This document shows, piece by piece, positions 1 through 64,000 of a stretch of 64,000 bases of DNA. Within the stretch, counting starts at the first letter, position 1, and each line of letters begins with the position of its first letter. The DNA lies in contig NZ_CP026115.2 in NCBI RefSeq assembly GCF_009883635.2, forward strand, positions 5,518,001-5,582,000. Reading direction: 5' to 3'. A program made the position numbers and the translations under genes. Under the pieces are notes generated by a model that saw only the letters and a program-made list of their open reading frames with translations, was not told the DNA's origin and made no database searches. The stretch comes from Pseudomonas putida. GTDB lineage: Bacteria; Pseudomonadota; Gammaproteobacteria; Pseudomonadales; Pseudomonadaceae.

Positions 1-896
1 ATCTGCTGGCGGCTGAAGCCACGGGCCGAACCGAAGGTATAGAAGGCCAGCAACAGGGCGGCGAGCAGCGCGGTGATCGGGTGGCCGATCAGGTCCATCC
101 ACTGGCGGATGATGTGCTCGGCCGGCAGTACCACGTCGGCGAACGTCTTGAGCAGCATCAGCGCCACGGGCAGCAGCACGGTGACCAGGGTGATGGTGAA
201 GCTTGGCAGGTTGCTCTGGTCCGACTCCTTGGCAATCTGGTCCATCAGCTCCTGCGACGGGTTGCCGGGGATGTAGCGGGAAATGAAGTTACCGAACAGC
301 GGGCCGGCGATGATCGCCGTGGGCAGTGCCACCAGCAGGCCATAGAAGATGGTCTTGCCGATGTCGGCGTGGAAGATGCCGATCGCCAGCAGCGGCCCCG
401 GGTGTGGCGGGACCAAGCCATGCACCACCGAAAGGCCGGCCAGCAGCGGGATGCCGATCTTGACCAGCGACACGCCCGAGCGCCGGGCGACGATGAACAC
501 CAACGGAATCAGCAGCACGAAGCCGATCTCGAAGAACAGCGGAATGCCGACCAGGAAGGCGGCGAACATCATCGCCCAATGCACGTTCTTCTTGCCGAAG
601 GCGCGGATCAGGGTTTGCGCGATCTGGTCGGCGCCGCCGGAGTCGGCCATCAGCTTGCCGAGCATCGTACCCAGGGCGAGGACGATGCCGACGAAGCCGA
701 GCACGCCACCGAAGCCGTCCTGGAACGATTTCATCACCTTGGCCACCGGCATGCCGGAGGTCAGGCCGAGGAAACCGGCAGCCAGGGTCAGGGCGACGAA
801 GGGGTGGACCTTGAAATGGGTGATCAGCAGGATCAGCCCGACGATGGTGACCAGCGCGTCGAGCAGCAGGTAGGTATCTGTAGCCAGTCCGAACAT
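1..896 (-). CDS. gntP: Gluconate permease, GntP family (3' end cut by window edge)
   Basis: Reading the minus strand from the ATG at 896 gives MFGLATDTYLLLDALVTI and then about 298 residues of hydrophobic helices, running off the window start without a stop. The segments around VPPHPGPLLA and GIPLFFEIGFVLL are typical of the GntP gluconate:H+ symporter family of the inner membrane. The gene lies 111 bp downstream of gluconokinase on the same strand. A gluconate-repressor operator at 968-987 sits about 70 bp before the start, so it probably has its own promoter under GntR. The C-terminal third lies outside the window. Confidence 0.9.
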   Translation of the reverse strand, partial: MFGLATDTYLLLDALVTIVGLILLITHFKVHPFVALTLAAGFLGLTSGMPVAKVMKSFQDGFGGVLGFVGIVLALGTMLGKLMADSGGADQIAQTLIRAFGKKNVHWAMMFAAFLVGIPLFFEIGFVLLIPLVFIVARRSGVSLVKIGIPLLAGLSVVHGLVPPHPGPLLAIGIFHADIGKTIFYGLLVALPTAIIAGPLFGNFISRYIPGNPSQELMDQIAKESDQSNLPSFTITLVTVLLPVALMLLKTFADVVLPAEHIIRQWMDLIGHPITALLAALLLAFYTFGSARGFSRQQ

Positions 897-967
897 GGTT
901 TTGATGCCTCGGTCTTATCGTTGTTTTGGGCGTAGCATTTATTGAACTTTCGTCGCCTTCAGGCGTC

Positions 968-987
968 GAGACAGCGCTATCTTTGGT
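968..987. promoter_or_regulatory. GntR/GnuR operator upstream of gntP
   Basis: An imperfect palindrome with the core AGACAGCGCTATCT lies between gntK and gntP. The same AGCGCT-centred dyad recurs at 1566-1581 and 1694-1713. On the minus strand the site reads AAGATAGCGCTGTC, which fits my recollection of the P. aeruginosa GntR site (AC-N-AAG-N-TAGCGCT). The assignment to the adjacent LacI-type repressor is inferred from this recurrence. Confidence 0.7.
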
Positions 988-1007
988 GAGCCGGAAAAAC
1001 CGCCGGT

Positions 1008-1547
1008 TCAGGCAGTCCGCGCCAGGTTCCGCTCACCGCAGGGCTTTAGCCAGGCGTCGACCGATTCGGCGAGCACCACAATCGGTTGAGTGGCGTCCAG
1101 CGGCAGGGTCAGGGGTTCGCCCCTGGGTGATTCGAGGGCAGCGAACTGGCTGTCGATCAGGCTGGCCGGCATGAAATGGCCTGGGCGGGCAAGCACGCGT
1201 TTTTCCGCTTCTGCGGGGGTGAGTTCGAGGAACACGAACACCAGCTCCGGCATCGCCGCGCGCAGGGTGTCGCGATACCGGCGCTTGAGCGCGGAGCAGG
1301 TGAGGATCGGCCGTTCGCCGGCCTGCACCGTCGCTTGCAGCTCCTGGCCCAGGCGCACCAGCCAGCCGGCACGGTCATTATCGTCCAGCGGGATACCGGC
1401 ACTCATCTTGCGGATGTTTTCGGCAGGGTGGAACGCGTCGCCTTCGATCAGGCGACCGCCGCTTCGCTTGGCAATGGCATCACCGACGCAGCTTTTGCCG
1501 CAGCCGGCCACGCCCATCACCACGATGGCGGACAGGGGAGAATTCAT
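1008..1547 (-). CDS. gntK: Gluconokinase (GntK/GnuK)
   Basis: A 179-residue protein that phosphorylates D-gluconate with ATP to 6-phosphogluconate, feeding the Entner-Doudoroff pathway. The N-terminal P-loop GVAGCGKS (about residues 13-20) and the motif EGDAFHP are characteristic of the short thermosensitive/thermoresistant gluconokinase family, and the length is normal. The start at 1547 is supported by an AGGAGG ribosome site just upstream. An operator at 1566-1581 lies 19 bp before the start, so repression would block transcription directly. The permease gene follows on the same strand. Confidence 0.93.
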   Translation of the reverse strand: MNSPLSAIVVMGVAGCGKSCVGDAIAKRSGGRLIEGDAFHPAENIRKMSAGIPLDDNDRAGWLVRLGQELQATVQAGERPILTCSALKRRYRDTLRAAMPELVFVFLELTPAEAEKRVLARPGHFMPASLIDSQFAALESPRGEPLTLPLDATQPIVVLAESVDAWLKPCGERNLARTA

Positions 1548-1565
1548 CAGTACCTCCTGCGGGGT

Positions 1566-1581
1566 GAGATAGCGCTGTCTC
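1566..1581. promoter_or_regulatory. GntR/GnuR operator upstream of gntK
   Basis: The near-perfect palindrome GAGATAGCGCTGTCTC lies immediately upstream of the gntK ribosome site. It is the most symmetrical of the three copies in the gluconate locus. Confidence 0.75.
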
Positions 1582-1693
1582 GTCGCTCACGAAACGCCAC
1601 CTCCCCGGTGTTATTGATCTTGTCCTTACGCAGTATGGACGCTTGGCAGTGTGCTGCAGTGGCCACTACCAAAGATTACATTGCCTGCGTCCT

Positions 1694-1713
1694 GAGACAG
1701 CGCTACCTTAGTG
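1694..1713. promoter_or_regulatory. GntR/GnuR operator upstream of the repressor gene (autoregulation)
   Basis: The site GAGACAGCGCTACCTTAGT lies about 40 bp before the gntR start codon. Its reverse complement, ACTAAGGTAGCGCTGTC, matches the recalled GntR consensus AC-N-AAG-N-TAGCGCT exactly. Its position suggests negative autoregulation. Confidence 0.72.
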
Positions 1714-1753
1714 GCCGTTCCCCATTCCTGCAAGTAGTAAAATTACAACATCC

Positions 1754-2773
1754 ATGTCCCGCACAGGCTCTCGCACCACAGGTCGTCCCACACTGGCTGA
1801 AGTCGCCAGGCTTTCCGGGGTTTCCCCGATTACCGCTTCGCGCGCGTTGCGCGGAGTCAGCACGGTTGCCCCGGAACTGGTGGAAAAGGTCATGGCCGCT
1901 GCCGCGTCCCTGGGCTACGTCGCCAACCCTGCAGCCCGGGCGCTGGCGTCGGCGCGCAGCCAATCGGTGGTGGTGCTGATTCCGTCGCTGTCCAACCAGC
2001 TGTTCATCGACACCCTGGAGGCTATCCACGAGGTGATGCGCCCGCGTGGGCTGGAAGTGCTGATTGGCAACTATCACTACGACCTCGACGAAGAAGAGAA
2101 CCTGATCCGCAATTACCTGGCCTACCAGCCTTGCGGCATGCTGCTCACCGGGTTCGACCGCAGCGACGCGGCGCGGCAGATGCTGGCCGCCAGCGGCGTG
2201 CCTTGCGTGCACATGATGGAGCTGGGCGGTGAGGCTGGCGCGTTGTCGGTGGGCTTTTCCCAGCAGCAGGCCGGGCGGGCCGCGGCAACCCACCTGATCG
2301 AGCGGGGGCGGCGGCGCCTGGCGTTCATTGCCGCGCAGCTCGACCCACGGGTGATGCAGCGCGCCGAAGGCTTCCGCCAGGCCCTTGCCGACGCCGGCAT
2401 GCAGGCCACTGAGCTGGAGATTCTGGCGCCACAACCGTCATCCATTGCCTTGGGCAGTGAACTGTTCAGCCAGCTTCTGGCGCAGGCGCCTGATGTGGAT
2501 GGCATCTTCTTCTGCAACGACGACCTCGCCCAGGGCGCGGTGTTGCAGGCGTTGCGTCAAGGCATCGAGGTGCCGAACCAGGTGGCCATGGTCGGCTTCA
2601 ACGACCTGCCCGCATCGGCGCACATGGTGCCGCGCCTGACCTCCATTCGCACCCCACGGGCGGCCGTTGGTCGGGGCGCCGCCCAGGCATTGCTGGCGCT
2701 GCTCGATGGCAAGCGGGTAGCGACCGAGCAGCAGGATCTGGGCTTTGAACTGATGGTGCGCGAGAGTTCATGA
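1754..2773 (+). CDS. gntR: LacI-family gluconate repressor (GntR/GnuR)
   Basis: A 339-residue LacI-family regulator. The N-terminal helix-turn-helix is visible in the segment LAEVARLSGVSPITASRALRG (residues about 14-34), followed by the hinge-helix region NPAARALASARS and a periplasmic-binding-like effector domain to the C-terminus. It is divergent from gntK, with two AGCGCT palindromes in the shared intergenic region and a third before gntP. This layout is that of the known Pseudomonas gluconate repressor, which is relieved by gluconate or 6-phosphogluconate. The ribosome site is weak, and a TAAAAT -10-like box lies only about 10 bp before the ATG, so the mRNA may have a very short leader. 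Confidence 0.88.
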   Translation: MSRTGSRTTGRPTLAEVARLSGVSPITASRALRGVSTVAPELVEKVMAAAASLGYVANPAARALASARSQSVVVLIPSLSNQLFIDTLEAIHEVMRPRGLEVLIGNYHYDLDEEENLIRNYLAYQPCGMLLTGFDRSDAARQMLAASGVPCVHMMELGGEAGALSVGFSQQQAGRAAATHLIERGRRRLAFIAAQLDPRVMQRAEGFRQALADAGMQATELEILAPQPSSIALGSELFSQLLAQAPDVDGIFFCNDDLAQGAVLQALRQGIEVPNQVAMVGFNDLPASAHMVPRLTSIRTPRAAVGRGAAQALLALLDGKRVATEQQDLGFELMVRESS

Positions 2774-2803
2774 GGTTTTGCAGGAACCGTCGCTAACTGT
2801 TTA

Positions 2804-2854
2804 ATCACTAAGTGATATCAATTGGCTTGCACGGTAACAAAGCCGATCTATGCT
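2804..2854 (+). promoter_or_regulatory. Promoter and upstream palindrome for the PAS chemoreceptor gene
   Basis: TTGCAC (2827-2832) and TATGCT (2849-2854) are separated by 16 bp, ending 33 bp before the ATG, and form a plausible sigma-70 promoter. Just upstream lies the perfect dyad ATCACT-A-AGTGAT (2804-2816). It could be an operator, but no binding protein can be named. Confidence 0.45.
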
Positions 2855-2887
2855 CAGAAAACCCTGGGCATCAAGGATCGTGGCGCC

Positions 2888-4207
2888 ATGTTCGACTTCC
2901 ACCGCAAGTCTGATTTGATCGAGATTCAGCGCACCCGCAAGGCCCTGGCCGAGAGCCAGGCCAAGCTTGCCGCGATCAGCCGCTGCATGGCCATGATCGA
3001 GTTCGCCCCCGACGGTACCATTGTTGATGCCAATGCGCAGTTCTGCCAGGCCATGGGCTACGACGTCGACGAGCTGCGCGGCAAGCACCACCGCCTGTTC
3101 TGCGACCCAGGCTACACCAAGACCGCCGAATATCAGCAACTGTGGCATGAACTGGGCCAGGGCAAGGCCATCAGCGGCACCTTCGAGCGCGTCGACAAGG
3201 CAGGCCGTGAGGTCTGGCTGGAGGCCAGCTACATGCCGGTGCTCGACGAGCAACAGCAGGTCACCAGCGTGATCAAGGTGGCAGCCGATATCAGCCAGCG
3301 GGTGAAGGACGAACACGAGAGCGAAAGCCTGCTCAAGGCCATTGGCCGGTCCATGGCCGTGGTCGAGTTCACGCCGCAGGGGCGGGTGATCAAGGCCAAT
3401 CAGAACTTCCTCGCGACCATGGGCTATCGCCTGGAAGAAGTGGTGGGCCGTCACCATGGGCTGTTCTGCCAGCCCCATGAACGTGAATCCGGCGCATACC
3501 GCGAGTTCTGGGCTTCACTCAATCGCGGCGAATATCACTCGCACCGCTTCGAGCGGATCAACAAGCAAGGCCAGACGGTGTACCTGGAGGCCTCGTACAA
3601 CCCGATCTTCGACAGCAAAGGGCGCTTGTACAAGGTGGTCAAGTTCGCCAGCGACATCACCGCGCAGGTCAGCACCCAGCAGAGCGCCGCCGATGCGGCC
3701 CATGCCAGTTCGGTGCAGACCGATGCTTGCGCGCGCAAGGGTACCGAGGTGGTGCAACAGACGGTAGCGGTCATCGAGCAGATTTCCCAGGAACTCAATG
3801 ACGCCGCGCGCAGCATCGATGCGGTGAGCAAACAGTCGGATGTGATCGGGCAGATCGTGCTGACCATCCGTGGCATCGCCGACCAGACCAACCTGTTGGC
3901 ATTGAACGCGGCCATCGAGGCGGCCCGGGCCGGTGAGCATGGCCGTGGCTTTGCCGTGGTGGCCGATGAAGTGCGTAGCCTGGCCGCGCGCACCAGCAAG
4001 GCGACGCTGGAAATTGTCGACGTGGTGCGCCAGAACCACGACCTGTCGCTGACCGCCGTGGCCAGCATGCAGTCGAGCCTGTCCCGCACCGGGCGTGGCG
4101 TTGCCTTGGCCAACGAGGCGGGAACGGTGATCATGGAAATCCAGCAGGGTTCGCGTCACGTGGTCGACGCCATCAGCCAGATCAACTCGACACTGCAATT
4201 GCACTGA
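2888..4207 (+). CDS. Soluble double-PAS methyl-accepting chemotaxis protein (BdlA-like)
   Basis: A 439-residue protein without a signal peptide or membrane segment. Two tandem PAS domains occupy about residues 28-140 and 150-262; each carries the same pattern of GY near a conserved FCxP motif (LFCDPGY and LFCQPHE) and ends in ADIS or SDIT. A methyl-accepting signalling domain follows, with the highly conserved hairpin tip [21 protein letters not shown]. The domain order and size match the cytosolic biofilm-dispersal receptor BdlA of P. aeruginosa. The start at 2888 is chosen because AAGGA lies 10 bp upstream; an in-frame TTG at 2822 is less likely. The 3' end overlaps the convergent kinase gene by 26 bp. 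Confidence 0.82.
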
Positions 4208-7200
4208 GGGCGTCGCCCAGTTCCCGCAGCAAGGCCTGCAGGCTCGTTTCCAGCTGCAGGTGCAGCGCGCTCGTCGGCAGCCCCTGGGCATGAGCCTGCT
4301 CGATGGCTTCGCAATCCTTGACCACCCCGCGCACCCGCAGCATCTTGGCGCCCCCTTTTATGCGGTGAGCGAGGGTGCGCAGCGCCTCGCGGTCGCTGGC
4401 GGCATCCAGGGCTTGCAGGGCGGCCAGGTCCTCGCGGGCACTTTGCGTCAGTTGCTCGAGCAGGTGCCGGGTCAGCTGCTGGTCATTCTGGGTCAGGTGG
4501 TGCAGTTCGTTCAGGTCGAAACCACTGACCCTTGATGCAGGTGCATGGGCGGCGGCGCGTGCCTGGGGCAGATGTGCCTTCAGTGTCTGCAGCCCGATGG
4601 GCTTGAACAGGCAGTCGTCCATGCCGCTCTCCAGGCAACGTTGACGCTCTTCGGCCTGGGCATTGGCGGTGACGCCTAGAATGTTGCAGGCGGGTAGCCC
4701 GCGCTCTTGCTCGAGCTGGCGAACCCTGCGGGCCAACTCATGGCCGTCCATCACCGGCATGCTGCAGTCAGTAATGACCAGGTCAAAGTCGTGTGCTTGC
4801 CACAAGGTCAGCGCCGATTCGCCATTCTCGGCCAGCGTCACCTGGTGACCGAGGCTGTGCAGCTGTTTTTCCAGCAGCAGCAGGTTGGCAGGGTAGTCAT
4901 CGACCACCAGCACATTCAGCGGCCCGCTTTCGGCTTCGTCGGCGACTGCAGGGTGCTCCACGGGGGCGGGTGGCGCACTCAGTGGCAGCGGTAACTGGAC
5001 GAGCACACGGGTGCCGACGCCTTCCACGCTTTGCAGGTCCAGCCTGCCTCCCATGAGTTCGGTCAGGGTCCGGCTGATGACCAGGCCCAGGCCAGCGCCT
5101 TGGCTCGCTCGGGGGCCTGAGGCCTGGGTAAAGGTGTTGAACAGCCGGGCCTGATCCTGGGCGGCAATGCCGATACCGGTGTCGGTCACGCTCACCTCGA
5201 CCAGCGCGATGTCGCCTGCGCTCACGGGGTTGAACGTGAGGCGGACTTGTACGTCGCCACGATCGGTGAACTTGATAGCATTGCTCAACAGGTTGGAGAG
5301 GATCTGCTTGATCCGTAACGGGTCAGCCAAGACCCAGAGTGGGCCCGCTGGCAGCTCGCCTTGCAGGTGCAAGCCCTTTATCCGTGCGTTACCTTCGAAG
5401 ACGCGCAGGGTGCTGCGCAGCAGTTCGACCAGGTCGGTCGCAACCGGCTGCAGGGTCATGTGCCCTGATTCGATGCGGGAAATATCAAGGATGTCACCGA
5501 TCAGCCCAAGCAGGCCAATGGCGGAATCGTGGGCGGTTTGCAGGGTCTGGGTGTCGCAGTGGCCAGCGCGGTTGTCTTGCAGCGCCAGTTCCAGCAGGCC
5601 TATCACCGCGTTCATGGGGGTACGGATCTCGTGGCTCATGGTCGCCAGGAACGCGCTTTTGGTTTTGCTGGCCTGTTCTGCTTCATCCTTGGCCTGGCGC
5701 AGTTGCTCCAGCAGCCCGCGGCTGAAGGCCAGTTGCGCCTGCAGGGCGCGCTGCGCTTCGGTGCGCTGGTGGATCAGCTTGCGCAAGTAGCTGTTCCAGA
5801 ACACCACGCCCGCCAGCAGCAGGGCTGACAGCACCAACACTTGCAGGGCCAGGGTGCGGTAGTTGCGCCAGGGGCTGTCGCTGACCAAGGTGCTGCTGCG
5901 CCTACGGTTTATCAGCTGTTCCAGTTCTTCGGGAGGAATGCTCATCAACGCCTTGTCGAGGATGGCCTGCAATTGCGGCAGGTCAGGGGCGACCGCGAAG
6001 GAGGCAACGGCCGGCTCGTCCCCCACGACGCCGGCGATACGCAGGCGCCCCTTGAATACCTGGTTGATGTAGTACGAGGCATTGATGTAGCTGCTATAGG
6101 CGGCGTCGGCGTCGCCGTTGGCCACCGCTTCCATCAGGCCAAGGGGGTTGTTCACCATGACCAGTTTCGCCTGCGGGAAGCGCTGCAGTACTTCGGCGCG
6201 AAGGTGGGAGCCCTGCAGCAGGGCAATGCGTTGCCCGTCCAGGTTCCTGGCGTGCAGTGGCGAGGGCGCCTGGTCGCGCGTCACCAGCACCCTGGGGCTG
6301 ACCAGATACGGACGGGTGTAGCGCAGCTGGGCTGCGCGTTCCGTGCCATAGCCCAGTGCTCCGATCATCTGTGCCTCGCCGCGTGCGACCTTGTCAACCA
6401 TCTGCTGCACGGTACCTTGCTCGATGAACTTGAACTGCAAGCCGGTGCGCAGGGCGATCTGCTTGAGCAGGTCGATGGTGATTCCGCTGACATGCTGCTC
6501 GGCGTCATTGAACGTGAGCGGGGCCAGGGCCGTGTCGACCAGTACACTGACCGTCGGATGCCGGGCTATCCATTCGTTTTCCTCCTGTGTCAGTACTGAC
6601 AGGTGGCGGTCCAGCAACAGGCTGGTATTGCCACTGCTCCAGCGGCGCAGGATGTTCAGGCGCTCGCTTTCGGTGATCCTGGCCATGGCACTATCGACCA
6701 GGCGGCGCAGCCGTGGGTTGTCATTGGCGAATGCGAAGGCGAAAGAGCCGGGCGCCACCTGGCAGAAATGATCGATCTTCACCATGCCTTGGTAACTTCT
6801 GCCTATCAGGAAGTCGGTACTGATGGCATCGCCCAGATAGGCGTCGGCCTCGCCCAGTTCGACTGCCGCAAGGCCCGCGAGGGTCGAGCGATAGAGGCTC
6901 AGTTGGGCATTGGGGTAGAGGGAGCGGACGGTCTCGCCCGGCAAGTAGTGGTCGACCATCGCCAGGCGCAAGCCAGCCAGGTCCTTGCCATGTAGTAGCG
7001 GGGAGGACTCGCGCGTCACGATCACCGGCAGGTCTTCTGCATAGGGCAGGCTGAGGCTGAGCTGGGCATCGGCAGCTTCGAAGCCATTTGAGCTGCCCAG
7101 CAGGTCGATGGTGCCAGCACGCAACGCGGCGATCGCTTCATGACGGCTGGCGAACCGCCTGACTTCGATCGGTACGCCCAGCTGCTCGGCGATCAGCCCG

Positions 7201-7457
7201 GCATAATCGGCGCTCAGGCCTTCGTAATCAGCCAGGCTGACGTTGATCTCGAAGGGTGGGTAATCCGGCCGTGAACTCCCCAGTAGCAACACGCCGCGCC
7301 GCTGCAGCCACTGGCGGTCGTCGTCATTCAGCTGCAGCGGTTGCGTAGCACTGGTGGCGCGTGCCAGCAAATGCCTGGATTCACCATCGGCAAGCGCCAT
7401 GAACGGGTAGCAGAGCAGGGCGATGAGCAGGGTCAGGCCGGCCAGGACAGATTTCAT
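4182..7457 (-). CDS. Unorthodox hybrid sensor histidine kinase (BvgS/EvgS-like)
   Basis: A 1091-residue inner-membrane kinase. A signal peptide (residues 1-23) precedes two periplasmic solute-binding domains (about 55-275 and 300-520), a transmembrane helix (536-556), a coiled linker, a HisKA domain with phospho-accepting H609 in MSHEIRTP, an ATPase domain (N-box around [11 protein letters not shown]-boxes DTGIGI and GAGLGL), a receiver domain with D897, and a C-terminal HPt domain with H1031 in AHRIKGGAK. This is the full BvgS/EvgS relay architecture, but no PAS domain is obvious. The start at 7457 gives the proper signal peptide. The gene begins 13 bp after the response-regulator stop. The sensed ligand is unknown. 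Confidence 0.9.
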
Positions 7458-7470
7458 GCTTCCCGCACGC

Positions 7471-8085
7471 TCATCTGACGTCGTTGCGTTTGGCCAGGTC
7501 CACCATTTCCACCAGTGACTCGGTCTTGAGTTTTTCCATGATACGGCCACGGTAGGTACTGATGGTCTTGGCACTGAGGTTCATGCAGGCGCCGATGTTC
7601 TTGTTGTTTTCACCACGGCTCAGGCGCCGCAATACTTCCATCTCGCGGTTGGACAGGCTGCCGAGGCGCTCTGGCTCGCTCTCCAGGGTATTGCTGTTCA
7701 CCGACATCTGGGGGAAGGTGGAGTAGCCCTTGATCAGGGCCTTGATTGCGAACACCACGGCCTCCAGGTCTTCGCCTTTGGTAACGAATGCACCAATCCC
7801 GGCATCCAGGCAGCGGCGCACGTAAAGGTCGGTGGCCTGCCCGGTCAGCACCATGATCTTGGGGGCAGGCTCCTGTTGTTGCAGGCGCTTGATGACTTCC
7901 ATGCCATCCAGGCCGGGGAGCCCTATGTCCAGCAGCACCACATCCGGGCGCAATTCGCGCACCTTCTGTGCTACTTCACTGCCATTGTCGACTTCGCCGA
8001 CGATGCGAAAGCGCTCACGCTCGAGCAATATGCGTAAGGAAAAACGGACGATGGCATGATCATCAACGATCAGCACGGTTGTCAT
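7471..8085 (-). CDS. NarL/BvgA-family response regulator
   Basis: A 204-residue regulator with an N-terminal receiver domain (acidic pair D8-D9, phospho-acceptor D53 in LLDIGLPG, K near VTKGED) and a C-terminal LuxR-type helix-turn-helix (LSNREMEVLRRLSRGENNKNIG). It is the partner of the hybrid kinase encoded 13 bp downstream and resembles BvgA/EvgA. The start at 8085 has a clear AGGAG 8 bp upstream. Inverted repeats at 8116-8134 and 8231-8247 in the 5' region could be autoregulatory sites. Confidence 0.88.
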   Translation of the reverse strand: MTTVLIVDDHAIVRFSLRILLERERFRIVGEVDNGSEVAQKVRELRPDVVLLDIGLPGLDGMEVIKRLQQQEPAPKIMVLTGQATDLYVRRCLDAGIGAFVTKGEDLEAVVFAIKALIKGYSTFPQMSVNSNTLESEPERLGSLSNREMEVLRRLSRGENNKNIGACMNLSAKTISTYRGRIMEKLKTESLVEMVDLAKRNDVR

Positions 8086-8115
8086 GTCACTAACTCCTGT
8101 CGGAATGTGGTCGGC

Positions 8116-8247
8116 TTCCTGAGGCAATCAGGAATACGTCTGCAAGCTTTTTCTGCTGTGCGGCACGATACGACGATTCCGGATCCATGGTAATGGCGAG
8201 TATAGATGTGTTGAACAAGCGAGCCGGTGTTGTGGAAAATTCCTACA
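8116..8247 (-). promoter_or_regulatory. Upstream region of the response-regulator operon with two inverted repeats
   Basis: Two dyads are visible. TTCCTGA-N5-TCAGGAA (8116-8134) is perfect. TGTGGAAAATTCCTACA (8231-8247) is imperfect and holds TTCCTA-type heptads like those bound by BvgA-family regulators. On the minus strand a TATACT -10-like box at 8204-8199 would place the second dyad near -45, a normal activator position. No good -35 is seen. The assignment is inferential. Confidence 0.4.
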
Positions 8248-8300
8248 CGGTAGCTGCTACAGACACCGTCAGAAGTGGCGGTGCCTGTATTGGCGGAGGG

Positions 8301-8543
8301 TCAGGCGCAGGTCGGATGAGGCTTGAGGACCCGTTGGGTCGAGGCGGGGTTATTGCTCAAGGCCTGGCCCACCCGCGTCGGGCGGGCCAGCAACTGGCCG
8401 CCGCAATTCGGGCAACGTCCTTGCAGGCGTTGGTCTGCACAGTTACGGCAGAAGGTGCATTCGAACGAGCAGATCAGGGCGTCTGGGCTATCGCCCGGCA
8501 GGTCGGCATCGCAGCATTCACAATTAGGGCGCAGCTCCAGCAT
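8301..8543 (-). CDS. DUF1272 cysteine-rich protein
   Basis: An 80-residue protein starting MLELRPNCECCDADLP, with cysteine pairs at CECC, FECTFCRNC and RCPNCGG. This pattern is diagnostic of the DUF1272 family, presumably a small zinc-binding protein of unknown function. The start at 8543 is preceded by GGAG at good spacing. The gene lies 61 bp after cobM on the same strand and could be read through from the cobalamin operon, although no functional link is known. A gap of about 215 bp separates it from the response regulator. Confidence 0.85.
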   Translation of the reverse strand: MLELRPNCECCDADLPGDSPDALICSFECTFCRNCADQRLQGRCPNCGGQLLARPTRVGQALSNNPASTQRVLKPHPTCA

Positions 8544-8604
8544 GGGTATCACTCCGGTCGGGTGGAATGCGCAGTCTGCTCCGCCCCTCGTCAGCCTGGC
8601 AATG

Positions 8605-9357
8605 CTAGTCGCCGGGGCGGTACAGGTGGGCGTGGCCGGCGCGGTATAGCGCCGACTCGCTGAACGGCGCATCGCCGAGCACATGGCCGACGAGGATCAG
8701 GGCGGTGCGCCGGAACCCTTTGCAGGCAACCTGTTCGATGATATCGGCCAGCGTGCCGCGCACCCAGTCCTGGTCTGGCCAGGTAGCACGATGAACCACC
8801 GCGACCGGGCAGTCGGGGCCGTAGTGGGGCAGCAGTTCTTCGACGATACGTGGCAGGTGCTTGACCCCCAGGTGAATGGCCAAGGTACTGCCGTGTCGGG
8901 CCAGGTCGCCGAGCTGCTCGCCTGCTGGCATCGGTGAGCTGTCGCCGTAGCGGGTGAGGATGACCGTCTGCGCCACTTGTGGCAGGGTCAGTTCGCAGCC
9001 GAGCAATGCCGCGCTGGCGGCGGTGGCAGTGACGCCAGGGATGATCTGGTAATCGATGCCCAGTTCGCGCAGGTGGCGAATCTGCTCGCCGATGGCGCCA
9101 TACAGGCTGGGGTCGCCACTGTGCACCCGGGCCACGTCCTGGCCATTGGCGTGTGCGGTGCGGATGGCGTCGATGATTTGCTCGAGGTGCAGTTCGGCGC
9201 TGTTGATGACCGTCTCGGCCTGATGCCCTTCGAGCACCGCCGCAGGTACCAGCGAACCGGCATAGATGATCACCGGGCACTGACGGATCAGGCGTTGGCC
9301 CTTGACCGTGATCAGTTCCGGGTCGCCGGGGCCGGCGCCGATGAAGTAGACCGTCAT
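8605..9357 (-). CDS. cobM: Precorrin-4 C11-methyltransferase CobM
   Basis: A 250-residue S-adenosylmethionine-dependent tetrapyrrole methyltransferase. The family motifs are clear: VYFIGAGPGDPELITVKG at the N-terminus, VARVHSGDPSLYGA, and GVTATAASAALLG. It methylates C-11 of precorrin-4 in aerobic cobalamin synthesis. AAGGA lies upstream of the ATG at 9357. It is the fourth gene of the cbtB-cbtA-cobE-cobM operon, 30 bp after cobE, behind the cobalamin riboswitch. Confidence 0.95.
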   Translation of the reverse strand: MTVYFIGAGPGDPELITVKGQRLIRQCPVIIYAGSLVPAAVLEGHQAETVINSAELHLEQIIDAIRTAHANGQDVARVHSGDPSLYGAIGEQIRHLRELGIDYQIIPGVTATAASAALLGCELTLPQVAQTVILTRYGDSSPMPAGEQLGDLARHGSTLAIHLGVKHLPRIVEELLPHYGPDCPVAVVHRATWPDQDWVRGTLADIIEQVACKGFRRTALILVGHVLGDAPFSESALYRAGHAHLYRPGD

Positions 9358-9387
9358 GGCAGATCCTTGAAATGATGAAAGAAGCGA

Positions 9388-9798
9388 TTATCCGGCAGAG
9401 GCCAGTGCCAGGGTAGCGGGGCCGCGCACCTGACGGGTTACCCTGAGTGTGGCGCCGGCGTGACTGAGGCTGGCCAGGGCCAGTGCTGTGCTCTCGGCAA
9501 CGCCCCAGCAGCCGCTGTGGGCGTAGGCGACTGCGGAGCGGTGGCTGAGCTGGGGTTCGTACGCCTGCAGTTGCTCGGTAGCGAAAACTACCAACGGCAG
9601 GGCGTAGCGTGCGGCGAGTTGTTGCAGGCCTGGCTCGTCGGCCTTGCCCGCGATGCTGGCAAAGCCGCGAAGTGCTGTGGCGGTCAGGCCGTGACGCTGC
9701 AGCACTTCATGCAGCAACACGTCGAGGACGTCCACCGGGCAACCCCGACGGCAGCCGAAGCCGGCGTACAGCGCCGGCAATGGCTGGTCGATGGCCAT
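9388..9798 (-). CDS. cobE: Cobalamin biosynthesis protein CobE/CbiG C-terminal domain
   Basis: A 136-residue protein starting with the YAGFGCRRGC signature of the CobE / CbiG-C domain, which also shows the segment FASIAGKADEPGLQQLA. It takes part in the ring-contraction and precorrin steps, although its exact catalytic role is poorly defined. The ATG overlaps the cbtA stop by one base (TGATG), indicating translational coupling. Confidence 0.88.
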   Translation of the reverse strand: MAIDQPLPALYAGFGCRRGCPVDVLDVLLHEVLQRHGLTATALRGFASIAGKADEPGLQQLAARYALPLVVFATEQLQAYEPQLSHRSAVAYAHSGCWGVAESTALALASLSHAGATLRVTRQVRGPATLALASAG

Positions 9799-10490
9799 CA
9801 GGCGTGGCTGGAGCGGCGATACAGCCAGGCGCTGAGCAGGCCCAGGGCTACCCAGAAGACCGCGTTGGTCAGCCAGGAAGCGATCTTGAACTGAGCCTCA
9901 AGGGCTTGCGGGGCCAGGCTTTCATGGGCTTCCGGCTGCGGAGCGCCAATCACGTGCGGCACCACCAGCAAGACGGCGCCCAGTGCCTTGAGCAAGCCAT
10001 GGCGTGCGAACACCAGCAGGGCCAGGCCCACTGCGGTCGCGGCTGCGGTGCCGATCCACCAGCTCTGGCGCTGACCGAGGTCGGCTGCGGCAGTGCCTGG
10101 CAGTTCCGGCGGCAAGCCCAGGGTAGGGGCCAGGCAGAACACGGCAAAACCGGCCAACCCCCACAGCGCTCCCGTGCTGGTACGGCCTGGTTCACGCAGG
10201 CTGTACAGGGCGGCGAGGATCAGGGCGAAGCCGACGGCAACCACCAGATTGCCGCCGGTGGTCGACAGGATGCGCTGCCAGCCATCTTCTGGCGACCAAG
10301 CTTCCTCGCTGTGGGTGTGGCCAGCGCTGGCTTCGTCGCCGTGGCTGTGGTGCTCGGCTGCCGGAGCGGCCGATTCATAGGTTTCCGCCTCGAGGATCAG
10401 CGGTGCGACCCAAAAGCTTTGCAGCAGGGTCAGCAACAGAGCGGCGAGCAGGCCGCTGAACCCGGCAGTGCGGGCGATACGCTTGATCAT
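9798..10490 (-). CDS. cbtA: Cobalt transporter CbtA
   Basis: A 230-residue inner-membrane protein with about five hydrophobic helices. A histidine-rich loop between helices 1 and 2 (around EHHSHGDEASAGHTHSEE) is a likely metal-binding stretch. The family is the B12-riboswitch-controlled CbtA cobalt permease. The start MIKRIARTAG at 10490 follows cbtB by 7 bp. Longer upstream readings in this frame lack protein-like sequence. Confidence 0.9.
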   Translation of the reverse strand: MIKRIARTAGFSGLLAALLLTLLQSFWVAPLILEAETYESAAPAAEHHSHGDEASAGHTHSEEAWSPEDGWQRILSTTGGNLVVAVGFALILAALYSLREPGRTSTGALWGLAGFAVFCLAPTLGLPPELPGTAAADLGQRQSWWIGTAAATAVGLALLVFARHGLLKALGAVLLVVPHVIGAPQPEAHESLAPQALEAQFKIASWLTNAVFWVALGLLSAWLYRRSSHA

Positions 10491-10497
10491 GGCAGCC

Positions 10498-10683
10498 TCA
10501 GTGGCAAGGGAATGCGGCGCTGTGGCGGGTGTCGTGCGCGGCGTTGTGCACGGCTTCGATGTGCGAGAACCCGGCAAAGTACACCAGGCACAGGCCGAGC
10601 AGGCTGGCACCGACGGCAATGACCACGCGCTGGCTGAGGGTGACGGGGGTAGTGATGTTGTGTTTGGCGCTGGTGATGGGCAT
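10498..10683 (-). CDS. cbtB: Cobalt transporter subunit CbtB
   Basis: A 61-residue single-helix membrane protein. The helix VVIAVGASLLGLCLVYFAG is followed by a C-terminal histidine cluster (HIEAVHNAAHDTRHSAAFPCH), the CbtB signature. It is the first gene of the operon, preceded by AGAGGA and by the cobalamin riboswitch about 120 bp upstream. Confidence 0.92.
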   Translation of the reverse strand: MPITSAKHNITTPVTLSQRVVIAVGASLLGLCLVYFAGFSHIEAVHNAAHDTRHSAAFPCH

Positions 10684-10804
10684 GACGCGATCCTCTGCTT
10701 TGCTTTTGCTTTTTAGAAGGCAATGGGGACAAGCGCGGCAGCCCCGGGCACGAGGGCGCCCGAGGGAATGCGACAGCGCCCGCCCTCCGCGGGGTGTTCA
10801 TGAA

Positions 10805-10985
10805 CGCCAGGCCGGTCTCCGGGCTTGCGAGGAGGAGCTGGGCTCCTTGAAAAGCATCACCTTCCCATGCCGGACTGCGTGGCACAGTGGTCTGGACGCT
10901 TCGCTCGCTTACCGTTGCGGGGGCAGCACCGGATTTGCCCGGCCCTGACAAGGGCCTGCGACGCACCGATTTCCCGTTTCACCCT
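10805..10985 (-). promoter_or_regulatory. Cobalamin (AdoCbl) riboswitch
   Basis: On the minus strand the region starts GGTGAAACGGGAA, contains CCCCGCAACGGTAAGCG, the B12-box-like GCCACGCAGTCCGGCATG, and ends with CCGGAGACCGGCCT. These are the conserved blocks of the cobalamin riboswitch. It lies directly upstream of cbtB, so it should repress the cbt/cob operon when adenosylcobalamin is abundant. The GC-rich stretch down to about 10740 may form the expression platform. Boundaries are good to about 10 bases. The 11000-11188 region beyond it shows nothing clear apart from the promoter space of the next gene. Confidence 0.92.
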
Positions 10986-11188
10986 CGATGGGGCACCTGA
11001 CGCAAGGCGTTAGGAGAGCACGCGGCGAAGGTGGCGTCAAATGCAAAGGTGCATGGGGCCAGGCCTGTACCACGCAACTGTAAAGAAATGGAAAAGCTCG
11101 CCAGGCTGCCCGGTCTGGAAATTACACTTGCAACGCTGTTCTGCCTTCCATCCGGCAGGGCACCCGTTTTTGCTTTTGGAGCGTTGCA

Positions 11189-11350
11189 ATGAAGTTGAAG
11201 CATGTATTGCGTGCCGCCGTGGTGGCTGCATTGGTATCCACGCTGGCAGGTTGCTGGATGTTCATGCCGCCAGGTGGCGGTGGTGGGCATGGTGGGGGGC
11301 ATGGCGGCCCAGGCATGATGGGCGGCGGGCACGGTGGTGGCCCACGCTGA
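11189..11350 (+). CDS. Small Gly/His/Met-rich lipoprotein
   Basis: A 53-residue protein starting MKLKHVLRAAVVAALVST with the lipobox LAGC, so it is probably a lipoprotein. The mature part is almost wholly Gly, His, Met and Pro (MPPGGGGGHGGGHGG and a GPGMMGGGHGGG repeat). GGAG precedes the ATG at good spacing. Such His/Met-rich tails can bind metal ions. The neighbouring cobalt operon makes that attractive, but this is only inference. No named family is recognised. Confidence 0.72.
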   Translation: MKLKHVLRAAVVAALVSTLAGCWMFMPPGGGGGHGGGHGGPGMMGGGHGGGPR

Positions 11351-11413
11351 CAGTACTGAAGCTGACGGCTGTTCGCTCACCGGCCAAGGGCTGGGCGGAT
11401 AGCCTGGCTACCG

Positions 11414-11728
11414 TCATGAATCTTCGAGCAACCGCCCAGGGTTGAAGAAGAATGATGCAATCATCACGGCGCTGATCACACCCAAGGCGTCCGCGACCAG
11501 CAACAGGAATTCGCTGCCAGCCCCCAGCAGCGCCTGCTGGCCGATGGCCACGCTCGTGCCATGGGGGAAGGCGGCGATGCCCAGCAGGGCGAGCGCCAGC
11601 GCGGCTGACAGCAGCTTGCTGTAGGTCTTGCCGAACGCCAGCGTATAGGCCCAGAACACAAAGATGCTGAACACGGCAAGTCCTGTGGAGATCACGAACT
11701 GGGCGAGTATTTCCAGCCACCACACCAT
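11414..11728 (-). CDS. Hypothetical inner-membrane protein
   Basis: A 104-residue protein with about three hydrophobic helices (FVISTGLAVFSIFVFWAYTLAF, LLSAALALALLGIAAF, LLLVADALGVISAVMIASFFF). AGGAG lies upstream of the ATG at 11728. No family is recognised. It stands alone, converging on the small lipoprotein gene and divergent from the next one. Confidence 0.65.
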   Translation of the reverse strand: MVWWLEILAQFVISTGLAVFSIFVFWAYTLAFGKTYSKLLSAALALALLGIAAFPHGTSVAIGQQALLGAGSEFLLLVADALGVISAVMIASFFFNPGRLLEDS

Positions 11729-11975
11729 GGGACTCTCCTGAACGTTGCGCGTGGTCGATACGCATGAGAATCATGGCTGATTGAAATCGTTCCGCTCGGC
11801 TAAAGAAATAATGCGAAAGCCGGAAAGTTGCCAGTCATGGACCATTGCCCATATAGCAAACAAGCCTATTGTGCTGTGCACTTTGCGCAGTACCATGGGC
11901 ACACGAGAACTAAAAAGGGCGTTCGGCTTGGCCACTCTTTCGTCAGTTATCGATGGGGCAGCAGGAGCGTGTCGC

Positions 11976-12344
11976 GTGAAGAGTTCAAGATCGGTCGCAG
12001 GCGCAATACTGTTAACCACTTTTGCCACGCTGTTGATGGCCGGGTGTGCACAGAATCGGGATGTGCGCGATGGCCATGATTATACGTCCGGTACTACCGA
12101 TAGAAGCACGACCGCTTATCTGGGGTGTGTCAAAGGCGAACTTCAAGGTAACGTGAAAACCTATGAGGTCGATGGCGACAACTCGGTGAAACTGTACGTC
12201 GAAAGTACCGACCTCACCCAGGCCGCTGGTTTGGTAGAACTGCACGGCACGGGAACCGAGCGTCAGTTCACGGCTTACCAGCGCGACGCCTGGTACGACC
12301 ATGGCAGGCTGCTCGATGCTGCCTTGATGTGTAAAAAAGCCTGA
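11976..12344 (+). CDS. Hypothetical lipoprotein
   Basis: The GTG at 11976 is preceded by GCAGGAG and gives a 122-residue protein with a basic start (VKSSRS), a hydrophobic core and the lipobox LMAGC. Longer in-frame readings from 11781 would bury this signal peptide and are unlikely. The mature part (YLGCVKGELQ, VKLYVESTDLTQAAGLVELHG) resembles small Pseudomonas periplasmic lipoproteins of unknown function. A strong terminator follows the stop by 16 bp. Confidence 0.7.
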   Translation: MKSSRSVAGAILLTTFATLLMAGCAQNRDVRDGHDYTSGTTDRSTTAYLGCVKGELQGNVKTYEVDGDNSVKLYVESTDLTQAAGLVELHGTGTERQFTAYQRDAWYDHGRLLDAALMCKKA

Positions 12345-12360
12345 AGCATTGCTCTGCAAG

Positions 12361-12399
12361 AGCAAAAAGCCCGCGCACATGAGAGCGGGCTTTTTGCGA
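12361..12399 (+). terminator. Rho-independent terminator
   Basis: AAAAAGCCCGC and GCGGGCTTTTT form a 10-bp stem around CACATGAGA, followed by a T tract. It ends the preceding lipoprotein gene. Its symmetry means that it could act on either strand. Confidence 0.9.
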
Positions 12400-12565
12400 T
12401 GGGTGCTGATCCATCAGCGAGGTGCATTCTAGGGAATGGAGCCGTCTTGCCCATTCGACGGAAGTCTTGCGCCATGGCAATCAAGCCGGTTCACGACCTT
12501 GGTGGATTACTCCTCCGACGCGAACCCAGCTAGAATGGCGCACGTTCCCGTCTGGTTAATTGCAA

Positions 12566-12895
12566 ATGCCAACCTTTCGCATCCTGTTCTGTGCCGCGCT
12601 CGCAGCAAGCCTTGCCGCTTGCGCAAACCCAGGCAAGCCTACCGCCAGTAAGCTGACCTCGAAATCCCCGGAGAACTACGCCGCCTGCGTATTGCCAAAG
12701 TGGCAGGCGTTGTCGCCGCAGACCACGCAAAAGTCCATCAACCATGGTTATCGGCTGACCGCACCCAGCGCCGTGACGTCGGACGAGGTGCTGGAAGTGG
12801 TCGAGTATCGCGATGGCAGCCGGGCAACTTTCTACAAAGGCAGCTTCCTGTCGAGTGACAAGTTGCGCATGGCCGCCAGAGAGTGCCTTGAGTGA
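12566..12895 (+). CDS. Hypothetical lipoprotein
   Basis: A 109-residue protein from the ATG at 12566 (an in-frame TTG lies two codons earlier). The signal sequence MPTFRILFCAALAASLAAC ends in a lipobox. The mature part is soluble, with ENYAACVLPKWQAL and a C-terminal ECLE, so two cysteines could pair. No family is recognised. A TAGAAT -10-like box lies at 12531-12536. The 3' end overlaps the as-read end of osmE on the other strand. Confidence 0.68.
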   Translation: MPTFRILFCAALAASLAACANPGKPTASKLTSKSPENYAACVLPKWQALSPQTTQKSINHGYRLTAPSAVTSDEVLEVVEYRDGSRATFYKGSFLSSDKLRMAARECLE

Positions 12896-13251
12896 CCGGC
12901 AGCCGGTTGCATCAGTAGCCTGACCCTCCCATGCCGCCCATGCTGGGCATTGCTCCATTCGGCGCAGGTCATGAAGCGGGTCTTGTCGACTTTCCCGGCC
13001 TGATCGAAGCTGACCATGTAAGGCTGTTGTTTCTGCCCCGGTTTGCTCAGCATGTAGTCGAAGCACGTTCCAGGCACTACCGTGCGGTCGGACTGGGCGC
13101 CCGGCGCGCCGCCTATTTGCAGTACTTGCTCTTTGCTCATGCCGTTATCGACCTTGGCTACCAACGGCTGGTCATGGTAAGTGGATGAGTTACTTGAACA
13201 GCCCGCGAACGCTGCCAATACCAGCAACAGCGCACAAGTTGATTGGTTCAT
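12832..13251 (-). CDS. osmE: OsmE-like osmotically inducible lipoprotein (3' end probably frameshifted)
   Basis: As read, 139 residues: signal peptide with lipobox FAGC, then VAKVDNGMSKEQVLQIGGAPG and TCFDYML, the pattern of the OsmE/SmpA fold. From about residue 103 the sequence changes to HGRHGRVRLLMQ and a basic tail that overlaps the opposite lipoprotein gene by 64 bp. In another frame the same bases read MGGMGGSGY followed at once by TGA (12914-12912), a plausible glycine-rich native end. Removing one C of the CCC in AATGCCCAGC restores that frame. GGGAG supports the start. Confidence 0.78.
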   Translation of the reverse strand: MNQSTCALLLVLAAFAGCSSNSSTYHDQPLVAKVDNGMSKEQVLQIGGAPGAQSDRTVVPGTCFDYMLSKPGQKQQPYMVSFDQAGKVDKTRFMTCAEWSNAQHGRHGRVRLLMQPAAGHSRHSLAAMRNLSLDRKLPL

Positions 13252-13290
13252 GGCAGTGCTCCCGTCAGAGAACGCCGTTACGGAACAGCA

Positions 13291-14526
13291 TCAATCCAGT
13301 CGGCTATTCATCATACGCTTGTATTGCTTCACCCGACGCAGCGTGCACCACTGTTCCAACAGCAGGGCGCGCAGGGGCGAAGCCTTGGCCTGGGGTTTGC
13401 TGCCGGCAGCGAGCCGGCGCATCTGCAACTTCACCAGCGCCATGTAGGCCAGGGCGGCGAATGCCTTGCGCTTCCAACGGACCGGCGGCAGTTCGGCCAA
13501 AGCCTTGGTCTCGCCGGCTTGCCAGCGCCGGGGCAGGTTCGGGTCGACCGCCAATGCAGTGGCGATGCCAGCCATGGCCACGCCGCTGGCGAGCACCTGC
13601 TCGACCACTGCCAGGCGACGGATGCCACCGGTGACCATCACGGGCATACGGGCAATCGCGGCAATGTCGCGGGCGAACTCGAGGAAGTAGGCCTCCCGCG
13701 CCAAGGTACGGCCATCCCGGGCATCGCCTTGCATGGCCGGTGCTTCGTAGCTGCCGCCGGACAGTTCCACCAGGTCCACCGGTAGTTCGTTCAGCCACAG
13801 CACGACCTGGCGTGCATCTGCCGGTTCGAAGCCGCCGCGCTGGAAGTCGGCCGAGTTCAGCTTGACCGCCACGCTGAAGCCGGGAGCCACCACCTCGCGC
13901 ACCGCTTTGACCACTTCCAGCAACAGCCGCGCACGGTTTTCCAGGCTGCCACCCCAGCGGTCCTGGCGCCGGTTGGTCAGCGGCGAGAGGAACTGGCTGA
14001 GCAGGTAGCCGTGCGCGGCGTGGATCTGCACGCCGCTGAAGCCGGCTTGTTCGGCCTGTGCCGCAGTGCGGGCGAAGCGCTGGATCAACGCTGCAATCTC
14101 GCTTTCGTCCAAGGCCTTGGGTTGCGGGAACAGTTTCGACAAACCGCCCATGTCCAGTGCCACCGCCGAGGGTGCCACGGTTGGCTGGCCAAGGTTGGCC
14201 TGCATCTGCCGCCCGGGGTGGTTGATCTGCATCCAGACCTGCGCGCCCTGGGCGCGGCCGGCTTCGGCCCATTGGCGAAAACGTTGCAGCTGCTGGCTGT
14301 CATCGAGCATCACGCCCCCTGGGCCGGTCATGGCGCTGGGGTCGATCATGACGTTGCCGGTCAGCAGCAAGCCGGCGCCACCTTCGGCCCAAGCCTGATA
14401 CAGGCGCAGCAACTGATCGGAAGGGGTCTGGTCCTGGTTGGCGAGGTTTTCTTCCATGGCCGCCTTGGCAATGCGATTGGGGATGACACTGCCATTGGGC
14501 AGGCGCAGGGGCTGGAACGGGGTCAT
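13291..14526 (-). CDS. NADH:flavin oxidoreductase, old yellow enzyme family
   Basis: A 411-residue FMN-dependent TIM-barrel oxidoreductase. Recognisable motifs are RIAKAAMEE near the N-terminus, QINHPGRQ (about residue 100), the HAAHGYLLSQFLSPLTNRR segment, and VMVTGGIR for phosphate binding. It probably reduces activated C=C bonds with NAD(P)H. The C-terminus past about residue 360 is longer and more basic than in minimal family members. It is divergent from a MerR regulator, with a MerR-type promoter in the 100-bp gap. Confidence 0.87.
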   Translation of the reverse strand: MTPFQPLRLPNGSVIPNRIAKAAMEENLANQDQTPSDQLLRLYQAWAEGGAGLLLTGNVMIDPSAMTGPGGVMLDDSQQLQRFRQWAEAGRAQGAQVWMQINHPGRQMQANLGQPTVAPSAVALDMGGLSKLFPQPKALDESEIAALIQRFARTAAQAEQAGFSGVQIHAAHGYLLSQFLSPLTNRRQDRWGGSLENRARLLLEVVKAVREVVAPGFSVAVKLNSADFQRGGFEPADARQVVLWLNELPVDLVELSGGSYEAPAMQGDARDGRTLAREAYFLEFARDIAAIARMPVMVTGGIRRLAVVEQVLASGVAMAGIATALAVDPNLPRRWQAGETKALAELPPVRWKRKAFAALAYMALVKLQMRRLAAGSKPQAKASPLRALLLEQWCTLRRVKQYKRMMNSRLD

Positions 14527-14580
14527 GCGGTGTTCTCCAAGGTAGCGCCGGGCGTCGGGCGGGTTGGGTTTTGGGGAAGG

Positions 14581-14609
14581 CTAAGGTTAAAGTAAACCTT
14601 AAGGTCAAC
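14581..14609 (-). promoter_or_regulatory. MerR-type operator/promoter of the flavin oxidoreductase gene
   Basis: On the minus strand TTGACC is separated by 19 bp from TAGCCT, the long spacer typical of promoters activated by MerR-family DNA distortion. The spacer carries a dyad, AAGGTTTAC/TTTAACCTT. It lies between the divergent oxidoreductase and MerR genes. Confidence 0.7.
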
Positions 14610-14626
14610 AGAGAATTTCACCCAGC

Positions 14627-15031
14627 ATGAAAATTGGCGAACTGGCCCGACGCACGGGCCTCAGCGCATCGCGCATCCGTTTCTATGAAGCCAGCGGGCT
14701 GATCGAGGCCCGGCGCTTGGGTAACGGTTATCGGGATTACCCGGAGCAGGTGGTGAGGTCACTGGAGATCATCACTTGCGGGCAGCAGGCGGGGTTCAGC
14801 CTGGAGGAAATGCGCAAACTGACCAGCGCATCGGGTGACGGCGCAGCACGGCATGATCTGCTGCTGGCTAGCCTCAAGCGCAAGGTGACCGAAATCGAAG
14901 CCATGCAACTGCGCCTGGCGCAGAACCGCGCGCAATTGCTGGCGGTGATCGCCGGCATGCAGAGCAAACCACAGGGCATGGATTGCGACGAAAATGCCCA
15001 GCGCCTGATTGCCGGGTGGCAGGAAGGGTAG
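14627..15031 (+). CDS. MerR-family transcriptional regulator
   Basis: A 134-residue regulator with the N-terminal winged helix MKIGELARRTGLSASRIRFYE and a C-terminal coiled coil (about residues 75-110). It has two isolated cysteines (in EIITCGQ and GMDCDE) but no clear metal-site signature, so it probably senses an organic electrophile or redox signal rather than a metal. Its target is very likely the divergent oxidoreductase gene. Confidence 0.88.
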   Translation: MKIGELARRTGLSASRIRFYEASGLIEARRLGNGYRDYPEQVVRSLEIITCGQQAGFSLEEMRKLTSASGDGAARHDLLLASLKRKVTEIEAMQLRLAQNRAQLLAVIAGMQSKPQGMDCDENAQRLIAGWQEG

Positions 15032-15131
15032 CTGCCTTCCGGGCTTCCTTTGCCATTTTCGTGGCTCCCCAGGCAGACCCCTGAGTATTCTGGCTCATGA
15101 AGAAAAGATTGCAGCCCCAGGCCCGGCGACC

Positions 15132-15195
15132 TGTCATCAAATGAAAACCCGCTGTCGCCCGATGCGAAGCACCCCGCACCCCGAGCGCTTACATT
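15132..15195 (+). promoter_or_regulatory. Promoter element A: duplicated AraC-type site shared with 21742-21805
   Basis: Bases 15132-15174 match 21742-21784 at 35 of 43 positions without gaps. Within each copy two direct repeats of the form TGWC-N4-RATG-N-RAAR start exactly 21 bp apart (15132 and 15153). A TACATT -10-like box starts 58 bp after the element start (15190), the same spacing as in copy B. The -35 position reads AAGCAC, a poor match that implies activator dependence. The first gene starts at 15250. The remaining sequence between 15031 and 15250 shows nothing else. Confidence 0.75.
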
Positions 15196-15249
15196 CCAAT
15201 TACCCAGAACTGACGCCCTGCGTCCAGATCGATGATTGGAGAGACAAGC

Positions 15250-16230
15250 ATGTCCAAAGTCGTACGTTTCCATCAGACCGGTGGCCCCGAAGTACTGCGC
15301 TACGAGGAAGCCGAGGTTGGTGAGCCCGGCCCGGGCCAGGTGCGCCTGCGTCAGGTGGCAGTGGGCCTGAACTATGCCGATACCTATTTCCGCAATGGCA
15401 CTTACCCGATCCCGCTGCCTAATGGCATTGGCGTGGAAGCCTCCGGGGTGGTGCAGGCGGTAGGTGAGGGCGTGACCCAGGTGGCGGTGGGGGACCGGGT
15501 GACCTACACCGGTTTCCTCAACACCCTCGGCGCCTATTGCACCGAGCGGCTGATCCCCGCCGCAGCGCTGATCAAACTGCCGGAAACGATTGCCTTCGAG
15601 ACCGCCGCCGCCATGACCATGCGCGGCCTGACCGCGGCCTACCTGATGCGCCGGCTGTACGATTTCAAGCCTGGCGACACCGTGCTGCTGCATGCCGCAG
15701 CGGGTGGCGTCGGCCTGATCGTCGCGCAATGGGCGCGGCTGCTGGGGCTGAACGTGATCGGCACGGTGTCCACCGAGGCCAAGGCCGAAGTTGCCCGCGC
15801 CCATGGCTGCAACCAGATCATCAACTACAGCGTCGAGGACGTGGCCAGCCGCGTGCGTGAGCTCACTGATGGCGTCGGCGTCAACGTGGTGTTCGACAGC
15901 GTCGGCAAGAACACTTTCGTGGGCTCGCTCGATTCGCTCAAGCGCCGTGGCCTGATGGTCTGCGTCGGTACCGCCTCCGGCACCATCCCGCCGTTCGACC
16001 CACAGTTGCTGGCGATCAAGGGCTCGCTGCAGCTGACCCGCCCGGCACTGGCCGACTTCATTGCCGACCCTGCGGAAAAGGCCGACCTGGCCGGCGAGCT
16101 GTTCGACCATGTCAGCAGCGGCCGCATCCGCATCGAAATCAACCAGCACTATGCCCTGCAGGACGCCGTCCAGGCCCATCGTGATCTTGAAGCGCGCAGG
16201 ACCACTGGCTCGTCGATCTTCGTCATCTGA
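15250..16230 (+). CDS. NADPH:quinone oxidoreductase (zeta-crystallin type MDR)
   Basis: A 326-residue medium-chain dehydrogenase/reductase without structural-zinc cysteines. GVEASGVVQAVG and the nucleotide-binding AAAGGVGLIVAQWARLLG mark the Qor/zeta-crystallin subfamily, and RRTTGSSIFVI is a typical C-terminus. It reduces quinones or enones with NADPH in the cytoplasm. GGAGAG supports the start at 15250. It is the first gene of the 15.2-20.6 kb operon; the next start follows after 13 bp. Confidence 0.88.
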   Translation: MSKVVRFHQTGGPEVLRYEEAEVGEPGPGQVRLRQVAVGLNYADTYFRNGTYPIPLPNGIGVEASGVVQAVGEGVTQVAVGDRVTYTGFLNTLGAYCTERLIPAAALIKLPETIAFETAAAMTMRGLTAAYLMRRLYDFKPGDTVLLHAAAGGVGLIVAQWARLLGLNVIGTVSTEAKAEVARAHGCNQIINYSVEDVASRVRELTDGVGVNVVFDSVGKNTFVGSLDSLKRRGLMVCVGTASGTIPPFDPQLLAIKGSLQLTRPALADFIADPAEKADLAGELFDHVSSGRIRIEINQHYALQDAVQAHRDLEARRTTGSSIFVI

Positions 16231-16243
16231 AGAGGGCAACAGC

Positions 16244-17092
16244 ATGCACATCGAACAACTGACCTGTGCGATCGGCGCCGAGATCAGCGGCGTCAACCTG
16301 GCTGACGCGATCCACGATGACGACCTGTTCGAGCAGCTGCGCGCGCAGCTGCTCAAGCACCGAGTGCTGTTCTTGCGTGACCAGCACTTCAGCCGTGCCG
16401 AACACGTGGCCTTTGCCCGGCGCTTCGGCGACCTCGAAGACCACCCGGTGGCCGGCAGCGACCCGGACCACCCTGGCCTGGTGCAGATCTACAAGCGCCC
16501 TGACCAGCCCAACGACCGTTATGAAAACGCCTGGCACACCGATGCCACCTGGCGCGAAGCACCGCCCATGGGCTGCGTGCTGCGCTGCGTCGAATGCCCA
16601 CCGGTAGGTGGCGACACGATGTGGGCGAACATGGTGCTGGCCTACGAGAACCTGCCCGCAGACGTGAAGGCGAAGATCGAAGGCCTGCGCGCACGCCACA
16701 GCATCGAAGCCAGCTTCGGCGCCGCCATGCCGATCGAAAAGCGCCTGGCGCTCAAGGCGCAGTTCCCGGATGCCGAGCACCCGGTGGTGCGCACGCACCC
16801 GGACACCGGTGAGCAGGTGCTGTTCGTCAACGCCTTCACCACCCACTTCAGCAACTACCACACGCCCCAGCGTGTGCGTTTCGGCCAGGACGCCAACCCC
16901 GGCGCTGCCGACCTGCTGCGCTACCTGGTCAGCCAGGCCTACCTGCCCGAGTACCAGGTGCGATGGCGCTGGAAGCCCGACAGCGTGGCCATCTGGGACA
17001 ACCGCAGCACCCAGCATTACGCGGTCATGGACTACCCGCCATGCCATCGCAAGATGGAGCGTGCGGGGATCAAGGGCAGCCGCACTTTCTGA
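16244..17092 (+). CDS. TauD/TfdA-family 2-oxoglutarate-dependent dioxygenase
   Basis: A 282-residue Fe(II)/2-oxoglutarate dioxygenase. The iron ligands are visible as H98-T-D100 (in ENAWHTDATW) and H258 (in RSTQHYAV), and R269 is the likely 2-oxoglutarate anchor. GGDTMWANM is typical of the TauD/TfdA clade, whose members hydroxylate next to sulfonates, ethers or amines. The substrate is unknown. The start MHIEQ at 16244 follows the quinone reductase by 13 bp; a longer upstream reading overlaps that gene and is not protein-like. Confidence 0.86.
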   Translation: MHIEQLTCAIGAEISGVNLADAIHDDDLFEQLRAQLLKHRVLFLRDQHFSRAEHVAFARRFGDLEDHPVAGSDPDHPGLVQIYKRPDQPNDRYENAWHTDATWREAPPMGCVLRCVECPPVGGDTMWANMVLAYENLPADVKAKIEGLRARHSIEASFGAAMPIEKRLALKAQFPDAEHPVVRTHPDTGEQVLFVNAFTTHFSNYHTPQRVRFGQDANPGAADLLRYLVSQAYLPEYQVRWRWKPDSVAIWDNRSTQHYAVMDYPPCHRKMERAGIKGSRTF

Positions 17093-17148
17093 GTCAGCCG
17101 CCGCAAGAACGCGGCGCGCAGCACAATAACAATAGCGAGGACTACTGC

Positions 17149-18201
17149 ATGCAATTCTTCGACGATTCGTTGCACCCGGAAAACATGGAAAAGGTGGTGA
17201 TCACCGTCGCCCCGTATGGCCCGGAATGGATGCCCGAGGACTTCCCCGAAGACATCCCGCTGACCATGGAGGAGCAGGTACAGAAGGCAGTTGATTGCTA
17301 TGAAGCCGGCGCCACCGTGTTGCATCTGCATGTGCGCGAACTGGACGGCAAGGGCTCCAAGCGCCTGTCCAAGTTCAACGAGCTGATCGCCGGGGTGCGT
17401 GAAGCGGTACCGGACATGATCATCCAGGTCGGTGGCTCGATTTCCTTTGCCCCCGAGGGCGAAGGCGAGGCGGCCAAGTGGCTGTCCGACGACACCCGGC
17501 ACATGCTCGCCGAGCTGACCCCGCGTCCTGACCAGGTGACTGTGGCGATCAATACCACGCAGATGAACATCATGGAGCTGCTGTATCCAGAGTACCTGGA
17601 AGGCACCTCCCTGGCCCACCCGGCGATCCACGCTGCCTACAGCGAAATGACCGTGCCAGCCGGCCCGGCCTGGGTCCGCGAGCACCTGCGCCGTTTGCAG
17701 GCCAGTGGCATCCAGCCGCACTTCCAGCTGACCGGCATGCATGCCCTGGAAACCCTTGAGCGCATTGTCCGCCGAGGCGACTACATGGGCCCGCTGAACC
17801 TGACCTGGATCGGTATCGGTGGCGGTTTCGACGGCCCCAATCCGTTCAACTTCTTCAACTTCATCCACCGCGCGCCGGATGGTTGCACGCTGACTGCCGA
17901 ATCGCTGCTGAAGAACGTGCTGCCGTTCAACACCATGGCCTTGGCCATGGGCCTGCATCCACGCTGCGGCAACGAAGACACCATCATCGACCAGCATGGC
18001 AAGCGCTTCGGCTCGGTGCAGCAGATCCAGCAGACCGTACGTGTGGCCCATGAACTGGGCCGCGAAGTGGCCAACGGCAAAGAGGCCCGGGCCATCTACC
18101 GCATTGGCGAGCAGTACACCAGCATCGAAGAGACCCTCAAGGCCAACGGCATGGCGCCGAACCGCCAGTCGGGGCAGAAAGGCGTGCCGCAGCGGGCCTG
18201 A
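17149..18201 (+). CDS. BKACE-family beta-keto acid cleavage enzyme (DUF849)
   Basis: A 350-residue zinc-dependent enzyme of the DUF849 family, which includes 3-keto-5-aminohexanoate and dehydrocarnitine cleavage enzymes. They join a beta-keto acid with acetyl-CoA to give acetoacetate and a new acyl-CoA. ATVLHLHVRE carries the zinc-binding histidines, and MALAMGLHPRCGNEDTI is the usual C-terminal active-site segment. It is longer than the usual members of about 300 residues because of insertions such as GEGEAAKWLSDD. GAGGA precedes the ATG at 17149. The natural substrate is not deducible. Confidence 0.86.
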   Translation: MQFFDDSLHPENMEKVVITVAPYGPEWMPEDFPEDIPLTMEEQVQKAVDCYEAGATVLHLHVRELDGKGSKRLSKFNELIAGVREAVPDMIIQVGGSISFAPEGEGEAAKWLSDDTRHMLAELTPRPDQVTVAINTTQMNIMELLYPEYLEGTSLAHPAIHAAYSEMTVPAGPAWVREHLRRLQASGIQPHFQLTGMHALETLERIVRRGDYMGPLNLTWIGIGGGFDGPNPFNFFNFIHRAPDGCTLTAESLLKNVLPFNTMALAMGLHPRCGNEDTIIDQHGKRFGSVQQIQQTVRVAHELGREVANGKEARAIYRIGEQYTSIEETLKANGMAPNRQSGQKGVPQRA

Positions 18202-18210
18202 CAGGCAGGT

Positions 18211-18296
18211 CCGGCCTCTTCGCGGGCACGCCCGCTCCCACAGGGTTACCTGACGGCCTTGAACTTGTAGGAGCGGGCGTGCCCGCGAAGAGGCCA
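18211..18296. repeat. REP pair (P. putida type)
   Basis: Two inverted copies of the palindromic unit CCTCTTCGCGGGC...GCTCCCACAGG (18211-18243 and 18267-18296) lie in the 172-bp gap between the BKACE and MFS genes. Such pairs often stabilise or attenuate mRNA, so they may lower expression of the downstream part of the operon. Confidence 0.88.
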
Positions 18297-18373
18297 GGCC
18301 AAGCAGTAAAGATTTTGGCTGTTACCCATAAAAACAAGAACACCACCCACGCCAGATACCCCGAGGAGGCACC

Positions 18374-19678
18374 ATGGCCACCTATCTCGCCAGTGCCGAT
18401 ACACCCGGCACCGACACCGCGCACAGCATCCCCCGGCGCTATGCCTGGGTCGTCTTTGCCCTGACCTTCGGCCTGTTGATCTCCGACTACATGTCACGCC
18501 AGGTGCTCAATGCCGTATTCCCGCTGCTCAAGGGCGAGTGGGCCCTGAGCGATAGCCAGCTTGGCCTGCTCAGTGGCATCGTCGCGCTGATGGTCGGCCT
18601 GCTGACCTTCCCCTTGTCATTGCTCGCTGATCGTTTCGGCCGCGTGCGCAGCCTGGTGCTGATGGCCGTGCTGTGGAGCCTGGCGACCCTGGGCTGCGCC
18701 CTGGCGGAAAACTACCCGCAGATGTTCATCGCCCGTTTCCTGGTGGGTGTCGGCGAGGCCGCCTATGGCAGCGTCGGCATCGCCGTGGTGGTGGCAGTGT
18801 TCCCCCGTGACATGCGTTCGACCCTGGCCGGCGCCTTCATGGCCGGCGGCATGTTCGGCTCGGTGCTGGGCATGGCCCTGGGCGGTTTGCTGGCCCAGCA
18901 CCTGGGCTGGCGCTGGGCGTTCGCCGGCATGGCCCTGTTCGGCCTGGTGCTGGCGCTGCTGTATCCGCTGATCGTCAAGGAAGCTCGCATCACCGCCAAA
19001 TGCGTCGAACAGGCCCGGGGCAAGGCGAGTCGCCCGCTGCGCACCCTGTATGGCTCGCGCTCGGTGATCGCCGCGTATATCGGCAGTGGCCTGCAACTGT
19101 TCGTCGGCGGCACGGTCATCGTCTGGATGCCCAGCTACCTGAACCGTTACTACGCCATGGGCACCGACCGCGCCGGGGCGATAGCCGCCGTGATCGTGCT
19201 GTGCAGCGGCATCGGCACGATCCTCTGCGCGATGCTCTGTGACCGCCTGGGCCGTCAGCGCCCGGACCGCAAGATCAGCCTGGCCATCGGCTACTGCCTG
19301 GGCAGCTGCCTGCTGCTGTCGCTGGCCTTCGCGCTGCCGGCAGGTACCGCGCAACTGGTGCTGATCTGCCTGGGAATGATGATCGCAGTTGGCACCAACG
19401 GCCCGTCCAGTGCCATGGTCGCAAACCTGACCCATGCAGCCGTGCACGGCACTGCATTCGCCACCCTGACCCTGGCCAACAACCTGCTGGGCCTGGCGAC
19501 CGGCCCGCTGATCACCGGCCGTGTTTCCGACCTGATCGGCCTGCACGCTGCGTTCCAGCTGGTGCCGCTGATGAGTATCGCCGCCGCCGCCGTGTTTTTC
19601 ATCGCCAAACGCCATTACCACCGCGACATGGAGCGTCTGCAAGCATCGGTCAGTCGTACCGAGGAGTTGAGTTCGTGA
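18374..19678 (+). CDS. MFS transporter
   Basis: A 434-residue inner-membrane protein with about 12 helices. After a soluble N-terminus of about 20 residues, SDYMSRQVLNAVFPLLK begins helix 1, and LADRFGRVRSL is the MFS loop 2-3 motif. It resembles spinster-like/organic-acid MFS carriers. GAGGAGG precedes the start. It probably imports the substrate, or exports a product, of the surrounding catabolic operon. Confidence 0.86.
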   Translation: MATYLASADTPGTDTAHSIPRRYAWVVFALTFGLLISDYMSRQVLNAVFPLLKGEWALSDSQLGLLSGIVALMVGLLTFPLSLLADRFGRVRSLVLMAVLWSLATLGCALAENYPQMFIARFLVGVGEAAYGSVGIAVVVAVFPRDMRSTLAGAFMAGGMFGSVLGMALGGLLAQHLGWRWAFAGMALFGLVLALLYPLIVKEARITAKCVEQARGKASRPLRTLYGSRSVIAAYIGSGLQLFVGGTVIVWMPSYLNRYYAMGTDRAGAIAAVIVLCSGIGTILCAMLCDRLGRQRPDRKISLAIGYCLGSCLLLSLAFALPAGTAQLVLICLGMMIAVGTNGPSSAMVANLTHAAVHGTAFATLTLANNLLGLATGPLITGRVSDLIGLHAAFQLVPLMSIAAAAVFFIAKRHYHRDMERLQASVSRTEELSS

Positions 19679-20328
19679 AACAGACGTTGTCCGTCGAAGT
19701 GTTCTTCGATTTCATATGCCCGTGGTGCCTGATCGGTCAGCGGCAATTACAGGCTGCCCTGTTGCTGCTGCAGCGCGAGCAGCCACAGGTAGAGGTGACC
19801 TTGCACTGGCGGGGGGTGCAGCTGCTGCCTGGCTTGCCTGCCAATGGCCTGCCATTCCACGCCTTCTATACAGAGCGACTGGGCAGCGAGCAGGCCGTGC
19901 GTGAGCGCCAGGCCCAGGTGCGAGCAGCGGCCAGCGTGGTGGGTGAGGACATTGACTTCAGCCGTATCCGCCGCATGCCCAATACCGCCAATGCCCACCG
20001 CTTGCTGCAACGTGCGTCCGGCCTGCTCAGCGCCAGGCGCCTTGAAACCCTGTTGGCTCAGCTGTTCATTGCCTACTTCCATCAGGGTCGTGACCTGGGC
20101 GACAGCCGGGTATTGCTCGCCATTGCCCAGTCTTGTGGGCTGGAGGCGGCGCAAGTGGTCGATTGCCTGCGTGAAGATGGCAGCCCGTTTCTCGACGGTG
20201 CCGGGCGCGCGGGCAGCGCGGTGCCGTGTTTTCGCTTCAATGAGGGCCGCCTGATCCCCGGCGCGCAACCTGCCGATGTGCTGTTCGCCGCCATGCGTGA
20301 AGCCCTGCAGATACAGGTGCCGGCATGA
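19675..20328 (+). CDS. DsbA-family (FrnE/2-hydroxychromene isomerase-like) oxidoreductase
   Basis: A 217-residue thioredoxin-fold protein without a signal peptide. The active motif is C15-P-W-C18 in FFDFICPWCLIG, and AVPCFRF is the cis-Pro region. These features place it in the cytoplasmic DsbA-like FrnE group, which also contains 2-hydroxychromene-2-carboxylate isomerases. The GTG start overlaps the MFS stop, and the gene overlaps the Rieske gene by 4 bp, so all three appear translationally coupled. Confidence 0.83.
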   Translation: MKQTLSVEVFFDFICPWCLIGQRQLQAALLLLQREQPQVEVTLHWRGVQLLPGLPANGLPFHAFYTERLGSEQAVRERQAQVRAAASVVGEDIDFSRIRRMPNTANAHRLLQRASGLLSARRLETLLAQLFIAYFHQGRDLGDSRVLLAIAQSCGLEAAQVVDCLREDGSPFLDGAGRAGSAVPCFRFNEGRLIPGAQPADVLFAAMREALQIQVPA

Positions 20329-20642
20329 GCCGGCGTATCGCCCTGGCCGCGAGCCAGGTGCCCGAGCGTAACGGGCGTGTGCTGGTGGAGAGCCACGGCA
20401 AGAGCCTGGCCGTGTTCAATGTCGCCGATACCCTTTACGCGATCGACGACAGCTGCCCGCATCAGGGGGCCTCGCTGTGTGGCGGGCGCCTGGAGGGCCG
20501 GGTCATCCAGTGCTGCGCCCATGGCCTGCGTTTCGACCTGGCCAGCGGCTACCTGCTGCATTCGACAGCGCTCAAGGTCGAGACTTACGCGGTCGAGCGT
20601 CAGGATGGCGAAGTATTCATCGTGATCGCCTGCGAAGCCTGA
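20325..20642 (+). CDS. Rieske [2Fe-2S] ferredoxin
   Basis: A 105-residue Rieske protein. The cluster ligands are C44 and H46 (CPHQGASL) and C63 and H66 (CCAHGLRF). It is a stand-alone ferredoxin of the type that feeds electrons to Rieske oxygenases or other oxidoreductases. No Rieske oxygenase is encoded in this operon, so the partner is unclear. The ATG overlaps the preceding stop (ATGA). It is the last gene of the operon. Confidence 0.9.
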   Translation: MSRRIALAASQVPERNGRVLVESHGKSLAVFNVADTLYAIDDSCPHQGASLCGGRLEGRVIQCCAHGLRFDLASGYLLHSTALKVETYAVERQDGEVFIVIACEA

Positions 20643-20649
20643 TCACCCT

Positions 20650-21660
20650 TCAAGGCGCCTGCTCGGCGAGCCTGGCTCGCCAGCTGGCGGGTGGCATGCC
20701 GAACTGGGCGATGAACCAGCGGGTGAAAGAGCTTGGCATCGAGTAGCCGAGCAAGTCCGCAATGCGCCCCAGCGAATAGTTGGGGTTTTCCAGGTAACGC
20801 ATTACCAGATCGCGGCGCACGGTGTTGATCATCTCCTTGAAGGTCAGCCCGTCCTCTTCCAGGCGCCGTTGCAGCGTGCGCACATTCATGCCCTGGGTTT
20901 GCGCCACCTGCTCGATGGTGGCACGGCCCATGGGCAGCAGCAGGTAGATGGTCTTGCGCAGCTCCAGCTCCAGGGACGGCGTGCCACCGGCCGGCAGGGT
21001 GTCGAGGTAGCGCCGTGCCAGGCGGGCCATGGCCTCGTTGGCCTGGGGGCTGGCGCTGTCGAGGTCGGCGGCGGGGCAGACGATGCCGTTGAACTCGCTG
21101 CCGAACACCAGTTTGCAGCCGAAGATGCGCCGGTGGATGGCCAGGTCGGCCGGAGCGGCATGGGTGAAGTTGGCGCTGATCGGGTGCCAATGGGCCCCCA
21201 ACAGCGCCGCGCACAGGCGCAGCATCACGCCGATGGCAAGCTCGGTGGCCTGCCGGCTGCACGGCGCCCGGTCGTTGATCACTTCCTCACGAATGATGAC
21301 CGTCTTGCCGGCTTCCTCGACATGGATGGCCAGGGCGTCGTTAAGCAAGTGGCGATACTGCACGATCACTTCCAGGGCATCGCGCAGGTTGCGCTGGTGG
21401 CTGAGCAGCAGGCTGATTTCGCCGAAATCCGAGAGCTGGCGCGATTCGGCCATGCGCAGGCCGAAGGTTTCGCAACCGCTGATACGGGCCGACTCTTCCA
21501 GCAGGGTAATCACGTTGGCTGCCGGAATACGCCGGTTGGGGTCTTCGAGCAATGCAGCGCTAAGGCCCACCTGGGCGAGCAGGGGGGTGGGGTTCAGGCC
21601 CACGTGGCGGGACACTTCGAGGTAATTGGTCAGGCTGGCGGCGCGGACTAGGGCGGGCAT
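20650..21660 (-). CDS. AraC-family regulator (arabinose-binding-type N-domain)
   Basis: A 336-residue regulator. Residues about 1-210 form the all-purpose effector domain seen in OruR/ArgR-like AraC proteins (start MPALVRAASLTNYLEVSRHVGLNP). The C-terminal double helix-turn-helix runs from about residue 235 (TIEQVAQTQGMNVRTLQRRL) to SLGRIADLLGYSMPSSFTRWF. The gene converges on the Rieske gene 7 bp away and is divergent from the serine hydrolase gene. It sits between the two operons that share elements A and B and is the obvious candidate activator. Confidence 0.88.
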   Translation of the reverse strand: MPALVRAASLTNYLEVSRHVGLNPTPLLAQVGLSAALLEDPNRRIPAANVITLLEESARISGCETFGLRMAESRQLSDFGEISLLLSHQRNLRDALEVIVQYRHLLNDALAIHVEEAGKTVIIREEVINDRAPCSRQATELAIGVMLRLCAALLGAHWHPISANFTHAAPADLAIHRRIFGCKLVFGSEFNGIVCPAADLDSASPQANEAMARLARRYLDTLPAGGTPSLELELRKTIYLLLPMGRATIEQVAQTQGMNVRTLQRRLEEDGLTFKEMINTVRRDLVMRYLENPNYSLGRIADLLGYSMPSSFTRWFIAQFGMPPASWRARLAEQAP

Positions 21661-21741
21661 TTTTATTGTTTTTCGTCAGGCGGTCTGTGAGTTATAGCCT
21701 GCGTGTCATCAATAGAGAAGCACAAGGCCGAAAGATCAGCT

Positions 21742-21805
21742 TGTCATCAAATGAAAAGTCACTGACGCGCAATGTAAAGCACCCGTCGAGCCCCCTCTTT
21801 ACTGT
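21742..21805 (+). promoter_or_regulatory. Promoter element B: duplicated AraC-type site shared with 15132-15195
   Basis: Two direct repeats, TGTCATCAAATGAAAAG (21742) and TGACGCGCAATGTAAAG (21763), begin 21 bp apart and share TGWC-N4-AATG-W-AAAG. A TACTGT -10-like box starts at 21800, offset 58 as in element A, and the -35 position again reads AAGCAC. It faces the serine hydrolase gene at 21852 and lies 81 bp from the divergent AraC gene start, so the regulator may also control itself. Confidence 0.78.
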
Positions 21806-21851
21806 GAACCTCGTACCCGATCCAAGCCCCGATCCAAGCTGAGGTTCTGAC

Positions 21852-22418
21852 GTGGAAAAACTGCAAACCACCGCCACCGTGCTGATCATCCCTGGCCTGC
21901 GCGAGCCTGTCAGCGAGCACTGGCAAACCCTGCTCGAAGCGCGCCTGGCCAAGGTCCGCAGCGTGCCGCCGCTGCAGGTCGACGGGCTTAGCTGCAACGC
22001 CCGTGTCGAAGCGATCCAGCATGAACTGCAGCAGATCGACGGCGAGGTGGTGCTGGTGGCGCATAGCGCTGGCGTGCTGATGGTGGCCCACTGGGCTGCG
22101 CGCTATCAGCGGCCGATCAAAGGCGCCTTGCTGGCAGCTCCGCCAGACCTGCACGCCCAATGGCCGGCTCACTACCCCAGCCCGCAAAGACTCGCCGAGC
22201 AGGGATGGTCGCCGTTGCCGATGGCGCCGTTGCCGTTCCCCAGCATCGTCGCCGCCAGCAGCAACGACCACCTGGCCAGCTTCGACGCCGCCGGCGTCAT
22301 GGCTAAGGCCTGGGGCAGCGAGCTGATCGCCCTTGGGCCGGTCGGCCACCTCAACCCGGCAGCCGGTTTTGGCCCCTGGCCGATGGCTGAAAACCTGATT
22401 CGTCGCCTGGACCACTGA
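21852..22418 (+). CDS. RBBP9/YdeN-type serine hydrolase
   Basis: A 188-residue alpha/beta hydrolase from a GTG start. The catalytic triad is visible: S72 in AHSAG, D139 in SSNDHLAS and H166 in GPVGHLNPAAGFG, the standard RBBP9/YdeN pattern. Small size and lack of a signal peptide indicate a cytoplasmic esterase or amidase. As first gene of the 21.9-32.7 kb operon it may release the acid that is later activated by the CoA ligase; that role is inference. Confidence 0.86.
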   Translation: MEKLQTTATVLIIPGLREPVSEHWQTLLEARLAKVRSVPPLQVDGLSCNARVEAIQHELQQIDGEVVLVAHSAGVLMVAHWAARYQRPIKGALLAAPPDLHAQWPAHYPSPQRLAEQGWSPLPMAPLPFPSIVAASSNDHLASFDAAGVMAKAWGSELIALGPVGHLNPAAGFGPWPMAENLIRRLDH

Positions 22419-22504
22419 TCTGCCGACCCCGCACGGATGCCCAAGCCAAGCCCGCAGATCACGGGCGGCCATGAACAACAAGAACAATAAGTGGAGCCAT
22501 CGCA

Positions 22505-24460
22505 ATGCCAGAACACCGCATCCACCGTGCTGTGAAACCACAGCGCTGCCTGCTCGCCTGCGCCATCAGCCTGCTCAGCCTGCCCGGCGCGCAAGCCTTC
22601 GAAGTCACCACCGGCAGCGAAGACTGGGCCGTGCGCTTCGACAATACGGTCAAGTACAACTATGGCGTGCGCACCGAAAGCGCCGACAAACGCCTCCTCG
22701 GCACGCCCAACAGCAACGACGGTGACTTCAACTTCCGCAAGGCTGGCACCACGGTCACCAACCGGGTCGACCTGCTGACCGAGCTGGACGTGGTCTACCA
22801 GGGCAACACCGGCTTTCGCGTCAGCACCGCCAGCTGGTACGACAAGGCCTATGACAACACCGGCTCCAACAGCAACCCGTTCGTCAACGGCAACGGTGAC
22901 CAGTCCGGCATCAACCCCAGCCTCAACGGCCTGCCGGGTACCGGCGTACCACTGGGCAGCCCGCACCTGAGCAACTATGCCCAGCGCTACTACAGCGGCC
23001 CCTCTGGCGAAGTGCTGGATGCCTTCGTGTTCTTCAGCCGCGACGTCGGCGAGGAGTCGCAGATCAGCGCCAAAGTCGGCCAGCACAACCTGTTCTGGGG
23101 TGAAACCCTGCTCAACCCGGTGCACTCGCTGAGCTACGGCCAGTCCGGGCTGGACCTGGCCAAGCTCGCGGCCTCGCCAGGCACCGAGGCCAAGGAACTG
23201 TTCGTGCCGCGCAACCAGCTGTCCACGTCGTTCATGGTCAACCCTGAGCTGACCCTGGGGGCACAGTATTTCTTCGACTGGGATGCCGCGCGCCTGCCGG
23301 AAGCCGGCACCTACTATGGCGGTTCTGACGTGGTGGGCGAGGGCGCCCAGAGCTTCCTGCTCGGCCACACCGGCACCCCTGGGTTGATCCCGGTGCGCGG
23401 TGCGCTCACCACCATCCGCCGTGGCGACGACCTGACCCCACGCAAAAGCGGCGACTGGGGCGTCATGGCCAAGTGGTCGCCGGAATGGCTCGGCGGCACC
23501 CTGGGCTTCTACTACCGCAAGACCTCCGAGATCCTGCCCCAGGCCTGGCTCGACGCACGCGGCATGACCGTGGCCCGTGGCCCGTTCGGCGCGCCGCCTG
23601 CCAGCCGCCAGGGCGCGGTCGGCAACCTGTACAACTCGCTGCAGAGCACCACCTACCAGTTCGCCTACTCCGACGACATCGACATCTATGGCCTTAGCCT
23701 GTCCAAGGACATCGGCGGCATCAGCGTCGGCAGCGACCTCAACATTCGTCACCACATGCCCCTGGCGAGCATCCCGGCCATCGTCAGCGCCCCCGGCACC
23801 GCCGGCCTGGGCGGCGGCTTCGGCCTGCTGCCGCCACGCCTGGCCAGCAGCGGGGTGATCTACGATGTGCCCAAGGACGGCGACAGCCTGAGCGCCACCG
23901 GTGAAACCCTGCACTGGACCCTCAACGGCCTGATGACCATCGGCAACACGCCGCTGTTCGATTCGGCAACCCTGCTTGGCGAGCTGTTCTACAGCAACCT
24001 GCTCAAGCTCGATGGCCACAACGAGGCCTTGTACAAGGGCAAGAGCAGCTACCGCGGTATCGACCAGCCGACCCGCGACAACTGGGGCATCGCCGTCAAC
24101 TTCACGCCCACCTGGTTCCAGGTGATGCCCGGTATCGACCTGAGCATGCCGCTGTCGGTCAACGTCGGCATCGACGGTGTGTCGCCGGTGCAGGGCGGCG
24201 GTGCCAAGGACACTGGCAACTATGCGGTCGGCGTCAGCGCGGCCATCTACAACCAGTACTTCGTCGACCTCAAGTACGTCGACAGCTTCGGCAAGACCCA
24301 GTCCTGCAAGGATGGCCAGACCGACGGCAGCACGCCGAACGCCCTCGACGGCGAACAGGACTACACCTGCTACGGCGGCGGCTACGCCTCCTTCTCCGGC
24401 GGTGGTGCCACCACCGAAGACCGTGGCGCCCTGTACCTGACCCTCAAGACCACGTTCTGA
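22505..24460 (+). CDS. DUF1302 outer-membrane protein
   Basis: A 651-residue exported protein with a signal peptide ending in GAQA before FEVTTGSEDW. The sequence has the alternating beta-strand character of a large outer-membrane barrel and ends in YLTLKTTF with a terminal Phe. DUF1302 proteins are nearly always encoded next to DUF1329 proteins in clusters for hydrophobic compounds and are thought to act in uptake across the outer membrane. An in-frame start about 34 bp upstream in another frame is not protein-like. Confidence 0.9.
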   Translation: MPEHRIHRAVKPQRCLLACAISLLSLPGAQAFEVTTGSEDWAVRFDNTVKYNYGVRTESADKRLLGTPNSNDGDFNFRKAGTTVTNRVDLLTELDVVYQGNTGFRVSTASWYDKAYDNTGSNSNPFVNGNGDQSGINPSLNGLPGTGVPLGSPHLSNYAQRYYSGPSGEVLDAFVFFSRDVGEESQISAKVGQHNLFWGETLLNPVHSLSYGQSGLDLAKLAASPGTEAKELFVPRNQLSTSFMVNPELTLGAQYFFDWDAARLPEAGTYYGGSDVVGEGAQSFLLGHTGTPGLIPVRGALTTIRRGDDLTPRKSGDWGVMAKWSPEWLGGTLGFYYRKTSEILPQAWLDARGMTVARGPFGAPPASRQGAVGNLYNSLQSTTYQFAYSDDIDIYGLSLSKDIGGISVGSDLNIRHHMPLASIPAIVSAPGTAGLGGGFGLLPPRLASSGVIYDVPKDGDSLSATGETLHWTLNGLMTIGNTPLFDSATLLGELFYSNLLKLDGHNEALYKGKSSYRGIDQPTRDNWGIAVNFTPTWFQVMPGIDLSMPLSVNVGIDGVSPVQGGGAKDTGNYAVGVSAAIYNQYFVDLKYVDSFGKTQSCKDGQTDGSTPNALDGEQDYTCYGGGYASFSGGGATTEDRGALYLTLKTTF

Positions 24461-24498
24461 GACCTGTTCCCCACAGACTTCACAGGAAAACAACAATC

Positions 24499-25857
24499 AT
24501 GAACCACGTGAAAACCCTGTTGGCCACTTGCCTGTCGCTGGCTGCCCTCAACGCGGCCCACGCCGCCGTATCCCCTGACCAGGCTGCCAAGCTGGGCAAG
24601 AGCCTGACCACCCTGGGCGCGGAAAAGGCCGCCAATGCCGATGGCTCGATCCCGGCCTACCAGGGCGGCCTGCTGACGCCACCGGCCGGCTATCAGAGCG
24701 GCGCCAGCATGCGCCCGGACCCGTTCGCCAGCGAGAAGCCGCTGCTGGTCATCGATGGCAAGAACGCCGAGCAGTACAAGGGCCAGCTGACCGCCACCAC
24801 CCTTGAACTGCTCAAGCGCTTCCCGACCATGCGCGTCGATGTCTACCCGACCCACCGCAGCGTGGCGCTGCCTCAGGCGGTGCTGGACAACACCCTGAAG
24901 AACGCCACCGGCGCCAAGAGCCAGGAGGGCGGCACCGCGGTGGACAATGTGCTGCCGGGCATCCCGTTCCCGATCCCGCAGAACGGCGCCGAGGCAATGT
25001 GGAACTTCCTGCTGCGCTACCAAGGCGTGAGCATGACCGCCAAGTACGATTCGTGGAACGTCGACGCCGCCGGCAAGCCGTCGCTGTCGACCACCGGCCA
25101 GGCCAACATCAGCTACCCGATCTACGAAGACATGAACAAGCCGATCGGCGCCAAGGACACCTACTACCAGATGAAACTGGTGTACACCGGCCCCGCCCGC
25201 CGCGCCGGCGAAGCGATGATGCTGCGCGATGCCGCCAACCCGCTGGTGCAGCCACGCAGCGCCTGGCAGTACCTGCCTGGCCAGCGCCGGGTCAAGCTGG
25301 CGCCGAACCTGGCCTACGACACGCCCAACCCGGGGACCTCGGGGTCTGGCACCTACGATGACGTGTTCGTCTTCAACGGCGCCCTCGACCGCTACGACTG
25401 GACCCTGGTCGGCAAGCAGGAAATGTACGTGCCGTACAACACCTACCAACTGACCTACAACACCGATGTCAAGCAGCTGACCACCGCCAACCACCTCGCC
25501 CCGCAGTTCGTGCGCTGGGAAAAACACCGCGTGTGGGTGGTGGAAGGCAAGCTCAAGGACGGCGCGCGGCACATCTACCACAAGCGCCGCTTCTACCTCG
25601 ACGAGGACAGCTGGGTGGCCCTGGCCTCCGACCAGTATGACGCCCGCGGCCAGCTGTACCGTGGCTCGTTCGCCTTCCTCACCCAGAGCTACGACAAGCA
25701 GACCCCGGACGCCACGCCATTCATGATCTACGACCTGGTTGGCGGTACCTACAACCTCAATGGCGTGGTCGGCGCCTACGGTGGCATCCGCTACATCGAC
25801 CCGCTGTCCAAGGCCCAGTGGTCGCCTGAATCGCTGGCCGGCAATGGCATTCGCTGA
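24499..25857 (+). CDS. DUF1329 periplasmic/outer-membrane protein
   Basis: A 452-residue protein with a signal peptide (ALNAAHA before AVSPDQ). Family features include LGKSLTTLGAEKAANADGSIPAYQGG at the mature N-terminus, IPFPIPQNGAEAMWN, and RRFYLDEDSWVALASDQYD. The fold is LolB-like, so it may carry lipids or hydrophobic molecules in the periplasm. It is 38 bp downstream of the DUF1302 gene, the usual pairing. Confidence 0.9.
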   Translation: MNHVKTLLATCLSLAALNAAHAAVSPDQAAKLGKSLTTLGAEKAANADGSIPAYQGGLLTPPAGYQSGASMRPDPFASEKPLLVIDGKNAEQYKGQLTATTLELLKRFPTMRVDVYPTHRSVALPQAVLDNTLKNATGAKSQEGGTAVDNVLPGIPFPIPQNGAEAMWNFLLRYQGVSMTAKYDSWNVDAAGKPSLSTTGQANISYPIYEDMNKPIGAKDTYYQMKLVYTGPARRAGEAMMLRDAANPLVQPRSAWQYLPGQRRVKLAPNLAYDTPNPGTSGSGTYDDVFVFNGALDRYDWTLVGKQEMYVPYNTYQLTYNTDVKQLTTANHLAPQFVRWEKHRVWVVEGKLKDGARHIYHKRRFYLDEDSWVALASDQYDARGQLYRGSFAFLTQSYDKQTPDATPFMIYDLVGGTYNLNGVVGAYGGIRYIDPLSKAQWSPESLAGNGIR

Positions 25858-25879
25858 GCGCATGGCGCAGAGGTTCGCA

Positions 25880-26857
25880 ATGTCTGTCTGCAAACGATGC
25901 AGCGTGGCGATGCTGCTCTGGGGCGCGCTGCAAGGCGCGCCCCAGGCGGCGCCCTTCACCGACGTGCTGGACCTGCCGGCCATGCCCAGTGCATTGGCCG
26001 CAGCCAGCGCGCTGCGGGATGTGACCCGGGCCGGTGAGCGCCTGGTGGCGGTGGGCCCGCGTGGGCACATCCTGTACTCCGACGACCATGGCGCGCACTG
26101 GCAGCAGGCTCAGGTGCCGGTGAGCGCCGACCTCAATGCCGTCAGTTTCCCCTCCGCCGAGCACGGCTGGGCGGTGGGCAACGACGGCGTGGTGCTGTAC
26201 AGCCGCGACGGCGGCCAGCACTGGGAAAAGCAGCTCGATGGCCGTGAACTGGCCGATGGCACCGACAGCACCTTGCTCGATGTGTGGTTCAGCGATGACC
26301 AGCACGGCTATGCCGTGGGCCTGTTCAACCTACTGCTGCGCACCGAGGACGGTGGCCAGCACTGGCTACCGTGGCAGGCGCACAGCGACAACCCGCAAGG
26401 CCTGCACCTGACCAGCCTGGCGCCAGTCGGTGACGCGCTGTACATCACTGGCGAGCAAGGCCTGCTGCTCAAGCTGGATGCCGCCAGTCAACGCTTCGAG
26501 CAGGTTCCCACGCCGTATGCCGGCACCTTGTTCGGTGCCGTCGGCAAACCCGGCCTGCTGCTGATCTACGGCTTGCGTGGCAATGCCTACCGCAGCACCG
26601 ATGGCGGCCAGCAATGGCAACCGGTCAGCAGTGGGGTCAAGACCAGCCTCACGGCGGCCAGCCTTGGCGCAGGCGGCGATGTCTGGCTGGCCAGCCAGGC
26701 CGGCGACCTGCTGCTCAGCCGCGACGGCGGCGCCAGCTTCAGCCCGCAGCCACAAGCCACACGTGGCCCGGTGACCGCACTGGCCAACGACGCCGGTACC
26801 GGCCTGGTACTGGTGGGCGAGCGGGGCGTGCGTACCTTCGACGAGAGAAGACCCTGA
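25880..26857 (+). CDS. YCF48-like beta-propeller protein
   Basis: A 325-residue exported protein with repeated BNR/YCF48 units (ILYSDDHGAHWQQ, VLYSRDGGQHWEK, LLRTEDGGQHWLP, AYRSTDGGQQWQP, LLLSRDGGASFSP), giving a six- or seven-bladed propeller. A hydrophobic N-terminal segment (CSVAMLLWGALQGAPQAA) is a signal peptide. The start at 25880 has AGAGG upstream; longer readings overlap the DUF1329 gene. Such proteins are commonly co-encoded with MMPL/RND transporters, perhaps as assembly factors. Confidence 0.86.
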   Translation: MSVCKRCSVAMLLWGALQGAPQAAPFTDVLDLPAMPSALAAASALRDVTRAGERLVAVGPRGHILYSDDHGAHWQQAQVPVSADLNAVSFPSAEHGWAVGNDGVVLYSRDGGQHWEKQLDGRELADGTDSTLLDVWFSDDQHGYAVGLFNLLLRTEDGGQHWLPWQAHSDNPQGLHLTSLAPVGDALYITGEQGLLLKLDAASQRFEQVPTPYAGTLFGAVGKPGLLLIYGLRGNAYRSTDGGQQWQPVSSGVKTSLTAASLGAGGDVWLASQAGDLLLSRDGGASFSPQPQATRGPVTALANDAGTGLVLVGERGVRTFDERRP

Positions 26858-29322
26858 TGGCCGATATCCGCCAAGACCCACTGCCGGTGATCCATAACCT
26901 CGCCGACTTCGACCGCCGTTCGGGCAATCGCCTGGAACGCCTGGTGTTCAACCACCGCCTGGCCTTCGTGCTGTGCATGCTGCTGACCACCCTGGTGCTC
27001 GGCTACATGGCACTGACCCGCCTTGAACTGCGCCCCAGCTTCGAGAAAATGTTGCCGCAGAGCCACCCCTACATCCAGAACTACCTGGCAAACCGCCAGT
27101 CGCTGCGCGGCCTTGGCAACTCGGTGCGGGTGGTGGTGCAGAACACCCGCGGCGACATCTTCGACCCCGACTACCTGCAGACACTGCGCCAGATCAACGA
27201 CGAGCTGTTTCTCAGTGACGGTGTCGACCGCGCCTGGATGAAGTCGCTGTGGAGCCCGGCGGTGCGCTGGACCGAGGTCACCGAAGAAGGCTTCCAGGGC
27301 GGCCCGGTGATGCCTGACAGCTACCAGGGCGGCGCCGCCGACATCGAGCAGCTACGCCAGAACATCGAGCGCGCCAATATCGTCGGCAGCCTGGTGGCCC
27401 GCGACTTCAAGTCGAGCATGCTGATCGTGCCACTGCTGGACCAGGATTCGGCCACTGGCAAAGGCATCGACTACCACGCCTTCTCGCAAAAGCTCGAACA
27501 GCTGCGCAACCAGTACCAGGCCAGCGGCCAGTACCAGATCCACGTGATCGGCTTCGCCAAGCTGATGGGCGACCTGATCGACGGGCTGATCGAGGTAATG
27601 GCGTTCTTTGCTCTGGCCGTGCTCACCAGCCTGGTGATCATCTACCTGTACACCCGCTGCGTGCGCAGCACCTTGCTGGTGGTGCTGTGTTCGCTGATCG
27701 CGGTGGTCTGGCAGCTGGGCATCGTCGCCTGGCTGGGCTATGCCATCGACCCGTACTCGATCCTGGTGCCGTTCCTGATCTTCGCCATCGGCGTCTCCCA
27801 CGCCGCGCAGAAGATGAACGGCATCCTCCAGGACATCGGCCGCGGTACCCACCGGCAGATCGCCGCACGCTACACCTTCCGCCGCCTGTTCGTGGCCGGG
27901 GTCACCGCGCTGCTGGCGGACGCGGTGGGCTTTGCCGTGCTGATGCTGATCGATATCCCGGTGATCCAGGACCTGGCCATCACCGCCAGCATCGGCGTGG
28001 CGGTGCTGATTTTCACCTCGCTGCTGCTGATGCCGGTGGCGCTGTCGTATGTCGGCGTGGGCCGCAAGGCTGCCGAGCGCGCCTTGTACATCGATGCCCG
28101 TGCGGCGCAGCACCGTGGCTTTGGCCGCTTGTGGGACCTGCTCGACCGCTTCACCGAACGCAAGTGGGCCACGGGCGCCTTGCTGGTGGCCGTGGTCCTT
28201 GCCGCCGTCGGTGTGTGGGGCAGCCTGCAGTTGAAGATCGGCGACCTCGACAGCGGTGCCCCGGAGCTGCGCGCCGACTCGCGCTACAACCGCGACAACG
28301 CCTTCATCACCGGCCACTACGCGCTGAGCAGCGACACCTTCGCGGTGATGGTCAAGACGCCCCCGGAAGGCTGCCTGCGCTACCAGACGCTGGTGCTGGC
28401 CGACCGCCTGGCCTGGGAGCTGCAACAGCTGCCCGGGGTACAGACCACGTTGTCGCTGGCCAACGCAGTGCGCCAGATCACCGCCGGCACGTACGAAGGC
28501 AACCCGCGCCTGAACAGCCTGCAGCGCAACCAGGACGTGCTCAACTACGCGGCCCAGCAAGCCTCGGTCAACACCCCGGAGCTGTTCAACAACGACTGTT
28601 CGCTGATGCCGGTGATCGCCTATCTCAAGGACCACCGTGCCGACACCCTGGCGCAGGTTGCCGCCAGCGCCGAGCGCTTCGCCCAGGCCAACAGTGGCGA
28701 TGATCGCCAGTTCCTGCTGGCCGCCGGCAGCGCCGGTATCGAGGCCGCGACCAATATCGTCGTGCGCGAGGCCAACCACCGCATGCTGTTGCTGGTGTAC
28801 CTGGCGGTTACCGTGTTCTGCCTGTTCACCTTCCGCAGCTGGCGCGCCACCCTGGTGGCGATCCTGCCACTGATGCTCACCTCACTGCTGTGCGAAGCGC
28901 TGATGGTGGCCATGGGCATCGGCGTCAAGGTTGCCACCTTGCCGGTGATCGCCCTAGGTGTGGGCATTGGCGTCGACTACGCCTTGTACCTGCTCAGCGT
29001 GCAGCTTCATCACCAGCGTGCCGGCCTGCCGCTGGCCCAGGCCTACCAGAAGGCCGTGGCCTTCACCGGGCGCGTGGTCGGCCTGGTAGGCATCACCCTG
29101 GCCGCTGGCGTGGTCGGCTGGGCTTGGTCGCCGATCAAGTTCCAGGCCGACATGGGCCTGCTGCTGACCTTCATGTTCCTCTGGAACATGCTCGGCGCGC
29201 TGGTGCTGATCCCCGCGCTGTCGCACTTCCTCTTGCGCGGCCATGGCGCCCCGGCGGCAAGCCGGGCCCGTGCCGCGTCATGTTCGTCAACCCAAGAAAC
29301 CGAGTGTTCGCCTCATGTCTGA
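26857..29322 (+). CDS. RND/MMPL-family transporter
   Basis: An 821-residue inner-membrane protein with two MMPL halves. Helix 1 (about residues 32-52) precedes a large periplasmic domain; a bundle of five or six helices follows (DGLIEVMAFFALAVLTSLVIIYLY onward), then a second periplasmic domain and a second bundle containing GVGIGVDYALYLLS. It belongs to the single-component HpnN-like group that moves lipids or other hydrophobic molecules. The ATG overlaps the stop of the YCF48-like gene (TGATG), and the 3' end overlaps the next gene by 8 bp. Confidence 0.88.
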   Translation: MADIRQDPLPVIHNLADFDRRSGNRLERLVFNHRLAFVLCMLLTTLVLGYMALTRLELRPSFEKMLPQSHPYIQNYLANRQSLRGLGNSVRVVVQNTRGDIFDPDYLQTLRQINDELFLSDGVDRAWMKSLWSPAVRWTEVTEEGFQGGPVMPDSYQGGAADIEQLRQNIERANIVGSLVARDFKSSMLIVPLLDQDSATGKGIDYHAFSQKLEQLRNQYQASGQYQIHVIGFAKLMGDLIDGLIEVMAFFALAVLTSLVIIYLYTRCVRSTLLVVLCSLIAVVWQLGIVAWLGYAIDPYSILVPFLIFAIGVSHAAQKMNGILQDIGRGTHRQIAARYTFRRLFVAGVTALLADAVGFAVLMLIDIPVIQDLAITASIGVAVLIFTSLLLMPVALSYVGVGRKAAERALYIDARAAQHRGFGRLWDLLDRFTERKWATGALLVAVVLAAVGVWGSLQLKIGDLDSGAPELRADSRYNRDNAFITGHYALSSDTFAVMVKTPPEGCLRYQTLVLADRLAWELQQLPGVQTTLSLANAVRQITAGTYEGNPRLNSLQRNQDVLNYAAQQASVNTPELFNNDCSLMPVIAYLKDHRADTLAQVAASAERFAQANSGDDRQFLLAAGSAGIEAATNIVVREANHRMLLLVYLAVTVFCLFTFRSWRATLVAILPLMLTSLLCEALMVAMGIGVKVATLPVIALGVGIGVDYALYLLSVQLHHQRAGLPLAQAYQKAVAFTGRVVGLVGITLAAGVVGWAWSPIKFQADMGLLLTFMFLWNMLGALVLIPALSHFLLRGHGAPAASRARAASCSSTQETECSPHV

Positions 29323-31084
29323 TTACCTTCCGCCACTGCGCGACATGGATTTCCTGTTCAACGAAGTGTTCGATATCCCGGCCTGGTGGGCGCAGACCCC
29401 GGCGCTGGCCGAGCAGGTCGATGCCGACACCGCCCGGGCCGTGCTCGAACAGGCCGGCAAGCTGATTGCCGACGTGGTGGCGCCGCTCAACCGCAGCGGT
29501 GACGAACAGGGTTGCCGTTGGGATAACGGCCGCGTAAGCACCCCTGATGGCTTTGCCGACGCCTACCGGGCGTTCGCCGAAGATGGCTGGGTGGGTGTGG
29601 CCGGCGCCCCGGAATATGGCGGCATGGGCATGCCAAAAGTGATCGGCGCCCAGCTCGAAGAGATGCTCAACGCGGCCAACCTGTCGTTCGGCTTGTACCC
29701 GATGCTCACCGCAGGCGCCTGCCTGTCACTGCTCAACCACGCCAGCGAACCGCTCAAGGCGCGTTACCTGCCACCCATGTATGAAGGCCGCTGGACGGGC
29801 TCGATGTGCCTGACCGAGCCGCACTGCGGTACCGATCTGGGCTTGCTGCGCACCCGCGCCGAACCGTCGGCCGATGGCCGTTACCGGGTCAGCGGCACCA
29901 AAATATTCATCACCGGCGGGGAGCAGGACCTGACCGAGAACATCATCCATCTGGTGCTGGCCCGTCTGCCGGACGCACCCGCCGGTGCAAAGGGCATTTC
30001 CCTGTTTCTGGTGCCGAAAGTGCTGGTCGACGATGATGGCGCGCTGGGCGAGGCCAATGCCGTCAGTTGTGGCTCGATCGAGCACAAGATGGGCATCAAG
30101 GCCTCGGCCACCTGCGTGATGAACTTCGACGGCGCCATCGGTTACCTGGTCGGCGAACCGAACAAGGGCCTCAATGCCATGTTCACCATGATGAACTATG
30201 AGCGCCTGGGCGTGGGTATCCAGGGCCTGGCCCTGGGCGAGCGTTCCTACCAGAACGCCATCGCCTATGCCCGCGACCGTCAGCAAGGCCGCGCCCCGAC
30301 CGGCGCCGAGGCGCCCGGGCAGGCCGCCGACCCGATCGTCGTGCACCCGGATGTGCGGCGCATGCTGCTGACCATGAAGGCCCTGAACGAAGGCGGGCGG
30401 GCATTTTCCACCTACGTGGCGCTGCAACTGGACCTGGCCAGGTACAGCGAGGATGCCGGCGCACGTCGCCTGGCCGAGGCCAGGGTGGCCTTGCTGACCC
30501 CGCTGGCCAAGGCCTTCCTCACCGACATGGGCCTGGAAACCACCGTGCATGGCCAGCAGGTGTTCGGCGGGCATGGCTACATCCGTGAATGGGGCCAGGA
30601 ACAGCTGATTCGCGATTGCCGCATTACCCAGATCTACGAAGGCGCCAACGGCATCCAGGCCCTCGACCTGGTGGGGCGCAAGCTGCTGGGCGATGGTGGC
30701 CAGGCGTACCGCCTGCTGTCGACAGAGATCCGCATCTTCGCCGAGGCGCAGACAGCCGAGTTCGGTACGCCGCTGCTGGCGGCGGTGAATGAACTCGATG
30801 ACCTGACGGCCTGGGTCCTCGACCGTGGCCAGGGCAACCCCCAGGAGATTGGCGCTGCGTCGGTGGAATACCTGCATGCATTCGGCTACACGCTGTATGC
30901 CTACCTGTGGGCACGCATGGCCGAAGTCGCCCTGAAAACAGTGCAACCCGAGCCGTTCCACCAGAGCAAGCTGGCCACCGCGCGCTTCTACTTTGCGCGC
31001 CTGCTGCCGCGCACCCACTCGCTGAATGCCAGCGTCAAGGCGGGTAGCCACAGCCTTTACCTGCTCGATGCCGACCTGCTGTGA
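29315..31084 (+). CDS. Acyl-CoA dehydrogenase
   Basis: A 589-residue flavoprotein of the long ACAD group with an extra C-terminal domain. CLTEPHCGTDLGLLRTRAE and GTKIFITGGEQDL are the substrate/FAD motifs, and GGHGYIREWGQEQLIRDCRITQIYEGANGIQALDLVGR (around 410-450) is the FAD-binding and catalytic C-terminal segment. It oxidises an acyl-CoA to a 2-enoyl-CoA. The start MSDYLPPLRDMDF at 29315 is the family start and overlaps the RND gene by 8 bp. Confidence 0.92.
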   Translation: MSDYLPPLRDMDFLFNEVFDIPAWWAQTPALAEQVDADTARAVLEQAGKLIADVVAPLNRSGDEQGCRWDNGRVSTPDGFADAYRAFAEDGWVGVAGAPEYGGMGMPKVIGAQLEEMLNAANLSFGLYPMLTAGACLSLLNHASEPLKARYLPPMYEGRWTGSMCLTEPHCGTDLGLLRTRAEPSADGRYRVSGTKIFITGGEQDLTENIIHLVLARLPDAPAGAKGISLFLVPKVLVDDDGALGEANAVSCGSIEHKMGIKASATCVMNFDGAIGYLVGEPNKGLNAMFTMMNYERLGVGIQGLALGERSYQNAIAYARDRQQGRAPTGAEAPGQAADPIVVHPDVRRMLLTMKALNEGGRAFSTYVALQLDLARYSEDAGARRLAEARVALLTPLAKAFLTDMGLETTVHGQQVFGGHGYIREWGQEQLIRDCRITQIYEGANGIQALDLVGRKLLGDGGQAYRLLSTEIRIFAEAQTAEFGTPLLAAVNELDDLTAWVLDRGQGNPQEIGAASVEYLHAFGYTLYAYLWARMAEVALKTVQPEPFHQSKLATARFYFARLLPRTHSLNASVKAGSHSLYLLDADLL

Positions 31085-31095
31085 AGGATGCCGCG

Positions 31096-32742
31096 ATGAC
31101 CACCACCCGTATCATGCCGGCCGCCGAACAGGCCTATGGCTACCCGCTGCTGATCAAGCGCCTGCTGTTGTCAGGCGTGCGCTACCAGCCAAACCAGGAA
31201 ATCGTCTACGCCGACAAGCTGCGCTACAGCTACACGACGCTGATCGAACGCATCCAGCGCCTGGCCAATGTGCTCACCGAGGCCGGGGTCAGGCCAGGCG
31301 ACACCGTCGCCTTGCTCGACTGGGACAGCCACCGCGCCCTGGAATGCTTCTTCGCCGTGCCGATGCTTGGCGCTGTACTGCACACCGTCAACGTGCGGCT
31401 GTCCGCCGAGCAGGTCCGCTACACCATGAACCATGCCGAAGACCGGCTGGTGCTGGTGCATGACGACTTTCTGCCGCTGATGGCGCAGCTGCGCGAGGAG
31501 CTGCCAACCGTGCAAGGCTTCATCCGCCTCAGCGATGGCGACTGTGAGCAGCCGACACTGCCCACGCTGGGTGAGTATGAGGCACTGCTGGGCGCGGCGG
31601 GTGCCAGTTTCGACTTCCCCGATTTCGACGAAAACTCCCTGGCGACGCTGTTCTACACCACCGGCACCACCGGCCACCCTAAGGGCGTGTACTTCAGCCA
31701 TCGCCAGCTGGTGCTGCACACCCTGGCCGAACAGGCGACCCTGGCTGCCTGCGGTGGCGAGCCGCTGTTGCGTGAAGGCGATGTGTACATGCCGATCACG
31801 CCGATGTTCCATGTTCATGCCTGGGGCGTGCCCTATGTGGCCACGGCGCTGGGCATCAAACAGGTGTATCCGGGGCGCTACGAGCCCAACCGCCTGGTGC
31901 GCCTGTATCGGGAGGAGGGCGTGACCTTCTCGCACTGTGTGCCGACCGTGCTGCAGATGATGCTCGACAGCGACGAGGGCCGGCGCACCGACCTGGTCGG
32001 CTGGAAGATGCTGCTCGGCGGCAGTGCGCTGACCGTAGGGCTGGCACAACGGGCCAGCCAGCGCGGCATCCGCGTGCACTGTGGATATGGCATGTCGGAA
32101 AGCTGCCCGCTGCTCAGTGTCACCCGCCTGAGTGCCCAGGACCTGGCGCTGCCCATGGCCGAGCAGGTGTCGCTGCGCATCAACGCCGGCGTGCCGATCG
32201 TGCTGGTGGACCTGCGCATCGTCGATGACGCAGGCGTTGACGTGCCGCACGATGGCGAACGCCTGGGTGAAGTGGTAGTGCGCGCACCCTGGTTGACCCA
32301 GGGCTACCTCAAGGAGCCGGAGCAAGGCGCTGCGCTGTGGCGCGGTGGCTGGCTGCACACCGGTGACCTGGCCTGCATCGATGCCGGTGGCGTGGTGCGC
32401 ATCCGCGACCGCATCAAGGATGTGATCAAGACCGGTGGCGAGTGGATCAGCTCGGTCGAACTGGAAAGCCTGATCAGCCAGCACCCGGCCATCGAGGCGG
32501 TGGCGGTGGTCGGCGTGCCGGACCCGCAGTGGGGCGAGCAGCCGCTGGCATTACTGGTGTGCCGAGACGGTCGGCAGCTGGATGCGGCGGCCTTGGCCGA
32601 GCACCTGCAGCCTTTTGTCGCCAGCGGCCAGCTGAACAAGTGGGCGATTCCGCGGCAGATACGCTGTGTCGGGCAAATCCCGAAAACCAGTGTGGGCAAG
32701 GTCGACAAGAAACTGATCCGGCAGTCCTTGCTCACGGAATAA
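31096..32742 (+). CDS. Fatty-acid-type acyl-CoA ligase (AlkK-like)
   Basis: A 548-residue AMP-forming ligase. The P-loop YTTGTTGHPKGV, A5 motif GYGMSESCPL, GWLHTGDLA and the catalytic lysine region KTSVGKVDKK are all intact. The sequence resembles medium-chain acyl-CoA synthetases of the AlkK type. AAGGA lies before the ATG at 31096. It closes the operon and would supply CoA thioesters to the adjacent dehydrogenase. Confidence 0.91.
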   Translation: MTTTRIMPAAEQAYGYPLLIKRLLLSGVRYQPNQEIVYADKLRYSYTTLIERIQRLANVLTEAGVRPGDTVALLDWDSHRALECFFAVPMLGAVLHTVNVRLSAEQVRYTMNHAEDRLVLVHDDFLPLMAQLREELPTVQGFIRLSDGDCEQPTLPTLGEYEALLGAAGASFDFPDFDENSLATLFYTTGTTGHPKGVYFSHRQLVLHTLAEQATLAACGGEPLLREGDVYMPITPMFHVHAWGVPYVATALGIKQVYPGRYEPNRLVRLYREEGVTFSHCVPTVLQMMLDSDEGRRTDLVGWKMLLGGSALTVGLAQRASQRGIRVHCGYGMSESCPLLSVTRLSAQDLALPMAEQVSLRINAGVPIVLVDLRIVDDAGVDVPHDGERLGEVVVRAPWLTQGYLKEPEQGAALWRGGWLHTGDLACIDAGGVVRIRDRIKDVIKTGGEWISSVELESLISQHPAIEAVAVVGVPDPQWGEQPLALLVCRDGRQLDAAALAEHLQPFVASGQLNKWAIPRQIRCVGQIPKTSVGKVDKKLIRQSLLTE

Positions 32743-32820
32743 CCTGCGCAAGAAAGCGGATGCAGCGGGGAGCGAGCGACGTTAAAGTGCGCTGAAACTG
32801 GTTTGCCTTAGGGAACTCAG

Positions 32821-33321
32821 ATGTCCAGCGCCTTTACCTTGATGCCGTCTGCGGTCGGCACCCTGACCCTGGTGGCACGCGGCGAGCGACTCGCCGCTGT
32901 GCTGTGGGAAGAGGAACGCGAGAACCGGGTGCGGCTCGGCGAGCTGCACCGCGATGACCAGCACCCGACGCTGCGCGAAACGGCCCGTCAGCTGGGCGAG
33001 TACTTTGCCGGCACCCGCCAGCGCTTCGAACTGGCCATGGATTTTGCCGGTACCGAGTTCCAGCGCCAGGTGTGGGCGGCCTTGCTGACCATTCCCTTCG
33101 GTGAGACCCGCAGCTACAGCGACATCGCCCGGCAGATTGGCAACCCCAGTGCCGTGCGGGCAGTGGGTGCAGCCAACGGGCGCAACCCGATCTCAATCAT
33201 TGCCCCGTGTCACCGGGTGATTGGCGCATCCGGCAGCCTGACCGGATTTGCCGGGGGCTTGGCAGCCAAGCAGTATCTACTGGCACTGGAAGGGCGGCAG
33301 AGCCTGGCCCTGGATCTTTGA
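32821..33321 (+). CDS. ogt: Methylated-DNA--protein-cysteine S-methyltransferase
   Basis: A 166-residue DNA repair protein that takes methyl groups from O6-methylguanine or O4-methylthymine. The active-site motif PCHRV (C130) and the helix-turn-helix [26 protein letters not shown] are intact. The length fits the Ogt type. It stands alone, 78 bp after the acyl-CoA ligase. Confidence 0.93.
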
Positions 33322-33347
33322 GAGTCCTGTACCGGGCTGTTCGCGGT

Positions 33348-33590
33348 TCAGCTGAGCCAGCTCACCAGCAGGCAGACGACCAGCGCTAGCACCGACCCTG
33401 CCATCAGTGTGTACAGGCGTTGTGCACGCCGTGCATGTGGCCTTACCTCGCGCAGGTATTCGCCCGGCGTCGGTGCATCGGGCCGGTGCCGCAATCCCTC
33501 GGCAATTTCAGCCAGCTGGCCCTGGATCAGCAGGCCGACCACGTAGTAGGTGAAGGCAAAACTGAACAGCGTCGACAGCAGGAACTTCAT
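33348..33590 (-). CDS. Hypothetical two-helix membrane protein
   Basis: An 80-residue protein with a hydrophobic N-terminal helix (LLSTLFSFAFTYYVVGLLI), a charged middle and a C-terminal helix (LMAGSVLALVVCLLVSWL). The start overlaps the nitrilase stop by 4 bp (ATGA), so the two are probably co-translated. No family is recognised. Confidence 0.68.
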   Translation of the reverse strand: MKFLLSTLFSFAFTYYVVGLLIQGQLAEIAEGLRHRPDAPTPGEYLREVRPHARRAQRLYTLMAGSVLALVVCLLVSWLS

Positions 33591-34330
33591 GCCTCAGCCA
33601 TCTTCAACGGCAGGCAGAGCGCGATGTTGCTGGCGGTATCCAGCAGGATCAGGCCTTCGGCCTTGTCATCCAGGGCAGCCAGCAGGTTGCCCTGGCTGTC
33701 CCAGGCTGCGGAGCCGCCGGCACCGATGAAGTTGTCGGCCGGCCCGACGCAGTTGGCCAGCAGCACCGGAATGCCCAAGGTGCGCGCCACCTCCGGGTAA
33801 TGCTCGTTGCCTTCGCGGATGCCTTTGGCGGTCTTGGCCACGCTGACCAGATACAGCTCGGCACCCAGCCCATGGGCCTGGTCGGCATGTTCGATGAACA
33901 TCGATTCATAGCAGATGGCCGGGGCGATTTGCAGCGCCCCCGATTCGAATACCAGGGGTTGGTCTCCAGGCGTGAAGAACGGCAGTTCATCGTCATGCAG
34001 GCGCTGCTTGGCATACGCCAGGGGCGGCAGGCCTGGGCGCAGGATGGGCATGCCAATGCGAATGCCGTCTGCGGTCGGCAGTGGCAGCCCAACGGCCACG
34101 CTGATTGCGAGTTGGTCACAAAGCGCCTGCAACGGCTCGAGCCGGGCAGAGGTCACCGGCAGGGCCACCTGGCGCGCCAAGGTTGGCTCGTAGCCGGTCA
34201 ACGACAGTTCCGGGAACACGACCAGCTCGGCACCCAGCGCCGCCGCTTGCTCGATGCAGCGCAGATGGCGGGCGAGGTTGCTCGCCAGGTCGCCTTTGCG
34301 CGACGCCAGTTGTACGGCACAGAGTTTCAT
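33587..34330 (-). CDS. Carbon-nitrogen hydrolase (nitrilase superfamily)
   Basis: A 247-residue enzyme with the Glu-Lys-Cys triad of the nitrilase superfamily visible in FPELSLTGYEP, AYAKQRLHDDE and PAICYESMF. It probably hydrolyses an amide (omega-amidase or similar); the substrate is unknown. The start MKLCAVQLASRKGD at 34330 is typical, with GGAAGGGA upstream. Confidence 0.86.
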   Translation of the reverse strand: MKLCAVQLASRKGDLASNLARHLRCIEQAAALGAELVVFPELSLTGYEPTLARQVALPVTSARLEPLQALCDQLAISVAVGLPLPTADGIRIGMPILRPGLPPLAYAKQRLHDDELPFFTPGDQPLVFESGALQIAPAICYESMFIEHADQAHGLGAELYLVSVAKTAKGIREGNEHYPEVARTLGIPVLLANCVGPADNFIGAGGSAAWDSQGNLLAALDDKAEGLILLDTASNIALCLPLKMAEA

Positions 34331-34408
34331 GGTGCGTCCCTTCCCTGGTACTGGTCGAATGGCCGAGCATACCCCCGACATACTCGCCAGTACCAGCAAT
34401 GGGTTGCC

Positions 34409-34924
34409 TCAAGACGTCGAATGGGGCCCGAACCGCTGGCGGAACCAGTCATCGAGCATGGCCTTTTCCGCGTACAGGCGGTCACTGCTGTGGGAGGCCC
34501 GCCCTGGGCGGCTCAGGTACATCTTGTCGCTGACCCGCTCCTGGGCCTGCTGGTCGGGCTTGCCGGGCTGGCGGAGGGTGTAGCTCAGGTCGATGGTCGG
34601 CCAGGTGATGTCGCGCATGAAGCGCACATCGTAGGCCTGGCTGTGCCACGGCTCGTATCGGCCGGCCAGGTCGATGTCGCGAATGTCGATGACCAGCTGC
34701 TGGTCGGGCTTCAGGTAGCGTTGGCCGAGTTTGTGCAGGTACTCGGTCAGGCTCTTCATCACGTAGGCGTCGGCCCCGCGTTCATAGCCAGGGCCATCGA
34801 GGCTGGCGTCGCGAAATTTTTCCGGGTGGTCGAAACGTACCTCGACCTGCGCAGGCGGAGTGCCTTGTGCCATGCTGTTGAATGACAGCGCCATGAGCAC
34901 GGCACACACTAGAGCGTTACGCAT
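34409..34924 (-). CDS. DUF3016 exported protein
   Basis: A 171-residue protein with a signal peptide (ending SMAQG). The conserved features VEVRFDHPEKFRDA, DIRDIDLAGRYEPW, DVRFMRDITWPTIDLSY and the C-terminal YAEKAMLDDWFRQRF mark DUF3016, a periplasmic family of unknown function. GGAGGT precedes the start. Confidence 0.85.
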   Translation of the reverse strand: MRNALVCAVLMALSFNSMAQGTPPAQVEVRFDHPEKFRDASLDGPGYERGADAYVMKSLTEYLHKLGQRYLKPDQQLVIDIRDIDLAGRYEPWHSQAYDVRFMRDITWPTIDLSYTLRQPGKPDQQAQERVSDKMYLSRPGRASHSSDRLYAEKAMLDDWFRQRFGPHSTS

Positions 34925-34998
34925 GATGCACCTCCGGGGTGGGCTGCGTGTCGCTCCATTTTACGCCGGCCGCCGCGCGCCAGCAGAGGAACATTGTA

Positions 34999-35724
34999 AT
35001 GAGCCGGTTTCGGCGGCTAGCCGCCAACAGCAAGGGGCGCGACCTGGCCGTGGGCGATATCCACGGGCATTTTCGGCGGCTTGAGCAGTGCCTGGACGCA
35101 GCAGGTTTCGACCCTGCCGTGGACCGGCTGTTCAGCGTCGGCGACCTGGTCGACCGCGGGCCGCACAGTGAAGAGTGCCTGGATTGGTTGGACCAGCCCT
35201 GGTTCCATGCCGTGCAGGGCAATCACGAGTCGCTGGCAATCACCTGCCTGTATGGCGGGCGCCTGGACCTGGAGATGTACCGCGCCGCAGGGGGTGGCTG
35301 GTTCATCGATATGCCCAGAGACCGGCAGGAGGTGTTTGTCGAACGGTTCCTGCAGCTGCCGATTGCCCTGGAAGTGCAAACGGAAGCCGGCCTGATCGGC
35401 TTGCTGCATGCCGACAGCCCGTTCAGCGAGTGGAATGCCTTGCGCGATAGCCTGCTGTTCGATGACGATGCGGGCGTTCGCGAGGTCTGCCAGTGGTCGC
35501 GTCAACGCCTGAAGGACGGCAACACCGAGAATGTGGCAGGCCTGCGCGCCTTGCTGGTAGGGCATACACCAGTGTTGCGGGCCAAGCAGCTGGGCAACGT
35601 CTGGCACCTGGATACCGGCGGCTGGGCCAGTGGCCATTTCAGCCTGATGGACCTCGCCAGCTTGCGCCTGGTCATCCCGGCAGCAGATGAATCAACAGCC
35701 CCACCGCCAGCACCATCAGCATGA
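34999..35724 (+). CDS. Metallophosphoesterase (PrpA-like serine/threonine phosphatase)
   Basis: A 241-residue PPP-type phosphatase with the complete motif series DLAVGDIHGHFRRL, GDLVDRGPHS, AVQGNHES and LLVGHTPVL. It resembles the PrpA/PphA phosphatases of enterobacteria. AGAGGA supports the start at 34999. The 3' end overlaps the convergent LysE gene by 53 bp. Confidence 0.88.
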   Translation: MSRFRRLAANSKGRDLAVGDIHGHFRRLEQCLDAAGFDPAVDRLFSVGDLVDRGPHSEECLDWLDQPWFHAVQGNHESLAITCLYGGRLDLEMYRAAGGGWFIDMPRDRQEVFVERFLQLPIALEVQTEAGLIGLLHADSPFSEWNALRDSLLFDDDAGVREVCQWSRQRLKDGNTENVAGLRALLVGHTPVLRAKQLGNVWHLDTGGWASGHFSLMDLASLRLVIPAADESTAPPPAPSA

Positions 35725-36286
35725 CCCCGGAAGCCCGTTCCAGCCACGGCAGGGCATGGGCGAAACGCCGCAGCAGGCGTTGATTGCCGATGGCTGCGGC
35801 CACCAGCAGGTCCCACAACAGCACGATGGTGAACATCCAGGCGCTGTACAGCCACTTCCAGCCGGCGCTGCTGCTGGCCACCATGCCGGCGAGGCTGGCG
35901 TAGAACAATGCGTTCTTCGGGTTCAGTGCCCCAGACAGAAAACCCATGCCCAGGCCGCGCCACCAACCCTTGATCGCGCCCTGCCCGGCAACGGCTGTCA
36001 GTTCGCTCTTACCGGCATGGCGCAGGAACAGCAGGCCGATGTACAGCAGGTAACCGGCACCGGCCAGTTGCAGGGTAAGGAACAGTGCACTGCCTTCACG
36101 CAGGATGGCCAGACCCGCGAAGGCCATGGCGATGAACAGGCCATTGGCCAGGGCGATGCCCAGGCAGGCGCCACTGGCAATGCGCCAACCTGCCGCTACC
36201 GAGGTGCGGGCCACCAGGAAAAAGTCCGGGCCGGGAGACAGCAGGGCGAGGAAGTGGGCGAGGGCGACGATCAGGAACTGCTCCAT
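35672..36286 (-). CDS. LysE/RhtB-family amino-acid exporter
   Basis: A 204-residue protein with six hydrophobic segments. The motif ALLSPGPDFFLVARTSVAAGWR is the LysE/RhtB signature near the N-terminus, and GFLSGALNPKNALFYASL follows helix 3. It exports amino acids or related metabolites. It lies 61 bp downstream of the AraC regulator on the same strand. Confidence 0.88.
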   Translation of the reverse strand: MEQFLIVALAHFLALLSPGPDFFLVARTSVAAGWRIASGACLGIALANGLFIAMAFAGLAILREGSALFLTLQLAGAGYLLYIGLLFLRHAGKSELTAVAGQGAIKGWWRGLGMGFLSGALNPKNALFYASLAGMVASSSAGWKWLYSAWMFTIVLLWDLLVAAAIGNQRLLRRFAHALPWLERASGVMLMVLAVGLLIHLLPG

Positions 36287-36347
36287 GGTGGGCTTTCTCG
36301 GTAGCAAAGCCGCAGTCTGGAGGCTGCTCTGGCGCAGGTATTGAAGA

Positions 36348-37166
36348 TTATTGCGCGTGCCGGTACTGCCCCGGCGTGACCCCGACATGGGCCTTGAACA
36401 CCCGCTGGAAGTGGCTCTGGTCGGCAAACCCCAACTGGTAGGCAACCTCGGCCAACGCCAGCCCGTCACGCAGCAGCAGCCGGCCACGGTTGACCCGCGC
36501 GTTGAGCAGGTAGGCATGGGGTGTCAGCCCGGTGGCGGCGCGAAACGCCCGGATCAACTGATAGCGGCCAAGGCCCGCTTGCCCGGCCAGGCATTCGAGG
36601 CTCAACTGCGCCAGGTCTTGCGCTTCGATGTGTTCGATCAGCCCACGCAAGGTGGGCACTCCCAGCACTGGTGCGGGGGCCGCAAGCGATGCCGGTTGTG
36701 CCGAAAAGTCGTGATCGCCGAGGAATGCCACCAGCTCCGCTTCCTTCTCACTGATGGTGGCTGCAGAGAAGAGCAGGTCGTTCAACGTGCAGAATTCACG
36801 GTACAGCGCCGGGTCCCGGCTGATCCGCGCAGGGGCACCGGGCCTGGCCGCTTCGAGCCCTGATTCCAGGCGCAACTGTGCCAGCCAGCCGGCATCCACA
36901 TGCAGCATCTGGTAGCTCCAGGCCTTGCCGGGTTCGGGGTTGCAGGCGTGTACCCGCTGCGCGGGCACCAACACCAGGGTGCCCGGCGTCAGGCGCTCCT
37001 GCCGGTCGCCTGCGCCCGTGAAGCAGCTGCTGCCGGCATCCACTGCGCCGATGGAGAAGGTCGGGTGACTATGCGCCTTGTAGCAGGCGCGGCTATGGCA
37101 GGCTCGACGGCTTTCCACCCAGGGCAGTGCCGGGTCGCGCCAGAGCTGGGAGCGGGCAGTGGGCAT
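36348..37166 (-). CDS. AraC-family regulator (cupin N-domain)
   Basis: A 272-residue regulator with an N-terminal cupin sensor (HSHPTFSIGAVDAGSS, LVLVPAQRVHACNPE) and a C-terminal AraC double helix-turn-helix ending in VAYQLGFADQSHFQRVFKAHVGVTPGQYR. It lies between two LysE exporter genes, one downstream on the same strand and one divergent, and probably controls both in response to an amino acid. It does not resemble BenR/XylS. Confidence 0.88.
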   Translation of the reverse strand: MPTARSQLWRDPALPWVESRRACHSRACYKAHSHPTFSIGAVDAGSSCFTGAGDRQERLTPGTLVLVPAQRVHACNPEPGKAWSYQMLHVDAGWLAQLRLESGLEAARPGAPARISRDPALYREFCTLNDLLFSAATISEKEAELVAFLGDHDFSAQPASLAAPAPVLGVPTLRGLIEHIEAQDLAQLSLECLAGQAGLGRYQLIRAFRAATGLTPHAYLLNARVNRGRLLLRDGLALAEVAYQLGFADQSHFQRVFKAHVGVTPGQYRHAQ

Positions 37167-37297
37167 GAAAGGGTCCTCGATCAGCTGGGCAGCTTAGCAG
37201 CGCTGGGCGAGCGACCGTACAGTTTTTGCCGCTGGCTGTACCTTGACCTGGCCCCCGCCGGGCATCGAAAGTAGCGCCTGATTGCCTGGAGAACAAA

Positions 37298-37921
37298 ATG
37301 GACCTGTCGAGCCTGTTGCTATTCATCCCCGCCTGTTTCGCATTGAATATGGCGCCGGGGCCGAACAACCTGTTGTCACTGCACAACGCCAGCCGCTACG
37401 GCCTGCGCACCGCCTGTGTGGCCGGTGGCGGGCGGATTCTCGCCTTCAGCGGCATGATCGCCCTCGCCGCCATGGGCCTGGCGGTGGTGCTGCACACCAG
37501 CGAGTACCTGTTCCTGGCGATCAAGGTGGTGGGCGCGGCATACCTGTTCTACATCGCCTGGCAGCTGTGGCGCGCCCCGGTCGGCGAGGCCGTGGTGGCC
37601 AGCGATCACCCGAGTGGCACGTGGCGGCTGGCACGCCAGGAGTTCTGGGTGGCGGCGGGCAACCCGAAAGCCATCCTGATCTTCACCGCCTTCCTGCCGC
37701 AGTTCGTTTCGGTTGGCAGCGCGACGCCGGTGAGCGAGCAGTTCCTCTGGCTCGGTGTGCTGTTCCTGCTGCTGGAGTGGGCGGCGATCGCCATCTACTC
37801 GGGCCTGGGCGCCTATATGCAACGCTGGTTCAGCCAGCCCGGGCCGCGCCGGCTGTTCAACCGGGTCAGCGCCTCGCTGCTCGGTTGCGCCGGCCTCGGC
37901 CTGCTGGCGGCGCGCCGCTAG
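37298..37921 (+). CDS. LysE-family exporter
   Basis: A 207-residue inner-membrane protein with the LysE signature FALNMAPGPNNLLSLHNASRYG, EFWVAAGNPKAILIFTAFLPQF and about six helices. GGAG precedes the start. It is divergent from the AraC regulator (131-bp gap). Its stop overlaps the end of the convergent autotransporter gene by 4 bp. Confidence 0.88.
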   Translation: MDLSSLLLFIPACFALNMAPGPNNLLSLHNASRYGLRTACVAGGGRILAFSGMIALAAMGLAVVLHTSEYLFLAIKVVGAAYLFYIAWQLWRAPVGEAVVASDHPSGTWRLARQEFWVAAGNPKAILIFTAFLPQFVSVGSATPVSEQFLWLGVLFLLLEWAAIAIYSGLGAYMQRWFSQPGPRRLFNRVSASLLGCAGLGLLAARR

Positions 37922-40269
37922 AACTGCCAGCGCACGCCCAGGTTCACCCCGCTGGCTTCCTGCTGGCGGCTGTCGAGGTTGCTTGAGTACTGCACACCGC
38001 CGTGCAGGCTCAGCGCCTCGCTGACCTGGGCGACCAGGCCGGTTTCCAGCTGCAACGCGGTGTAGCGGTAGTCGGTCTTGATCTTGTCCACCCCATCGAA
38101 CGTCAGGGTGTCGCGACCGCCATCGCCGTGCCACAGATTGAGCTGCGCGTAGGGTTGCAGCAGGCGGCCGTTGATGCCGCCATAGGCGCCTTCCAGGCGC
38201 ACGCCGAGCCGACCGGTCAGCTCGACCTGGGCATCATGGCTGACGTGCGAGACGCTGTCGTTGGCGCTGTCGAGCGAGACTTTCTGGGCAATCAGCTGGG
38301 CTTGTGGTTCCAGGGTCCAGCGTTTGGACAGGCTGATCGGATAGCCGGTCTCCAGCGATGCGCTCCAGGCGTGCCCGTCGATGTTCAGCTTGTCGCCCCG
38401 GTCGGAGCGGGCGCGGCCATCGAGTTTCGTGTACTGCAATACGCTGTCGAGGTACCCGCCTTGCGGGCCGACCAGTGTCCAGTAGCCGCCGACACTGTCG
38501 CCGTCCAGCTTGAGATCACCCACGCTGCGATCCTCCACGGCCAGCGCGAAGCCTTTGACGTCGGCGTCCAGCCGGCTGTGGCTGACATACAGGCCCAGAT
38601 GCTGGCGATAGCCATTATCGCTGACCTTGGCATACAGGTCCTGGCCCACCTTGAAGCCGTACAGGTCACCGTCCAGGCTCGGGCTGACGGTGCCGCTCCA
38701 TTGCTGGCGCAGCGCGCCGCCGTAGGCCTGGCCCCAGCTGGCAGGAAAGGCGCCTTTGCCCTGCAGCAACTGCTGGTCACCCTGGCGCTGATGGAAGGTG
38801 CCCAGTGCCTGGCGGGCGATAATGGCGGCGCCCCTCGGAGCTGCGGCATAGACCGGCACTTCCGGGCGATACAGCGGCAGGCTTTCGCCTTGCACCGGCG
38901 CTGGCAGGTCAAGCTGGCCGGGCGCTGGCGCAGCGACAGGCGGGGTAGCCGCCGAGGCGATCACGGGCGGCTCGCCCGGCTGCGTTGGCTGCGTTGGCTG
39001 TGACGGATTTCCCGGTTGTGTCGCGGGGGACGGAGCGGGCAGCGCGACCAGTGTCGAGCGCAGGTACCAGCTGTTTTCGCTGCCAGCCGTCACACCGCCT
39101 TTGAACAGTCGGTAGTCATAAGCACCCACCGACAGCGTCTGAGTCTGAACAAAGGCCGTGGCGGTGCTGGTGGCGCCGTTGCGGGCTTCAACGACCTGAA
39201 TACCATTCTGGTTCGTGGCGGCCCCCGCGCCACCCAGATTGTTCACCTCCAGGCGCGTGCTGCCGCCGATGCTGCCCTGGCTGACCACCAGCCGGTCGGA
39301 TGCTGCATCGTCGCCGGCGAGCACACTGTTCACGCGCAGCAGGCCATTGTCACCTTGGTAGTTGCCGTTGATGGTCAGGCGGCCCTGGGCATCATTGCCC
39401 GTGCTCAGGTCGATCGTGCCAGCATTGCGCACACTGGCAAGTTGCCCCGTGGTGAAGGACGCAATCGTTCCCTGGCGAGCAGCCAGCGTGCTGCTGGTAT
39501 CAATGGCCAGCGTGCCGCTGCCGGTATCTGCATCGCCAAGGGCAAGCGTATCGTTCAGCGTCAGGCGGCTGTTCTGGTTCAGTTCGACAAACTCGAAGTT
39601 CAGGTAGCGGGCACCGCCATCAATCTCGCTGTTGAAAAATTGCAGGCGGTCGTTGCCGGCACCGCCATCGATGTTGACGCTCAGGGTTTGCGGGAAGAGG
39701 TTACTGATGGTGACCTGATCGTCGCCGACGCCCATGTCGACCCGCCCACCGATGGTGCCCCCTGACCAGTTCAGGACATCATTGCCCGCGCTGGCCAGCA
39801 CGTTGCCTTTCAAGATGCCGCCGCTGATGGTGATGCTGTCTTCGCCACCGCTGGTGCTGATGTTGCCGCCGATGGTGCCGCCGCGAAGGATGATGGTGTC
39901 GTTGCCGAAGCCGCTGACCAGGTTGCCATCGATCAGGGTTTCGACGCCCAGGTCCTGGGACATTTCGAAGAAGTTGTCGGCCAGCTTGAGGTCGACCCGG
40001 CCAATACGCCCGCCCGCGAAGATTGCCCGGTCGCCATCCTCGAAGGCGCCGACGTTCCACCCGCCAGACATGTAGAACGTGTCGTAGCCTTGCCCTTGAT
40101 TGAGCGATTGCACGGTCCCGCCGGTCATCCTGAAGTCGTCGATGGCCGGGGTCTGCACCACGGCGCCCAGGTTGTCGCCAAGCGAAACGACCATGATTTG
40201 GGCATGGACCAGTAGCGGCAGGGCCAGGAGGGGAAAAGCGGCGAACGAAAGCAAGCGAGGGCAACGCAT
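37918..40269 (-). CDS. Autotransporter with beta-barrel domain
   Basis: A 783-residue type V secretion protein. A signal peptide (ending LLVHA) is followed by a passenger of about 400 residues built of short repeats rich in G, N, D and T (IILRGGTIGGNIST, SITISGGILKGN, VLNWSGGTIGGRVDMG), predicted to form a beta-helix. A Pro-rich linker (SQPTQPTQPGEPP) joins it to a C-terminal autotransporter barrel of about 270 residues that ends GVRWQF with the terminal Phe needed for BAM recognition. No protease or lipase motif is seen, so adhesion is the likeliest role. Confidence 0.86.
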   Translation of the reverse strand: MRCPRLLSFAAFPLLALPLLVHAQIMVVSLGDNLGAVVQTPAIDDFRMTGGTVQSLNQGQGYDTFYMSGGWNVGAFEDGDRAIFAGGRIGRVDLKLADNFFEMSQDLGVETLIDGNLVSGFGNDTIILRGGTIGGNISTSGGEDSITISGGILKGNVLASAGNDVLNWSGGTIGGRVDMGVGDDQVTISNLFPQTLSVNIDGGAGNDRLQFFNSEIDGGARYLNFEFVELNQNSRLTLNDTLALGDADTGSGTLAIDTSSTLAARQGTIASFTTGQLASVRNAGTIDLSTGNDAQGRLTINGNYQGDNGLLRVNSVLAGDDAASDRLVVSQGSIGGSTRLEVNNLGGAGAATNQNGIQVVEARNGATSTATAFVQTQTLSVGAYDYRLFKGGVTAGSENSWYLRSTLVALPAPSPATQPGNPSQPTQPTQPGEPPVIASAATPPVAAPAPGQLDLPAPVQGESLPLYRPEVPVYAAAPRGAAIIARQALGTFHQRQGDQQLLQGKGAFPASWGQAYGGALRQQWSGTVSPSLDGDLYGFKVGQDLYAKVSDNGYRQHLGLYVSHSRLDADVKGFALAVEDRSVGDLKLDGDSVGGYWTLVGPQGGYLDSVLQYTKLDGRARSDRGDKLNIDGHAWSASLETGYPISLSKRWTLEPQAQLIAQKVSLDSANDSVSHVSHDAQVELTGRLGVRLEGAYGGINGRLLQPYAQLNLWHGDGGRDTLTFDGVDKIKTDYRYTALQLETGLVAQVSEALSLHGGVQYSSNLDSRQQEASGVNLGVRWQF

Positions 40270-40402
40270 AGGCAGGTCTCCGTGTCCGTTAGAGGGACCA
40301 CTACCTGAAGCGGCATCTTAAGCACCGCTTCGGCCCTGCCTGAGTTGTATGTAAAGCGCGAACACGGGGCAACTGGCAAAAATGCTAGGTGGCCCGTGGC
40401 TA

Positions 40403-40678
40403 TCAATCGCGGTAGAAGGTCTGCACCAGGTGGTAGCCGAACTTGCTCTTGATCGGCCCGTGAACCACGCGCAGGGGCTTCTTGAAGATCACCTGGTCGA
40501 TCGCCCCCACCAGCTGGCCCGGGCGCACTTCGCCCAGGTCACCACCGCGCTTGCCCGACGGGCAGGTGGAGAACTTCTTCGCCAGCACGTCGAAGGCCTC
40601 GCCGTTGGCGATGCGCTGCTTGAGCTTTTCGGCTTCGTCAGCGGTCTTGACCAGGATGTGGCGGGCTTGAGCTTTCAT
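40403..40678 (-). CDS. Parvulin-type peptidyl-prolyl isomerase
   Basis: A 91-residue single-domain parvulin: ARHILVKTADEAEKL, FSTCPSGKRGGDLGEVRPGQ and the terminal SKFGYHLVQTFYRD are PpiC/Rotamase motifs. It has no signal peptide and is therefore cytoplasmic. The start at 40678 is the family start. A paralogue of nearly equal size lies at 51172-51453. Confidence 0.9.
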   Translation of the reverse strand: MKAQARHILVKTADEAEKLKQRIANGEAFDVLAKKFSTCPSGKRGGDLGEVRPGQLVGAIDQVIFKKPLRVVHGPIKSKFGYHLVQTFYRD

Positions 40679-40714
40679 GGGTACACCTGTGCTTCGGGGC
40701 AAAAAAGGGCGCCA

Positions 40715-42673
40715 TTATGCCTGATCGCGCAGCTCCGTGCGGTCACGAAACTGCTCCAGCGCCTGAGGGTTGGCCAGGGCGTCGGTATTTTTCACTGGCA
40801 GCCCGTGCACCACGTTGCGGATGGCCAGCTCCACCAGCTTGCCGCTGATGGTGCGTGGGATGTCAGTGACCTGGGCGATCACCGCCGGCACATGGCGCGG
40901 CGTGGTGTACTGGCGGATCACCTGGCGAATGCGCTGGCGCAGGGCGTCGTCCAGCTGCAGGCCATCGCGCAGGCGCACGAACAGCACCACGCGCACATCG
41001 CCGTGCCAGGCCTGGCCGATAGCCACGCTTTCCAGCACCTCTTCAACCTTTTCCACCTGGCGGTAGATCTCTGCCGTGCCGATGCGTACGCCGCCCGGGT
41101 TGAGCACGGCGTCGGAGCGGCCATGGATCAGCAGGCCGCCGCTGCTGCGCTGCTCGGCGTAGTCTCCCTGCGCCCAGACCCCGGGGAACTGGCTGAAATA
41201 GGCGTCGTGGTAACGGCTGCCGTCGTTGTCGTTCCAGAAGCCCAGGGGCATCGATGGAAAGTTGCGGGTGCAGACCAGCTCGCCTTTTTCGTCGAGCACC
41301 GGCTGACCCTGTTCGTTCCACACCTCCACGGCCATGCCCAGGCCCTTGCAGGCCATCTCGCCACGGCGCACCGGCAGGGTCGGGTTGCCAAGCACGAAGC
41401 ACGAGACGATATCGGTGCCACCGGACATCGAAGCCAGGCACAAGTCGGCCTTGATCTTGCCGTACACGTAGTCGTAACTGTGTGGCGACAAGGGCGAACC
41501 GGTGGACAGGATCAGCCGCAGGCTGTGCAGCCGATGGCTGCGGGCCGGCTCCAGACCTTCCTGTTCCAGCGCAGCCAGGTACTTGGCACTGGTGCCGAAG
41601 GCCTGGATGCGTTCGGCGTCGATCAGGTCGAGCAGACGCTCCGGGCCGGGGTAGAACGGTGAACCATCGTACAGCACCAGGGTGGCACCGACGGCCAGGC
41701 CGCTGGCCAGCCAGTTCCACATCATCCAGCCACAGGTGGTGTAGTAGAACAGCACGTCGTCGGCCTTCAGGTCGTTGTGCAGGCCGTGTTCCTTGAGGTG
41801 TTGCAGCAGCAGGCCGCCCGCGCGATGGACGATGCACTTGGGCACGCCCGTGGTGCCGCTGGAATAGAGAATGTACAGCGGGTGGTCGAACGGCAGCGAG
41901 GCAAACACAGGTTCGCCGCCGGGCTGGTAGAAGTCATCCCACAGGCTGACCTTGGCGGCGTTGAATTCACACGCTTGGGTGTGCGGGCGGGTATAGGGCA
42001 CCACGATCAACTGCTGCAGCCCCGGCAACTGGGCGCAGACCTGGTTGATCTTGTCGACCTGATCGATCGGCTTGCCGGCGTATTGATAACCGGCGCAGAC
42101 CAGCAGCAGTTTCGGTTCGATCTGGCCGAAACGGTCGATGATGCCGTGCAGGCCGAACTCCGGCGAAGACGTCGACCAGACCGCACCCAGGCTGGAGCAG
42201 GCAAGCATCGCTACCAGGGTTTGCCAGGTATTGGGCATGACTGCCGCGATGCGGTCACCGGGCTCGATGCCGGCTGCCTTGAACGCTTTCTGCAGGCCCG
42301 CAACTTCAGCGGCCAGTTGGGCGTGGGTGAAGACCGTGCGCTGGCCATCTTCGCGCACGGAAACCACCGCAGGCCGGTCGTCACGACGGCGCAGCAGGTG
42401 TTCGGCGAAATTCAGGGTGGCACCACTGAACCAGCGGGCGTCAGGCATCTGCGCGCCTTCGCTGAGGACCTGACTGGATGGGGTATGCCAGGCCACATGG
42501 AAATAGTCGGCAAGGGTTTGCCAGAAGGCCGGCCGCTGCTCGATGCTCCAGCGGTGCAGGGCCGCGTAGTCATTGAGCTGCAGGTTGTAACGCAGGTTCA
42601 CCCGGCGGCGGAAGGCATCCATCCGGCTGGCTTCGATCTGCGCCGTGGAGGGGCGCCAGAGCACATCGTTCAT
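40715..42673 (-). CDS. Acetoacetyl-CoA synthetase
   Basis: A 652-residue AMP-forming ligase. The N-terminal FHVAWHTPSSQVLSEGAQMPDARWF and the P-loop YSSGTTGVPKCIVH are typical of acetoacetate-CoA ligases (AcsA/AACS), as are CTRNFPSMPLGFWND, GRSDAVLNPGGVRIGTAEIY and the C-terminal RTISGKLVELAI with the catalytic lysine. It activates acetoacetate to acetoacetyl-CoA, following 3-hydroxybutyrate dehydrogenase in ketone-body use. Confidence 0.93.
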   Translation of the reverse strand: MNDVLWRPSTAQIEASRMDAFRRRVNLRYNLQLNDYAALHRWSIEQRPAFWQTLADYFHVAWHTPSSQVLSEGAQMPDARWFSGATLNFAEHLLRRRDDRPAVVSVREDGQRTVFTHAQLAAEVAGLQKAFKAAGIEPGDRIAAVMPNTWQTLVAMLACSSLGAVWSTSSPEFGLHGIIDRFGQIEPKLLLVCAGYQYAGKPIDQVDKINQVCAQLPGLQQLIVVPYTRPHTQACEFNAAKVSLWDDFYQPGGEPVFASLPFDHPLYILYSSGTTGVPKCIVHRAGGLLLQHLKEHGLHNDLKADDVLFYYTTCGWMMWNWLASGLAVGATLVLYDGSPFYPGPERLLDLIDAERIQAFGTSAKYLAALEQEGLEPARSHRLHSLRLILSTGSPLSPHSYDYVYGKIKADLCLASMSGGTDIVSCFVLGNPTLPVRRGEMACKGLGMAVEVWNEQGQPVLDEKGELVCTRNFPSMPLGFWNDNDGSRYHDAYFSQFPGVWAQGDYAEQRSSGGLLIHGRSDAVLNPGGVRIGTAEIYRQVEKVEEVLESVAIGQAWHGDVRVVLFVRLRDGLQLDDALRQRIRQVIRQYTTPRHVPAVIAQVTDIPRTISGKLVELAIRNVVHGLPVKNTDALANPQALEQFRDRTELRDQA

Positions 42674-42701
42674 GCCGAACCTCCAGAGACTGCTTGGGGT
42701 T

Positions 42702-42724
42702 GAGGGCCCGTGAAGGGCCCTCGG
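42702..42724 (-). terminator. GC-rich hairpin between ecotin and acetoacetyl-CoA synthetase genes
   Basis: GAGGGCCC-GTGAA-GGGCCCTC is a perfect 8-bp stem 7 bp past the ecotin stop. No T tract follows on the minus strand, so it may be a weak terminator or an mRNA-processing structure rather than a full stop. Confidence 0.4.
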
Positions 42725-42730
42725 GGAGAC

Positions 42731-43210
42731 TTATTCCACTTTAGCCTTTTGCACTTCTTCGGATGCCGACCACACGCGATAACGCACTTCGACACCCTTG
42801 GGCACGTACACCACGACTGGCAGCTTGCTGTTGTAGCGCAGCATGAAGCCTTCACCGACCACCGGCACGAAGGCCTGGGTCGTCTTGCCATCCGGGCAGG
42901 CCATCAGGGTGCTGGCTGGCCCACCGACCTTGTCCAGGCGATAGTAGCTGTAGCCCCAGCCTTCGAGGGTGTGTTCTTCCAGGCTGCCGGCCAGGCGCTG
43001 GCGGTTGCAGTCCACTTCCAGCGTCTTGCCGGCCAGGATTTCCAGCTTGTGGGCCGATTCATCGGTTTGCGCCGGCAGGTGGATGACCTGCCGGGTGAAG
43101 CCTTTTTCCGCCTCGGGATAGGGCGCGACGTCCTTGAGGCTGGCGGCCATCGCCGGAGCGGCGGCGGCCAGGGTCAGGGCAAAGATCGCGGTCATTGGGG
43201 TTGGGCGCAT
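42731..43210 (-). CDS. eco: Ecotin, serine protease inhibitor
   Basis: A 159-residue periplasmic protein with a signal peptide ending PAMA. The mature part shows [27 protein letters not shown], the reactive loop STLMACPDG with Met as the likely P1 residue, and the C-terminal [12 protein letters not shown]. It inhibits trypsin-like proteases, including those of grazers or hosts. AAGGAGG precedes the start at 43210. Its place inside a ketone-body operon is unexpected. Confidence 0.93.
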
Positions 43211-43265
43211 AGGGCCTCCTTGCAGGTAAACGAGTGCAAGACCGCTGCCAGGCCCAGGCCGCCAG

Positions 43266-44036
43266 TCACTGGGCCAACCAGCCACCATCGACGTTCCAGG
43301 CGGCACCGCGAACCTGGCTACCGGCCTCGCTGCACAGGAATAGTACCAGCTCACCGAGGTGCTCGGGGGTGACGAAGGCCAGTGAAGGTTGCTTCTCGGC
43401 CAGCAGATCGTGCTGTGCTTGCTGCGGATCGACGCCATTGGCGGCACGATCGTCGATCTGCTTCTGCACCAGCGGGGTCAGCACCCACCCTGGACAGATG
43501 GCGTTGCAGGTGACGTTGCTGGTGGCGGTTTCCAGCCCCACCACCTTGGTCAACCCGACCACGCCGTGCTTGGCCGCCACATAGGCCGCTTTGCCGGTGG
43601 AACCGACCAGCCCGTGTACCGAGGCGACATTGATGATCCGCCCCCAGTTGCGCGCGCGCATGCCGGGCAGGGCCAGGCGGGTGCCATGGAACACGGCCGA
43701 GAGGTTGAGGGCGATGATCTTGTCCCAGCTGTCCAGCGGGAACTGCTCCACCGGCGCTACGTGCTGGATGCCGGCGTTGCTGACCAGGATGTCGACACCG
43801 CCGAACTCGCGCTCGGCCATCGCGAACAGCGCTTCGATCTGCGCCACATCGGAGAGGTCCGCCGGGTGGTGGACCACCTTGGCGCCGTGGCTGGCGATCT
43901 CTGCCAACGCCGGCGACGGGTCGCCGAAGCCGTTGAGTACAATGTTCGCTCCAGCGCGGGCCAGCACCTGGGCGATGCCCAGGCCGATGCCGCTGGTGGA
44001 GCCGGTGACGAGTGCCGTCTTGCCTTTCAAAGTCAT
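43266..44036 (-). CDS. hbdH: 3-hydroxybutyrate dehydrogenase
   Basis: A 256-residue classical SDR enzyme: [13 protein letters not shown] (NAD binding), SNAG, NVASVHG with catalytic Ser, YVAAKHG with Y and K, and a C-terminal [10 protein letters not shown]. The segment [18 protein letters not shown] and the Q-rich loop are typical of bacterial D-3-hydroxybutyrate dehydrogenase, which makes acetoacetate. It follows the permease by 11 bp. Confidence 0.93.
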
Positions 44037-44047
44037 GCAGAAACTCC

Positions 44048-45439
44048 TTAGACGATGCCGGTGGCGTAGAACGTGGCGATGACCACGAATACCGCCAGGG
44101 TCTTGATCAGGGTAATACCGAAAATGTCTTTGTAAGCTTCGCGGTGGGTCAGCCCGGTCACCGCCAGCAAAGTGATTACCGCGCCGTTGTGCGGCAGGGT
44201 GTCCATGCCGCCACTGGCCATCGCGGCCACCCGGTGCAGCACTTCAAGGGGAATATTGGCGGCATGGGCCGCAGCGATGAAGCTGTCGCTCATGGCCGCC
44301 AGGGCGATGCTCATGCCACCCGAGGCGGAGCCAGTGATGCCGGCCAGCAAAGTCACGGTGATCGCTTCGTTGACCAGCGGGTTGGGAATCCCGCGCAGCG
44401 CGTCGGCCAGCACCAGAAAGCCTGGCAGCGAAGCGATGACTGCGCCAAAGCCATACTCGGAGGCGGTGTTCATGGCTGCCAGCAGAGCGCCGCCGACTGC
44501 ACTCTTGGTGCCCTCGGCCAGGCGTTCGCGGATCACCCCGAAGGCACACACCAGCACCATCAGGATGCCCACCAGCAGGGCTGCCTGCACCGCCCAGATT
44601 GCCGTGAGCTTGGCCACGTCGCTGTTGACCGGCGCGCTCATGCCCGGCAATTGCAGGGTGTGGCTGGGGCCGTACCACTGCGGGATCCAGTGGGTGAACA
44701 TCAGGTTCATCACCCCCACCAGCACCAGCGGCGACAGTGCCAGCCAGGGGTTGGGCAGGGCCAGGTCGGCAGCGGTTTCAGGCTCGTTGCGCAGGTTGCT
44801 GCCGTAGCCTTCACCCGCACGCTGGGCCTTGTTGCGCTGGCGCTGCAGGTAGAGCATGCCAGTGCAGAACACGAACAATGTGCCGATCAGTCCGAGCCAT
44901 GGCGCGGCCCAGGCGGTGGTGTTGAAGAAGGTGCTGGGGATGATGTTCTGGATCTGCGGGGTGCCGGGCAGGGCATCCATGGTGAACGAGAACGCGCCCA
45001 GGGCGATGGTCGCCGGGATCAGGCGCTTGGGGATGTCGCTCTGGCGGAACATCTCGGCGGCGAACGGATACACCGCGAACACCACCACGAACAGCGATAC
45101 GCCGCCGTAGGTGAGCAGGGCACAGACCAGCACGATCACCAGCATTGCCTGGCGGGTGCCAAGCAGGCGGATGGCGGCGGCGACGATCGAGCGCGAGAAG
45201 CCGGACAGCTCGATGAGCTTGCCGAACACGGCACCGAGCAGGAACACCGGGAAGTACAGCTTGATGAAGCCGACCATCTTCTCCATGAACACCCCGGTGA
45301 ACGCAGGAGCCACGGCGGCCGGGTCGGTGAGCAGGACGGCGCCGAGGGCGGCGATGGGGGCGAAGAGGATCACGCTGTAACCGCGGTAGGCGGCCAGCAT
45401 CAGCAGGGCCAGAGCGGCGAGGGCGATGAGCACGGTCAT
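44048..45439 (-). CDS. GntP-family permease (probably hydroxybutyrate uptake)
   Basis: A 463-residue inner-membrane symporter with 12-14 helices. LYFPVFLLGAVFGKL, PGTPQIQNIIPSTFF and GGMDTLPHNGAVITLL are GntP-family motifs. Its position as first gene before 3-hydroxybutyrate dehydrogenase and acetoacetyl-CoA synthetase suggests import of D-3-hydroxybutyrate rather than gluconate. A sigma-54-type promoter lies about 50 bp upstream. Confidence 0.88.
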   Translation of the reverse strand: MTVLIALAALALLMLAAYRGYSVILFAPIAALGAVLLTDPAAVAPAFTGVFMEKMVGFIKLYFPVFLLGAVFGKLIELSGFSRSIVAAAIRLLGTRQAMLVIVLVCALLTYGGVSLFVVVFAVYPFAAEMFRQSDIPKRLIPATIALGAFSFTMDALPGTPQIQNIIPSTFFNTTAWAAPWLGLIGTLFVFCTGMLYLQRQRNKAQRAGEGYGSNLRNEPETAADLALPNPWLALSPLVLVGVMNLMFTHWIPQWYGPSHTLQLPGMSAPVNSDVAKLTAIWAVQAALLVGILMVLVCAFGVIRERLAEGTKSAVGGALLAAMNTASEYGFGAVIASLPGFLVLADALRGIPNPLVNEAITVTLLAGITGSASGGMSIALAAMSDSFIAAAHAANIPLEVLHRVAAMASGGMDTLPHNGAVITLLAVTGLTHREAYKDIFGITLIKTLAVFVVIATFYATGIV

Positions 45440-45488
45440 CGGGATGGGTCTCCTGGGTGAGTCTTGTTGTTATGGGTGACCGGGAGAT

Positions 45489-45506
45489 AGCGGGAATCGT
45501 GCCAAG
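45489..45506 (-). promoter_or_regulatory. Sigma-54 (-24/-12) promoter of the hydroxybutyrate operon
   Basis: The minus strand reads TTGGCACGATTCCCGCT: the -24 element TTGGCAC is perfect, and the GG and GC doublets are separated by exactly 10 bases, although the -12 element reads CCGC rather than TTGC. It lies about 50 bp before the permease start and next to a sigma-54 activator gene. Confidence 0.7.
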
Positions 45507-45593
45507 TGCGTAACTATATGAAGTTAAAGGATTTTTTGTTTTTTATTAATGGCTGTGTCTCCATTTTGAGATTGCATGGGCTGCTGTGCGGTC

Positions 45594-45680
45594 CATCGCG
45601 GATAAATCCGCTCGTACAAGAGACCGCGTACCCCCTGTAGGAGCGGATTTATCCGCGATCGAGGGCGAAGCCCTCGCGGC
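45594..45680. repeat. REP pair (variant sequence)
   Basis: CATCGCGGATAAATCCGCTC (45594 onward) and its inverted copy GAGCGGATTTATCCGCGATC lie between the sigma-54 activator gene and its target promoter, followed by a further short palindrome, GAGGGCGAAGCCCTCGCGG. The core differs from the other REPs in the window (GGATAAATCCG in place of GGGC...GCCC). Confidence 0.82.
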
Positions 45681-45709
45681 AATCCCAAAACAGAAACAAA
45701 AGTCTCCAA

Positions 45710-47092
45710 TCAGAGACCAAATGCAACCATTTTCTTGTACAAGGTCGATCGTCCCAACCCCAGCGCCTTGGCAGCTTCGGACACATTCCCCGCATGCTCG
45801 GCCAACGCCCCGGCAATCAGCCTGCGCTCGAACTGCTCACACGCCTCACGATAGCCCATCCGCTGTTCCTGACCCACCACCGGGCTCAGCGGCCCCAGCG
45901 CCGCCGCCAGGTCGGTGACACCAAGGCGCGCTTGGTCGGCCAGCAACGTCGCCCGTTCCAGCACATTGCGCAGCTCGCGAATATTTCCCGGCCACCCATG
46001 TCGCGCCAGCAGTGCCTGGGCGTCCTGTTCCAGCTCGTACTGGCTGCCCAGCTCGGCCAGGATCGCTTCGCACAACGCCGGCAAGTCCTCGACCCGCTCG
46101 CGCAGCGGCGGCACGTCGATCGGCAGCACATTCAGCCGGTAGTACAGGTCGGCACGAAATGCCCCGCGAGCCATGGCCGCCTGGAGGTCGATGGAGGTGG
46201 CGGCAATGATGCGCACGTCGCTGCGCAGCATCTGGTTAGAGCCGACCGGTTCGTACTCTTTCTCCTGCAGTACGCGCAGCAGCTTGCTCTGTAGAGCCAG
46301 CGGCATGTCACCAATTTCGTCGAGGAACAAGGTGCCACCCTCGGCGAGTTGCAGCTTGCCGCTGCGCCCCTTGCGGTCGGCACCGGTGAAGGCGCCAGGC
46401 GCGGTGCCGAAGAACTCGGCTTCCAGCAGGGTTTCTGGGATCGCCGCACTGTTGATGCTGACAAAGGCCTTGTGCGCCCGCGCCGAAGCTGCATGGATGG
46501 CATGGGCCAGCAACTCTTTGCCAGTGCCGGTTTCGCCCAGCAGCAGCACTGGCGAATCGCTGCCCGCACCGCGCCGTGCGCGGCGCTTGGCTTCGAGGCT
46601 GGCTGGGCTGCTGCCGACGAACTGGGCGAAGCTGTACTTGGCCTGGCGTGCGCGCAATTGCGAGCGGGTGCTGGCCAGTTCCTGTTGCATGCTCGCATAG
46701 CGCTTGAGCAAGGGCGACAGGCTGCGCAGCTCTTCGAACAGGGCGAAGCCGATGGCGCCGATCAGGGCGCCCTGGGCATCGTGGATCGGCAGGCGCATCA
46801 CCACCAGCGGCTCGTTGGGGGTATCGAGCATGTCCAGCAGGATCGGCCGGCCATCGCTCACCACTTGGCGCATCAGGCTACCCGGAATGACCGCCTCGCA
46901 CGGCTGGCCGATCGCGCTGCCGGCATCGGCCAGGCCGAAGCGCCGGGCGTAACGTTCGTTCATCCAGACTATGCGTGCATCACGGTCGACGATCACCGTG
47001 CCTTCGCTGGACTGCTCGATGATCTCGAACAGCGAGCGGATCGCCAGTTGCCGTACCTGGGGGTAGTCCTTGAGGCTGTCGCTGTCGTGCAT
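45710..47092 (-). CDS. Sigma-54-dependent activator with PAS sensor
   Basis: A 460-residue regulator: an N-terminal PAS domain (about residues 20-130), an AAA+ domain with Walker A LLGETGTGKELLA, the sigma-54 contact loop AEFFGTAPGAFTGA, Walker B GTLFLDEIGDM, and a C-terminal Fis-type helix-turn-helix NVSEAAKALGLGRSTLYKKM. The loop keeps GAFTGA intact. It lies upstream of the -24/-12 promoter of the hydroxybutyrate operon and is its likely activator. Confidence 0.91.
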   Translation of the reverse strand: MHDSDSLKDYPQVRQLAIRSLFEIIEQSSEGTVIVDRDARIVWMNERYARRFGLADAGSAIGQPCEAVIPGSLMRQVVSDGRPILLDMLDTPNEPLVVMRLPIHDAQGALIGAIGFALFEELRSLSPLLKRYASMQQELASTRSQLRARQAKYSFAQFVGSSPASLEAKRRARRGAGSDSPVLLLGETGTGKELLAHAIHAASARAHKAFVSINSAAIPETLLEAEFFGTAPGAFTGADRKGRSGKLQLAEGGTLFLDEIGDMPLALQSKLLRVLQEKEYEPVGSNQMLRSDVRIIAATSIDLQAAMARGAFRADLYYRLNVLPIDVPPLRERVEDLPALCEAILAELGSQYELEQDAQALLARHGWPGNIRELRNVLERATLLADQARLGVTDLAAALGPLSPVVGQEQRMGYREACEQFERRLIAGALAEHAGNVSEAAKALGLGRSTLYKKMVAFGL

Positions 47093-47120
47093 CTTGCTAA
47101 TTCCTGTACTTGCCTTGCTG

Positions 47121-47153
47121 GCCTCTTCGCGGGCTTGTCCCGCGAAAGGGCCG
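47121..47153. repeat. Single REP unit
   Basis: GCCTCTTCGCGGGCTTGTCCCGCGAAAGG lies in the 72-bp gap between the ABC permease gene and the sigma-54 activator gene. Confidence 0.8.
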
Positions 47154-47164
47154 GTCCTGAAAAC

Positions 47165-48181
47165 CTATCTTCTGGGGTCGAACGCCTCACGCAAGGCATC
47201 GCCGATGAACACCAGCAGCGACAAGATCACCGCCAAGGCAAAGAACGCGGTAAAGCCCAGCCACGGTGCTTCCAGGTGCTGCTTGCCCTGAGTCACCAGC
47301 TCACCCAGCGAAGCACTGCCGGCGGGCATGCCGAAGCCTAGGAAATCCAGCGCCGTCAGCGTGGTGATCGCCCCGGTGAGCATGAAGGGTACATAGGTAA
47401 ACGTCGCGTTCATCGCATTGGGCAGTACATGGCGCAGCATCACCAGAGAATCTGACAGCCCAAGAGCACGTGCTGCCTTCACGTACTCGAGGTTGCGCCC
47501 ACGCAGGAACTCAGCGCGCACAACATCGACCAGGGCCAGCCATGAAAACAGCGCCATGATGCCCAGCAACCACCAGAAGTCCGGTTCGACAAAGCCACTG
47601 AGGATGATCAGCAGGTACAGCACCGGCAGGCCCGACCACACCTCCAGCAAGCGCTGCCCGAACAGGTCCACCCAGCCGCCGTAATAACCTTGCAGCGCGC
47701 CCGCGCCGACGCCGATGAGCACACTGATCACCGTCAGGGCAAAGGCGAACAACAGCGAGGTGCGGGTGCCATACAGCACCCGCGCCAGCACGTCGCGGCC
47801 CTGGTCGTCGGTCCCTAGCCAGTTGCTCGCGCTCGGCGGGCTGGGGGTGGGCACCAGCAGGTCGTAGTTGGGTGTGTCGGCGCTGAACGGAATGGGTGCG
47901 AACAGCATCCAGCCGCCCTGGCCCTCGATCAGCTGGCGCACATAGGCACTGCGGTAGTCCGGCTGGAACGGCAGCTGGCCACCGAACTGCTGCTCGCTGT
48001 AGCGCTTGAGTGCCGGCATGTACAAATCGCCTTTGTAGCTCAGCAGCAGCGGCTTGTCGTTGGCCACCAACTCGGCGCACAGGCTCAGCACCAGCATCCC
48101 GGCGAACAGCCACAGCGACACCCAGCCCAGGCGGTTGCGGCGAAAACGCTGCAGGCGACGACGCGAAACCGGCGATAGCAT
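47165..48181 (-). CDS. ABC transporter permease, YejE-like
   Basis: A 338-residue membrane protein of the oligopeptide/microcin C permease type. RRRLQRFRRNRLGWVSLWLF at the N-terminus, a long periplasmic insertion, TDDQGRDVLARVLYGTRTSLLFA and GVGAGALQGYYGGWVDL are YejE/DppC motifs, and FLRGRNLEYVKAARALG is the EAA loop that contacts the ATPase. The start overlaps the YejB-like stop by one base. Confidence 0.9.
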   Translation of the reverse strand: MLSPVSRRRLQRFRRNRLGWVSLWLFAGMLVLSLCAELVANDKPLLLSYKGDLYMPALKRYSEQQFGGQLPFQPDYRSAYVRQLIEGQGGWMLFAPIPFSADTPNYDLLVPTPSPPSASNWLGTDDQGRDVLARVLYGTRTSLLFAFALTVISVLIGVGAGALQGYYGGWVDLFGQRLLEVWSGLPVLYLLIILSGFVEPDFWWLLGIMALFSWLALVDVVRAEFLRGRNLEYVKAARALGLSDSLVMLRHVLPNAMNATFTYVPFMLTGAITTLTALDFLGFGMPAGSASLGELVTQGKQHLEAPWLGFTAFFALAVILSLLVFIGDALREAFDPRR

Positions 48182-49239
48182 CAGTGCGCCCTCGTGTCGA
48201 AGTCGATGCGCGGGTCGAGCACGGTGAAGGCCAAGTCGCCGATCAGGCGGAACAGCAGGCCGGCCAGGGTGAAGATGAACAGCGTGCCGAACACCACCGG
48301 GTAGTCCCGTGACACCGCTGCTTCGTAACTCATGCGGCCAAGGCCGTCGAGGGAGAAGATCACCTCGATCAGCAACGAGCCGGCGAAGAACACCGTGATC
48401 AGCGCCTGGGGCAGGCCGGCCAGTACCAGCAGCATGGCGTTGCGCAACACGTGCCCATACAGCACGCGGCGTTCGCTCAGGCCTTTGGCGCGGGCAGTGA
48501 CCACGTACTGGCGGGAGATCTCATCGAGAAAGGCGTTCTTGGTCAGCAGGGTGAGGGTGGCAAAGCCACCGATCACCAGGGCGCCGACCGGCAGCACCAG
48601 GTGCCAGAAGTAATCGGCGACCTTGCCCAGCAGGCTGAGCTGGTCGAAATCATCCGAGACCAGGCCACGTACCGGGAACCAGTTCAGCGAGGTGCCGCCG
48701 GCGAACAGCACGATCAGCAGCAGCGCGAACAGGAACGAGGGCAGGGCATAGCCGACCACGATCAGCGCGCTGCTCCAGGTATCGAAGCGAGTGCCATGGC
48801 GTACCGCCTTGCGGATGCCCAGCGGGATCGACACCAGGTAGGTGATCAGCGTGGCCCAGAAGCCCAGCGACAGGGTCACCGGCAGCTTGTCGAGGATCAG
48901 GTCGGTGACCTTGGCGCCGCGGAAGAAGCTCTGGCCGAAGTCCAGCCGGGCGTACTGGCCGAGCATCAGCCACAGGCGCTCCGGGGCGGTCTTGTCGAAA
49001 CCGTATTGGCGCTTGATCTCCTCGATCAGCTTCGGGTCCAGGCCACGGGTGGCCCGGGACTCGCCGTGTACCACCTCGGCCCGGGAGCCGGGCGCACCGC
49101 CGCCCAGGCCCTGCAGCCGCGCCACCGCCTGCTCGACCGGGCCGCCGGGGGCGGCCTGGACGATGGCGAAGTTGACCAGCAGGATCGCCAGCAAGGTCGG
49201 GATGATCAGCAGCAGGCGCCGCAGGATGTAGCTGGTCAT
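48181..49239 (-). CDS. ABC transporter permease, YejB-like
   Basis: A 352-residue permease with the start [24 protein letters not shown] typical of DppB/YejB, the cytoplasmic or periplasmic loop ETAPGG-type insertion, and [27 protein letters not shown] as EAA loop. It overlaps the binding-protein stop by 4 bp and the YejE-like start by 1 bp. Confidence 0.9.
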
Positions 49240-51158
49240 GGCTGGGCCTTCTGCCGTTCGGCCATCTGTGCGTTGGTCAGTGCGGTCGGGCTGATTTCCC
49301 ACCAGCTGTCCAGGCCTTCGTCATAAGCGGGCTGGACGTTCGGCAGGCCGAAGCGGTTCCACCACACTGTAGAGCTGCCGGGCGGGTAATAGTTGGGGAT
49401 CCAGTAGTAGTTCCATTGCAGCACCCGGTCCAGGGCATGGGCGTGGTGCAGCATGTCGGCCTGGGTGTCGGCGCGCACCAGGCCGTCGATCAGTTGGTCC
49501 ACCACCGGGTCCTTGAGCACCATCAGGTTGTTCGAACCCGGGTCGTTGGCGGCGGCCGAGCCGAAGTAGTTGTACAGCTCGGCGCCTGGCGACAGGGTGA
49601 CGGTATAGCCGGTGACGATCATGTCGTAGTCGCGCGCCATCAGCCGGTTCACGTACTGCGCCGAATCGACGTTGCGGATGTTCAGGGTGATGCCGATCTG
49701 CGCCAGGTTGCGCTTCCACGGCAGCAACAGGCGCTCCATGCCGGACTGGCCGTTGAGGAAGGTGAATTCCAGCGGCTCGCCCTGGGCATTGACCAGGCGA
49801 TCACCGTCGGGGTGCCAGCCGGCCTGTTGCAGCAAGGCCAGCGCCTGCAATTGTTGTGGGCGAATGATCCCCGAGCCGTCGGTGACCGGCGCCGTGAACA
49901 CCTGGTTGAAGACTTCGTCCGGCACCCGGCCGCGCAGCGGCTCGAGCAGCTTGAGCTCGCCCGCATCCGGCAGTTCGCGGGCTGCCAGCGGGGTATTGGA
50001 GAACACGCTTTGCTGGCGGATGTACATATTGCGCATCATCTGCCGGTTGCTCCACTCGAAGTCCCAGAGCATGGCCAGTGCCTGGCGCACACGGCGGTCC
50101 TTGAACTGTGGCTTGTCGAGGTTGAACACGAAGCCCTGGGCCGCCTGCGGCTTGGCCGGGCCCAGGTGGGCCCGTTGCAGACGGCCATCGTCCAGCTGTG
50201 CGCCGTTGTAGCCCAGGGTGTAGGCGGTGGCGGAAAACTCGCGGTTGTAGTCGTAGCCACCGCCTTTGAGCACCTGGCGTGCCACTTCGGTATCGCCGAA
50301 ATACTCGATGCGGATGTGCTCGAAATTGTAGCGCCCGCGATTGACCGGCAAGTCCTTGGCCCACCAGCCAGGGTCGCGTTCGAAGGTGATGCTGCGGCCG
50401 TTGTCGATGCGCCCGATACGGTACGGGCCGCTGCCGACCGGCTTGTCGAAACCGGCGCCGTTGGCAAAATCGCGGTTGGCCCAGTCATGCTCGGGCATTA
50501 CCGGCAGGCTGGCCAGGTCCAGGGCCAGGGTGCGGCCGTGGGGCTGCTTGAAGTCGAAGCGCACCTGCAGCGGGCCTTCGACCGTTACGCCGGCGACTTC
50601 GGCGAACTGGGTGCGGTACTTGAGGCTGCCTTCGGCCATGAGTTTATTGAAGCTGAAACGCACATCCTCGGCGAGCACCGGCTTGCCATCGGCGAAGCTT
50701 GCCTTGGGGTCGATCTCGAAGCGCAGCCAGGCCTCGCCCGGGCCACGTTCCATGCGCCGGGCGATCAGGCCGTAAACGGTATAGGGTTCGTCGAACGAGC
50801 GTTGCGCCAGGGGCGCATACAGCCAGCCATCGACCTCGCTGACGCCGATGCCTTTGTCGATGTAGGGCAGGATATGGTCGAACTGGCCGATCTCGATGGC
50901 CGAGCGGCGCATCAGGCCACCCTTGGGGGCGTCGGGGTTGGCGTAGTCGAAGTGGCGGAAGGTTTCGCTGTAGCGGGGGGCTTCGCCGTAGACGGTCAAG
51001 GCATGGGTGGGCGCGGCTTGGGCCATCCAGCCCATGCACAAAAGCACGACGCCAAGAATGACCTGTGGGAGCGGGTTTACCCGCGAAGAGGCCAAGCCAG
51101 ACAACCCAATTGTCTGCTCGGGCCTCTTCGCGGGTGAACCCGCTCCCACAAGGGACAC
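49236..51158 (-). CDS. Extracellular solute-binding protein, YejA-like (start uncertain)
   Basis: The 640-residue as-read frame holds an SBP_bac_5 peptide-binding protein: [33 protein letters not shown] at the mature start and [21 protein letters not shown] within. The hydrophobic signal [16 protein letters not shown] begins only at about residue 33. The 32 residues before it ([22 protein letters not shown]) are translated REP sequence. The GTG at 51158 has no clear ribosome site. The genuine start probably lies near 51055, perhaps at a rare codon, or the gene was damaged by the REP pair. Confidence 0.75.
51063..51151. repeat. REP pair over the 5' end of the yejA-like gene
   Basis: CCTGTGGGAGCGGGTTTACC and its inverted partner GGGTGAACCCGCTCCCACA flank a short dyad (GACAACCCAATTGTC). 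The pair fills the gap between the parvulin gene and the recognisable signal peptide of the binding protein. Confidence 0.88.
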
Positions 51159-51171
51159 GATGATCAGTCGA

Positions 51172-51453
51172 TCAGTCCTGACGGCTGGTCACTTCCAGCA
51201 GGTGGTAGCCGAACTGGGTCTTCACTGGGCCCTGTACGGTGTTGACCGGTGCGCTGAACACCACGGTGTCGAATTCCTTGACCATCTGGCCTGGGCCGAA
51301 CGAGCCCAAGTCACCGCCTTGACGGCTGGACGGGCAGGTGGAGTTGGCCTTGGCGATTTCAGCGAAGTCGGCACCGGCTTCGATCTGGGCTTTCAGTTCG
51401 TTGCACTTGTCTTCAGTGGCGACGAGGATGTGACGTGCGGTGGCGCGTGCCAT
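51172..51453 (-). CDS. ppiC: Parvulin-type peptidyl-prolyl isomerase
   Basis: A 93-residue PpiC-like protein: ARHILVATEDKCNELK, STCPSSRQGGDLGSFGPGQMVKEFD and TQFGYHLLEVTSRQD. It has no signal peptide. The start at 51453 follows a GGAGCAGT ribosome site. It is paralogous to the gene at 40403-40678. Confidence 0.92.
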   Translation of the reverse strand: MARATARHILVATEDKCNELKAQIEAGADFAEIAKANSTCPSSRQGGDLGSFGPGQMVKEFDTVVFSAPVNTVQGPVKTQFGYHLLEVTSRQD

Positions 51454-51535
51454 GGGTACTGCTCCTTGGGGGGTGAAAACGGCAAGCCTAGCGCACTTGA
51501 TCGGGTCATGTCTCGCCAGGCTTGCTGTAGGCACT

Positions 51536-52597
51536 TCACATACGCGCTGCAGCCTCGCGCAGCAGAGTTTCGGTCGCGCTCCAGCCCAGGCAGCCGTCGG
51601 TGATCGACACGCCGTATTTCAGCGCGCCCTTGCCCAGGGCCTGGCAGCCATCGAACAGGTGCCCTTCGAGCATCACGCCGACCAGCGAGCGGTCACCGGC
51701 AAGGCGCTGGGCCAGCACGTCCTCGAACACGGCGGGCTGGCGGGCAGGGTCCTTGCCGCTGTTGGCATGGCTGCAGTCGACGACGATGCGTGCCTGCAAA
51801 CCGGCTTTGGCCAGGCCTTGGCGGGCCTGGGCGATGCTGGCGGCATCGTAGTTCGGGCCCTTGTGGCCGCCGCGCAGCACCAGGTGGGTGTCCGGGTTGC
51901 CCAGGGTTTCGATGATCGCCGGGTAGCCCTGTGCATCCATGCCGAAGTGGCGGTGCGGGGCCGCCGCGCTGCGCATGGCGTCACAGGCGATGCCGACGCC
52001 GCCGTCGGTGCCGTTCTTGAAGCCGACCGGCAGCTCTAGGCCGCTGACCATTTCCCGGTGAATCTGCGATTCGGTAGTGCGTGCGCCAATCGCCGCCCAG
52101 CCCAGCAGGTCATCGAAATAGCCGGCGGCCATCGGTTGCAGCAGTTCGGTGGCGATCGGCAGGCCGCGTTCGATCATGCTCAGCATCAAGCCGCGAGACA
52201 GGGCGATGCCGGCGTGCATGTCGTCACTGCCATCGAGGTGCGGGTCGTAGGCCAGGCCTTTCCAGCCCACCGTGGTGCGAGGTTTTTCCACGTAGGCGCG
52301 CATCACCAGCAGCAGCTTGTCATCGACTTCGCGGCTCAGCGCCGCCAGGCGGTCGGCGTACTCCACGGCCGAGCGGGGGTCGTGGATCGAGCATGGGCCG
52401 ACGATCACCAGCAGGCGCTCGTCGCGGCCTTCGAGAATGGCGCGGATGGCCTGGCGGTGGCTGTGGACTTGCTGGGCGAGTTCGCTGGACAGCGGCATCT
52501 GCTGCTTGAGCAGGTGCGGGCTGGGCAGGCGCTGGCTGACGGTGGTGTTGGCAGCGTGCGGTTGGGTCAGGGGCAGAGCGAGGTTCGAGGCTTGCAT
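51536..52597 (-). CDS. Class I 3-deoxy-7-phosphoheptulonate (DAHP) synthase
   Basis: A 353-residue AroF/G/H-type enzyme that condenses phosphoenolpyruvate and erythrose 4-phosphate, the first step to aromatic amino acids. Motifs are LLVIVGPCSIHDPRSA, MRAYVEKPRTTVGWKGL, GARTTESQIHRE, VGFKNGTDG, VLRGG and IVVDCSHANSGKDP. The ATG at 52597 has CAGGGA upstream. An in-frame ATG at 52690 would add 31 residues and overlap the second leader peptide. Two aromatic-rich leader peptides and a terminator lie upstream, suggesting attenuation by aromatic amino acid supply. Confidence 0.92.
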   Translation of the reverse strand: MQASNLALPLTQPHAANTTVSQRLPSPHLLKQQMPLSSELAQQVHSHRQAIRAILEGRDERLLVIVGPCSIHDPRSAVEYADRLAALSREVDDKLLLVMRAYVEKPRTTVGWKGLAYDPHLDGSDDMHAGIALSRGLMLSMIERGLPIATELLQPMAAGYFDDLLGWAAIGARTTESQIHREMVSGLELPVGFKNGTDGGVGIACDAMRSAAAPHRHFGMDAQGYPAIIETLGNPDTHLVLRGGHKGPNYDAASIAQARQGLAKAGLQARIVVDCSHANSGKDPARQPAVFEDVLAQRLAGDRSLVGVMLEGHLFDGCQALGKGALKYGVSITDGCLGWSATETLLREAAARM

Positions 52598-52646
52598 GGC
52601 GTATGTTCCCTGGGCGGACGGCGGGTTCTGGCCCGCGCGGTCGGCC

Positions 52647-52793
52647 CTATCGAGGTGTTCGACTATTCGTTGATTGATGGTCTGCAGCATTGCCACCGGT
52701 GATGGACCGATCGGAGGCGGCAGGCTGGCCCGAACGGGATTGGCTAAATCGCCAGGCATAGGTGCTTGCGTAGTAATAAGTGGCGTAGTTCAT
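52647..52793 (-). CDS. Second aromatic-rich leader peptide upstream of DAHP synthase
   Basis: A 48-codon frame that begins MNYATYYYASTYAWRF: within the first 16 codons there are five Tyr at positions 3, 6, 7, 8 and 12, a Trp and a Phe. GAGGA lies 8 bp before the ATG, a better ribosome site than most genes here. It begins just after the terminator at 52842-52873 and ends 49 bp before the DAHP synthase ATG. Ribosome stalling on these codons could affect translation of the synthase start. This function is inferred. Confidence 0.6.
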   Translation of the reverse strand: MNYATYYYASTYAWRFSQSRSGQPAASDRSITGGNAADHQSTNSRTPR

Positions 52794-52841
52794 GAATCTG
52801 TCCTCAGTTCGAATCGGTAAAAGTGCAATGACCTGAAAAGC

Positions 52842-52873
52842 AAAACCCCCGGTCGGGGAGCCGACCGGGGGTT
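52842..52873 (-). terminator. Attenuator-like terminator before DAHP synthase
   Basis: On the minus strand AACCCCCGGTCGG-CTC-CCCGACCGGGGG forms a 12-bp GC-rich stem followed by TTTTGCTTTTC. It lies between the two leader peptides. A competing stem (GCGCC 52910-52914 with GGCGC 52926-52930) directly follows the stop of leader 1, so a stalled ribosome could change the fold. Confidence 0.82.
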
Positions 52874-52930
52874 TGAGTATGCTCATGTTCGGCGGCCCCT
52901 CGAAGGTGGGCGCCGGGTGGGTATCGGCGC

Positions 52931-53050
52931 CTAGTGGCTAAACCAATACCCAAAGTAATAGCTGGCAGCAGCCTGGCAGCCGGCAACGGCCAGCACTGGG
53001 CGCAGAGTGCGACCGGTGTGGTTGGCGTGGTTGCGGGTGTGTTTCGGCAT
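52931..53050 (-). CDS. First aromatic-rich leader peptide upstream of DAHP synthase
   Basis: A 39-codon frame starting MPKHTRNHANH and ending ASYYFGYWFSH-stop. Six of its last nine residues are Tyr, Phe or Trp (Y31, Y32, F33, Y35, W36, F37), placed right before a stem and a strong terminator, the layout of classical amino-acid attenuators. GGAG lies 6 bp before the ATG. The sequence does not resemble a structural protein. Confidence 0.68.
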   Translation of the reverse strand: MPKHTRNHANHTGRTLRPVLAVAGCQAAASYYFGYWFSH

Positions 53051-53130
53051 GTTGCTCTCCAGTGAATGAGCCCGAGCTTACTTCAGGCGATGCGCACTGT
53101 TCAATGGATAAATGCTATCGCGCCGATAAT

Positions 53131-53193
53131 TGCACAAAACGGATAGCACTCTGCACACGATGGATATTGCCGCTCCAGGGCAAACCCTAACCT
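53131..53193 (+). promoter_or_regulatory. Benzoate promoter with XylS/BenR half-sites
   Basis: TGCA-CAAAAC-GGATA (53131-53145) and TGCA-CACGAT-GGATA (53152-53166) fit the XylS/BenR consensus TGCA-N6-GGNTA exactly and start 21 bp apart, as in the Pm and Pb promoters. A TAACCT -10-like box lies at 53188-53193, about the same distance as in Pm. benA starts at 53230. Confidence 0.88.
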
Positions 53194-53229
53194 GACCCGG
53201 TCTGAACAATAACAATGGAGACCCTGGCC

Positions 53230-54588
53230 ATGTCCCTGGGATTCGACTACCTCAATGCCATGCTTGAGGACGACCGTGAAACCGGCGTCTATCGCTGCAA
53301 ACGCGAGATGTTCACCGACCCGCGCCTGTTCGACCTGGAGATGAAGCACATCTTCGAGGGCAACTGGATCTACCTGGCCCATGAAAGCCAGATCCCCGAG
53401 AAAAACGACTTCCTCACCCTGACCATGGGGCGCCAGCCGGTCTTCATCGCGCGCAACAAGGACGGTGAGCTCAATGCCTTCCTCAACGCCTGCAGCCATC
53501 GCGGCGCCATGCTCTGCCGGCACAAGCGCGGCAATCGCTCCAGCTACACCTGCCCGTTCCATGGCTGGACCTTCAACAACAGCGGCAAGCTGCTCAAGGT
53601 CAAAGACCCGAGCAACGCCGGCTACCCCGACAGCTTCAACTGCGACGGCTCCCATGACCTGACCAAGGTCGCACGCTTCGAGTCGTACCGTGGCTTCCTG
53701 TTCGGCAGCCTGAATGCCGACGTCAAGCCGCTGGTCGAGCACCTTGGCGAGTCCGCCAAGATCATCGACATGATCGTCGACCAGTCCCCGGAAGGCCTGG
53801 AAGTGCTGCGCGGTGCCAGCTCGTACATCTACGAGGGCAACTGGAAGCTCACCGCCGAGAACGGTGCCGACGGCTACCACGTCAGCTCGGTGCACTGGAA
53901 CTACGCCGCCACCCAGAACCAGCGCAAGCAGCGCGAAGCGGGTGACGAGATCAAGACCATGAGCGCCGGCGCCTGGGCCAAGCAGGGCGGTGGCTTCTAT
54001 TCCTTCGACCATGGCCACCTGCTGCTGTGGACCCGCTGGGCCAACCCCGAAGACCGCCCGGCCTTCGAGCGCCGCGACCAGCTGGCCGCCGACTTCGGCC
54101 AGGCCCGCGCCGACTGGATGATCGAGAACTCGCGCAACCTGTGCCTGTACCCGAACGTCTACCTGATGGACCAGTTCAGTTCGCAGATCCGCATCGCCCG
54201 GCCGATTTCGGTGAACAAGACCGAAATCACCATCTACTGCATCGCACCAAAGGGCGAGAGCGCCGATGCCCGTGCCAAGCGCATCCGCCAGTACGAAGAC
54301 TTCTTCAACGTCAGCGGCATGGCCACCCCGGACGACCTGGAAGAGTTCCGCTCCTGCCAGACCGGCTACGGCGGCGGCACCGGCTGGAACGACATGTCCC
54401 GTGGTGCGCAGCACTGGGTCGAAGGGGCTGATGAGGCCGCCAGGGAAATCGAACTCAAGCCGCTGCTGTCGGGCGTGCGTACCGAGGACGAAGGGCTGTT
54501 CGTGCTGCAGCACAAGTACTGGCAGGACACCATGATCAAAGCCCTCGAGCAGGAAACCCAGCTGATCCCCGTGGAGGCTGTGCAATGA
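53230..54588 (+). CDS. benA: Benzoate 1,2-dioxygenase large (alpha) subunit
   Basis: A 452-residue Rieske oxygenase subunit. The cluster ligands are C88 and H90 (ACSHRG) and C108 and H111 (CPFHGW), and the mononuclear iron site includes [16 protein letters not shown]. With BenB and BenC it converts benzoate to the 1,2-cis-dihydrodiol carboxylate. The ATG at 53230 has GGAG 9 bp upstream; the in-frame ATG at 53215 is less well placed. It is the first gene of the ben-cat cluster. Confidence 0.95.
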
Positions 54589-55070
54589 GCCTGCATGACA
54601 CCGTGCGCGACTTCCTCTACCGCGAAGCGCGCTACCTGGACGATGCCCAGTGGGACCAGTGGCTGGAGCTGTACGCCAGCGACGCAACCTTCTGGATGCC
54701 GTCCTGGGACGATGACGACACCCTGACCGAAGACCCTCAGAGCGAGATCTCGCTGATCTGGTACGGCAACCGTGGTGGCCTTGAAGACCGCGTGTTCCGC
54801 ATCAAGACCGAGCGCTCCAGTGCGACCGTGCCGGACACCCGCACCTCGCACAACATCAGCAACATCGAGATCGTCGAGCAGGGCGAGGGCAGCTGCCAGG
54901 TGCGCTTCAACTGGCACACCCTGAGCTTCCGCTACAAGACCACCGACAGCTACTTCGGCACCAGTTTCTACACCCTCGACCTGCGCGGCGGGCAGCCGCT
55001 GATCAAGGCCAAGAAGGTGGTGCTGAAGAACGACTACGTGCGTCAGGTCATCGACATCTACCACATCTGA
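54585..55070 (+). CDS. benB: Benzoate 1,2-dioxygenase small (beta) subunit
   Basis: A 161-residue beta subunit of ring-hydroxylating dioxygenases. [29 protein letters not shown] and RTSHNISN are family motifs. Its start overlaps the benA stop by 4 bp (ATGA), which helps keep subunit stoichiometry. Confidence 0.95.
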
Positions 55071-55140
55071 TCCGAGGTAACGCGAGCCGCCCGGTGTGCC
55101 CTTTGGCGCGCTGCGGCCAGGTTCGCCCGCGAGGTGCAAC

Positions 55141-56154
55141 ATGAGCTTCCAGATCGCGCTTAATTTCGAAGACGGGGTGACCCGCTTCATCGAGGCCAGC
55201 GGCCATGAAACCGTGGCCGACGCCGCCTACCGCCAGGGCATCAACATCCCGCTGGACTGCCGCGACGGCGCCTGCGGTACCTGCAAGTGCAAGGCCGAGT
55301 CCGGGCGTTACGACCTGGGCGACAACTTCATCGAAGACGCCCTGAGTGAAGACGAAATCGCTGAAGGCTACGTGCTGACCTGCCAGATGCGCGCCGAAAG
55401 CGACTGTGTAGTGCGCATCCCGGCGTCGTCGCAGCTGTGCAAGACCGAACAGGCCAGCTTCGAGGCCGCCATCAGCGATGTGCGCCAACTGTCGGCCAGC
55501 ACCATTGCCTTGTCGATCAAAGGCGACGCACTGAGCCGCCTGGCATTCCTGCCGGGGCAGTACGTCAACCTCAAGGTGCCGGGCAGCGACCAGAGCCGCG
55601 CTTATTCCTTCAGCTCCCTGCAGAAGGACGGCGAGGTCAGCTTCCTGATCCGCAACGTGCCGGGCGGCCTGATGAGCAACTTCCTCACCAGCCTGGCCAA
55701 AGCCGGGGACAGCATGAGCCTGGCTGGCCCGCTGGGCAGCTTCTACCTGCGGCCGATCCAGCGCCCGCTGTTGCTGCTGGCCGGTGGTACGGGCCTGGCA
55801 CCGTTCACGGCGATGCTGGAGAAGATTGCCGAGCAGGGCAGCGAACACCCGCTGCACCTGATCTATGGGGTGACCAACGATTTCGACCTGGTCGAGCTGG
55901 ACCGCCTGCAGGCGCTGGCCGCACGAATTCCCAACTTCACCTACAGCGCGTGCGTGGCCAACCCCGACAGCCAGTACCCGCAGAAGGGCTACGTGACCCA
56001 GCACATCGCGCCGCAGCACCTCAATGACGGCGACGTCGATGTGTACCTGTGCGGGCCGCCACCGATGGTCGAGGCGGTTAGCCAGTACATCCGCGAGCAG
56101 GGCATCACGCCGGCGAACTTCTACTACGAGAAGTTCGCGGCGGCTGCGGCCTGA
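55141..56154 (+). CDS. benC: Benzoate 1,2-dioxygenase electron transfer component
   Basis: A 337-residue reductase with an N-terminal plant-type [2Fe-2S] ferredoxin domain (CRDGACGTCKCK and a distal Cys in LTCQM), an FAD domain (RAYSFSS) and a C-terminal NADH domain (LLAGGTGLAPFTAML, CGPPPMVEAV). It passes electrons from NADH to BenAB. GAGG lies before the ATG at 55141. The 70-bp gap after benB holds nothing clear. Confidence 0.95.
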   Translation: MSFQIALNFEDGVTRFIEASGHETVADAAYRQGINIPLDCRDGACGTCKCKAESGRYDLGDNFIEDALSEDEIAEGYVLTCQMRAESDCVVRIPASSQLCKTEQASFEAAISDVRQLSASTIALSIKGDALSRLAFLPGQYVNLKVPGSDQSRAYSFSSLQKDGEVSFLIRNVPGGLMSNFLTSLAKAGDSMSLAGPLGSFYLRPIQRPLLLLAGGTGLAPFTAMLEKIAEQGSEHPLHLIYGVTNDFDLVELDRLQALAARIPNFTYSACVANPDSQYPQKGYVTQHIAPQHLNDGDVDVYLCGPPPMVEAVSQYIREQGITPANFYYEKFAAAAA

Positions 56155-56233
56155 GGTTCCTTTGGGGCCGCCATCATCGTGCGGGTGAAGGCGGCCTCCT
56201 TTTATTTGACTGCCGGATTTTAAGGAGACCGAC

Positions 56234-57124
56234 ATGAACAACCGATTCCACAATAAGGTCGCCCTGGTCACCGGCGCCGCCCAGGGCATTGGCCGTGGCG
56301 TTTGCTGGCGGCTCAAGGCCGAAGGCGCGCAGGTGGTGGCCGTGGACCGCTCCGAGCTGGTCCACGAACTGGCCGGGGAGGGTATGCTGACCCTCACCGC
56401 CGACCTCGAACTGCACACCGATTGCGCGCGGGTCATGGCCACGGCGGTGGAAACCTTCGGCCGCCTCGACATCCTGGTCAACAACGTCGGCGGCACCATC
56501 TGGGCCAAGCCCTTCGAGCATTACCAGGTCGACCAGATCGAGGCCGAAGTACGCCGCTCGCTGTTCCCGACCCTGTGGTGCTGCCACGCGGCGCTGCCGT
56601 ACATGCTCGAACGCGGCAGCGGCGCCATCGTCAACGTCTCGTCGATCGCCACCCGTGGGGTCAACCGCGTGCCGTACGGCGCGGCCAAGGGCGGCGTCAA
56701 CGCACTCACCGCGTGCCTGGCCTTCGAAACCGCCGGCCGCGGCATCCGTGTCAACGCCACTGCGCCTGGCGGTACCGAGGCGCCCCCGCGCCGGGTGCCG
56801 CGCAACAACAGCGAGCAGAGCGAGCAGGACAAGGCCTGGTACCAGCAGATCGTCGACCAGACCCTCGACAGCAGCCTGATGCACCGCTACGGCAGCATCG
56901 ACGAGCAGGTCGGCGCGATCCTTTTCCTGGCCTCTGACGAGGCTTCCTACATCACCGGCGTGACCCTGCCGGTGGGGGCGGTGACCTCGGCTGAACCCTC
57001 CCCATGCAAAGCCCCCCGGCAAAGCGTTCCTCCAAAACAACAACAAGAGAGACAGATGCCATGCGAACCCTGGACGTACACCCGATCATCGATAACGCTC
57101 CCTTTACACCGTTCCACTGGATGA
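56234..57124 (+). CDS. benD: Benzoate diol dehydrogenase BenD (3' end probably frameshifted; expected end 56994)
   Basis: As read, 296 residues. An SDR enzyme that oxidises the cis-diol carboxylate to catechol: TGAAQGIGRGVCW (NAD site), NNVGG, VNVSSIA with catalytic Ser, PYGAAKGGVNAL with Tyr and Lys. Family members end YITGVTLPVGGGDLG. Here the frame changes after LPVG to AVTSAEPSPCKAPRQ and runs 130 bp further, past the benK start. The G run at 56974-56978 has five bases; six would give GGGDLG and a TGA at 56992-56994. The catalytic core is intact. Confidence 0.88.
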   Translation: MNNRFHNKVALVTGAAQGIGRGVCWRLKAEGAQVVAVDRSELVHELAGEGMLTLTADLELHTDCARVMATAVETFGRLDILVNNVGGTIWAKPFEHYQVDQIEAEVRRSLFPTLWCCHAALPYMLERGSGAIVNVSSIATRGVNRVPYGAAKGGVNALTACLAFETAGRGIRVNATAPGGTEAPPRRVPRNNSEQSEQDKAWYQQIVDQTLDSSLMHRYGSIDEQVGAILFLASDEASYITGVTLPVGAVTSAEPSPCKAPRQSVPPKQQQERQMPCEPWTYTRSSITLPLHRSTG

Positions 57125-58398
57125 TCATGGCCCTGTGCGGCCTGCTGCTGATCTTCGACGGCTACGACCTGTTCATCTACGGCGTGGTCCTGCCGGTGAT
57201 CATGAAGGAGTGGGGCCTGAGCCCGTTGCAGGCCGGTGCGTTGGGCAGCTACGCGCTGTTCGGCATGATGTTCGGCGCCCTGGCGTTCGGCAGCCTGGCC
57301 GACCGCATCGGGCGCAAGAAAGGGATCGCCATCTGTTTTGCCTTGTTTTCGGGGGCGACCATCCTCAACGGCTTTGCCAGCAGCCCCAGCGAGTTCGGCA
57401 TCTATCGCTTCATCGCCGGCCTCGGCTGCGGCGGGCTGATGCCCAATGCCGTGGCGCTGATGAACGAATACGCGCCCAAGCGCGTGCGCAGCACCCTGGT
57501 GGCGATCATGTTCAGCGGCTATTCGCTGGGAGGCATGCTCTCGGCGGGTGTCGGCATCTTCATGCTGCCGCGCTTTGGCTGGGAGTCGATGTTCTTCGCC
57601 GCCGCAGTGCCGCTGCTGCTGTTGCCGGTGATCCTCTATTACCTGCCGGAGTCCATCGGTTTCCTGGTGCGCCAGGGGCGTACCGATGACGCCGGCAAGC
57701 TGCTCAAACGCCTGGACCCGAAATGCGACCTGCAACCCGAGGACGCGTTGTTTGTGGGAGCGGGCTTGCCCCGCGAAAGGGCCGGCAAGTTCACCGCCGT
57801 CCTCGAACTGTTCCGCAACGGCCTGGCCATCCGCACCCTGGCCCTGTGGCTGGCGTTCTTCTGCTGCCTGCTGATGGTCTACGCGCTGAGCTCGTGGCTG
57901 CCCAAGCTGATGGCCAATGCCGGCTATAGCCTGGGGTCGAGCCTGTCGTTCCTGCTGGCCCTGAACTTCGGTGGCATGGCCGGGGCGATTTTCGGCGGCT
58001 GGCTGGGCGACCGCTACAACCTGGTCAAGGTCAAGGTGGCCTTTTTCATCGCGGCGGCGCTGTCGATCAGCCTGCTTGGCGTGAACAGCCCAATGCCGGT
58101 GCTGTACCTGCTGATCTTCATCGCCGGCGCCACCACCATCGGCACGCAGATCCTGCTGTATGCCGGTGCAGCCCAGCTCTACGGCCTGTCGGTGCGCTCC
58201 ACCGGCCTTGGCTGGGCGTCGGGCATCGGCCGCAACGGCGCCATCGTCGGCCCGCTGCTCGGCGGTGCGCTGATGGGCATCAACCTGCCGCTGCAACTCA
58301 ATTTCATCGCCTTCGCCATCCCTGGCGCGATTGCCGCGCTGGCCATGGCCGTGCACCTGGCCAGCGGCCGGCGCCAGGCCCATCTGGCGACGGCCTGA
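57061..58398 (+). CDS. benK: Benzoate MFS transporter BenK (with an in-frame REP)
   Basis: A 445-residue aromatic acid:H+ symporter. MALCGLLLIFDGYDLFIYGVVLP and FGSLADRIGRKKG are signatures of the BenK/PcaK family, with 12 helices. In the central cytoplasmic loop between helices 6 and 7, residues about 232-241 (VGAGLPRERA) are encoded by a complete REP palindrome (57753-57785). The reading frame stays open, so the transporter is probably functional. The start MRTLDVHPIIDNAPF at 57061 is the family start. Confidence 0.92.
   Translation: MRTLDVHPIIDNAPFTPFHWMIMALCGLLLIFDGYDLFIYGVVLPVIMKEWGLSPLQAGALGSYALFGMMFGALAFGSLADRIGRKKGIAICFALFSGATILNGFASSPSEFGIYRFIAGLGCGGLMPNAVALMNEYAPKRVRSTLVAIMFSGYSLGGMLSAGVGIFMLPRFGWESMFFAAAVPLLLLPVILYYLPESIGFLVRQGRTDDAGKLLKRLDPKCDLQPEDALFVGAGLPRERAGKFTAVLELFRNGLAIRTLALWLAFFCCLLMVYALSSWLPKLMANAGYSLGSSLSFLLALNFGGMAGAIFGGWLGDRYNLVKVKVAFFIAAALSISLLGVNSPMPVLYLLIFIAGATTIGTQILLYAGAAQLYGLSVRSTGLGWASGIGRNGAIVGPLLGGALMGINLPLQLNFIAFAIPGAIAALAMAVHLASGRRQAHLATA
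57753..57785. repeat. REP unit inside benK coding sequence
   Basis: TGTGGGAGCGGGCTTGCCCC followed by GCGAAAGGGCC is a full P. putida-type REP. Its length keeps the benK frame open, adding roughly ten residues in a loop. Confidence 0.88.
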
Positions 58399-58427
58399 TT
58401 ACTCACTGACTGAACTGGAGCTTTTGC

Positions 58428-59549
58428 ATGACAAGCCCGACCATCGAGCGCATCGACGCGATCATCGTCGACCTGCCGACCATCCGCCCGCACAAGCTGG
58501 CGATGCACACCATGCAGCAGCAGACCCTGGTGGTGCTGCGCCTGCGCTGCAGCGACGGCGTCGAAGGCATCGGCGAGGCCACCACCATTGGCGGCCTGGC
58601 CTACGGCTACGAGAGCCCAGAAGGCATCAAGGCCAACATCGACGCGCACCTGGCGCCGGCGCTGATCGGCTTGCCCGCAGACAACATCAACGCCGCCATG
58701 CTCAAGCTCGACAAGCTGGCCAAGGGCAACACCTTCGCCAAGTCCGGCATCGAAAGCGCCTTGCTCGACGCCCTGGGCAAGCGCCTCGGCCTGGCGGTCA
58801 GCGAACTGCTCGGCGGCCGTGTGCGCGACAGCCTGGAAGTGGCCTGGACCCTGGCCAGCGGCGACACTGCCCGCGACATCGCCGAAGCCGAGCACATGCT
58901 TCAGATCCGCCGGCACCGGGTGTTCAAGCTGAAGATCGGCGCCAACCCGCTGGAGCAGGACTTGCAGCACGTGGTGGCGATCAAGCGCGAACTGGGTGAG
59001 CGCGCCAGCGTGCGGGTCGACGTCAACCAGTACTGGGACGAATCGCAAGCCATCCGTGCCTGCCGGGTGCTCGGCGACAACGGCATCGACCTGATCGAAC
59101 AGCCGATCGCACGCATCAACCGCGGCGGCCAGGTGCGCCTGAACCAGCGCAGCCCGGCGCCGATCATGGCCGACGAATCCATCGAGAGCGTCGAGGACGC
59201 CTTCAGCCTGGCCGCCGATGGCGCGGCCAGCATCTTCGCCCTGAAGATCGCCAAGAACGGCGGCCCGCGTGCCGTGCTGCGCACCGCGCAGATCGCCGAA
59301 GCGGCCGGCATCGCCCTGTACGGCGGGACCATGCTCGAAGGCTCGATCGGCACCCTGGCCTCGGCCCATGCCTTCCTCACCCTGCGCCAGCTGACCTGGG
59401 GTACCGAGCTGTTCGGGCCGCTGTTGCTGACCGAAGAGATCGTCAACGAGCCACCGCAGTACCACGACTTCCAGCTGCACGTGCCGCGCACGCCAGGCCT
59501 GGGCCTGGCCCTGGACGAGCAACGCCTGGCGCGCTTCGCCCGCCGCTGA
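58428..59549 (+). CDS. catB: Muconate cycloisomerase CatB
   Basis: A 373-residue enolase-superfamily enzyme that converts cis,cis-muconate to muconolactone. The catalytic KLKIG (Lys near 169), the metal ligands in RVDVNQYWD, LIEQPI and MADESI, and the second lysine in ALKIAKNGG are intact. It begins 29 bp after benK, so it is probably read from the ben promoter. The separate CatR regulator usually found beside catB is not in the window. Confidence 0.95.
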   Translation: MTSPTIERIDAIIVDLPTIRPHKLAMHTMQQQTLVVLRLRCSDGVEGIGEATTIGGLAYGYESPEGIKANIDAHLAPALIGLPADNINAAMLKLDKLAKGNTFAKSGIESALLDALGKRLGLAVSELLGGRVRDSLEVAWTLASGDTARDIAEAEHMLQIRRHRVFKLKIGANPLEQDLQHVVAIKRELGERASVRVDVNQYWDESQAIRACRVLGDNGIDLIEQPIARINRGGQVRLNQRSPAPIMADESIESVEDAFSLAADGAASIFALKIAKNGGPRAVLRTAQIAEAAGIALYGGTMLEGSIGTLASAHAFLTLRQLTWGTELFGPLLLTEEIVNEPPQYHDFQLHVPRTPGLGLALDEQRLARFARR

Positions 59550-59575
59550 GCCACGGACTGAGGCAACACACAAAC

Positions 59576-59669
59576 CCCCTGTGGGAGCGGGCTTGTCCCG
59601 CGAAGCAGACGACGCGGTGGATGGCACGGGCTTCGCCCGTGTTCGCGGGGCAAGCCCGCTCCTACAGGG
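59576..59669. repeat. REP pair between catB and catC
   Basis: TGTGGGAGCGGGCTTGTCCC and the inverted GGGGCAAGCCCGCTCCTACA flank a smaller dyad (GGCACGGGCTTCGCCCGTGTT). They occupy most of the 164-bp catB-catC gap, where such genes are usually only tens of bases apart. Confidence 0.88.
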
Positions 59670-59713
59670 ACTGCACAAGCTTTTAGAGCTCATGTAAGAC
59701 AGGAGAAGACAAC

Positions 59714-60004
59714 ATGCTGTTCCACGTGAAGATGACCGTGAAACTGCCGGTCGACATGGACCCGGCCAAGGCCGCGCAACTGAAGGCCGACGAGAAGGAA
59801 CTGGCCCAGCGCCTGCAGCGCGAGGGCACCTGGCGCCACCTGTGGCGCATTGCCGGGCACTACGCCAACTACAGCGTGTTCGACGTGCCCAGCGTCGAGG
59901 CGCTGCACGACACGCTGATGCAGCTGCCGCTGTTCCCGTACATGGACATCGAGGTCGACGGCCTGTGCCGCCACCCGTCGTCGATCCACAGTGACGACCG
60001 CTGA
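59714..60004 (+). CDS. catC: Muconolactone delta-isomerase CatC
   Basis: A 96-residue enzyme with the family start MLFHVKMTVKLPVDMDP, GTWRHLWRIAGHYANYSVFDV and FPYMDIEVDGLCRHPSSI. It converts muconolactone to 3-oxoadipate enol-lactone and forms a decamer in known homologues. CAGGAGA precedes the start. Confidence 0.95.
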   Translation: MLFHVKMTVKLPVDMDPAKAAQLKADEKELAQRLQREGTWRHLWRIAGHYANYSVFDVPSVEALHDTLMQLPLFPYMDIEVDGLCRHPSSIHSDDR

Positions 60005-60042
60005 TTCAACCCTTTGCACAAGAACAAGATGAGGTATCCATC

Positions 60043-60957
60043 ATGACCGTGAAGATTTCCCAGGCTGCCGATATCCAGGCGTTCTTCGAGGAAGCCGCCG
60101 GCTTTGGCAATGACCAAGGCAGCCCGCGCCTGAAGCGCATCATCCAGCGCGTGCTGCAGGACACCGCACGCCTGATCGAAGACCTGGAAATCACCGAGGA
60201 CGAGTTCTGGCATGCCGTCGACTACCTCAACCGCCTTGGCGGGCGCGGTGAGGCCGGGCTGCTGGTGGCGGGCCTGGGCATCGAGCACTTCCTCGACCTG
60301 TTGCAGGACGCCAAGGATGCCGAAGTCGGCTTGAGCGGCGGCACCCCGCGCACCATCGAAGGCCCGCTGTACGTGGCCGGCGCGCCGCTGGCCCGGGGTG
60401 AAGTGCGCATGGACGACGGCAGCGAGGAGGGCGTGGCGACCGTCATGCTGCTCGAGGGCCAGGTGCTCGACCCGCAAGGCCAGCCGCTGGCCGGGGCCAT
60501 CGTCGACCTGTGGCATGCCAATACCCGTGGCACCTACTCGTTCTTCGACCAGAGCCAGTCCGAGTACAACCTGCGCCGACGCATCGTCACCGATGCCGAG
60601 GGCCGTTATCGCGCCCGCTCCATCGTGCCGTCCGGCTATGGCTGCGACCCGCAGGGGCCGACCCAGGAATGCCTGGACCTGCTCGGCCGCCACGGCCAGC
60701 GTCCGGCACATGTGCACTTCTTCATCTCGGCACCGGGGCACCGCCACCTGACCACCCAGATCAACCTGGCCGGGGACAAGTACCTGTGGGATGACTTTGC
60801 CTACGCCACCCGTGACGGACTGGTGGGCGAGGTGGTGTTCCATGAAGGGGCAACGGGCCGCCATGCCGAGTTGAAGTTCGACTTCCAGTTGCAGAAGGCG
60901 TACGGGACCGAGGATGAACAGTGCAGCGGGCGGCCGCGGGCGTTGCAGGAGGCCTGA
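60043..60957 (+). CDS. catA: Catechol 1,2-dioxygenase CatA
   Basis: A 304-residue intradiol dioxygenase. The Fe(III) ligands are in VDLWHANTRGTYSFF and LRRRIVTDAEGRYRARSIVP (two Tyr) and in GQRPAHVHFFISAPGHRHL (two His). An N-terminal helical dimer domain precedes the catalytic domain. It cleaves catechol to cis,cis-muconate. It lies 38 bp after catC. Confidence 0.95.
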   Translation: MTVKISQAADIQAFFEEAAGFGNDQGSPRLKRIIQRVLQDTARLIEDLEITEDEFWHAVDYLNRLGGRGEAGLLVAGLGIEHFLDLLQDAKDAEVGLSGGTPRTIEGPLYVAGAPLARGEVRMDDGSEEGVATVMLLEGQVLDPQGQPLAGAIVDLWHANTRGTYSFFDQSQSEYNLRRRIVTDAEGRYRARSIVPSGYGCDPQGPTQECLDLLGRHGQRPAHVHFFISAPGHRHLTTQINLAGDKYLWDDFAYATRDGLVGEVVFHEGATGRHAELKFDFQLQKAYGTEDEQCSGRPRALQEA

Positions 60958-60967
60958 TACACCGCGC

Positions 60968-61066
60968 TGGCTTCTTCGCGGGACAAGCCCGCTCCCACAG
61001 GTGTCGCGTCAGTATCAGAACCTGTGCTGATCCTGTGGGAGCGGGCTCGTCCCGCGAAGAAGGCCA
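60968..61066. repeat. REP pair between catA and benE
   Basis: CTTCTTCGCGGGACAAGCCC and its inverted partner GGGAGCGGGCTCGTCCCGCG flank about 40 bp. They may separate catA expression from benEF. Confidence 0.88.
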
Positions 61067-61118
61067 CACAGAACAAGAGCCAGCCACCAAGGCCGGCCGA
61101 AGCCTTGCGAGACGTCTC

Positions 61119-62318
61119 ATGAAAACCCTGATCAAGGACTGCTCCCTGTCAGCCCTGGTCGCCGGCTGCATCGCGACCCTGATTTCCTACGCTGGCCCGC
61201 TGGTGATCATCTTCCATGCCGCCGAAGCCGCCGGCCTGTCCCACGGCATGCTGTCGTCCTGGGTCTGGGCCGTGTCCATGGGCAGCGCCGTGCTCGGTGC
61301 GGTGCTCAGCCTGCATTACCGGGTACCGGTGGTGATTGCCTGGTCGATCCCGGGTTCGGCGCTGCTGGTCACCGCCTTGCCCCAACTTGGCCTGGAGCAG
61401 GCCGTAGGTGCGTACCTGGTCGCCAAACTGGTCTTACTGCTGATCGGCATCAGCGGGGCCTTCGACCGCATCATCGCGCACCTGCCTGGCTCCATCGCGG
61501 CGGGCATGCAGGTCGGCATCCTGTTCAGCTTCGGCACCGAGGTGTTCCGAGCATTGCCGGTGCAGCCGCTGCTAGTGTTGGCGATGTTCGCGACCTATGT
61601 GCTGATGCGCAGGCTGCAACCGCGCTATGCCGTGGCTGCCGTGCTGATGGTCGGCGCCATGGTGACCGTGGCCAGCGGTGCCTTTCGCAGCGAGGCGCTG
61701 GTGCTGGAACTGGCCTCGCCGCAATGGATCATCCCGCAGTTCAGCCTGGCGGCCACCTTCAGCCTGGCACTGCCCATGGTGCTGGTCGCACTGACCGGGC
61801 AGTTCATGCCGGGCATGGCGGTGTTGCGCAACGCAGGCTACGCCACGCCGGCCAGCCCGCTGATCAGTGCCAGCGCACTGGCTGGTGCGCTGCTTGCGCC
61901 GTTCGGTTGCCATGGCCTGAACCTCGCTGCCGTCACCGCCAGCCTGTGCACCGGGCACGAAGCCCACGAAAATCCGCGCCGGCGCTATATCGCGGCGCTC
62001 GCCGGCAGTGCGCTGTACCTGCTGCTGGGGATTGCCGGGGCGACGCTGATGTCGGTGTTCGCCGCGTTCCCTGCCGCGCTGATCGCCGCGTTGGCCGGGC
62101 TTGCCCTGTACGGCGCCATCAGCGAGGCCCTGGCGCGCAGTCTGGCCGTACCCAGCGAACGCGATGCCGGGTTGTTCACCTTTCTGGTCACCGCTTCGGG
62201 AGTGTCCTTCCTTGGCCTGTCGGCCGCGTTCTGGGGGCTGCTGTTCGGCCTGCTGGCCCATGCGCTGCTGCGCCTGCGCCGCCCGCAACCCCGCGAGGTG
62301 CTGCGCCGCACACCCTGA
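61119..62318 (+). CDS. benE: Benzoate transporter BenE
   Basis: A 399-residue inner-membrane benzoate:H+ symporter of the BenE family with about 12 helices. SLHYRVPVVIAWSIPGSALLVTALP and GFAPFGCHGLNLAAVTASLCTG-like segments (APFGCHGLNLAAVTASLCTG) are characteristic. The start MKTLIKDCSLSALVAG at 61119 is chosen because the longer frame upstream is translated REP sequence. The ribosome site is weak. Confidence 0.93.
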   Translation: MKTLIKDCSLSALVAGCIATLISYAGPLVIIFHAAEAAGLSHGMLSSWVWAVSMGSAVLGAVLSLHYRVPVVIAWSIPGSALLVTALPQLGLEQAVGAYLVAKLVLLLIGISGAFDRIIAHLPGSIAAGMQVGILFSFGTEVFRALPVQPLLVLAMFATYVLMRRLQPRYAVAAVLMVGAMVTVASGAFRSEALVLELASPQWIIPQFSLAATFSLALPMVLVALTGQFMPGMAVLRNAGYATPASPLISASALAGALLAPFGCHGLNLAAVTASLCTGHEAHENPRRRYIAALAGSALYLLLGIAGATLMSVFAAFPAALIAALAGLALYGAISEALARSLAVPSERDAGLFTFLVTASGVSFLGLSAAFWGLLFGLLAHALLRLRRPQPREVLRRTP

Positions 62319-62372
62319 AAACCCGTGTTCCCCGCGCTTTATCCATAACAACAAGATCAAGAGAGCTTCGGA

Positions 62373-63623
62373 ATGAACCACACCCCTTGCGTCGCCATCG
62401 GGCTGACTTTGCTCAGCCCCTCCTTACTCGCCGCCGAAGGCGGCTTCTTCGAGGATGCCAAGGCCAGCCTCAGCGCCCGCAATTACTACTTCAGCCGTGA
62501 CTTTTCCGACATCGTCGGGGCCAATCAGCAGTCCAAGGCCGAGGAGTGGGCCCAGGGTTTCATCCTCGACTTCAAGTCCGGCTACACGCCGGGCCCGGTC
62601 GGTTTTGGCGTCGACGCCCTGGGCCTGCTCGGCATCAAGCTCGACAGCAGCCCGGACCGGGTCAACACCGGCCTGCTGCCAGTGCACGGCGATGGTCGCG
62701 CAGCCGACGAGTACAGCCGCATCGCGCCGACCTTCAAGGCCCGGCTGTCGAAGACCGAGCTGCGCGTGGGCGAATTGCAGCCCAACCTGCCAGTGCTGAC
62801 GTTCAGTGATATCCGCCTGCTGCCGCCGACCTACCAGGGCACCAGCATCAGCTCGGCAGAAATCGACGGGCTGACCGTGCAGGCCGGGCACCTGACCAGC
62901 ACCCACCTGCGCAACGAGGGCGGCGACGGCAAGATGAACGCCATGCTCGGCCATGTGCCCCAGCGCCAGGCCGAGAGCGATGCGTTCAACTATGTGGGCG
63001 GTGACTATGCATTCAACGCCAACCAGAGCAGTGTCAGCCTCTGGTACGGGCAGCTTGAAGACATCTACCACCAGGGCTTCCTGGGCCTGAAGCACAGCAA
63101 GCCGGTGGGGGATTGGGTGCTGAGCGCCAACCTTGGTTATTTCACCGCCCACGAGGATGGCGATGCGTTGCTGGGCAAGATCGACAACCAGGCGTTCTTC
63201 TCGATGTTCACCGCGCGGCATGGCGGCCACAGCTTCGGCGCCGGTTACCAGGGCATCTATGGCGACAGCCCGTTCCCACGGGTGTTCGCCAACATCTCGC
63301 CGTTGGGCAACGAAGTGCCGACCTACGAGTTCGCCTATACCGACGAGCGTTCGTACCAGGTGCGTTATGACTACAACTTTGCGGCGATGGGCGTGCCAGG
63401 GCTGACGGCGACGGTTCGCTATATCACCGGTAACAACGTCGACACGGGCCAGGGGTACGAAGGCAAGGACCGCGAGCGTGACCTGGATATTGGATATGCC
63501 GTGCAGAGCGGCGTACTCAAGGGGTTGGGCATCAGGGTTCGCAATGCCATGGCACGGTCCAACTACCGCAGTGACATCGACGAGAACCGGCTGACGCTGG
63601 TGTACACCTGGCAGCTGTTCTGA
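62373..63623 (+). CDS. benF: Benzoate-specific porin BenF (OprD family)
   Basis: A 416-residue outer-membrane protein with a signal peptide (ending LLA before AEGGFFEDAK). ARNYYFSRDFSD, WAQGFILDFKSGYTPGPVGFGVDALGLLG, and a final LTLVYTWQLF are OprD-family signatures. It lies 54 bp after benE and probably takes benzoate across the outer membrane. It ends the cluster. Confidence 0.94.
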   Translation: MNHTPCVAIGLTLLSPSLLAAEGGFFEDAKASLSARNYYFSRDFSDIVGANQQSKAEEWAQGFILDFKSGYTPGPVGFGVDALGLLGIKLDSSPDRVNTGLLPVHGDGRAADEYSRIAPTFKARLSKTELRVGELQPNLPVLTFSDIRLLPPTYQGTSISSAEIDGLTVQAGHLTSTHLRNEGGDGKMNAMLGHVPQRQAESDAFNYVGGDYAFNANQSSVSLWYGQLEDIYHQGFLGLKHSKPVGDWVLSANLGYFTAHEDGDALLGKIDNQAFFSMFTARHGGHSFGAGYQGIYGDSPFPRVFANISPLGNEVPTYEFAYTDERSYQVRYDYNFAAMGVPGLTATVRYITGNNVDTGQGYEGKDRERDLDIGYAVQSGVLKGLGIRVRNAMARSNYRSDIDENRLTLVYTWQLF

Positions 63624-63716
63624 GGCATCGTCAGCCATTTGTTGTCACACAGCAGCGATTGCGCCACCTGGGTGTGGAGGGTTAGGTTTCCCCATTGCCA
63701 CTGAGGAAGCCTGACC

Positions 63717-64000
63717 TTGGATTCCATCACTCAAGCCGTGCTTGGCGCAGCGCTGCAAGGCACGGTTCTCGGCCGCATCCAGGGCCGCCGTTCACTCATC
63801 TATGGCGCTGCGCTGGGCACCGTGCCGGACCTCGACGTGGTCATCCGCTACGCCGACCCGGTGTCGCAGATGACCTACCACCGCGGCTTCTCCCATTCGC
63901 TCTTCGTCCTCACCGGCCTGGCCTTGCTGCTGGCCTGGCTAGTCAACTGGCTCGCCCGAAAGCGCTGGCCCGACAAGGGTTACACCTTTTCCCGGCTGTT
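63717..64000 (+). CDS. YdjM-type membrane-bound metal-dependent hydrolase (5' part)
   Basis: A TTG at 63717 preceded by TGAGGAAG gives DSITQAVLGAALQGTVLGRI, GALGTVPDLDVVIRY-like and YHRGFSHSLFVLTGLALLLAW, the motifs of the YdjM/DUF457 inner-membrane hydrolase family (N-terminal QA, PDLD and HRGxSHS). The gene runs off the window end. The 93-bp gap after benF shows no clear signal. Confidence 0.82.
   Translation, partial: MDSITQAVLGAALQGTVLGRIQGRRSLIYGAALGTVPDLDVVIRYADPVSQMTYHRGFSHSLFVLTGLALLLAWLVNWLARKRWPDKGYTFSRL

What the first reader, a model, noticed from the sequence alone, without database searches (positions are those of the whole stretch)
15132..21805. A duplicated AraC-type promoter element defines a two-operon regulon
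Bases 15132-15174 and 21742-21784 agree at 35 of 43 positions, with no gaps. Each holds two direct repeats (TGWC-N4-RATG-N-RAAR) starting exactly 21 bp apart, the geometry of XylS/AraC sites. In both copies a TAC-type -10 box begins 58 bp from the element start, the -35 reads AAGCAC, and a + strand operon starts 66-78 bp later. An AraC-family gene lies between the two operons, divergent from copy B. Together this predicts one activator controlling 13 structural genes. I know of no described regulon with this site.
Basis: partly seen in the sequence, partly recalled or inferred. Interest (0 to 1): 0.85.

Follow-up and report, generated by a model that had tools for sequence, protein, structure and literature searches.

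The report
Shared switch for two Pseudomonas operons
Two neighbouring gene clusters in a Pseudomonas carry the same 43-base control sequence, kept in related species beside the same regulator gene, so one protein very probably switches on thirteen genes for handling an unknown, probably greasy compound; the kind of switch is familiar, but we found no description of this one.

Summary
Copies A (15132-15174) and B (21742-21784) agree at 35 of 43 positions; each has two direct half-sites 21 bp apart, a -35-like AAGCAC, a 17-bp spacer and a -10. A sequence model built from 56 sites (A and B included) finds only these two places in the 6.19-Mb genome (next E 0.285). In 80 loci with the regulator, the element precedes qor in 55 of 56 eligible loci and the hydrolase gene in 59 of 59, and stays with these genes through rearrangements; half-sites are 78-89% identical where upstream flanks are at chance (27%). 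Of 398 Pseudomonas genomes, all 80 with the regulator have the site; five others have a strong one, and all five look like deletion scars. Corrections: the half-site type and 5-bp gap resemble the known ARG box of Pseudomonas ArgR, so the site class is not new; a third half-site (21704-21719) beside the regulator was missed. Verdict: new member of a known kind; substrate unknown.

The parts
15132..15174 (+). element A: half-sites 15132-15147 and 15153-15168, start to start 21 bp
   Evidence: own-genome model hit 57.8 bits, E 7e-15 (A is in the model's training set); site before qor in 55 of 56 eligible loci
15167..15172 (+). -35-like AAGCAC, overlaps the last two bases of the proximal half-site
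   Evidence: sequence; columns 36-41 are 75% identical between 43 non-redundant qor-side sites
15190..15195 (+). -10-like TACATT of operon A, 17 bp after the -35-like hexamer
   Evidence: 76% identical between 43 non-redundant sites; first two and last bases of the hexamer nearly invariant
15250..16230 (+). qor, zinc-type NADPH:quinone reductase family, first gene of operon A
16244..17092 (+). TauD-family 2-oxoglutarate-dependent dioxygenase
   Evidence: closest solved chain 5vn6, 542.6 bits
17149..18201 (+). beta-keto acid cleavage enzyme (BKACE, formerly DUF849)
18374..19678 (+). MFS transporter; in L049 and L052 the element lies directly before its orthologue
19675..20328 (+). DsbA-fold oxidoreductase
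20325..20642 (+). Rieske-domain protein, last gene of operon A
20650..21660 (-). AraC-family regulator, Arabinose_bd (PF12625) plus HTH_18, divergent from copy B
   Evidence: closest solved chain M. tuberculosis VirS 8rcx, E 1e-33; next relative in own genome only 32% identical
21704..21719 (+). third half-site TGTCATCAATAGAGAA, 44 bases from the regulator's start, 38 bp before element B; candidate autoregulatory operator
21742..21784 (+). element B: half-sites 21742-21757 and 21763-21778, start to start 21 bp
   Evidence: own-genome model hit 61 bits, E 7e-16 (B is in the model's training set); site before the hydrolase gene in 59 of 59 eligible loci
21777..21782 (+). -35-like AAGCAC of operon B
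   Evidence: sequence; 82% identical between 43 non-redundant sites
21800..21805 (+). -10-like TACTGT of operon B
   Evidence: 85% identical between 43 non-redundant sites
21852..22418 (+). serine hydrolase (PF06821), first gene of operon B
22505..24460 (+). DUF1302 protein, outer membrane by analogy with AmeA
24499..25857 (+). DUF1329 LolA-like protein, periplasmic by analogy with AmeB
25811..26857 (+). YCF48/BNR-repeat protein (start codon not settled)
26851..29322 (+). MMPL/RND-type transporter (start codon not settled)
29324..31084 (+). acyl-CoA dehydrogenase with PF12806 C-terminal domain (start codon not settled)
31096..32742 (+). AMP-forming acyl-CoA ligase, last gene of operon B

Best explanation
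Elements A and B are tandem operators of the AraC-family regulator encoded at 20650-21660. With its inducer bound, a regulator dimer occupies the two direct half-sites; the proximal one abuts a weak -35, so RNA polymerase is recruited to a 17-bp-spaced -10 (class II activation). This turns on operon A (6 genes) and operon B (7 genes) together. Operon B looks like a four-part envelope transport system for a hydrophobic compound plus hydrolase, CoA ligase and acyl-CoA dehydrogenase; operon A adds a dioxygenase, a beta-keto acid cleavage enzyme, reductase, carrier and redox proteins. The inducer is probably the substrate or an early product. The third half-site next to the regulator gene probably serves autoregulation. 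Shown here: the element, its two places in this genome, its conservation, and its linkage to regulator and genes. Inferred: binding, activation, operon extents, substrate class, autoregulation.
For: Only two model hits in 6.19 Mb, before the two operons (both copies were among the 56 training sites, so the news is the absence of others). Site before qor in 55 of 56 and before the hydrolase gene in 59 of 59 eligible loci. Identity between non-redundant sites: half-sites 78-89%, -10 76-85%, the 80 bases upstream 27%. The element tracks the genes: gaps of 3.6-3.9 kb in L032, L053, L057, L059 and 1.9-2.1 kb in L044, L054, L089 between regulator and hydrolase gene leave it 114-127 bp before the hydrolase gene; operon A is inverted in L084 with its element; in Polaromonas L083 and Cupriavidus L085-L087 the regulator is divergent from qor with a weaker element (22.6-30.4 bits) between them; element directly before the MFS gene in L049 and L052. 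Regulator (E<=1e-80) in 80 of 398 Pseudomonas genomes, all 80 with a site; BKACE (E<=1e-130) in 79 of 398, all within those 80. Strong sites (E<1e-6) in 5 further genomes with no regulator above 33% identity, no BKACE at that level and no hydrolase above 36%; there the cluster beside the site is truncated or gone and the site itself is often damaged.
Against: No binding, footprint or expression data. Regulator, operons and elements are inherited together, so co-occurrence alone cannot name the binding protein. The matrix and model were built from the sites they then count, and the 43-site identity figures leave out six rows under 29 bits, so those figures lean upward. L058 keeps regulator and qor but its qor element is reduced to about one half-site. 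A REP-like palindrome lies between BKACE and the MFS gene, so operon A may be two transcripts. G390 has both elements but its regulator gene reads as two overlapping frames.
Confidence: 0.87

Rival explanations
1. The sites are bound by ArgR (or another resident AraC/XylS protein with the same half-site type), and the neighbouring regulator acts elsewhere.
For: Half-site ends TGTC...AA and the 5-bp gap equal the published ARG box TGTCGCN6GNAA in tandem; A's proximal half starts TGTCGC.
Against: No half-site has the G at position 13 of the ARG box, and the conserved core of these sites is not part of that consensus. The model built on these sites finds nothing else in the genome below E 0.28, whereas 61 and 41 putative ArgR sites are reported for KT2440. 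A strong site is in 80 of 80 genomes with the adjacent regulator and in 5 of 318 without it. That argR is general in Pseudomonas is recalled; ArgR was not searched here.
Confidence: 0.05
2. A and B are only relics of one duplicated promoter, conserved by descent without being operators.
For: The two copies share 35 of 43 bases and the same -10 distance.
Against: Flanking bases are at chance identity (27%) between species while half-sites stay at 78-89%; A-type and B-type versions each keep their own differences (TGTCG..GATG against TGACG..AATG) over many species.
Confidence: 0.02
3. The regulator is a repressor of both operons through these sites.
For: Sites overlap the -35 position, where bound protein could block polymerase; third half-site near the regulator gene.
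Against: The -35 is far from TTGACA and mostly reads AAGCGC or AAGCAC, as expected where an activator replaces it; tandem half-sites abutting the -35 are the class II activator layout (recalled for AraC/XylS); SphR, a similar system, activates (passages).
Confidence: 0.06

Closest known systems
ARG box / ArgR regulon of Pseudomonas aeruginosa and P. alloputida KT2440 (PMC10963909, passages seen)
   Same: AraC/XylS-family regulator; 16-bp half-site starting TGTC and ending AA, in tandem with 5 bp between
   Different: Core bases differ, position 13 is not G, target genes differ; the paper says the 5-bp spacing is clear only at argG in KT2440. That ArgR is another subfamily is recalled
SphR regulon of P. 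aeruginosa (PMC3900636, passages seen)
   Same: AraC-family activator, two direct half-sites beginning TG-N-C, 21-23 bp period, small regulon, lipid-type inducer
   Different: Half-site TGNCCSNNRNNSNCC; targets sphA, sphBCD, cerN; the SphR sequence was not compared
M. tuberculosis VirS (PDB 8rcx, 8rcw)
   Same: Closest solved relative of the regulator, over residues 3-329, E 1e-33
   Different: Far in sequence and host; its target genes were not compared
AmeABCD of Castellaniella defragrans (PMC6394551, one passage seen) and PP_0765/PP_0766/PP_2018/PP_2019 of P. putida (PMC10866462, passages seen)
   Same: DUF1302, DUF1329, a further periplasmic-type protein and an RND or efflux transporter linked to hydrophobic compounds
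   Different: Other operons; the window set sits with a CoA ligase and acyl-CoA dehydrogenase

Membership tests
AraC/XylS-family activator with tandem operator | C-terminal HTH_18/AraC DNA-binding domain | tested here: met
   PF12833 61.1 bits, cut-off 33.6
AraC/XylS-family activator with tandem operator | two direct half-sites about 21 bp apart next to the -35 | tested here: met
AraC/XylS-family activator with tandem operator | regulator binds the site and changes transcription | not testable with these tools
   needs gel shift, footprint and mutant
Arabinose_bd (PF12625) subfamily regulators | PF12625 ligand domain | tested here: met
   170.1 bits, cut-off 27.6
QhpR, GliR, CypR (NCBIfam equivalogs) | score above the curated cut-off | tested here: not met
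   194.2 of 250, 132.3 of 570 and 86.7 of 500 bits
ArgR / ARG box | half-site TGTCGCN6GNAA | tested here: not met
   none of the four half-sites has G at position 13; layout otherwise alike (sequence; consensus)
AmeABCD-type transport system | DUF1302, DUF1329, a third protein and an RND-type transporter encoded together | tested here: met
   the third protein is placed in COG4447 in the paper, YCF48/BNR here, and sequences were not compared
AmeABCD-type transport system | transport of a hydrophobic substrate | not testable with these tools
   no assay

The most novel reading that the evidence does not exclude
One AraC-type switch coordinates a complete, undescribed module for a hydrophobic compound: uptake through a four-part envelope system, CoA activation and breakdown by a dioxygenase plus beta-keto acid cleavage pathway, and in some relatives also a chemoreceptor and a polyester (PHA) synthase. 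In six loci an extra tandem element (24.9-30.7 bits) lies before a PAS-MCP gene next to the regulator, and all six also hold a PHA synthase gene; in G204 an element lies before a PHA synthase gene.
Probability: 0.45. Interest if true: 0.6.

Novelty: new member of a known kind. Interest (0 to 1): 0.45.

Why it matters
It gives a sharply defined, testable regulon around a catabolic cluster whose substrate is unknown, present in 80 of the 398 Pseudomonas genomes sampled. The operator can serve as a reporter to find the substrate, and the regulator as a candidate biosensor. The deletion scars and moved promoters also show how a regulon is lost and extended.

Tried and rejected
Weak matches at 5.798-5.805 Mb of the own genome were read as a possible second locus; in L167 tblastn at 1e-8 finds none of the 17 window proteins, and the long ORFs show no operon of this kind, so they look like chance. 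The MerR gene 14627-15031 was considered as regulator of operon A; it is found upstream of qor in only 7 of the 80 loci (L015, L017, L018, L023, L025, L026, L081; several loci end too near qor to show it), so it does not track the element.

Substrate: paper searches by domain or enzyme name (0, 2, 7 and 0 papers) showed no cluster of this make-up in the listings and passages seen; searches on the motif or family (0 papers each; 50, 55: 5 and 4) led only to ArgR, SphR and MtlR work. PMC12134079 and PMC4514859 were seen as passages and added nothing decisive. BKACE and TauD solved relatives did not fix a substrate. Motif strings TGTCATCAAATG, TGTCATGAAATG and TGTCATCAAAAG occur in 7 papers of the held open library, none about bacterial regulation by title; subscription papers are mostly not held.

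Limits: relatedness of the genomes was not modelled; the 80 loci (best 80 of 90 relatives; some genomes give two loci) overlap with the 398 genomes; one search used stricter filters that lose weak matches.
Full report
What is there. The window is 5518001-5582000 of a single-contig 6.19-Mb genome whose named close relatives are Pseudomonas. Element A (15132-15174) and element B (21742-21784) match at 35 of 43 positions. Each is TGTCATCAAATGAAAA, five bases, then TGTCGCCCGATGCGAA (A) or TGACGCGCAATGTAAA (B), followed by GCAC. The -35-like AAGCAC takes positions 36-41 and the -10 (TACATT or TACTGT) positions 59-64, a 17-bp spacer. Chance does not explain it: the binomial expectation for such a pair anywhere in the window is 0.0004, four Markov simulations gave at most 30 of 43, and the tandem pattern is found only at A and B with 0 in 100 shuffles. 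Genome-wide the tandem pattern with up to two mismatches gives A, B and one two-mismatch place at 5416015.

Genes. Operon A: qor, TauD-type dioxygenase, BKACE, MFS carrier, DsbA-fold protein, Rieske protein. Regulator: PF12625 plus HTH_18, on the minus strand. Operon B: serine hydrolase, DUF1302, DUF1329, YCF48-like, MMPL/RND, acyl-CoA dehydrogenase, acyl-CoA ligase. Operon extents rest on gene spacing, not transcripts.

Comparison. One scan of genome contigs (84,980 species genomes) with the regulator gave 90 relatives, of which the best 80 loci were kept, identity 53-97%. Window proteins were placed on them by tblastn. A 43-column matrix from A and B alone found 144 places of at least 22 bits in 76 of the 80 loci: 69 before the hydrolase gene (66 loci; L035, L055 and L063 have a second, weaker place), 57 before qor, 4 before a ligase gene (in L083 only 38% identical to the window's), 2 before DUF1302, 2 before the MFS gene and 10 not assigned to a window gene. 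With stricter conditions (gene start present, at least 60% identity, at least 200 nt upstream) the count is 55 of 56 for qor and 59 of 59 for the hydrolase gene. The miss is L058, whose upstream region keeps about one half-site. The other loci without a place of 22 bits, L066, L093 and L094, show neither qor nor the hydrolase gene in the stretch held.

Conservation. In 43 non-redundant contexts per side, mean pairwise identity is 0.27 in the 80 bases before the element, 0.87-0.89 in the distal half-site, 0.78-0.81 in the proximal, 0.45-0.60 in the five-base gap, 0.43-0.44 just after the -35-like hexamer, and 0.76-0.85 in the -10. Six rows under 29 bits were dropped first (L084, L085, L086 for qor; the three second places for the hydrolase gene), and all rows were found by likeness to A and B, so the element figures lean upward; the -10 lies outside the 43-column matrix and was not selected on. 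Information content shows the same sharp onset at the first T.

Rearrangements. The element stays with the gene when the neighbourhood changes: long insertions between regulator and hydrolase gene (L032, L044, L053, L054, L057, L059, L089), inverted operon A (L084), regulator divergent from qor (L083, L085-L087), element before the MFS gene (L049, L052) or a ligase gene (L061, L083, L090, L092).

Own genome and genus. A sequence-only model of 66 positions from 56 sites, A and B among them, finds A and B and nothing else below E 0.28 in the own genome. On 398 Pseudomonas genomes, drawn evenly from the genus, it matches 93 at E<=0.01. The 80 genomes with the regulator at E<=1e-80 are all among them. 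Of the other 13, eight have only weak matches (E 0.002-0.01; not followed further) and five strong ones. BKACE at E<=1e-130 is in 79 of 398, all among the 80; the one of the 80 without it, G223, is 73% complete.

The five exceptions. G108, G135, G163, G228 and G301 have no regulator above 33% identity, no BKACE at E<=1e-130 and no hydrolase above 36%. G301: site, then qor residues 1-72, then a match to the ligase C-terminus. G135: site, qor, TauD 1-112. G228: one site with a base missing from a half-site before qor and TauD 1-234; one site without its -10, beside a lipoprotein-like gene 85% identical to the one next to an intact site in G151; and a third, weak match. G163: site with a base missing and an altered -10, next to the methyltransferase gene that lies just beyond operon B in the window. 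G108: site without its -10, beside a gene that starts like the one flanking the intact site in G285 (compared by eye; function not searched). These read as deletion scars of the module, seen within about 19 kb of each site. No sequence was put back.

Third half-site. Between regulator and B the window holds TGTCATCAATAGAGAA at 21704-21719. In 61 loci where the gap could be examined, the best extra half-site exceeds the 95% level of shuffled gaps in 52 or 50 (new shuffles, one of them on the minus strand). With a threshold of 13 bits, chosen after seeing the data, it is present in 46 of 61, always on the plus strand, 58-73 bases from the regulator start in 35 of these 46 and 44 in the window. 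Its distance to B varies by clade (36-38, 49-65, 86 and more), and several species have an inverted partner nearer the regulator. I read it as an operator of the regulator's own promoter. In six loci a tandem element at about this place precedes a PAS-MCP chemoreceptor gene (Pfam run on L044 and L053, the other four by 69-92% identity), so it may also be a relic of that promoter.

What is known. The ARG box of P. aeruginosa ArgR is TGTCGCN6GNAA in tandem with 5 bp between (PMC10963909, passages); SphR uses TGNCCSNNRNNSNCC direct repeats 6-8 bp apart (PMC3900636, passages). The layout is therefore familiar and only the exact site and regulon look new. The transport genes have the make-up of AmeABCD (PMC6394551, one passage) and of PP_0765/0766/2018/2019, essential for Tween 20 use (PMC10866462, passages). 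Searches for the motif strings and for domain combinations found no description in the held open library.

Judgement. Observation confirmed, interpretation supported by strong comparative evidence, mechanism inferred from a well-known family. Substrate and inducer are open.

Noticed in passing
window 21704-21719: Third conserved half-site beside the regulator gene, with an inverted partner in several relatives; candidate autoregulatory operator.
   Followed up: partly
L044, L053, L054, L057, L059, L089 (insertions upstream of the regulator): An extra tandem element precedes a PAS-MCP chemoreceptor gene; a PHA synthase gene lies in 6 of these 6 loci and a short-chain dehydrogenase gene in 5 of 6.
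   Followed up: partly
L181 / L196 (G204:C10): An element lies before a PHA synthase gene, near qor, TauD and BKACE copies and a regulator only 40% identical to the window's.
   Followed up: partly
window 18213-18297 and about 51061: REP-like GC-rich palindrome between BKACE and the MFS gene, with a similar copy elsewhere in the window; may split operon A transcripts.
   Followed up: no
G390:C1:5055534-5056537: Regulator gene reads as two overlapping frames although two strong elements are found: recent frameshift or sequence error.
   Followed up: no
L188, L190, L193, L195: Weaker sites share a related but different tandem motif and a common downstream stretch, perhaps of a sister regulator (by eye).
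   Followed up: no
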